From NCBI RefSeq assembly GCF_003024805.1, contig NZ_PUEC01000031.1, forward strand, positions 1 to 33,618: 33,618 nt of DNA, given 5' to 3'. A program made the position numbers and the translations under genes. The DNA comes from Duncaniella muris. GTDB lineage: Bacteria > Bacteroidota > Bacteroidia > Bacteroidales > Muribaculaceae. The notes beneath the pieces were generated by a model. It searched no databases. It was not told where the DNA came from and was given only the letters and a program-made list of their open reading frames with translations. Each line of letters begins with the position of its first letter. The first letter of the stretch is position 1. Positions 1 to 33,618 of the stretch are shown one piece after another.

Positions 1-100
<100 letters not shown>

Positions 101-106
101 TAAACC

Positions 107-152
107 GCGGACCGGATCCTGTCACAGAGACAGCTTCCGGCCCGCTTTTTTT
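107..152 (+). terminator. Intrinsic terminator of the rRNA operon
   Basis: The arm GCGGACCGGA (107-116) pairs with TCCGGCCCGC (136-145) with one A/C mismatch. An inner hairpin, CTGTC (119-123) with GACAG (129-133), closes the loop. A run of seven T follows at 146-152. This is a typical strong factor-independent terminator separating the rRNA transcript from the complex I operon. Confidence 0.9.
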
Positions 153-197
153 ATATCCCTTCTTCTGCAATTACTCTGCTTCGGGATATCCCCCCCA

Positions 198-237
198 GCA
201 ATCCTCACCGCAATCCCCCACCAATCGCAATCCCCCC
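198..237. repeat. Short imperfect GCAATCCCCC direct repeats
   Basis: Three copies of GCAATCC(C/T)C occur at 198, 210 and 227, giving spacings of 12 and 17 bases. They lie in a C-rich stretch between the 5S terminator and the nuo promoter. No coding potential is evident. The repeats may be chance low-complexity sequence or a binding region upstream of the promoter. Confidence 0.45.
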
Positions 238-323
238 GCGCTCCGGCATCCACCTTTTGGTTTGGCCGCTTTGGCTAAGATTGTCGGTTTTAGGTATATA
301 TTGTTATAAAGCATCTAAAAAAG

Positions 324-357
324 TTTGGGGAGTTTTGGGAAATTTTGACTATATTTG
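324..357 (+). promoter_or_regulatory. Bacteroidota-type promoter of the nuo-atp operon
   Basis: A perfect TAnnTTTG -7 box (TATATTTG) lies at 350-357. A TTTG -33 element lies at 324-327 with a 22-base spacer, slightly longer than the usual 19-21. Transcription would start near 364, leaving a leader of about 90 bases before nuoA. No other sequence in 153-456 matches this pattern as well, and the short open frame at 257-460 is not a convincing gene. Confidence 0.6.
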
Positions 358-456
358 CACTGCGATTCGGGATTTTTGTGCCCGTTGGAGTCCTAATGTT
401 GGCTTATCGCACTGGAATACAGTGTATTATAGTAAAGAAACCGTATTAATTACTTT

Positions 457-825
457 ATGATAGCATTGGCAATTCAGAATGTGACCCTTGCTGTTGTGGC
501 GCTCTTGACGGGCGTTGCTCTTGTCGCCATCGCTTTATGGCTTGCGGGTCTCATTTCTCCACGTTCGTTCAACCCGCAGAAGGGTGAGGCTTATGAGTGC
601 GGTATTCCTACCAGAGGTGAGTCTATGGCTCAGTTCAAGGTGGGATATTATCTTTTTGCCATACTCTTCCTGATGTTTGACGTAGAAACCGTGTTTCTCT
701 ATCCCTGGGCAGTGAGAGTCCATGAGCTTGGAACCTCAGGCCTCACTGCGATCGCAGTCTTTTTTGGAATCATTGTGCTGGGCCTTGTCTATGCCTGGCG
801 GAAAGGAGCTCTTGAATGGAAGTAA
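457..825 (+). CDS. nuoA: NADH-quinone oxidoreductase subunit A (complex I)
   Basis: The 122-residue product is a small integral membrane subunit of complex I (NDH-1), in the proton-pumping arm next to the quinone chamber. Three hydrophobic helices are visible (about residues 5-31, 60-82 and 88-114). The family signature is present: the loop with YECGIP (46-51), then the FKVGYYLFAILFLMFDVETV segment with its conserved acidic residues. Length fits the family at about 120-147 residues. It is the first gene of the 18-gene nuo-atp block and overlaps nuoB by 10 bases, which implies translational coupling. The start is the first in-frame ATG that gives a full family N-terminus. Confidence 0.96.
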   Translation: MIALAIQNVTLAVVALLTGVALVAIALWLAGLISPRSFNPQKGEAYECGIPTRGESMAQFKVGYYLFAILFLMFDVETVFLYPWAVRVHELGTSGLTAIAVFFGIIVLGLVYAWRKGALEWK

Positions 826-1424
826 CTACTCAAGGCATGCCCTACGAGGCATGGAAGGACAACGAATACATCGAGGATCTTGTCAAGAAACTTCAGGAGA
901 GCGGCACCAACGTGGTTGTCGGTTCTTTTGACAAACTTATCAACTGGGGGCGTTCCAACTCTATCTGGCCGCTCACCTTTGCCACCAGTTGCTGCGGCAT
1001 CGAATTTGTGTCGCTTGGAGCCGCCCGTTATGACATGGCGCGATTCGGCTGGGAAGTTGCCCGTGCCTCGCCACGTCAGGCCGACTTCATGATGGTGGCC
1101 GGTACGATTGTCCACCGCATGGTGCCCGTGTTCCGCCGTCTCTATGATCAGCTGGCAGAGCCGAAATATGTGATTGCCTGCGGCAGCTGCGCCATCTCCG
1201 GCGGTCCGTTCAAGAAGAGCTATCACGTGGCTATGGGCATTGAGGATATTGTCCCGGTAGATGTATTCATCCCCGGCTGTCCTCCCCGTCCGGAAGCCAT
1301 GATCTATGGTATCATGCAGCTCTCACGCAAGATCAAGGTCGAGAAGTTCTTCGGAGGTGTCAACCGCCAGGAAAAGCAGGCCGAATTTCTTAAAGCACAT
1401 CCGGTTCCCGGAGTGAACGACTGA
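816..1424 (+). CDS. nuoB: NADH-quinone oxidoreductase subunit B, N2 iron-sulfur cluster protein
   Basis: This peripheral-arm subunit carries the N2 [4Fe-4S] cluster that passes electrons to quinone. All four ligands are visible: tandem C59-C60 in ATSCCGIEF, C125 in ACGSC and C155 in PGCPPRP. The 202-residue length is normal. The ATG at 816 overlaps the end of nuoA and is preceded by AAAGGAGC (802-809), a rare clear ribosome-binding site in this region. The product would bind NuoCD and NuoI to form the hydrogenase-like connecting module. Confidence 0.97.
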   Translation: MEVTTQGMPYEAWKDNEYIEDLVKKLQESGTNVVVGSFDKLINWGRSNSIWPLTFATSCCGIEFVSLGAARYDMARFGWEVARASPRQADFMMVAGTIVHRMVPVFRRLYDQLAEPKYVIACGSCAISGGPFKKSYHVAMGIEDIVPVDVFIPGCPPRPEAMIYGIMQLSRKIKVEKFFGGVNRQEKQAEFLKAHPVPGVND

Positions 1425-1463
1425 TTTCATTGATAATACACCACATTATTATACACATATAAT

Positions 1464-3098
1464 ATGTCCAACATCCGGGAAAAGATCTCAACGCTGTTGC
1501 CTGAGGCTGTCATTGAAGACGGCGATATAATGCAGGTGACCGTACCCGACGCCAAGTGGCACGATTTCGCGAAGACCCTTCGCGACGACGCTGACCTCTC
1601 ATTTGATTTCCTTGTGACAATCGTGGGTATGGACTGGAAGGAAAACGGTATGGGCTGTGTCTATTACCTCACTTCCACAAAATTCAACACTCACCTCGCC
1701 GTGAAGGTCATGGCCACCGGTGACCGTGAGCGTCCGCTCATCCATTCGATTTTCGATCTCTGGGCCATCGCGACCGTCTATGAACGCGAGGTCTATGACT
1801 TCTTCGGGATCATCTTCATCAACAACCCCGATATGCGCCGCCTCTTCCTCAATCTCGACTGGAAAGGCTATCCCCTGCGCAAGGATTATGACGAAGATCC
1901 TTCGATCAACCCTGTCTCGATTGAAAACGAACGCCAGACTGACTTCACCGACGTCTGGACCGAGACTGCCGACGGAAAAATCGAAAAGCACGAGCGCCGC
2001 ATCTTCCAGCCGGAAGACTTCGTGGTCAACATCGGCCCGCAGCACCCGGCAACCCACGGTGTGCTTCGTTTCCGCACTGCAATTGACGGCGAGACCATCA
2101 AGAAGATCGATATCTACCTCGGCTATATCCACCGCGGAGTTGAAAAGATATGCGAGAAGCTGACTTATCCGCAGACCCTCCACTTCATGGACCGTCTCGA
2201 CTACTTCTCGGCGCATCCCTATCACCACTGTCTCTGCATGCTCATCGAAGAGGCCGCAGGCATCGAAATTTCGCGCCGTGCCCAGGTGATCCGAGTGCTC
2301 ATGGACGAGCTTTCGCGCATCGCCTCCCACTGTCTCTTCATCGGCACCTACTGCATGGACCTCGGCGCGACCACCATGCTCTTCTACACCCTCCGTGTCC
2401 GCGAGCAGATTCTCGACATCATGGAGAAGACCTGCGGCGCGCGCATGACTTTCAACTATGACTGCATCGGTGGCGTAATGCAGGATCTGCATCCCGACTT
2501 CGTGAAAGATGTCCACGCGCTTCTCGACGTGCTCCCCGCAAACATCAAGGAGTACAACAAGATATTCACCGGTAACGTCATTGCCCGCAACCGAATGGAA
2601 AACGTCGGTGTGCTCACCCGTGAAGACGCCATTTCCTGGGCTGTGACAGGCCCCAACGGCCGAGGCTCAGGCTGGGCCTGCGACGTGCGCAAGTGTGCCC
2701 CCTACAGCATCTACTCCGAACTCGATTTCGAAGAAGTGGTGCGCGAGGAAGGCGACTCGATGGCCCGTTTCAAAGTCCGCATGGACGAAATGGTTCAGAG
2801 CGCGCGCATCATCGCACAGCTTGTCGACAACATTCCCGAAGGCGATTACTGCGTGAAGGTGCCCAAAGTGCTCAAGCTCCCCGTAGGCCACTGGTTCAAG
2901 ATGGTCGAAGGCTGCCGCGGCACGTTCGGAATCTATCTTGAAAGCGATGGCACAACAAGTCCCTATCGTCTTAAGATAGCACCTCCGTGTCTTCCTGCCG
3001 CAGCCGTGGTCGACCACATCACCGACGGACAGAAGATCGCCGACCTTATCACAATCGGAGGTTCGCTTGACTATATCGTTCCTGACATCGACCGCTGA
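1464..3098 (+). CDS. nuoCD: NADH-quinone oxidoreductase fused subunit C/D
   Basis: This is a 544-residue fusion of two peripheral-arm subunits. The NuoC domain covers about residues 1-160, with the signature YEREVYDFFGI (106-116) and GYPLRKDY (135-142). The NuoD domain covers about 180-544 and opens with NIGPQHPATHGVLRF (189-203), which contributes to the quinone-binding pocket. A charged linker (about 150-180) joins them. Fused nuoC-nuoD is known in Escherichia coli and in Bacteroidota. It lies 39 bases after nuoB and has no strong ribosome-binding site, as is usual in this phylum. There is no sign of a frameshift at the fusion point. Confidence 0.97.
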   Translation: MSNIREKISTLLPEAVIEDGDIMQVTVPDAKWHDFAKTLRDDADLSFDFLVTIVGMDWKENGMGCVYYLTSTKFNTHLAVKVMATGDRERPLIHSIFDLWAIATVYEREVYDFFGIIFINNPDMRRLFLNLDWKGYPLRKDYDEDPSINPVSIENERQTDFTDVWTETADGKIEKHERRIFQPEDFVVNIGPQHPATHGVLRFRTAIDGETIKKIDIYLGYIHRGVEKICEKLTYPQTLHFMDRLDYFSAHPYHHCLCMLIEEAAGIEISRRAQVIRVLMDELSRIASHCLFIGTYCMDLGATTMLFYTLRVREQILDIMEKTCGARMTFNYDCIGGVMQDLHPDFVKDVHALLDVLPANIKEYNKIFTGNVIARNRMENVGVLTREDAISWAVTGPNGRGSGWACDVRKCAPYSIYSELDFEEVVREEGDSMARFKVRMDEMVQSARIIAQLVDNIPEGDYCVKVPKVLKLPVGHWFKMVEGCRGTFGIYLESDGTTSPYRLKIAPPCLPAAAVVDHITDGQKIADLITIGGSLDYIVPDIDR

Positions 3099-3187
3099 TC
3101 CGGATCTGATGCCGCAGAAACAGAGATTCAAGTGAAAAATTACGAGTCAAAAAAACACAGAGAGTAAACTATAAGTAACTTTTCAAT

Positions 3188-4264
3188 ATGCAAGACTTAT
3201 CAGTAGGAACCGCCTGGCTTCATTCTTTCCTCACGGACTACATCCCCGAATGGGCTGCCGTGACCCTCGAATGTCTGCTCATCGGAGTAGGGTTGATGCT
3301 GCTCTATGCAGTCCTGGCCCTTTTCTACATTCTTTTCGAGCGTAAGGTGTGCGCCTATTTCCAGTGCCGTCTCGGCCCGAACCGTGTAGGCCCCTGGGGC
3401 TTGATGCAGAGTATCGCCGATATGTTCAAGATTCTCATCAAAGAGCTTATCTCGCTGAACCATATCGACAAATTTCTCTTCGCACTGGCTCCATATTTGG
3501 TAATCATAGCCTCGATGCTCGCTTTTGCCGTGCTTCCGTGGGGCAATGGACTTCAGATCATCGACTTCAACGTCGGCATCTTCTTCCTCCTTGCCGTCTC
3601 TTCGATCGGCGTGCTTGGCATTCTTCTGGCAGGATGGTCATCAAACAATAAGTTTACCCTCATCGGCGCCCTTCGTTCAGGCGCGCAGATGGTCAGCTAT
3701 GAGCTCTCGATGGGACTTTGCGTGGTGACAATGGTTGTCATGGCCGGCACAATGTCGGTAGGAGGCATTGTTGAAGCCCAGAGTCATCTGTGGTTCATCT
3801 TCTCAGGCCACATTCCGGCCATCATCGCCTTTGTGATCTTCATGATCGCCGGCACAGCCGAAACCAACCGCGGCCCGTTTGACCTTCCTGAAGCCGAAAG
3901 TGAGCTTACCGCCGGCTATCACACCGAATATTCCGGTATTCACTTCGGATTTTTCTATCTTGCCGAATATCTCAACCTCTTCATCGTGTCAGGTGTCGCC
4001 GCCCTCCTTTTCTTCGGCGGCTGGATGCCTCTCCACATTCCCGGACTTGACGCGTTCAACCACGTAATGGACTATATACCATCGTTTGTGTGGTTCATCG
4101 GCAAGGCTATCGCACTTTCATTCATCATCATCTGGTTCAAGTGGACTTTCCCCCGTCTGCGTATCGACCAGCTGCTGACACTCGAATGGAAATACCTTCT
4201 TCCGATCAATCTGTTCAACCTTGTGCTCATGGTAATTGTTGTAACATTCGGATTGTATCTCTAA
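3188..4264 (+). CDS. nuoH: NADH-quinone oxidoreductase subunit H
   Basis: The 358-residue membrane subunit joins the pumping arm to the peripheral arm and lines the quinone cavity. Several long hydrophobic helices are evident. Family signatures include [19 protein letters not shown] near residue 63 and the acidic loop [17 protein letters not shown] beginning near residue 224. Length is slightly above the 325 residues typical of E. coli. In known Bacteroidota nuo loci nuoI follows directly. Here the next gene is atpD, 93 bases downstream, and nuoI lies more than 7 kb away. Confidence 0.97.
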
Positions 4265-5863
<1,599 letters not shown>

Positions 5864-5919
5864 GCACCCCTCTCCAGCATATCCACTCCACCCGAATCTC
5901 TCAAAACAGCAGATAAAGC

Positions 5920-6159
5920 ATGATACTAAAAGTCATCTCGGCCGAAGACATCCTCTTTCAGGGAGAAGTCAAAGCAGTGCATCTTCCCGGTGCGCTCGGC
6001 GCCTTCACCGTCCTCCCCGGCCATGCCGCTCTGATCTCAACTCTGACCCCCGGTGAAATCCGCTACACCGCGGCCGCCGACGGCGAAGAGCAGCGCATCA
6101 GCGTCAGTGGCGGAATAGTCGATGTCGACAGCAACATCGTGTCAGTCTGCATATATTAA
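5920..6159 (+). CDS. atpC: F1Fo ATP synthase subunit epsilon, short form
   Basis: The 79-residue product corresponds only to the N-terminal beta-sandwich of epsilon, with the family motif GALGAFTVLPGHAALISTL (residues 25-43). The usual protein is about 130-140 residues, with a two-helix C-terminal domain that can extend into F1 and inhibit ATP hydrolysis. That domain is absent. The stop codon is followed after two bases by the atpB start, so there is no room for a lost C-terminus in another frame. The product should still connect the gamma stalk to the c-ring. Confidence 0.93.
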   Translation: MILKVISAEDILFQGEVKAVHLPGALGAFTVLPGHAALISTLTPGEIRYTAAADGEEQRISVSGGIVDVDSNIVSVCIY

Positions 6160-6161
6160 TA

Positions 6162-7322
6162 ATGGTGATGATGAAACGAAATATTCTCGCAGCAATCGCA
6201 ATGGCCTTTGTGGCCCTTCTGCTTCCCCTTGCGGGCCGCGCCTCCGGTCACGAGGCCGACTCTCAGGAGAAAAGCGGAGCCGTTGACGCCCAGGGCATCA
6301 TCTTCGAGCACCTTGGCGACCGCTACGGCTGGGAAGTGCCGTTCAATCACCACAAGAGCATACCCCTGCCCGTAATAGTCTGGGGCAGTGACGGACTCCA
6401 CGTATTCTCCTCGGCGCGAGTGGACCACGGAAAGGAATACCGCGACGGCTCGGCGCTTTTCCGCATAGCCGGAAAAGACAGCCCCTACAAGGGAAAAGTA
6501 GTGGAGATAATCGACGGCAAGGAAGTGAAACCCACCGTTGACATCTCCATCACCAAAAACGTCTGCGGCGTCTTCATCGCAGTCCTGCTGGTCATCTGGA
6601 GCATCCTCTCTGTAGCCCGCTGGCACCGCAACCAGGGCCTCAAAGCCCCCCGCAAGATGACGGGAGCCATCGAATTTGTGATCCTCTTCATCTATGACGG
6701 TGTCATCAAGCCCACCCTCAAAAACAAGGCCAACAAATTCGCCCCCTATCTTCTGACAGTATTCTTCTTCATTCTCGTGATGAACCTCCTGGGCCTGATA
6801 GTGATCTTCCCCGGCGGCGCCAACCTCACAGGCAACATAGCCGTGACTCTCGTGCTTGCCATAATCACCTTCCTGATCACCAACATCTTCGCCACCAAAC
6901 ACTACTGGAAAGAAATCTTCAACCCCGATGTGCCCTGGTGGCTCAAATGGCCCCTCCCGATCATGCCTATCATCGAAATCTTCGGCGTGTTCACCAAACC
7001 CGCAGCGCTGACAGTCCGTCTATTCGCCAACATGATGGGCGGCCACATGATCGTGATCGTGCTCACCCTCCTCATCTTCATTTTCGCAGCTATGGGCCCG
7101 GTCGTGACCGGCGCCACAGCCGTGGTCAGCATCATCTTCTCGGTGTTCATGCTTCTGATCGACGTGCTTGTGAGCTTCATCCAGGCCTACGTGTTCACCA
7201 TGCTCTCGACCCTCTTCATAGCCCTCGGCCAGGAAGAAGGCCATCATGAAGACCACAAGAAGGAAGAAGACCCCCACGCCCCCGGCCTCCCGGCCTCCAC
7301 GGGCACAGAAACCCACGCATAA
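6162..7322 (+). CDS. atpB: F1Fo ATP synthase subunit a, long form with N-terminal extension
   Basis: This is the proton-channel subunit a of Fo. The essential arginine lies in AALTVRLFANMMGGH (R286), and the last helix carries SFIQAYVFTMLS (338-349). The 386-residue protein is more than 100 longer than E. coli AtpB (271). Residues 5-29 look like a signal peptide, followed by an extracytoplasmic segment to about 130 and then the helices. The C-terminus (358-386) is a His/Glu/Lys-rich tail. The start at 6162 lies two bases after atpC. Met codons at 6168 and 6171 are equally plausible starts. Confidence 0.95.
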   Translation: MVMMKRNILAAIAMAFVALLLPLAGRASGHEADSQEKSGAVDAQGIIFEHLGDRYGWEVPFNHHKSIPLPVIVWGSDGLHVFSSARVDHGKEYRDGSALFRIAGKDSPYKGKVVEIIDGKEVKPTVDISITKNVCGVFIAVLLVIWSILSVARWHRNQGLKAPRKMTGAIEFVILFIYDGVIKPTLKNKANKFAPYLLTVFFFILVMNLLGLIVIFPGGANLTGNIAVTLVLAIITFLITNIFATKHYWKEIFNPDVPWWLKWPLPIMPIIEIFGVFTKPAALTVRLFANMMGGHMIVIVLTLLIFIFAAMGPVVTGATAVVSIIFSVFMLLIDVLVSFIQAYVFTMLSTLFIALGQEEGHHEDHKKEEDPHAPGLPASTGTETHA

Positions 7323-7360
7323 CCAAAAAAATCAAAATAACCCTTTAATCTCCCGCAATT

Positions 7361-7609
7361 ATGTTAGCAATGATTTTAGCAGCTATCGAAGGAACCCTCG
7401 GCATCGGCGTTTGCATCGGTGCAGCAATCGCAGCAATTGGCGCCGGCATCGGCATCGGCAAGATCGGTGGATCCGCCATGGAAGCTATCGCACGTCAGCC
7501 CGAATCAACCGGCGACATCCGCAGTAACATGATCGTTATCGCCGCCCTTATCGAAGGTGTGGCCCTCTTCGCTGTTATCGTTTGTATCCTCGCAATGTTT
7601 GTGGGCTGA
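7361..7609 (+). CDS. atpE: F1Fo ATP synthase subunit c
   Basis: The 82-residue hairpin protein forms the rotor ring of Fo. Helix 1 has the glycine repeat GAGIGIGKIGG (27-37). The polar loop is ARQPE (44-48), and helix 2 carries the ion-binding carboxylate E65 in ALIEGVALF. The residues after E65 are Gly-Val rather than the Ser/Thr pair typical of sodium-binding rings, and helix 1 lacks the sodium-site glutamine. This points to proton coupling, by comparison with known families. The gene sits 38 bases after atpB in the standard order. Confidence 0.96.
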   Translation: MLAMILAAIEGTLGIGVCIGAAIAAIGAGIGIGKIGGSAMEAIARQPESTGDIRSNMIVIAALIEGVALFAVIVCILAMFVG

Positions 7610-7634
7610 TCTCCAAGCTTCATCTATCTGAAAA

Positions 7635-8132
7635 ATGGAACTTTTCACGCCTGATTTCGGTCTGATATTCTGGATGTTCGTATCGTTCGCCATCCTCTTC
7701 TTCGTCCTGTGGAAGTGGGGCTGGCCGGCGATCATGAAAGGAGTGTCTGACCGAGCCGACCTCATCGACAAAGGTGTGGAGTATGCTCAAAATGCCAAAC
7801 AACAGCTTGACCATGCCCGCGAAGAGGCGGATAAATACATAGCCGACGCCCGTCGCCAGCAGGCCGACATGCTCCGCGAAGCCGACAAGATGAAAACCCA
7901 GATCATCGAGGAAGCCCGCTCCGCAGCGCAAACCGAAGCCAAAAAGGTGATGGACGCAGCAAAAGTGTCAATCGAACAGGAACGCAAGCAAGCCGAACAG
8001 CAGTTCCGCAACGAAGTCTCGTCATTTGCCCTCGACATCGCACAGAAAGTCGTCCGCAACCAGATGAAAGACGAAAAAGCCCAGGAACAGCTCGTAAGTT
8101 CTCTGCTTGACGAAATGGAAAAACAGAACTGA
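7635..8132 (+). CDS. atpF: F1Fo ATP synthase subunit b
   Basis: The 165-residue product has one N-terminal membrane helix (about residues 8-27, FGLIFWMFVSFAILFFVLWK) followed by a long charged coiled coil rich in Ala, Glu, Lys and Gln. This is the architecture of the b stator stalk that ties Fo to the alpha and delta subunits. Length is close to E. coli AtpF (156). It starts 25 bases after atpE. A 153-base gap, unusually long for this block, separates it from atpH. Confidence 0.95.
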   Translation: MELFTPDFGLIFWMFVSFAILFFVLWKWGWPAIMKGVSDRADLIDKGVEYAQNAKQQLDHAREEADKYIADARRQQADMLREADKMKTQIIEEARSAAQTEAKKVMDAAKVSIEQERKQAEQQFRNEVSSFALDIAQKVVRNQMKDEKAQEQLVSSLLDEMEKQN

Positions 8133-8285
8133 TACCCCTCCAGCCGTACCGGACCGACAGCCACTCAGGCCGTCAGCTCCGGAACGGCAAGGGCAAGAAC
8201 CTCAGTTCCGCATTTCCGGCAGTCTCCCCTCTAAACTTCCACTACTCTCATCATCCGTTAACCCTAAGGTTCCAACCACCAAGCA
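8133..8285 (+). other. 153-base spacer between atpF and atpH
   Basis: No coding sequence, promoter box or T-run terminator is visible. CGGAAC near 8174 can pair with GTTCCG near 8199, but the stem is only six pairs with a long loop. The gap is the longest inside the atp set, where other spacers are mostly under 60 bases. It may be a leader that tunes atpH translation or an erosion scar. Confidence 0.4.
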
Positions 8286-8831
8286 ATGAATCAAGGTCTC
8301 ATCCCAAGCCGATACGCAAAAGCGCTTTTCGAGTTCGCCTCCGAGAAGAAGGCCGACCGACGCATCTATGACCTGATGCACGCACTTGAAAGCTCCTTCG
8401 CTTCCGAGCCGTCGCTCCAGCAGGCCGTAGGCAACCCCTTCATCCCTGCAGCCGACAAGATGAAACTCCTGACAACCGCTGCCGGAGCCTCAGGAAACGA
8501 TGAAGTATATGCCCGCTTCCTGCAGCTTTTAGCTGACAACAACCGCCTTGATGTCGCCCGTGACATAGCTCTCGCCTACATGAAGCTCTATCGCAGCGAA
8601 CATCACATCTACCTTGTCACCGTCACCTCTGCCGCCCCTATGGCGCAGGCCGAGGAAGAACGGCTACGCAAACTCATCCTCCGCCATCTCGACGGCGGAA
8701 CAATGGAGTATCACCATCGCGTCGACCCCTCCCTAATAGGAGGCTTCACCGTAACAATCAACAACGAGAAGCTTGACGCCTCTGTGGCCGATGAACTCAA
8801 ACAATTGCGTCTGAAACTTTTAAGCAACTAA
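8286..8831 (+). CDS. atpH: F1Fo ATP synthase subunit delta
   Basis: The 181-residue protein is the OSCP/delta stator subunit that caps the alpha3beta3 head and binds subunit b. The N-terminus IPSRYAKALFEFA (residues 6-18) is a clear family signature. The C-terminal part includes DPSLIGGFTVTINNEKLDAS, matching the conserved C-terminal motif. Length equals the family norm (about 177). The start is the ATG at 8286, 27 codons before the next Met. Confidence 0.95.
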   Translation: MNQGLIPSRYAKALFEFASEKKADRRIYDLMHALESSFASEPSLQQAVGNPFIPAADKMKLLTTAAGASGNDEVYARFLQLLADNNRLDVARDIALAYMKLYRSEHHIYLVTVTSAAPMAQAEEERLRKLILRHLDGGTMEYHHRVDPSLIGGFTVTINNEKLDASVADELKQLRLKLLSN

Positions 8832-8858
8832 CCAACTTCACATCCCCCTCATACCAAA

Positions 8859-10430
8859 ATGATAAACCCAAGCGAGATTTCTCAGGTCTTAAAACAGCAG
8901 CTGGAGAACGTCAGCTCCAAAGTGTCTTTCGAAGAGACAGGAGTTGTTCTGGAAGTAGGCGACGGAGTAGCCCACGTCTACGGTCTCGACAATGTCTGCG
9001 CCAACGAGCTTGTAGAATTTGAAAACGGAGTGAAAGGTGTAGCCCTCAACCTTGAGGAAAGCAATGTGGGTGTCATCCTCCTCAACGAAATCAACAACGT
9101 TACTGAAAACATGACCGTCAAGCGCACAGGCGAGATCGCCTCGATCCACGTAGGCGACGGCGTGTTCGGTCGCGTGATCAACGTACTCGGCGAACCTATC
9201 GACGGCCGCGGCCCAATCCAGGGCGAACTCTTCCCCATGCCCCTCGAACGCAAGGCCCCCGGCGTTATTTTCCGTCAGCCCGTCAAGCAGCCGCTCCAGA
9301 CAGGTCTGAAAGCAATCGACTCAATGGTGCCCATTGGCCGCGGACAGCGCGAGCTCATCATCGGCGACCGCCAGATCGGCAAGACAGCCATCGCCATTGA
9401 CACCATCATCAACCAGCGCGCAAACTTCGAGGCAGGAAAACCTGTCTACTGCATATACGTGGCCATCGGACAGAAAGCATCGTCCGTAGCAGCCATCGTT
9501 GAGACCCTCCGTCAGCACGGAGCGCTTGACTACACCGTGGTAGTCGCAGCCACCGCCGCCGACTCGGCGTCAATGCGCTACTATGCCCCCTTTGCCGGAG
9601 TAGCCATCGGCGAATACATCCGCGATACCGGCCGCGACGCCCTCATCGTCTATGACGACCTCTCGAAGCAGGCCGTGGCCTATCGCGAGATCTCGCTCAT
9701 TCTCAAGCGCCCCTCAGGCCGCGAAGCATATCCCGGCGATATCTTCTATCTCCACAGCCGTCTGCTTGAACGTGCCGCCAAGATCATCGACAACCAGCAG
9801 GTGGCAAGCCAGATGAATGACCTTCCAGCCTCGCTCAAAGACAGAGTCAAAGGCGGCGGCTCGCTCACCGCGCTCCCTATCATCGAGACCCAGGCAGGTG
9901 ACGTTTCGGCCTACATCCCCACCAACGTGATCTCGATCACCGACGGCCAGATCTTCCTCGAAACCGCTCTCTTCAACCGAGGCATCCGCCCGGCCATCAA
10001 CGTAGGTATCTCCGTGTCGCGTGTGGGCGGTAACGCGCAGATCAAATCAATGAAAAAAGTGGCCGGCACGCTCAAGATCGACCAGGCACAGTTCCGCGAG
10101 CTCGAATCGTTCACCAAATTCGGCGGCGACATCGACCCAGTGACCGCCCGCGTCATCGACAAAGGCCGCAAAAACGAACGCCTGCTCATCCAGCCTCAGT
10201 ACGCCCCGATGAAGGTCGAAGACGAAGTGGCCGTCATCTACTGCGGCACCAAAGGGCTGCTTGAAAACGTGCCCCTCGACAAAGTTGCCGAGTTCGAGAA
10301 AAACTTCCTCCAGCTCGTCAACACAAAATATCCCGAAGTCATGGAGTCAATCCGCGCCGGAAAGCTTGATGACGACATCACCGCCAAGCTCACCGAAGCA
10401 GCGGCTGAAATTTCGGGATCATATAAATAA
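8859..10430 (+). CDS. atpA: F1Fo ATP synthase subunit alpha
   Basis: This is the non-catalytic nucleotide-binding F1 subunit. The P-loop GDRQIGKT is at residues 169-176. The arginine-finger region [14 protein letters not shown] and the segment [16 protein letters not shown] are intact. The 523-residue length matches the family (about 505-525). It lies 27 bases after atpH and 23 bases before atpG, consistent with one transcript. Nothing in it is unusual. Confidence 0.98.
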
Positions 10431-10453
10431 GAAGAACAGCAACCAAAGCTCAC

Positions 10454-11341
10454 ATGGCAACACTCCGCGAACTAAAAGGACGAATCGGCTCCGTGGCTTC
10501 CAGCGAGAAGATCACGGGCGCGATGAAGATGATCTCCTCGGCCAAGATGCACCGTGCCGAGGGCGATCTCCGTCGCCTCCTGCCATTCCGCCAGCAGATA
10601 GAGAACATCATAGGCAACCTCCTCTCAGCCGACGCCGAGTTCTCATCACCCCTCACCGAGGCGCGTGACGTTGCCTCGGTGGCAATCGTGGTCCTCGGCA
10701 GTGACGACGGTCTCTGCGGAGCCTATAACATCAATATCTACAAGGAACTCGTTAAATCCATCGGCCAGCTCCGCGAAATTTACGGCGACCAGGTCAGGAT
10801 CACTCTGATCCCCGTAGGCCGCAAAATGGTCAAAGCCGCCGGACGCCTCACCGCCCTGCCCGGCATCACCGTGAGCCACGCTGAAGGAGTCGATTCCAAA
10901 TCAAGCGGCGAAGCCGTCAAGCAGTTCACCCGCAGCCTTGAAAAACGCTTCATCGCAGGCGAGTTTGACAGCGTGAGAATTCTCTACATGAACTTCCAGT
11001 CGGTCAGCCGCCAGCGTCCCCGCTGCGACGCCCTTCTCCCCGTCTGCCCCGAATCATTCGCGGCCGAAGGAGCCAAAACCCTCTGCCGGCCCTACATCTT
11101 CGAGCCTGACGCCCCGACGATCTTCGTCTCCGTCCTCCCGATGTTCCTTCTGGCCGTCATGCAGGAAATCTTCACCGAAAACCGCGCCTCGGAGCAAGCC
11201 GCCCGCATCATGGCCATGCAGAGTGCCAACGACAACGCCAAGAAACTCCTCGAACAGCTTCAGCTCGAATACAACAAACTCCGCCAGCAGAGTATCACCA
11301 CCGAGCTTCTCGACATAGTCGGCGGACAGGTAAGAGACTGA
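10454..11341 (+). CDS. atpG: F1Fo ATP synthase subunit gamma
   Basis: This is the central rotor shaft of F1. The N-terminal helix ATLRELKGRIGSVASSEKIT (from residue 2) and the C-terminal helix with SANDNAKKLLEQLQLEYNKL and RQQSITTELLDIVGG are the two halves of the coiled coil that turns within the alpha3beta3 ring. The 295-residue length is close to E. coli (287). It is the last ATP synthase gene. The next gene is nuoI, 71 bases downstream, so the complex I operon resumes here. Confidence 0.97.
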   Translation: MATLRELKGRIGSVASSEKITGAMKMISSAKMHRAEGDLRRLLPFRQQIENIIGNLLSADAEFSSPLTEARDVASVAIVVLGSDDGLCGAYNINIYKELVKSIGQLREIYGDQVRITLIPVGRKMVKAAGRLTALPGITVSHAEGVDSKSSGEAVKQFTRSLEKRFIAGEFDSVRILYMNFQSVSRQRPRCDALLPVCPESFAAEGAKTLCRPYIFEPDAPTIFVSVLPMFLLAVMQEIFTENRASEQAARIMAMQSANDNAKKLLEQLQLEYNKLRQQSITTELLDIVGGQVRD

Positions 11342-11412
11342 CACGGCGCCAAAGCAAAAAAAATAATCCGATCATAACATCCACAGCACATAACCGAAAG
11401 AGTACAATTGAC
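11342..11412 (+). other. atpG-nuoI junction, no promoter or terminator seen
   Basis: This is the right boundary of the ATP synthase block within the nuo operon. It contains an A-run but no stem-loop with T-tract, no TAnnTTTG box, and no direct repeat matching the nuoH-atpD spacer. The absence of an element scar means the join is either old or made by homologous rearrangement. Confidence 0.5.
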
Positions 11413-12159
11413 ATGGGAAGTGTAAAAGAGTATTTCTCAAATCTTGGATCCGGCATAGCCAGCCTTGTAAAAGGCATGCAGGTAACCGGTAAGGAATTTG
11501 TCACCCCCAAAATCACTGAAGAGTATCCCGACAACCGAGACAATCTGCCTGTCGCCGACCGCTTCAGGGCAATCCTTACACTCAAGTATGACGACCAGGG
11601 TGACCACAAATGTATCGCCTGCGGCACCTGCGAGCGTGTCTGCCCCAACAACACCATCTCCCTCGACATCAAGACCGTCGAAACATGGGACGGCAAAAAG
11701 AAAAAGAAACTCGACAAATATCACTACGATCTCGGAAGCTGCACCTTCTGCCAGCTTTGCGTGACAAACTGTCCGACTGACGCCCTTGAATTCAGCAATG
11801 ACTTCGAGCAGGCGCTCTACACCCGCAGCAAACTCGTCAAGCTTCTCAACTATCTCCCTGAAAAGCCCGAACCTCAGCCCACCCCTGAGCAGATCGAGAA
11901 GATGAAAGCCGAGAAAGAAGCCAAAATAGCAGCCGCCAAGGCAGCCGCCGAAGCCAAGAAAGCCGCAGCAGCAGGCGCAGCCGCCACACCGGCCGCCCCC
12001 GCAGCCCAGGTTCCAGCCGCTGACGACGCCGCCGCAAAGGCACTCGCCGCCGCAAAGGGCGATCCTGAAAAAGAGGCCAAGATCCGCGCCGCGCTCGAAA
12101 AAGCCGCTGCCCTCAAGGCAAAACGCGAAGCCGAGAAAAACGCCGGTGCCGCAAACTGA
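11413..12159 (+). CDS. nuoI: NADH-quinone oxidoreductase subunit I with Ala/Lys-rich C-terminal tail
   Basis: This 8Fe ferredoxin-type subunit carries clusters N6a and N6b. The two motifs are CIACGTCERVCP (Cys 67, 70, 73, 77) and CTFCQLCVTNCP (Cys 110, 113, 116, 120). The conserved core ends near residue 150. About 95 further residues (155-248) are low in complexity and rich in Ala, Lys, Glu and Pro, with Ala-Ala-Lys repeats. They are likely a flexible or helical basic tail. E. coli NuoI has 180 residues, so the tail is extra. It opens the second half of the split complex I gene set. Confidence 0.96.
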   Translation: MGSVKEYFSNLGSGIASLVKGMQVTGKEFVTPKITEEYPDNRDNLPVADRFRAILTLKYDDQGDHKCIACGTCERVCPNNTISLDIKTVETWDGKKKKKLDKYHYDLGSCTFCQLCVTNCPTDALEFSNDFEQALYTRSKLVKLLNYLPEKPEPQPTPEQIEKMKAEKEAKIAAAKAAAEAKKAAAAGAAATPAAPAAQVPAADDAAAKALAAAKGDPEKEAKIRAALEKAAALKAKREAEKNAGAAN

Positions 12160-12205
12160 ACCTCTTTTCATCACCAATCACGATAATTAATTACTATCAC
12201 AGTAT

Positions 12206-12721
12206 ATGGAATCAGTAGGAAGTACAATCTTTTATTGGATAATCGCCCTGTCGATTGTCATCTTCTCGGTACTGACTGTCACCACACGCAAAATCCTGCG
12301 TGCGGCCACATATCTGCTCTTCGTCCTTTTCGCGACCGCAGCCCTCTACTTCAAGCTCGACTATGAGTTTCTCGGCTCGGTTCAGATTGCGGTCTACGCC
12401 GGCGGTATAGTGGTCCTCTTCGTCTTTGCAATTCTGCTCACGACTCATCCCGGTGACAACAGCAAGCAGTTAACCTCGCGCAAAAAATTTCTCGGCCTCG
12501 TCGGCGCTCTCGCCACAGCCGGAGCCTGTGCCTGGGCCCTCTGCTCACGCTCTGCCGACCTCTTTACATCGCTGCCCTCTATGGCCAACCCGTCAATGCA
12601 CCGCATCGGCGAAGCAATGCTCGGCACAAACTACGGACAATATCTTCTGCCGTTCGAGGCCGTCAGCGTACTGCTGCTCGCCTGCATAATCGGTGGTGTC
12701 GTAATCGCACGTAAACGCTAA
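12206..12721 (+). CDS. nuoJ: NADH-quinone oxidoreductase subunit J
   Basis: The 171-residue membrane subunit lies in the pumping arm beside NuoK and NuoA. Five hydrophobic helices are visible. The third contains the conserved FLGSVQIAVYAGGIVVLFVF stretch, the family hallmark at the pi-bulge region. Length fits NuoJ of Bacteroidota (about 170; E. coli 184). The gene follows nuoI by 46 bases and precedes nuoK by 16. Confidence 0.95.
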   Translation: MESVGSTIFYWIIALSIVIFSVLTVTTRKILRAATYLLFVLFATAALYFKLDYEFLGSVQIAVYAGGIVVLFVFAILLTTHPGDNSKQLTSRKKFLGLVGALATAGACAWALCSRSADLFTSLPSMANPSMHRIGEAMLGTNYGQYLLPFEAVSVLLLACIIGGVVIARKR

Positions 12722-12737
12722 TTCAAACATTTCACCA

Positions 12738-13049
12738 ATGGATATTACACTGATCTGGTATCTCGTTCCCGCAATCGTGATGTTTTGCTGCGGCGTCTAC
12801 GGCTTCCTGACCCGCCGCAACATGATAGCCATGCTCATATCCCTTGAGCTCATGCTCAATGCGGTCGACATCAACTTTGTGGTCTTCAACCGCTATCTCT
12901 TCCCCTCCTCGATGGAAGGATGGATGTTCACCCTCTTTGGAATCGCCATCGCCGCAGCCGAGACCGCACTCGCAATCGCCATCATCATCAACCTTTTCCG
13001 GGTAAGCAAAAACATTGACGTCCGCGACGCAACAAAAATGAAAAATTAA
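12738..13049 (+). CDS. nuoK: NADH-quinone oxidoreductase subunit K
   Basis: The 103-residue, three-helix subunit is MrpC-like. Two membrane glutamates essential for proton transfer in E. coli NuoK (E36 and E72) have counterparts here, E37 in LISLELML and E75 in AIAAAETALA. Length is the family norm (about 100). It is placed between nuoJ and nuoL, ten bases before the latter, as in most complex I operons. Confidence 0.97.
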   Translation: MDITLIWYLVPAIVMFCCGVYGFLTRRNMIAMLISLELMLNAVDINFVVFNRYLFPSSMEGWMFTLFGIAIAAAETALAIAIIINLFRVSKNIDVRDATKMKN

Positions 13050-13058
13050 TCACGCCCT

Positions 13059-15005
13059 ATGGATATTACAATACCTATTCTTATATTGGCAATCCCGCTC
13101 TTCATGTTCCTCCTCTTAGGACTGGCGGGAGTCAAGATGAGTCACAAACTCGCCGGTACGCTCGGAACGCTCGGCATGGGAACCGTGTTGGTCTTGTCCT
13201 ATTACACGGCGTTCACCTACTACTTCTCAGGAAACCCTGAATTCATCGACGGAACCACACGCCTGCAGGCCGTGATCTTCAACCACACCTGGCTGCAGTT
13301 CACCCCCGCGCTCGCAATCCGCATCGGTTTCCTTCTCGACCCGATCTCAGCCATGATGCTCATTGTCATCCCGACAATCTCATTCATGGTCCACGTCTAC
13401 TCGCTCGGCTACATGCACGGAGAGAAAGGCTTCCAGCGCTACTACGCTTTCCTTTCGCTCTTCAGCTTCTCGATGCTCGGACTCGTTGTCGCGACCAACA
13501 TATTCCAGATGTACATCTTCTGGGAGCTCGTGGGCGCATCTTCGTTCCTCCTCATCGGCTTCTTCTACACCCTCCCCTCGGCCGTATCGGCATGTAAGAA
13601 AGCCTTCATCGTCACCCGCTTCGCCGACCTCGGATTCCTCATCGGCATCCTCGTCCTCTCATACTTCACCCATCATCTCGACTTCCTCCCGATGACCCAG
13701 AACCCGCAGGCCGTCCTCGCAAGCTTCGAGGGCGTCACCTTCCTCGGCGCTTCCGGACTCACCTGGGCCCTCGTCCTGATCTTCACCGGAGGTATGGGCA
13801 AATCGGCCATGCTACCCCTCCACATCTGGCTCCCCGACGCGATGGAAGGCCCGACCCCCGTATCGGCCCTCATCCACGCCGCCACAATGGTTGTGGCCGG
13901 TGTATATCTCGTGGCCCGTCTCTTCCCGCTCTACATGCTTGAAGACGCCGCTCTGATGTTCATCACAGTGGTCGGAGCAGCAACAGCATTCTACGCCGCA
14001 ATGGTGGCCTGCGCCCAGATCGACATCAAGCGCATCCTCGCCTTCTCGACCATCTCGCAGATCGCCTTCATGATGGTATCGCTCGGCGTGGCATCCAAAA
14101 ACAACGTCGCCATCCACGAAGGTCTCGGCTACATGGCATCCATGTTCCACCTCTTCACCCACGCCATGTTCAAAGCCCTCCTCTTCCTCGGAGCCGGCTC
14201 GCTCATCCACGCAGTCCACTCAAACAACTACACCGCTATGGGCGGCCTGCGCAAATACATGCCTATAACCCACATCACCTTCCTCATCGGCTGTCTCGCC
14301 ATCGCAGGCATCTGGCCATTCGCAGGTTTCTTCTCTAAAGACGAAATCCTCTCGGCCTGCTTCGCCAACGGTACTTTCTGGGGCATCTGGATGATGATGG
14401 TAGCCGCAATGACCGCCTTCTACATGTTCCGCATGTACTTCCTCGTCTTCTGGTGGGACAACCCCGACTACGAGAAAGAACACCACGGCCATCTTCCCCA
14501 CGACCCCGGCTTCGCAATGACCTTCCCGCTGATCTTCCTCGGAATAGTCTCGATCATCGCCGGATTCATCCCCTTCGGACAGCTCGTCACCTTCGACGGC
14601 CACGAATATCACATCCATATAGACTGGTCTATCGCCGGACTCAGCATGGGAGTAGCCATCCTCTCGATTGCATTCTCAGCCTGGCTCTACATGAAGAAAA
14701 ACGACAAGCCCAGGCGCATGGCCGACTCCTGCCGCTGGCTCTGGACAGCTGCAAACCGCCGCTTCTACTGGGACGAAATCTACCTCTTCATCACCCGCCG
14801 CATCATCTTCGACGGAATCTGCAAGCCCATCGCCTGGTTTGACCGCCACATAATCGACGGCACAATGGACGGATTCGCCTATGTCACCAACAAGGCATCC
14901 TACGCCATCCGCGGCTTCCAGAGCGGCAAAGTGCAGATGTACATCTGGTGGTATCTCATCGGAGCTGTCGTGCTCGGCATCATAACCGCCATCTGTGTCC
15001 TCTGA
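13059..15005 (+). CDS. nuoL: NADH-quinone oxidoreductase subunit L
   Basis: This is the distal Mrp-antiporter-like pump subunit. The broken-helix signature GPTPVSALIHAATMVVAGVY starts at residue 264. A conserved Trp-Glu pair lies in the FQMYIFWELVGASSFLLIGF segment. The 648-residue protein has a long C-terminal part (about 480-648), expected to form the lateral helix along the membrane arm. Length is slightly over E. coli (613). No frameshift is seen. Confidence 0.97.
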   Translation: MDITIPILILAIPLFMFLLLGLAGVKMSHKLAGTLGTLGMGTVLVLSYYTAFTYYFSGNPEFIDGTTRLQAVIFNHTWLQFTPALAIRIGFLLDPISAMMLIVIPTISFMVHVYSLGYMHGEKGFQRYYAFLSLFSFSMLGLVVATNIFQMYIFWELVGASSFLLIGFFYTLPSAVSACKKAFIVTRFADLGFLIGILVLSYFTHHLDFLPMTQNPQAVLASFEGVTFLGASGLTWALVLIFTGGMGKSAMLPLHIWLPDAMEGPTPVSALIHAATMVVAGVYLVARLFPLYMLEDAALMFITVVGAATAFYAAMVACAQIDIKRILAFSTISQIAFMMVSLGVASKNNVAIHEGLGYMASMFHLFTHAMFKALLFLGAGSLIHAVHSNNYTAMGGLRKYMPITHITFLIGCLAIAGIWPFAGFFSKDEILSACFANGTFWGIWMMMVAAMTAFYMFRMYFLVFWWDNPDYEKEHHGHLPHDPGFAMTFPLIFLGIVSIIAGFIPFGQLVTFDGHEYHIHIDWSIAGLSMGVAILSIAFSAWLYMKKNDKPRRMADSCRWLWTAANRRFYWDEIYLFITRRIIFDGICKPIAWFDRHIIDGTMDGFAYVTNKASYAIRGFQSGKVQMYIWWYLIGAVVLGIITAICVL

Positions 15006-15042
15006 ATCTGTTAACCTGTTAAGAAAAATATAGTAACGCGAT

Positions 15043-16548
15043 ATGTTTTCCAATATATTGATCTACTTCGTGGTGATCCCCGTGGTCATGCTGCTGGGAC
15101 TCTTCCTCTGCCGGAACATCAAGCAGATCCGGGCAGTGGCAGTCACAGGCTCGGTTGTCCTGACAGCCCTCTCGGTCTGGCTTCTCGTCGACTATCTCGC
15201 ACTCCGCGCCGCCGGAGCCACAGACCCCATGCTCTGGGTCGACTCCTGGCAGTGGTTCGCTCCGCTCAACATCAACCTCGCCGTTGGTGTCGACGGCATC
15301 TCGATAGCCATGCTCATCCTCACCGGCGTAATCCTCATCACAGGCAGCTTCGCCTCATGGGAAATCCCGCAGCCAAAGGAATTCTTCCTCTGGCTCATCC
15401 TCCTGTCGACCGGTGTCTACGGATTCTTCATCTCCATCGACCTCTTCACCATGTTCATGTTCTATGAAGTCGCCCTCATCCCGATGTATCTTCTCATCGG
15501 TGTCTGGGGCAGCGGCAACAAGAACTACTCGGCGATGAAACTCACCCTCATGCTCATGGGCGGATCGGCATTCCTCATGCTCGGCCTCATCGGCATCTAC
15601 TACCACTCCGCTCCCGCCGGACAGCCCCTCACCTGGAACATCCTTGAGATTGCCCAGAACGACGCCATCAGCCACGGCTGGCAGACATTCCTCTTCCCGA
15701 TGACCTTCGTGGGCTTCGGTGTGCTCGGCGCAATGTTCCCCTTCCACACCTGGTCGCCTGACGGCCACGCATCGGCCCCCACAGCAGTGTCGATGCTCCA
15801 CGCAGGTGTGCTCATGAAGCTCGGCGGCTACGGCTGCTTCCGTGTGGCCATCTACCTGATGCCCCACGCCGCCAACGAACTGGCCTGGATCTTCCTCATC
15901 CTCACCGGCATCTCGGTTGTCTACGGAGCCTTCAGCGCATGCGTCCAGAACGACCTCAAATACATCAACGCATACTCATCGGTGTCACACTGCGGTCTGG
16001 TGCTCTTCGCCATCCTCATGCTCAACACCACAGCGATGACCGGAGCCATCATGCAGATGCTCTCCCACGGTCTGATGACAGCCCTCTTCTTCGCCCTCAT
16101 CGGTATGATCTACGGACGAACCCACACCCGCGACATCCGCGAGATGGGCGGCATGATGCAGATCCTCCCTTATCTCTCGGTCTGCTACGTCATCGCCGGC
16201 ATGGCCTCCCTCGGTCTCCCCGGTCTCTCCGGCTTCGTTGCCGAAATGACAATCTTTGTCGGATCGTTCGAACACTCTGACCTCTTCCACCGCGTCTTCG
16301 TCATAGTGGCCTGCAGCTCCATCGTGACAACCGCCGTCTACATCCTCCGCGTCGTAGGCAAGCTCCTCTACGGTCCAGTCTATGACCAGCACCACATGAC
16401 ACTCACCGACGCCAAGTGGTGGGAACGTGTAGCCACCGCCGGACTCATCGTCTGCGTGGCCGGCATCGGTTTCTTCCCCAACTTCTTCGTCGATCTTATC
16501 AAGTTCACTTTCAGCCCTGAAATCTTCACCGTTATCGGTCTGAACTAA
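15043..16548 (+). CDS. nuoM: NADH-quinone oxidoreductase subunit M
   Basis: This is the second antiporter-like pump subunit. The signature GHASAPTAVSMLHAGVLMKL starts at residue 241, and a functional glutamate lies in the MFMFYEVALIPMYLLIG segment. The 501-residue length matches the family (about 500). It starts 37 bases after nuoL, and nuoN follows 17 bases later. Confidence 0.97.
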   Translation: MFSNILIYFVVIPVVMLLGLFLCRNIKQIRAVAVTGSVVLTALSVWLLVDYLALRAAGATDPMLWVDSWQWFAPLNINLAVGVDGISIAMLILTGVILITGSFASWEIPQPKEFFLWLILLSTGVYGFFISIDLFTMFMFYEVALIPMYLLIGVWGSGNKNYSAMKLTLMLMGGSAFLMLGLIGIYYHSAPAGQPLTWNILEIAQNDAISHGWQTFLFPMTFVGFGVLGAMFPFHTWSPDGHASAPTAVSMLHAGVLMKLGGYGCFRVAIYLMPHAANELAWIFLILTGISVVYGAFSACVQNDLKYINAYSSVSHCGLVLFAILMLNTTAMTGAIMQMLSHGLMTALFFALIGMIYGRTHTRDIREMGGMMQILPYLSVCYVIAGMASLGLPGLSGFVAEMTIFVGSFEHSDLFHRVFVIVACSSIVTTAVYILRVVGKLLYGPVYDQHHMTLTDAKWWERVATAGLIVCVAGIGFFPNFFVDLIKFTFSPEIFTVIGLN

Positions 16549-16565
16549 TCTATAGATTAATAGCA

Positions 16566-18008
16566 ATGGATTACTCACAGTTTTTAGCACTCAAGCAGGA
16601 AATAGGATTGTTAATCGTATTCCTATTAGTCTTCCTCTATGACACTTTCTGCAGCCCCCGTTCGGCAAAAGCCGTCCCGATGATCGCAACCGTTCTCATG
16701 GGTGTGCTCGTCGCCTGGGGATTCTGCCCCGTGGTCAAGGCCCCTGAGACCGCCTTCGCCGGAATGTATGTCACTTCACCCGTGATGGTGGCTATCAAAA
16801 ACATTCTTAACGTCGGCGTGTTCATCGTCCTCATCCAGTCCGTCAAATGGGCCAACTCCGAATTCACCGCAGTGCGCCGCGGCGAATTCTACGAACTGAT
16901 ACTTCTGACCCTCTTAGGCATGTATCTGATGATTTCGAGCCGCCACTTCCTGATGTTCATCATCGGCCTCGAAACTGCCTCGCTTCCCCTCTGCGCACTT
17001 GTCGCCTTTGACAAGCACCGCTATGAAAGCCATGAGGCCGCCATCAAATACGTCCTCACCGCCGTATTCTCTTCGGCAATCCTCCTGATGGGTCTCTCGT
17101 TTGTCTACGGTCTGGCCGGAACTCTCTACTACGACGGCATCACCGGAGCTCTCGCAGGCCGCATGGGCGTGATGCTTTCTGTGGCCCTCGCCTTCGTGAT
17201 GGCCGGTTTCGGATTCAAACTCTCGCTCGTTCCCTTCCACCTCTGGACAGCCGACGTCTACCAGGGTGCACCCACATCGGTGACCTCATATCTCTCGGTC
17301 ATCTCCAAAGGCTCGGCGGCTTTCGCCTTCCTCGTGGTGCTCACTCAGGTATTCGGCCAGTTCTACGCCCAGGCTTGGGAGTGGATGCTCTACGCTCTGA
17401 TCATCCTCACCATCACTGTCGGTAACCTCTTCGCCATCCGCCAGACCAACATGAAGCGCTTCCTCGCCTTCTCGTCGATCTCGCAGGCCGGTTATATCAT
17501 GCTCGCCATCATCGGCGACAACGATATGGGCGTCTCGGCTCTCATGTTCTACACTCTTGTCTACGTATTCTCCAACCTCGCCGCCTTCGGCGTGATCGGA
17601 GCCATTGAAAACGCCACAGGCAAGGTAGACATGACCGACTACAACGGTCTCTACAAGACCAACCCCCGTCTGTCGTTCACAATGATGCTCGCCATGTTCT
17701 CCCTCGCCGGCATCCCCCCGTTTGCAGGCTTCTTCAGCAAATTCTTTGTCTTCACAGCCGCCCTCAACGGAACCGCCTCAGCCGCTCTCTACGTGCTGGT
17801 GCTCATTGCCCTCATCAACACCATCATCTCCCTCTACTACTATCTGCTCGTTGTGAAGGCCATGTTCATCAATGAAAGCGACAGCCCGATCGCCACATTC
17901 CGCTCGGCATGCTCCGAACGTCTCGGCATGTGGATCTGCGTTGCAGGCATCATCGGCCTCGGCATCGTAAGTTACTTCTATGACTATCTCCTGACAGTCG
18001 TAGCCTGA
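16566..18008 (+). CDS. nuoN: NADH-quinone oxidoreductase subunit N
   Basis: This is the third antiporter-like pump subunit, closest to NuoK. VYQGAPTSVTSYLSVISKGS begins at residue 231 and is the family version of the broken-helix motif with its lysine. FIIGLETASLPLCAL carries the conserved glutamate. The 480-residue length is normal. It is the last gene of the bioenergetic block. A strong hairpin lies 30 bases after the stop codon, before murI. Confidence 0.97.
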   Translation: MDYSQFLALKQEIGLLIVFLLVFLYDTFCSPRSAKAVPMIATVLMGVLVAWGFCPVVKAPETAFAGMYVTSPVMVAIKNILNVGVFIVLIQSVKWANSEFTAVRRGEFYELILLTLLGMYLMISSRHFLMFIIGLETASLPLCALVAFDKHRYESHEAAIKYVLTAVFSSAILLMGLSFVYGLAGTLYYDGITGALAGRMGVMLSVALAFVMAGFGFKLSLVPFHLWTADVYQGAPTSVTSYLSVISKGSAAFAFLVVLTQVFGQFYAQAWEWMLYALIILTITVGNLFAIRQTNMKRFLAFSSISQAGYIMLAIIGDNDMGVSALMFYTLVYVFSNLAAFGVIGAIENATGKVDMTDYNGLYKTNPRLSFTMMLAMFSLAGIPPFAGFFSKFFVFTAALNGTASAALYVLVLIALINTIISLYYYLLVVKAMFINESDSPIATFRSACSERLGMWICVAGIIGLGIVSYFYDYLLTVVA

Positions 18009-18038
18009 ACAGAATAATTACCCAGATCTGATAAAACT

Positions 18039-18076
18039 ATCTCCGGCCGCAATGCGTTTTGCTTGCAGCCGGAGAT
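18039..18076 (+). terminator. Strong hairpin after nuoN (possible terminator or attenuator)
   Basis: ATCTCCGGC (18039-18047) pairs perfectly with GCCGGAGAT (18068-18076). GCAA (18049-18052) then pairs with TTGC (18063-18066) beyond a one-base mismatch. There is no T-run after the stem, so it is not a classical intrinsic terminator. It could end the 18-gene transcript with Rho, protect its 3' end, or attenuate read-through into murI. No TAnnTTTG promoter is seen between it and murI. Confidence 0.6.
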
Positions 18077-18148
18077 TGCTGATAAAGGACAGAGGCCCGG
18101 ACAGCTCTTCGCCTCTCGTTTCACCCACCTTCAAAAAAACACTGAACC

Positions 18149-18979
18149 ATGTTTCCTTCAGCACCCGGCCCAATCGGCGTTTTTGACTCAGGCTACGGCG
18201 GCCTGACCATACTCAAAGGCATCCGCGAAACTCTCCCGCAGTATGACTACCTCTATCTCGGCGACAATGCCCGCACTCCTTACGGCACACGCTCGTTCGA
18301 CGTAGTCTACCGCTTCACCCGTCAGGCAGTGGAATCCCTCTTCAGCCGCGGTTGCCAGCTGGTGATCCTCGCCTGCAACACCGCATCGGCCAAAGCCCTG
18401 CGCTCCATCCAGCAGAAAGACCTGCCCGGATGGGATCCATCGCGCCGTGTGCTCGGAGTGGTCATCCCCACGGTCGAAGCCCTCGGTCATATAACCAAAA
18501 ACGGAAATATAGGCCTGCTCGGAACCCCCGGCACCGTAAGCTCAGGCACCTATGACATAGAGATCGCCAAGTTCTTCCCCCAGTTCCGCACCGTCTCCGT
18601 GGCCTGCCCCATGTGGGTGCCTCTGGTCGAAAACAAGGAATTCGATTCGCCCGGCGCCGACTATTTTGTGAAGAAATATGTCGATGAACTCTTCACCCAG
18701 GAGCCTGAAATAGACACCGTGATTCTCGGCTGCACTCACTATCCGCTGCTGATCGACAAGATCCGCCGCGAAATCGGCTCGCGCGCCACCATCGTCACCC
18801 AGGGTGAACTCGTAGGCGCCAGTCTCGCCGACTATCTGCGCCGCCATCCCGAAATGGATGCCAAGTGCACCAAAGGCGGCTCATGCGAATTCCTGACCAC
18901 CGAAAACCCCGACAAGTTCACCGAACTCGCCGAAATATTCCTTCAGACACCTCTTAAGGCCTCCCGTATAGATCTCTGA
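18149..18979 (+). CDS. murI: Glutamate racemase
   Basis: The enzyme interconverts L- and D-glutamate in the cytoplasm to supply D-Glu for peptidoglycan. The N-terminal signature IGVFDSGYGGLTIL (9-22) and LGDNARTPYG (37-46) are present. The two catalytic cysteines are C76 in LACNTASA and C195 in LGCTHYPLL. The 276-residue length is typical. The lipoprotein gene follows 32 bases later on the same strand, so the two may share a transcript. Confidence 0.97.
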   Translation: MFPSAPGPIGVFDSGYGGLTILKGIRETLPQYDYLYLGDNARTPYGTRSFDVVYRFTRQAVESLFSRGCQLVILACNTASAKALRSIQQKDLPGWDPSRRVLGVVIPTVEALGHITKNGNIGLLGTPGTVSSGTYDIEIAKFFPQFRTVSVACPMWVPLVENKEFDSPGADYFVKKYVDELFTQEPEIDTVILGCTHYPLLIDKIRREIGSRATIVTQGELVGASLADYLRRHPEMDAKCTKGGSCEFLTTENPDKFTELAEIFLQTPLKASRIDL

Positions 18980-19011
18980 CCTTCCACCTGCTGCTGACCG
19001 ACAACTAAACT

Positions 19012-21522
19012 ATGTCTCTCCGCCACTCATTCATCACGTTTTTACCACTCGCACTGCTCGCCACCTCCTGCTCCGATGACTCTGACCGGGCTTCAGACGG
19101 AGCCGGAAGCCTGTCGCTTGACGTGACCGTCGACGCCACCTTGCGCGATCCGCTCACGCAGGAGATCATAGTGGCCTCGCCCTGTGTGCCCGAACAATCG
19201 CAGATAAGCGTGACGATGACAGCCGCCGAGGGTAGCTACTCCCACACATGGAAATCACTCTGCGATTTTCCCGCGCAGGATCTCTACTACTCCGGCTCAT
19301 ATCTTATAGAAGCAATCTCCGGCAAAGGAGCCGAAGGCTTTGACACTCCGTGTTACTCAGGCTCCGTCTCGGCCGTAGTCGAACCGGACCGCCGGCTGAC
19401 ATGGCCGCTGACAATGCACCTTGTCAGCAGTGCCTTTTCATTCGATTTCAGCCCCGCCATAACAGCCGGTATCGGTGAAGTCGCAGCCTTTGTCCACACT
19501 CCGGGCGGAGAATATCACCGCGTCAGCCCCGATGAATCGCGCCTGCTCTATCTGACACCCGGACAGACCGGGATATATCTTGACGTCATACTCCCTGACG
19601 GGCGGCATACCGCATTCAGAAGCCTTGACCTCTCTGCCCTTTCAGGCTGCTTTTATGAGTGTGAGGTAAGTGCCGACATCTCAGGCCCTGACCCCGTGCT
19701 CACCTGCTCGGCTCCCGGCAAGAGTGCATCGTTCACACTTAGCGCCGACTTCCTGTCAGCCCTTCCGCCATCTCTGACCGCTTCGGGCTGGACTCCCGGA
19801 AGCATCCTGACAGTGCCTGAGGGCGAACAGCCGGAAACTCCGGTCAGAGCAGCCGTCACCGCCGCAGCCCCGCTTTCGCATCTTTGGCTCTCGGTATCGT
19901 CGGCCTATCTCTCATCGCTGTCATTCCCGGTGCTTGTCGATCTGCTGCATCCCTCTGCGGAAGATGAAGCTGCCTTTGCTGCTGTCGGACTCATGTCCGA
20001 TCTGACATCGGCCGGCGGATCGGTGGACTTCACCGCACTGATCGGAAAACTTGTCTTCCTGACTGACGATGAAGCCCTGTCATGTTTCAGCCTCATAGCC
20101 GAAGATGACTGCGGACGTGTCAGCGAGCCGCTGAGGCTGCAGGTGCAGACCACCGCCGTCGACATCTCGGTAACATCGGTCGGTGACGCTCCCGTCGGAG
20201 CCACATCCGCATCGCTCACGGTCAGCACCAGGGCCGTGGACTTCGCCTCAAATGTCGGGATCGAGATTCTTGATGCCGACGGTCAGTGGCAGCCGGCATC
20301 TGTGCTTGCGGTCAGACCGGCCGGCGATTCGTCATATGAACTTGAGTTTGCTATCCCTGACGGCAATGCCGACATCAGGGCCCGTATATTGTATTGCGAG
20401 GAGATCAGAGCCGAATTCACCGTAGAGCGCTGTATGCCTGAATTCGAACTTGTGGCAGATCCCTTTGCCACCTATGCCATGATCAGGGTCATGGCCCCAG
20501 ACCAGGCTACGGTCGAGACAGTGGTGCGCCGGCTGATGCTCTACGTCGACGGGCGCAGGGGGCCGGTCCTCTTGCGTGACGAGGAAAGCGGAGTGCTTGC
20601 CTTGAGCGGACTTTCGCCAAACACCTCATACACGCTGACCGCAACCATGATGGACCGTCCGGATGTCTCTGACTTTACCCCCGGACAGCGCTTCACGACA
20701 GAAAAGGCCCCGGCGCTTCCTAATTCAGACTTTGAGGACCGTAAATCGGGAGTGGTCTATGACAGACTACCGAGCGGAGGCCGCTATTCACAGACCGAAG
20801 TCGCTATCTACAACTGGCAGAACCGCGAGTCATTCTCACAGCAGGTTCCACAGAAGTGGGCCAACACCAACGCCAAGACTTTCAGCACACGCGCCTCTAA
20901 TCATAACACCTGGTATATGCAGCCGTCGGTCTTCACGGTATCCGATGAGGTCAAAAGCGGCGAATTCGCCGTCTGCCTGCGCAGTGTGGGCTTTGATCTC
21001 AGCGGTGAGGATATTCCGGACTATGCGCAGACCGGCAGACCCTATCTGCAGTATTCTCCGGTGGTTCCGCATGTGGCCTGCCGTGCCGCGGGCAAGCTTT
21101 TCCTCGGAGAGTATTCTTTCAGCGCCTTCAGCATGGAGGAGAGCTATAAGGATGTTGTCGACTGGAAGTCGAGACCGCGTTCGCTTAACGGATTCTATAA
21201 ATACGTTCCCTCGCCTGACAGCCCGTCAGACAGCGGAATCGCCATTATAGAAATCTATGGCGATGTCGGCGGTGAGCTGCAGGTGATAGCCTCGGCCCGT
21301 ACATATCTGCCTATAGCCAACAGTTATACAGCCTTCACGGCCCCGCTGTCCTACACCCGTTTCGGCATCAAGGCAAGCGGCATGAGACTGATGTTTGCCT
21401 CCTCGGCTTCGGTCGGCACCATTGCTGAAGAGACCGCCTCGATAGTCACCTCGGTTGATCCGGTCAAAGGGGCCTCTCTCGGAAGCTCTCTCTGGCTTGA
21501 CAATATCAGTCTTGCTTACTGA
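19012..21522 (+). CDS. DUF4493 / PCMD-domain surface lipoprotein
   Basis: The 836-residue protein begins with a lipoprotein signal: hydrophobic LPLALLATSC with the lipobox cysteine at residue 20, followed by SDDSD, an acidic stretch like the Bacteroidota lipoprotein export signal. The N-terminal region after the Cys (GSLSLDVTVD onwards) resembles DUF4493. Several beta-rich fibronectin-like stretches follow. The C-terminal 270 residues, from LPNSDFEDRK, resemble the putative carbohydrate-metabolism (PCMD) domain, with NWQNRESF, FKPS-like aromatic segments and a final LWLDNISLAY. It is probably anchored on the outer membrane. The ligand is unknown, and family assignment is by recognition only. 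Confidence 0.8.
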   Translation: MSLRHSFITFLPLALLATSCSDDSDRASDGAGSLSLDVTVDATLRDPLTQEIIVASPCVPEQSQISVTMTAAEGSYSHTWKSLCDFPAQDLYYSGSYLIEAISGKGAEGFDTPCYSGSVSAVVEPDRRLTWPLTMHLVSSAFSFDFSPAITAGIGEVAAFVHTPGGEYHRVSPDESRLLYLTPGQTGIYLDVILPDGRHTAFRSLDLSALSGCFYECEVSADISGPDPVLTCSAPGKSASFTLSADFLSALPPSLTASGWTPGSILTVPEGEQPETPVRAAVTAAAPLSHLWLSVSSAYLSSLSFPVLVDLLHPSAEDEAAFAAVGLMSDLTSAGGSVDFTALIGKLVFLTDDEALSCFSLIAEDDCGRVSEPLRLQVQTTAVDISVTSVGDAPVGATSASLTVSTRAVDFASNVGIEILDADGQWQPASVLAVRPAGDSSYELEFAIPDGNADIRARILYCEEIRAEFTVERCMPEFELVADPFATYAMIRVMAPDQATVETVVRRLMLYVDGRRGPVLLRDEESGVLALSGLSPNTSYTLTATMMDRPDVSDFTPGQRFTTEKAPALPNSDFEDRKSGVVYDRLPSGGRYSQTEVAIYNWQNRESFSQQVPQKWANTNAKTFSTRASNHNTWYMQPSVFTVSDEVKSGEFAVCLRSVGFDLSGEDIPDYAQTGRPYLQYSPVVPHVACRAAGKLFLGEYSFSAFSMEESYKDVVDWKSRPRSLNGFYKYVPSPDSPSDSGIAIIEIYGDVGGELQVIASARTYLPIANSYTAFTAPLSYTRFGIKASGMRLMFASSASVGTIAEETASIVTSVDPVKGASLGSSLWLDNISLAY

Positions 21523-21559
21523 TGCCTGCTTCCCTCTTAGAAATCAATTAACTGCAAAT

Positions 21560-22249
21560 ATGAAAAAATTAACTGTCATCCTCCTTCTCTCTCTGTTTCT
21601 TTCCACCTCAGTGAGCGCCTCAGCCTCAGGCTGGGACATTTCAGACCTTCTCGGCAAAGTCTCTTCAGCCACCGCGTCTGACTCGACCAAGACCGGCTCT
21701 TCAAAAGGGGGCGGCCTCGGCGATCTGCTCTCAGGTGTGGCAAACGCTCTCGGTGTGGGAAGTTCGAAGCTTACCGTGGAGAAGATGGTGGGAACATGGA
21801 AATATGTCAATCCGGCAGTGTCGTTCAAAAGTGACAATTTCCTGCTCAAGGCCGGCGGTGCCGCCGCCGCACAGCAGGTAGAGGCCAAACTGGCTCCCTA
21901 TTACAAGACCGCCGGTCTGACTTCGCTCGTCATGACCATCAATGCCGACTCCACATTCACCTTCAAGGCCCGCATGATCACTCTGGGCGGCACGATCACC
22001 AAGGATGCCGAGTCAGGAAACTTCATTTTCAATTTCAAGGCCTTCAAAAAGATAAAGGTCGGTTCGATGGAGGGCTTTATTGTCATGAACGGCAACAAAA
22101 TGGAACTCACTTTCGATGTGACCAAGCTCATGACGCTGGTTGAAAAGGCCGGCTCTCTTTCAGGAAACAGCACAATCAAAGGTCTCACCGCCATCCTTCA
22201 GCAGTATGACGGCATGACGGCCGGTTTCGAACTTCAGAGGCAGGACTGA
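21560..22249 (+). CDS. Secreted DUF4923-family lipocalin-like protein
   Basis: The ATG at 21560 gives a 229-residue protein with a signal peptide (MKKLTVILLLSLFLSTSVSA). A longer frame starting at 21455 would overlap the lipoprotein gene and lose the signal, so it is rejected. A Gly/Ser-rich linker (about 40-70) leads to LTVEKMVGTWKYVNPAVSF and a beta-rich domain with TINADSTFTFKARM and GSMEGFIVMNG. This resembles DUF4923, found in Bacteroidota. The GTW motif recalls lipocalin-like folds. The function is unknown. It lies 37 bases after the DUF4493 gene. Confidence 0.75.
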   Translation: MKKLTVILLLSLFLSTSVSASASGWDISDLLGKVSSATASDSTKTGSSKGGGLGDLLSGVANALGVGSSKLTVEKMVGTWKYVNPAVSFKSDNFLLKAGGAAAAQQVEAKLAPYYKTAGLTSLVMTINADSTFTFKARMITLGGTITKDAESGNFIFNFKAFKKIKVGSMEGFIVMNGNKMELTFDVTKLMTLVEKAGSLSGNSTIKGLTAILQQYDGMTAGFELQRQD

Positions 22250-22274
22250 CAGTCTGAGAATCTCGGATAAGAGC

Positions 22275-23249
22275 ATGGTTTCTATCATAATACCCGCCTA
22301 TAATGTGGAGATGTATATCCGGGAGTGTCTTGACAGCGCTCTCGGACAGACATTCACTGACCTGGAGGTGATTGTGGTTGATGACGGCTCTACCGACTCT
22401 ACTCCGGAGATAATACACGGATATGCTGAGCGCGACAGCCGGGTGAGGGTCCTCAGGCGTCCCAACGGAGGTCTTCCAATTGCCCGCAATTCTGGTCTGG
22501 AAATGGCGCGCGGAGAGTGGGTGATGTTTCTCGACAGCGATGATGTGCTTTCGCCCTATGCCGTGGCCGTGCTGCTTGAGGCCGCCAGCAGGAGCGGCAC
22601 CTCGTTTGTTGAGGCCCGGTGGACTGAAGGCGCCGATAGCTTGCAGGTCAGATGGGCGGATGCTCCGGCCGGTTTGCCGACGGTGTTCGGGCAGGAGGCT
22701 TATATAGAGAAGGTGCTCTATCAGGATGGAGCCTGCCCCTCCGTGTGTGGCAAGATCTTTGCGCGAAGTTTGTTTGACAGCGGCCTGAGGTTCCGCGAAG
22801 GCATCCTCTATGAAGACCTTGACATATTCTATCTTCTGGCCGAAAAGGCCGGGAAGACAGCTCTTATACCAGACTGCCTATACTTCTATCGCAAAAATCC
22901 GGTCAGCGTGACAGGCTGCTTTTCGCCGCGTCGCTTCGATGTGCTTGAAGTGACGGAGCGCATGGAGAAGCATATGGCTCTCCATCATCCCGCTCTGCTG
23001 CCTGCGGCCCGTGACCGCCGGCTGAGCGCGGCCTTCAATATGTTCGGCCTGATAGCTGCGAATGACCCTGACGGGCGCTATGGGGCGGTAGCCGATGAAT
23101 GCTGGCGACTGATCAGGGCTTACCGCCGTGAGAGTCTGCTGAGTCTGCGGGTGCGTTTGAAAAACAAGCTCGGAATAGTGCTGAGCTATCTCGGACGCGG
23201 AGTGCTCGGACAGGTCTCGCACCGTTTCTACGAAGGGAGGATCAGATGA
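22275..23249 (+). CDS. Family 2 glycosyltransferase
   Basis: The 324-residue GT-A enzyme transfers a sugar from a nucleotide donor to an unknown acceptor in the cytoplasm. MVSIIIPAYNVEMYIRECLD opens the Rossmann-like fold. The nucleotide-binding aspartates lie in VVDDGSTD (D36-D37), and the metal-binding DxD motif is FLDSDD (D87-D90). An acidic residue pair lies in the YEDLDIFY segment. No membrane helix is evident. Its stop overlaps the next start as ATGA (23246-23249), preceded by GGGAGG, so translation of the next gene is coupled. The acceptor cannot be read from sequence. Confidence 0.9.
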   Translation: MVSIIIPAYNVEMYIRECLDSALGQTFTDLEVIVVDDGSTDSTPEIIHGYAERDSRVRVLRRPNGGLPIARNSGLEMARGEWVMFLDSDDVLSPYAVAVLLEAASRSGTSFVEARWTEGADSLQVRWADAPAGLPTVFGQEAYIEKVLYQDGACPSVCGKIFARSLFDSGLRFREGILYEDLDIFYLLAEKAGKTALIPDCLYFYRKNPVSVTGCFSPRRFDVLEVTERMEKHMALHHPALLPAARDRRLSAAFNMFGLIAANDPDGRYGAVADECWRLIRAYRRESLLSLRVRLKNKLGIVLSYLGRGVLGQVSHRFYEGRIR

Positions 23250-23803
23250 GAGTGCTGACACTCGATTCCGCCGCATTTGGCCGTATATGCCGGGAGCTTG
23301 CGGGGTTGGTGGCCGCTTCGGGCTTCGAGCCGCAGCTGATTGTGGGCATACGCCGGGGCGGTGAGTATGTGGCCTGTGAGATGCGTCCGTGCTTCTCGCG
23401 CGCGGCTCTCGGTTTTGTGGGCCTCCAAAGGCCGTCGACGAGCCGCAAGCGTATATTTGGAAAGGCGCTCGGCCGTCTGCCGCGCCCTCTGCTTGACAGG
23501 CTCAGAATTATTGAGGCCTACGTCCTAGCGGGTCGCCGCAGGAGTGTCTCTGACCTGCCTCCGTTCCAGCTGCCATCTTCGCTTACGGGGCTTGGACAGA
23601 TCAGGGTGCTGCTTGTGGACGATGCCGTTGACAGCGGAACGACCATGCTGCGAGTGGCCGAGGCGCTGAGGTGCGGGAATCCTGAAATTGAACTGCGCAC
23701 GGCTGCCATAACCGTGACCACAGCCGCTCCGCTGACGAGGCCTGACTATGCTATCTATGATGACAGAACTTTAATCCGTTTCCCGTGGTCGATGGACGCA
23801 TGA
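23246..23803 (+). CDS. Phosphoribosyltransferase-family protein
   Basis: The 185-residue protein is a type I PRTase fold. The PRPP loop VLLVDDAVDSGTT (121-133) has the two acidic residues that hold the PRPP ribose. An early loop, LIVGIRRGGE (31-40), matches the PPi-binding loop, and the C-terminus has LIRFPWSMDA, as in xanthine/hypoxanthine-type enzymes. A basic insert lies at about 65-100. It could be a purine salvage enzyme, or use PRPP to modify a glycan or lipid. Its position between a glycosyltransferase and a phosphatase, with 4-base overlaps on both sides, favours a role with those proteins. Confidence 0.8.
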   Translation: MRVLTLDSAAFGRICRELAGLVAASGFEPQLIVGIRRGGEYVACEMRPCFSRAALGFVGLQRPSTSRKRIFGKALGRLPRPLLDRLRIIEAYVLAGRRRSVSDLPPFQLPSSLTGLGQIRVLLVDDAVDSGTTMLRVAEALRCGNPEIELRTAAITVTTAAPLTRPDYAIYDDRTLIRFPWSMDA

Positions 23804-24477
23804 AAATATCAACCGGGGTTCCACTCCCGGCTGAGGGGGTGCAGTGTGTGGCGTCGCCATGCGTGGTCGTAGATCTTGACGGCACGCTGATTTGCGGCAA
23901 TTCGCTGCACATGCTGGTGCGCTTCATGGCCGCCCAGCTGCGCCGGAGGCGTGGCTTTTGGCGCCTGCTTCGCATAGGCGGACTGCTCGGACTGCGTCGC
24001 CTCAGGCTGATAAGCCACACGGGCATGAAGCATCCGGTCCACCGCATGGCGGCTGAATCAATGTCTGAAGCTGACATGGAGAATTTTGTATCGGTGCTTG
24101 GCGCTGCTCTGAACCGGAAGCTGCTTGAACGGCTCGACGGCTACAGGCGGCGGGGCTATCGGATTTTGCTTGCATCGGCCGCTCCTGACCTCTACCTGCC
24201 GCGCCTTACTGCTCTGGCAGGCTTTGACGGTTTCATCGCCACTCCGCTTCCGGCTTCGGCTGGAGAGGCTTACACTGAGACTCGCGGGGAGCACAAACGG
24301 GATCTCTGTCTGGACTATGCCGCCCGCGAGGGGTGGACTATAGCCGTTGTGGCCACCGACCATCCCGATGATCTTCCACTGCTTCTGCTGCCAGGCATCA
24401 GCCGTCTGCTTGTCAGTCCGGCTCCGGGCCTGCCGGAAGAACTGCGCCGCCGCGGACTGGATTTCGAGATCATATAG
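23800..24477 (+). CDS. HAD-superfamily phosphatase
   Basis: The 225-residue protein has all four HAD motifs. Motif I is VVDLDGT (nucleophile D25, acid/base D27), motif II is LLASAAPD (S126), motif III is K166 in GEHKRD, and motif IV is ATDHPDDLPL (D187 to D191). The cap region between D27 and S126 is Arg-rich and helical. The start at 23800 is preferred because it forms an ATGA overlap with the PRTase stop, like the upstream junction. A start at 23785 would add five residues. It resembles the HAD domain often found with prenyl-type and phosphoribosyl transferases. The substrate is unknown. Confidence 0.8.
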   Translation: MKISTGVPLPAEGVQCVASPCVVVDLDGTLICGNSLHMLVRFMAAQLRRRRGFWRLLRIGGLLGLRRLRLISHTGMKHPVHRMAAESMSEADMENFVSVLGAALNRKLLERLDGYRRRGYRILLASAAPDLYLPRLTALAGFDGFIATPLPASAGEAYTETRGEHKRDLCLDYAAREGWTIAVVATDHPDDLPLLLLPGISRLLVSPAPGLPEELRRRGLDFEII

Positions 24478-24535
24478 AATCGGATCTGCCGGGATGGAAT
24501 AGCCACGGTGAGGTCTGCCTGGCTTGAGGAGTGAC

Positions 24536-24568
24536 GGTTTTGTAATAAAAATGAGCGGGTTTTGTAAT
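24536..24568 (+). repeat. Tandem GGTTTTGTAAT direct repeats upstream of the GH97 promoter
   Basis: The 11-base sequence GGTTTTGTAAT occurs at 24536-24546 and again at 24558-24568. The copies are 22 bases apart, two turns of the helix, on the same face. A related TTTTGTAAT pair occurs at 26692-26708 before the NAD(P)HX repair gene. The position upstream of a promoter suggests a regulator-binding site, but there is no direct proof. Confidence 0.5.
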
Positions 24569-24605
24569 CAAAGGAGACCGCTGAGGCTGATGAGTGCCGC
24601 AACGG

Positions 24606-24637
24606 GTTGGCGGATTCTGAAAAATTGCCTAACTTAG
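24606..24637 (+). promoter_or_regulatory. Promoter of the GH97 gene
   Basis: TAACTTAG (24630-24637) matches TAnnTTTG at all but one position. GTTG (24606-24609) lies a 20-base spacer upstream. The predicted start of transcription is near 24644, giving a leader of about 75 bases. The upstream tandem repeats would sit 35-70 bases before the -33 element. Confidence 0.5.
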
Positions 24638-24654
24638 AGGCTGTTTCATTAAGG

Positions 24655-24686
24655 GTCTCTGATTAGAGACTGCTCACTATCAGTGA
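24655..24686 (+). promoter_or_regulatory. Two adjacent hairpins in the GH97 leader
   Basis: GTCTCT (24655-24660) pairs perfectly with AGAGAC (24665-24670) across a GATT loop. TCACT (24674-24678) pairs with AGTGA (24682-24686) across an ATC loop. They lie 35-65 bases before the start codon and after the predicted transcription start. A role in mRNA stability or attenuation is possible. The second stem is short enough to be chance. Confidence 0.5.
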
Positions 24687-24720
24687 TTTCCTGCCGGACT
24701 ATACAACTCTATCCATACTT

Positions 24721-26655
24721 ATGAAAAGAACAGTGCTGCCGGTCATCGCAATGCTTGCCGGCATATCAACGGCTTTTGCCTTCAACATCACAGGCCCGGA
24801 CGGCAAACTTGACGTCAGCGTTGAGCTTGACGCTGAAGGCCGTCCGTATTACTCGGTGACTCTCGACGGAAAGACCATGCTCCGCCAGTCGCCTTTAGGT
24901 TTCGAATCAAACATCGGCTCCTTCACTACATCGTCCTCCATCGTCCCCTCGGAGGTCAGGAGGGTTGAGGAACATTACACGCTTGACCGCATCAAGAAGA
25001 GCTCGGTCGATTATCGGGCCAATGAAGCGACGGTGTCTTTTGAAACTCCCGGCGGAGGCCGCTGGGAGGTAGAGTTCAGGGTGTCGGACCATGATGTGGC
25101 TTTCCGTTACCGCATACCTCGTCAGGGCGATACAGGGGCGATCTACATAAGCTCCGAGGCCTCAGGATTCCGTTTCCCCTCCGGCACCACCACTTTCCTT
25201 ACGCCACAGCGCACGGCTATGGAGAACTGGAAGCGCACCAGTCCGTCGTATGAGGAGGTCTACACGGCCGATGCGCCTATGGACGCCGTCTCGCAATACG
25301 GCCGTGGCTACACCTTCCCCTGTCTGTTCAGAGTTGGCGATGACGGCTGGGTGCTCCTCTCCGAAACCGGGGTCGACGGCTATTACTGCGGATCGCATCT
25401 GAGCGACTACAGGCTCGACGGCCTCTATACAATAGCCTATCCCATGCCGGAGGAAAACAACGGCAACGGCAATGCGGGCGCCGCGATGGCTCTCCCAGGC
25501 TATACTCCCTGGCGCACTATCACCGTGGGCCGCGACCTCGCGCCGATAGTGGAGACCACCGTGCCCTGGGATCTCGTCAGCCCGCGCTATGATTCGGCCA
25601 ACAGCTATGAGCCTGGCTGCGGTACATGGAGCTGGATTGTATGGCAGGACAAGAGCATCAACATGGAGGACCAGAAGGCATACATTGACTTCGCTCATGA
25701 GATGGGCTACAGATATGTGCTTGTAGACAACTGGTGGGACACTCAGATCGGGCGCGACCGTCTGCCGGAGCTTGCCGGATATGCCCGCTCGAAGGGAGTG
25801 AGCCTTATAATGTGGTACAGTTCCTCAGGCTACTGGAACGACATAGAGCAGGGCCCGATAAACTGCATGGACAATCCCATCAGACGCAAGGCTGAGATGC
25901 GCTGGCTGCGCAGCCTCGGCGTGAAGGGCATAAAAGTGGATTTCTTCGGCGGCGACAAGCAGGAGACCATGCGCCTGTATGAGGCGATACTGTCTGATGC
26001 CGATGACCACGGACTGATGGTGATATTCCACGGCTGCACACTGCCGCGCGGATGGGAGCGGATGTATCCCAACTATGTGGGAAGCGAGGCCGTGAGAGCA
26101 AGCGAGAACATGTATTTCACCCAGCAGGCCTGTGACGACGAGGCTTTCAACGCCACGCTCCACCCCTTCATCCGCAACAGTGTGGGCTGCATGGAGTTCG
26201 GCGGCTGTTTCATGAACAAGTATATCAGCCGGAACAACCGTGACGGTCACCGCCGCATGACCAGCGATGCCTTTCAATTGGCCACAACCGTACTGTTTCA
26301 GAATCCGGTGCAGAACTTCGCCATAACGCCCTACAATCTTGAGGACGCGCCGGCCGTCTGCATGGACTATCTGCGCGAGGTGCCCACCGTCTGGGACGAA
26401 ACCCGTTTCATCGAAGGCTATCCGGGCCGCTATGTGGTGCTGGCGCGCCGCCATGCCGACAAGTGGTACATAGCTGGGGTAAATGCCACCGGCAAGCCCG
26501 TGACAGTCACTCTTGACTGCCTCGCCAAGGGTGAAGCCTATACGCTCTACTGCGACGATGCCGACCGTAATCCTGTCAGAAAAGATCTGACAGCCGGCAA
26601 AAAAGCCCCGTCGGTCACCATGCAGCCCGGTGGCGGCTTCGTAGTGATCAGATGA
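24721..26655 (+). CDS. GH97 family glycosidase, retaining-type active site likely
   Basis: The 644-residue exported enzyme has a signal peptide (MKRTVLPVIAMLAGISTAFA). The N-terminal beta-sandwich opens FNITGPDGKLDVSVEL, the central TIM barrel has WSWIVWQD and VLVDNWWD, and a C-terminal beta domain begins near 560. This is the GH97 layout of Bacteroides SusB-like enzymes (alpha-glucosidases and alpha-galactosidases). VKGIKVDFFGGD carries Asp407, aligned from memory with the nucleophile of retaining GH97 enzymes, whereas inverting members lack it. A second acidic site is in GSEAVRASE (E456). It probably acts in the periplasm on short alpha-linked sugars. No SusC/SusD pair is in the window. Confidence 0.9.
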   Translation: MKRTVLPVIAMLAGISTAFAFNITGPDGKLDVSVELDAEGRPYYSVTLDGKTMLRQSPLGFESNIGSFTTSSSIVPSEVRRVEEHYTLDRIKKSSVDYRANEATVSFETPGGGRWEVEFRVSDHDVAFRYRIPRQGDTGAIYISSEASGFRFPSGTTTFLTPQRTAMENWKRTSPSYEEVYTADAPMDAVSQYGRGYTFPCLFRVGDDGWVLLSETGVDGYYCGSHLSDYRLDGLYTIAYPMPEENNGNGNAGAAMALPGYTPWRTITVGRDLAPIVETTVPWDLVSPRYDSANSYEPGCGTWSWIVWQDKSINMEDQKAYIDFAHEMGYRYVLVDNWWDTQIGRDRLPELAGYARSKGVSLIMWYSSSGYWNDIEQGPINCMDNPIRRKAEMRWLRSLGVKGIKVDFFGGDKQETMRLYEAILSDADDHGLMVIFHGCTLPRGWERMYPNYVGSEAVRASENMYFTQQACDDEAFNATLHPFIRNSVGCMEFGGCFMNKYISRNNRDGHRRMTSDAFQLATTVLFQNPVQNFAITPYNLEDAPAVCMDYLREVPTVWDETRFIEGYPGRYVVLARRHADKWYIAGVNATGKPVTVTLDCLAKGEAYTLYCDDADRNPVRKDLTAGKKAPSVTMQPGGGFVVIR

Positions 26656-26672
26656 AAAAGTTTCGGGGTGGG

Positions 26673-26704
26673 GTTGCTCATGACAATCTTGTTTTGTAAT
26701 TTTG
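26673..26704 (+). promoter_or_regulatory. Promoter of the NAD(P)HX repair gene
   Basis: TAATTTTG (26697-26704) matches TAnnTTTG exactly. GTTG (26673-26676) lies a 20-base spacer upstream. Transcription would begin near 26711, 82 bases before the preferred start codon at 26793. This supports the downstream ATG over 26724. The TTTTGTAAT unit is doubled here (26692-26700 and 26700-26708), overlapping the -7 box. Confidence 0.6.
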
Positions 26705-26792
26705 TAATCTGCAATAGAAGTGATTGGGCCGCAGGCGGAAAAGCGACAGCCGGCCGTCGGGCTTCCGTCACTCACAGACTCATCTCCGGATC

Positions 26793-28310
26793 ATGAAAAT
26801 ATTTACTACTGAAAATATACGCCACATTGACCGCGTCACCATCGATGACGAGGGTGTCAGCTCTATGGAGCTTATCCATCGGGTGGCCGAGGGTGTGGTC
26901 AATGAGATTCTCAGCCGCTGGCGTCCGTCGAAACCCACTATGGTCTTTGCCGGCGCGGGCAACAACGGCGCCGATGCCCTGATAGTGGCCAAGCTGCTGA
27001 TCGAGGCCGGCTTCAATCCCCACGTGGTGCTCATCAATGTCAAGGGCGACTCTCTCTCGCGCGACTGCCGTATGGCCCGCGAGGAGCTGATGCGCATGGG
27101 CAATGTCTCGATGACTGAGATCGTGCACACAGCCCACATTCCGCCCCTTACCCCCGACCACCTTGTGATCGACGGCCTTTTCGGAACCGGCCTGCGCAAT
27201 CCGCTTGAGGGTGGCTACATGGCTATGGCGCGCTACATCAACGAGTCGGGCGCTACGGTAGTGTCGATCGACGTGCCCTCAGGCATGTTCGGCGACTGGA
27301 ACACCCGTGTGCTCGCGCGCAATGTGGTCCACGCCGATCTCACCATAGCCGTTCAGTTCCCCCGTCTCGCATTTTTCCTGAGCGACAACGCCGAGCTTGT
27401 CGGGCGGTGGAAGACAGTAGATATAGGTCTGAGCCGCAAGGCCATCGAGGAAACCACCACGAAATATTATCTCATAGAGAAAGATGACGTCTGCCGGGTG
27501 CTCAAACGCCGTCCTGATTTCTGCTCCAAGGCCGATTTCGGCCATGCGCTGCTCTTTGCCGGCTGCTACGGCATGATGGGAGCTGCCGTCATGGCTGCCC
27601 GCGGCGCTCTGCGCGCAGGGGTCGGAAAGCTGACGGTCCACTCGCCGCGCTGTGGTTTCGGCGTGATTCAGAATTCAGTTCCGGAGGCGCTTTTCCTGCC
27701 CGACCGCGAGGAGAACGTAATTTCCGACATGACCCCGCGCTTCAACTACACGGCTATCGGGGCCGGTCCAGGCATAGGCACCAACGATGCCACCAAGGGT
27801 GCGCTTGAAACTCTGATCAAGACCATCAAGCGCCCGATGGTTCTCGATGCCGACGCGCTCAACATCATAGCCCGCAATCCGGCGCTGATCGACCACCTGA
27901 CTCCGGGTTCGATACTGACTCCCCATTCTGTGGAGTTCGACCGCATTTTCGGCTCGCAGGCTTCGGCGGAGACCCGTCTGCTGAAAGCTCTCGAAGTGGC
28001 CCATAAATACAAGCTGATCATTGTGCTCAAAGGCCGCTACAGTGCCACTGTGCGCCCCGACGGCAAAGTGTTTTTCAACTCCACAGGCTCGTCGGCAATG
28101 GCCACTCCCGGAAGCGGCGACGTGCTCACGGGCATCATCACCGCGCTCCTTGCCCAGGGATATAAATCGGAGACAGCCGCTACAGCCGGAGTCTATATCC
28201 ACGGTCTTGCGGGTGACATAGCCGCAGCCGAAGAGGGCGAGTACGGCACCACGGCGGGCGACATAGCCGCCGCCACCGGCAAGGCCATCAAGTCGATTCT
28301 CGGCGCCTGA
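26793..28310 (+). CDS. nnrDE: Bifunctional NAD(P)HX epimerase / ADP-dependent dehydratase
   Basis: The 505-residue enzyme repairs hydrated NADH and NADPH. The N-terminal YjeF_N domain (1-220) has FAGAGNNGAD (52-61), VIDGLFGTGL (125-134) and SIDVPSGM (158-165), giving the K+ ligands and catalytic D160. The C-terminal carbohydrate-kinase-like dehydratase (about 240-505) has LDADALNI (351-358), LTPHSVEF (375-382) and TPGSGDVLTG (438-447), with catalytic D443. The usual GGDG of the epimerase loop is GADA here, a mild substitution. The start at 26793 is chosen over 26724, whose 23 extra residues are basic and not family-like. Confidence 0.93.
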   Translation: MKIFTTENIRHIDRVTIDDEGVSSMELIHRVAEGVVNEILSRWRPSKPTMVFAGAGNNGADALIVAKLLIEAGFNPHVVLINVKGDSLSRDCRMAREELMRMGNVSMTEIVHTAHIPPLTPDHLVIDGLFGTGLRNPLEGGYMAMARYINESGATVVSIDVPSGMFGDWNTRVLARNVVHADLTIAVQFPRLAFFLSDNAELVGRWKTVDIGLSRKAIEETTTKYYLIEKDDVCRVLKRRPDFCSKADFGHALLFAGCYGMMGAAVMAARGALRAGVGKLTVHSPRCGFGVIQNSVPEALFLPDREENVISDMTPRFNYTAIGAGPGIGTNDATKGALETLIKTIKRPMVLDADALNIIARNPALIDHLTPGSILTPHSVEFDRIFGSQASAETRLLKALEVAHKYKLIIVLKGRYSATVRPDGKVFFNSTGSSAMATPGSGDVLTGIITALLAQGYKSETAATAGVYIHGLAGDIAAAEEGEYGTTAGDIAAATGKAIKSILGA

Positions 28311-28385
28311 TTCCGTCAGGCCGAGTCTGCACCGCAGGGTTTCTTACAAACAGATCTGTCATAATTCACAGCAATAACAGTCAAG

Positions 28386-29480
28386 ATGAAAAAGCTACTA
28401 TCAATACTGCTGCTCGGAGCGGCCGCCGCTGCTGTTCCGGCCGCTGCCCAGACTTCAACAAAACTTAGCGCGACAAAGGCCAGCGAGTATGGCCTGATCT
28501 ACACTCTGCCGCTGACCGCCTTTGAGGTCACAGTGGCGGTTGAAAAGACCGTCAGCACTCCCGGAGAGTTCTATCAGTATGCGCGCCGTTATCTCAACGC
28601 GACTCCGATCCTCAAGCCGTCGACAAGCTGGCGCATCACCGAGGCGGTGGTCAATCCTATAGCCATAGCCGATGAGAAGGAACGCTATCTGGCCACATTC
28701 AAGGGCGGAGCCGGCACTTACATGACCGTGAGCGACCTGAATTTTCCGCTGTCGGTCAACGATGAGTCATACGAGGCCACAGTCAGCCTCTCGCCGCTTC
28801 CGCAGCCGGTAGAGGCCGAACCGACCATTCTGCAGCTTCCGGTGGCACAGCAGGCCATCACGCCTGAGATGATCCAGAGCAAGTCACTGGCCAAGCGCGC
28901 GCAGCTTGCCGCCGACAAGATCTATGAGTTCCGCAACAACCGCAACGAGATCATCTCCGGTCAGGCTGACGCTATGCCCTCTGACGGCGCTGCCATGAAG
29001 CTTGCCCTTGATCAGCTTGCCTCGCAGGAAGAGGCTCTGACGGCGATGTTTCTCGGCACTGTCCAGAAGTCAGTCGAGGTCCGCACCTATACGGTCTATC
29101 TGCCTGACGATGGAGCTGTGAGCCGCAAGGTGGTGGCTCGCCTGTCGGCTTTGGACGGCCTTGTGGACGCCAATGATCTTTCCGGTGCGCCGATCTATAT
29201 CTCGATCACTCCGCAGACCCGCGGCGAGCTGCCGGTCAATGAGAAGGGCATTACCAAGACTTTCCCCAAGGGGGGTGTGGCTTACCGTATTCCGGGCACT
29301 GCGCGTGTGACCCTGAGCTATGACGACGAGACTCTTGCCGAAGATACTTTCGATGTGGCGCAGTATGGAGTTGTCTTCGGGCTTGATCCGAGCCTGTTTA
29401 CCAATAAGAAGTCTCCGTCTTACCTGCATTTCAATCCGCTGACAGGTTCTGTCCGTGAGCTTGGAAAGGTGACGGAGTAA
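28386..29480 (+). CDS. Secreted DUF4831-family protein
   Basis: The 364-residue protein has a signal peptide (MKKLLSILLLGAAAAAVPAA, cut near AAAQ). The mature part begins SEYGLIYTLPLTAFEVTVAVEKT, which together with EFYQYARRYL and the later DEKERYLATFKGG matches what I recall of DUF4831, a Bacteroidota-restricted family of unknown function. A charged segment with KRAQLAADKIYEFRNNRNEI lies near the middle. It is in the periplasm or on the surface. It is 75 bases after the NAD(P)HX repair gene, so it could be co-transcribed, and a strong terminator follows. Confidence 0.78.
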   Translation: MKKLLSILLLGAAAAAVPAAAQTSTKLSATKASEYGLIYTLPLTAFEVTVAVEKTVSTPGEFYQYARRYLNATPILKPSTSWRITEAVVNPIAIADEKERYLATFKGGAGTYMTVSDLNFPLSVNDESYEATVSLSPLPQPVEAEPTILQLPVAQQAITPEMIQSKSLAKRAQLAADKIYEFRNNRNEIISGQADAMPSDGAAMKLALDQLASQEEALTAMFLGTVQKSVEVRTYTVYLPDDGAVSRKVVARLSALDGLVDANDLSGAPIYISITPQTRGELPVNEKGITKTFPKGGVAYRIPGTARVTLSYDDETLAEDTFDVAQYGVVFGLDPSLFTNKKSPSYLHFNPLTGSVRELGKVTE

Positions 29481-29501
29481 GGCCTTAGGATTTAAAAGCA
29501 T

Positions 29502-29547
29502 AAAGCGCTTTCAGGTGATTGATCTGCCTGAAAGCGCTTTCTTTTTT
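29502..29547 (+). terminator. Intrinsic terminator after the DUF4831 gene
   Basis: AAAGCGCTTTCAGG (29502-29515) pairs perfectly, all 14 bases, with CCTGAAAGCGCTTT (29527-29540) across an 11-base loop. A run of six T (29542-29547) follows. It ends the plus-strand transcript before the convergent pectinesterase gene. Confidence 0.93.
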
Positions 29548-29601
29548 GGGGCTTTGGGGTTGGGCCAATTGGTCTGATTAGGCTAATTGGAGCTTCGGTT
29601 G

Positions 29602-29640
29602 AAAAAAAGACCGCGGCCCGGCGTGGGGCCGGACCGCGGT
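29602..29640 (-). terminator. Intrinsic terminator of the pectinesterase gene
   Basis: On the minus strand the stem ACCGCGG.CCGGC (29610-29622) and GCCGG.CCGCGGT (29628-29640) pairs with one mismatch across a five-base loop. The A-run at 29602-29608 on the plus strand becomes the T-run after the stem. It lies 58 bases beyond the pectinesterase stop codon. Confidence 0.9.
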
Positions 29641-29697
29641 GGAGTGGGGGAAGCAGTCAGCACTGACTGCCGATGGAGTCTGTTTTATCAGTTGAAG

Positions 29698-32600
29698 TTA
29701 TTTCACAATGACTTTGCTTGTGCGGGTTTCGCCTGAAGCGAGTGTCTCTACCTTGATGAGGAGGCCGGTGGTGTTGGGGCTTACGGCCATACCCTGGATG
29801 TTGTAGTAGACGGTTGAAATTACTTCCTGATCGGCTGTGATGTCAGTGATGCCGGTGGTTTCAGAGTAGACAGCCTTGACTTCTTCGCCGAGACCGCCCA
29901 TTTCATTGGCGGCGCGGACAGTGTAGACGGGAGCAGCCGCACGTGAAACCTCAGCCTCAACTGTGTGGACGGGTTCTTTGACTGTGGTCAGAAGTACACC
30001 GTCTTTGAATACGGCCCAGAAGCGAGCATAGTCACAGCTGTCCCAAGAAAGTTCGCCATTTTCATTGATGGTTACATTGGTGGGAGCGGGAGCCTGTTCG
30101 GCGATCGAAGCGGGGTCCCAGTTGTGGTATGCCGAGAAGTTGTCGTAGCTGTATGATTCAGCTTCAGCCTGAGTGAGCACGGGGTTGTTTGTCTGTTTGG
30201 CAAAGGTTGTCTTGCGCTTGCTGAGAGAGATCTGAGATCCGGATTCAGTCATTGAGTTGAATTCGGCAAAGCGTTTGGGATAGCCTGAGCCCATTTCGGC
30301 CCAACCTTCTTCGCGGGGCTGAACAGTCATCTTGGTGTCGATGAAGACGGCTACAGGAGTGCCCTGTCCCCACGGACGGCCGAGGAAATAATTCTTGCTG
30401 ATTCCGGATTTGCCGTTTTCAGCAACGATCTCGCAGTCTTTGAACACATAGCCGAACTGCGGACCGCGCATAGGCACTGCGATGTAACCGCCGTCGGCAC
30501 ACATCTGCAGAGTCACACCCTGATAGAAGATGTCGCCCTTGCCGCAGAGGAAGTCGGTGCGGCCGCGCATGATGCCGCCCTCGAAGTAGTAGACACCGTT
30601 GTCAGAGTTGCCGCAATATGTGTCCTGATAGCCCCAGAGGGTAACGTTTTTGAGGATGGTGTGGTTTGCGTAGTCACCGAGAGCCTCGCCGCGGCCGGTA
30701 TTGTCGTTCAGACCGTTTTTGAGGGTGATGTCCTGAATATAGGTGTTGTCAGCACCCTTTTCGATAGAAAGAGTGGTCACGTTGTGGAGACCTTCGATGG
30801 GGTAGGAAGTTCCTGAAGGAGTGGGGTCCTTGACGAGGTTCTTGATGACGGTAGCGTCACGGTCTTCACCGATGATAGAAGTGTTGGCGGCGTAGAGACG
30901 GGTGATCGGCGAGGGCATTTCGGCTTTTACCGGGTTGCCGTTGTTGTCTGTGCCTTCCTTGATGATAGTCTCTGTCTCGCTGTAGGGGAGTTCGTAGTTG
31001 CCTTTCTTCACGAAGATGACGAAGCGTTTGTTCTTGTCGGCGCGGTTGTTGGCGGCGGCGATAGCTTCTTTGAAAGTACCGTCGTCAGGCACGATGAAGT
31101 CATAGCCTTCAGCTTTCTCTACGGCCGGACGGGTCTTGGTAGTGAAAGCGATGGTGATGGCCTTGTCATAGGCATTGTCGGTGAGGTCGCTTACAGAGCC
31201 GGCGGGGAGGGTGAAAGTGTAGTCAGTTGCATAGGCGAGGTTGCGGTATGCGAATGAAACAGACTTGCCGGTCACTGAGGGGGTGAGTTCCTGGTCACCG
31301 AGTGAAGCCTTGACGCCGTCTTTCACTTTGATCTTTTCATCGAAGTTGAGCACGATCTTACCGTTGATCGAAGCTGTAGAGCTGCCTTCTTCCGGAACGA
31401 AAGAGAGGAGTTCGGGGGCTTTGCCGTCGTCAACCAGTTTCGGTGTGCCGAAAATTGTAGTGGCGCCGATGGCTACGCCGTCTTTACGGCTTGTGGTCTG
31501 GACTACATCATTAGAGGTCTTGTCGGCTTTCCAGCGGATGCGGACAGAGGGCTGATTGTTGTAGGCGGCGGGAAGGCTGAAGTCATAGGGATACCAGGTC
31601 TTGGCATCGGCGAGAGTCACGCTGCCGATCTCGTCCCACTTCTGGCCGTCGAGAGAAACCTCTACGGTCTGGCGTGATTTGGTGTTGTAGCTGAAAGCGA
31701 AGGCTCCTTTGACATGGATGTCGGTGAAAGCTTCGGCGTTGATCTCAGTCTCCCAGTAGTATTCACCGAGACCGGTCTCGCGCCAGTTTGTAGCGCCGGG
31801 AATCTTGTCTTCATAGCATCCGCCGGCTGCTACAGTCGACTTGTCAAGCCATGAAGAAGTAGTGCCGTCTTCGTTGCGGAGCACGAGTGAAACAGCGTCA
31901 TTGCCGGCAGCAGCGAAGTCTGCGGCACGTCCGTTGGCGCCTGCTGTGTAGAAGTCCCAGCCGGCGATGAAGTCAGAAGCAGCGAAGTTTGCGGTGATGC
32001 TCTTGTCGGCATCCATCACGATAGTGTAGGGGTTGAGGCTCTGGCCGTTGTCCCAGTTAGTAAAGGTGTAGCCGTCATTTTCGAGAGCGGTCAGGCTTAC
32101 TTTTGTGCCTTTTTCATACATGTTCTTGCCGTCGATCACAGTGGCTGCGGGCGAGGGCTGCACCATGTATGACTTCACGCCGTCGGCGCAGCCATATTTC
32201 AGCTCATAGGTGGTGAGAGCCTGATAGTTGGCGGTGAGAGTGGTGGATTTTAAGACGGTGTAGGTGAAGGAGGCGTCAGTTGAAACGATGTTGTTGTCGC
32301 TGTCAGTCCAGTTGATGAACTTGTAGCCGAAGTTTTTAACGGTCGAGACCTTGATTTCGCTACCTTTTTCATAAGATTCGGCTGCGGGGTTCATTTCGAG
32401 GCTTCCTGCGCCCTCAATGGAAGTGGCGAGTTTTACTTCGAATTTTTCTACACTTTCCACAGAGCCGTTGAGAAGACCTTCGATGGTGATGTCGGCGTAG
32501 CAGCCCTGCTTTTTCCCGTCAGCTGCAACTCCATGTGTGCAGCAAAGGAAGAAACCGTCAGCAGAGGCGAGCTGTTTCTGTTGATCGGCAGTCAGAGTGA

Positions 32601-33108
32601 ATTCAAATCTGTCGGCATGGTTTGATTGAGGCTCCTTGCCGCTGGGTGAAAATTTGTCATTTTCCAGAGTCTGGTTGATTCTGTGACCTGTGAAGGTGCC
32701 GAGTTTCACGATAGTTCCGTCAGAGAGTTCTGCGGTGACTGTCATACCGTTTTTGGCATCGGTACCTGCACGTGCGATCATGCCGCTCAGTTTGGTCGGT
32801 GTGAATGTCAGACCTTTGACAGGCTTGATCATCCATTTGATCTTGTCAGAAGCTCCTGTAGCAGGATCAATCTTCAGGTACGTCACATTGTTCTGCTTAC
32901 TTACTTCCGTTCCTTTCACGGTTCCGCCCAGATCAATGCTTGTGAGTGAAAAGGCGTTTTCAGGCGAGATTGTGACTGCCGTTGAATAGGTTTTGGCATC
33001 GTTGAACGGCCAGTTTACTTTGGCCGGTTCGTTGGTGTAAGTCTGTGCTGATGACCATAGCGCAAGGCATACAATGGCCGTCAGACAGCTCCAGATTCTT
33101 TTAATCAT
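29698..33108 (-). CDS. Secreted multi-domain pectinesterase (CE8-like) with C-terminal sorting-like tail
   Basis: The 1136-residue protein has a signal peptide (1-21). Next come a beta-rich N-terminal domain (about 25-215), two InlB-like bacterial repeats (about 225-300 and 301-376, each ending TANY or TANF), a carbohydrate-binding-like domain (about 380-556) and an SbsA-type Ig domain (564-660). The pectinesterase right-handed helix follows (about 668-960). Catalytic residues are Q828-D829 in GYQDT, D852 in GRTDF and R911 in LGRPW. The first oxyanion Gln of classic enzymes is not obvious (GRGEALGD instead). The last 50 residues, with YYNIQGMAV and SKVIVK, resemble a type IX secretion sorting tail. 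It would remove methyl esters from pectin at the cell surface. Confidence 0.9.
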   Translation of the reverse strand: MIKRIWSCLTAIVCLALWSSAQTYTNEPAKVNWPFNDAKTYSTAVTISPENAFSLTSIDLGGTVKGTEVSKQNNVTYLKIDPATGASDKIKWMIKPVKGLTFTPTKLSGMIARAGTDAKNGMTVTAELSDGTIVKLGTFTGHRINQTLENDKFSPSGKEPQSNHADRFEFTLTADQQKQLASADGFFLCCTHGVAADGKKQGCYADITIEGLLNGSVESVEKFEVKLATSIEGAGSLEMNPAAESYEKGSEIKVSTVKNFGYKFINWTDSDNNIVSTDASFTYTVLKSTTLTANYQALTTYELKYGCADGVKSYMVQPSPAATVIDGKNMYEKGTKVSLTALENDGYTFTNWDNGQSLNPYTIVMDADKSITANFAASDFIAGWDFYTAGANGRAADFAAAGNDAVSLVLRNEDGTTSSWLDKSTVAAGGCYEDKIPGATNWRETGLGEYYWETEINAEAFTDIHVKGAFAFSYNTKSRQTVEVSLDGQKWDEIGSVTLADAKTWYPYDFSLPAAYNNQPSVRIRWKADKTSNDVVQTTSRKDGVAIGATTIFGTPKLVDDGKAPELLSFVPEEGSSTASINGKIVLNFDEKIKVKDGVKASLGDQELTPSVTGKSVSFAYRNLAYATDYTFTLPAGSVSDLTDNAYDKAITIAFTTKTRPAVEKAEGYDFIVPDDGTFKEAIAAANNRADKNKRFVIFVKKGNYELPYSETETIIKEGTDNNGNPVKAEMPSPITRLYAANTSIIGEDRDATVIKNLVKDPTPSGTSYPIEGLHNVTTLSIEKGADNTYIQDITLKNGLNDNTGRGEALGDYANHTILKNVTLWGYQDTYCGNSDNGVYYFEGGIMRGRTDFLCGKGDIFYQGVTLQMCADGGYIAVPMRGPQFGYVFKDCEIVAENGKSGISKNYFLGRPWGQGTPVAVFIDTKMTVQPREEGWAEMGSGYPKRFAEFNSMTESGSQISLSKRKTTFAKQTNNPVLTQAEAESYSYDNFSAYHNWDPASIAEQAPAPTNVTINENGELSWDSCDYARFWAVFKDGVLLTTVKEPVHTVEAEVSRAAAPVYTVRAANEMGGLGEEVKAVYSETTGITDITADQEVISTVYYNIQGMAVSPNTTGLLIKVETLASGETRTSKVIVK

Positions 33109-33314
33109 GGTGTAGAATTAAATGATAGTTGTATTGGTATTAAATAAATTAGTGTTATGCATAATCTTCGAATTTAAGTAACTATATAATCGCTATAAAT
33201 TCTATTATATATATTAAGGTATAAAACTCTTCATGGTATTCAGGCGACTGCCGGGCGTGTACGCTGATCAGTTGCCATTGTCTCCGGTCGATTATGCAAT
33301 TGGCCGATTTGACG

Positions 33315-33345
33315 CAAAGTTACAACTTTTTATCCTGCAAGTCAA
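33315..33345 (-). promoter_or_regulatory. Promoter of the pectinesterase gene
   Basis: On the minus strand TAACTTTG (33315-33322) is an exact TAnnTTTG box. TTG (33343-33345) lies a 20-base spacer upstream. Transcription would start near 33308, leaving a 200-base leader that is AT-rich near the start codon. No known riboswitch is recognised in that leader. Confidence 0.6.
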
Positions 33346-33420
33346 TATGCTTCTCAGAAATTTTTTTACAATTTTTTGCCTCTCTCCGCATTATCGCACC
33401 AAATCCGCTTCCTGAGACCG

Positions 33421-33428
33421 TAAATTTG
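33421..33428 (+). promoter_or_regulatory. Plus-strand TAnnTTTG box reading off the right edge
   Basis: TAAATTTG is an exact -7 match, but no TTG lies 19-22 bases upstream, so only half of the promoter pattern is present. If active it would drive the short frame and hairpin described next, divergent from the pectinesterase gene. The target gene lies outside the window. Confidence 0.45.
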
Positions 33429-33519
33429 CATCAGAAAATCATCAGCTCCACACCGACTCCATTACTCCGTGAATTGTTAATCCGAATCATTAACGAACTA
33501 TATTAAAAACCAAATAAAA

Positions 33520-33546
33520 TGAGGCAAAAATTACATCCACCTTAGA
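33520..33546 (+). CDS. Eight-codon ORF, possible leader peptide
   Basis: ATG to TAG encodes MRQKLHPP. It lies 90 bases after the TAAATTTG box and 35 bases before a GC-rich hairpin, an arrangement like a leader peptide with an attenuator. The end Pro-Pro-stop is the type of sequence on which ribosomes can stall. There is no strong ribosome-binding site, so coding status is uncertain. No homology is claimed. Confidence 0.3.
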
Positions 33547-33580
33547 TTATTTGAGAATGGTCTTGCCGCAGTCCGCTCTT

Positions 33581-33602
33581 GGGGGCGGTTTAGGCCGCCC
33601 CC
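33581..33602 (+). repeat. GC-rich perfect hairpin at the window edge
   Basis: GGGGGCGG (33581-33588) pairs perfectly with CCGCCCCC (33595-33602) across the loop TTTAGG. No T-run follows on either strand. CCGCTC occurs just before and just after it as a direct repeat. A second frame from ATG at 33557 runs open through it to the edge, so it could instead lie within a coding region. Confidence 0.55.
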
Positions 33603-33618
33603 GCCGCTCGGGCATCCC

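Follow-up and report, generated by a model that had tools for sequence, protein, structure and literature searches.

The window, by which we mean the whole stretch of 33,618 nucleotides analysed here, contains a complete F-type ATP synthase operon within the complex I operon of Duncaniella muris. The genes follow one another in the order nuoA-B-CD-H, atpD-C-B-E-F-H-A-G and nuoI-J-K-L-M-N, all on the plus strand of positions 457-18008 (Table 1). All 18 products match the expected Pfam family above the curated cut-off, and the a, b, c, alpha, beta, gamma, delta and epsilon subunits of the ATP synthase are all encoded in the locus. The initial annotation had described 18 genes on a single strand in this order, with a whole atp operon set inside a whole nuo operon, and the gene positions and Pfam matches bear this out. 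NuoH and AtpG each have a single match in the genome of the strain, both at this locus. We consider it quite probable that a native atp operon was moved once into nuo, that it has no recognisable promoter of its own there, and that the 18 genes are likely read as one transcript driven from nuoA.

Table 1. Features of the nuo-atp locus, in coordinates of the window.
Feature	Position	Strand	Evidence or remark
Promoter-like site TTG-N22-TATATTTG upstream of nuoA	325..357	+	motif scan
nuoA	457..825	+	PF00507, 3e-35
nuoB	816..1424	+	PF01058, 2.2e-28
nuoCD (fused)	1464..3098	+	PF00346 + PF00329
nuoH	3188..4264	+	PF00146, 8.1e-119
nuoH-atpD junction	4265..4357	+	93 bases, without TAnnTTTG; hairpin in this strain only
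atpD (beta)	4358..5863	+	PF00006, 3.9e-65
atpC (epsilon, 79 aa, N-terminal domain only)	5920..6159	+	PF02823, 1.5e-21
atpB (a)	6162..7322	+	PF00119, 3.5e-55
atpE (c)	7361..7609	+	PF00137, 6.4e-18
atpF (b)	7635..8132	+	PF00430, 1e-22
atpH (delta)	8286..8831	+	PF00213, 1.5e-39
atpA (alpha)	8859..10430	+	PF00006, 6.3e-77
atpG (gamma)	10454..11341	+	PF00231, 3.4e-76
atpG-nuoI junction	11342..11412	+	71 bases, without TAnnTTTG; two sigma-70-like matches
nuoI	11413..12159	+	PF00037, two stretches
nuoJ	12206..12721	+	PF00499, 1.7e-33
nuoK	12738..13049	+	PF00420, 2.2e-25
nuoL	13059..15005	+	PF00361 + PF00662
nuoM	15043..16548	+	PF00361, 5.8e-63
nuoN	16566..18008	+	PF00361, 3.1e-64
Hairpin 3' of nuoN, possible transcript end, without T run	18039..18076	+	9-pair outer stem

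Towards the edges of the window, positions 1-99, with which the contig opens, hold the 3' portion of a 5S rRNA gene, leaving 357 bases up to nuoA; a scan of seven relatives yielded no rRNA, and the window sequence upstream of nuoA aligned to none of 80 named loci. On the minus strand, positions 29698-33108 encode a protein of 1136 residues that combines InlB-like repeats with a Big_5 and a pectinesterase domain.

We take the S24-7 group, or 'Ca. Homeothermaceae', to be today's Muribaculaceae. The arrangement is already known, since the available text of Ormerod et al. (2016) reports for S24-7 an F-type ATP synthase within the complex I locus in 26 of 30 genomes, the same feature as at the present locus (PMC4936053). 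The same text gives the S24-7 complex I as 11 of 14 subunits, with NuoEFG missing, mentions Nqr in most genomes, and describes one genome, H5, without both complex I and ATP synthase (PMC4936053). As far as that text extends (PMC4936053), the exact insertion point, the promoter evidence and the carriers outside the family come from the present analysis, whose additions are the occurrence in seven families, the grouping of the carriers in one clade and the pattern of promoter motifs. No description of the further carrier families was found in the open-licence literature. The nuo operon of B. fragilis 638R (BF638R_0850-0841) is likewise of the 11-subunit type without NuoEFG, with unknown electron donor, and the available text on it mentions no ATP synthase genes (Ito et al., 2020; PMC7002350).

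The distribution of the arrangement was examined at two levels. In the named species collection, the best 80 of 259 contigs from a NuoH search were taken (74-98% identical); atpD follows nuoH directly in 78 of them, the other two (L037 and L078) ending 125 and 190 bases after nuoH, and 53 of the 80 span nuoH, all atp genes and nuoI. The NuoH of the strain is 94-98% identical to those on contigs titled Muribaculaceae and Duncaniella, although some titles in that list are wrong. Four contigs titled Paenibacillus, Clostridium, Lachnoclostridium and Alistipes (L005, L038, L051 and L064) hold the nuo-atp cluster of the Muribaculaceae with NuoH 80-94% identical, and these titles look mistaken. Within the family, 197 genomes were searched, with AtpG found in 194 and NuoH in 196. 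All 113 genomes that could be joined among the matches listed fit the insertion layout: in 102, nuoH and atpG share a contig and a strand at a distance of 6719-7824 bases, and in the remaining 11 the nuoH contig reaches atp genes before its end (the AtpG positions for G000 and G125 came from a separate search of insertion genomes). Joint loss was considered and rejected, none of the 197 genomes being without both genes; AtpG was missed in G279, G293 and G310 and NuoH in G180, and of these four cases only the AtpG miss in G279 is explained, by a contig end.

For the wider survey, an even draw of 148 Bacteroidales genomes gave NuoH-family matches in 96, from which 80 stretches were taken, 76 of them with E values no higher than 2.4e-113 and four with weaker matches. 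The order nuoH-atpD was found in 11 genomes of seven families (f1, f18, f24, f54, f61, f80 and f99) and the order nuoH-nuoI in 53 genomes of 42 families, these including f102, the NuoH of which is only 30% identical. Thus, among the 49 readable families, seven have the insertion, 42 have contiguous nuo genes, and none has both states. Neither order was seen in four stretches: L142 stops at the end of its contig, and L158, L159 and L161 are distant sets with a different gene order. Many Bacteroidales families carry another nuoH type (L115, L141-L157), 39-44% identical to that of the window, mostly with nuoI-N downstream and with no nuoB or nuoCD matches in the upstream part examined. The initial annotation had called the arrangement unusual. 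This holds insofar as it is the minority order in the Bacteroidales sampled, the nuo genes being contiguous in most of the readable families; in the Muribaculaceae, by contrast, it is regular, as was published in 2016.

The transcription of the locus was approached through TAnnTTTG, the -7 promoter motif of Bacteroidales. On the plus strand of positions 1-18300, the sole full match to TTG-N18-24-TAnnTTTG starts at 325, upstream of nuoA, against 0.13 matches expected over those positions. Among relatives, the motif was scanned over 260 bases upstream of each start codon, with expectations from each stretch's own dinucleotides and with loci cut by contig edges or containing N runs omitted. In the insertion loci, nuoA is preceded by TAnnTTTG in 68 of 72 cases against a composition-matched expectation of 13.1 (the chance of 1.6% derived from the window composition is too low), nuoI in three of 65 (2.8 expected), and atpD in only two of 90 (8.6 expected). 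In contrast, the free-standing operons carry the motif upstream of atpD in five of eight cases (1.7 expected) and upstream of atpB in 11 of 18 (3.8 expected); the difference for atpD between insertion and free-standing loci has a Fisher p of 1.6e-5, the loci not being independent. This motif placement is best explained by a single transcript from nuoA, in which case nuo and atp would be co-transcribed and probably under joint control. Such a transcript might also set the ratio of the two machines, as the initial annotation had proposed; the relative amounts of subunits encoded by atp operons are governed largely by translation.

The principal alternative is that there was a single move but the neighbourhood is merely inherited, with atp and the nuo tail having unseen starts of their own and no co-regulation. 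We regard this as unlikely, though it deserves more weight than any other alternative. It draws on an excess of TAnnTTTG upstream of nuoL (18 of 62; 5.0 expected) and nuoM (18 of 61; 5.6 expected), which may reflect transcription starting within the nuo tail, or else a codon effect. A sigma-70-type scan placed promoter-like sites at 11338-11367 and 11380-11408, in the atpG-nuoI gap, among a total of 15 sites in 18.3 kb versus 9.6 (sd 3.2) in shuffled sequence. In addition, the nuoH-atpD gap of this strain can form a GC hairpin of -14.9 kcal/mol (z -3.63), with no T run behind it. However, this hairpin is not common to relatives (mean z 0.09 over 86 gaps), and a conserved junction structure was rejected, as z falls below -3 in none of the 86 nuoH-atpD gaps and in five of 61 atpG-nuoI gaps. 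The gaps are also short, with medians of 49 and 46 bases (ranges 21-152 for nuoH-atpD and 6-201 for atpG-nuoI, loci cut by contig edges omitted); their lengths differ among relatives, so that no fixed joint has been kept, which counts rather against the preferred reading. The depletion of the motif before the inserted atpD, set against its excess before the free-standing atpD, argues against an independent start.

The initial annotation had given the junction lengths correctly and had described both junctions as lacking a visible promoter, terminator or element scar. The latter is accurate for TAnnTTTG, and has to be qualified for the sigma-70-like sites in one junction and the unconserved hairpin in the other. 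Its proposal of a single transcript fits the motif placement across relatives, but given the motif excess upstream of nuoL and nuoM, transcription may also begin internally there. Downstream, the 140-base gap after nuoN folds at -37.7 kcal/mol (z -3.43), calculated for this strain only. Within the atp genes, the atpF-atpH gap (8133-8285) is 153 bases long and strongly folded (z -3.45), the median in 69 relatives being 11 bases.

The origin of the insertion was examined with two trees. In the nuo tree (six proteins, 63 rows, 1373 columns), built from 28 of 92 insertion loci and 35 other loci, the 28 insertion rows form one clade with a support of 0.999 and no non-insertion row inside it. Its neighbours, f20, f96, f9 and f53, all have contiguous nuo genes. 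Because the carriers are one clade in this tree, the insertion probably arose once. In the atp tree (six proteins, 38 rows, 1546 columns; midpoint root, all sequences from within Bacteroidales), the 20 insertion rows group at 0.94, beside f96 at 1.00. It took 18 of 20 fetched stretches, leaving out L163, which holds nuo, and L164, which is incomplete. Free-standing operons in f96, f53, f9, f37, f26, f4 and f16 have the same eight genes in the same order, DCBEFHAG, outside nuo, while that of L167 (G002, f3) is ordered B-E-F-H-A-G-D-C, unlike the D-C-first type. AtpG is single-copy in each of the 12 insertion genomes searched, suggesting that no atp copy stayed behind. The trees and the shared gene order are consistent with a single move of a native operon, and point to vertical descent of the atp genes in the clade.

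A gain of the ATP synthase block by horizontal transfer, with replacement of the native one, would suit a block that is compact and whole, and f9 and f53 are indeed not grouped beside the clade in the atp tree, where the branches concerned are weak (0.39-0.51). However, the nearest atp rows in this within-Bacteroidales tree are those of f96, a family that neighbours the clade in the nuo tree as well, and the gene order equals that of free-standing operons of seven families, so we consider such a transfer very improbable. In one f96 genome (G096; L162, L163), nuo and atp face each other in convergent orientation, separated by about 11 kb. Nine f96 genomes have this strong NuoH type and eight of them also AtpG, with nuo and atp sharing a contig in two, G096 and, at about 64 kb, G363; an intermediate state in f96 is not claimed. 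As for an assembly artefact or a strain-specific insertion, many of the genomes are drafts and apparent breaks in L010, L047 and L064 are false, being 100-N gaps, but independent assemblies repeat the order in nearly all of the best 80 named contigs and, on one contig, in 102 of the 113 joined family genomes, the nuoH contig of the other 11 running into atp genes, which refutes it for practical purposes.

According to the reading we prefer, a native, vertically inherited F-type ATP synthase operon would have been moved whole, once, into the space between nuoH and nuoI, in an ancestor shared by the Muribaculaceae-like family with six or more other families of the Bacteroidales, and retained since. 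Having no recognisable promoter of its own any longer, it would be transcribed from that of nuoA; most likely, all 18 genes form one transcript that ends at the hairpin after nuoN. In that case the cell would produce a proton-driven ATP synthase jointly with a complex I that lacks NuoF, the NADH-binding subunit. NuoE and NuoG are not among the genes of the nuo-atp cluster, and NuoF is absent from the genome as a whole, where PF01512 matches nothing but RnfC. AtpE contains ...AALIEGVALFAV..., which was compared by eye with the Na+ ligand motif of Ilyobacter. As AtpE presumably lacks the sodium-type ligands known from there, protons are the likely ion of both machines. Elsewhere, the genome has a full nqrA-F set and six rnf genes in two places: rnfB-rnfC, followed by an aminotransferase gene and tyrS (L209 8776-10999, C27), and rnfD-G-E-A on another contig (L211 5404-8182, C4). 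Nqr and Rnf enzymes are generally sodium pumps.

More tentatively, and with rather more doubt than confidence, a clade of at least seven families may have given up independent ATP synthase expression, the promoter having been lost on capture by nuo, so that the ATP synthase would only be made with complex I. If this is true, the ATP synthase would be tied to a complex I unable to accept electrons from NADH by the usual route, and Nuo and ATP synthase would constitute a hard-wired proton circuit separate from Nqr and Rnf. The arrangement does not amount to a novel type of system. It distinguishes one clade of gut Bacteroidales, in which two large conserved operons were fused, apparently in a single event, and, with the free-standing relatives serving for comparison, the consequences of tying ATP synthase to complex I expression become testable.
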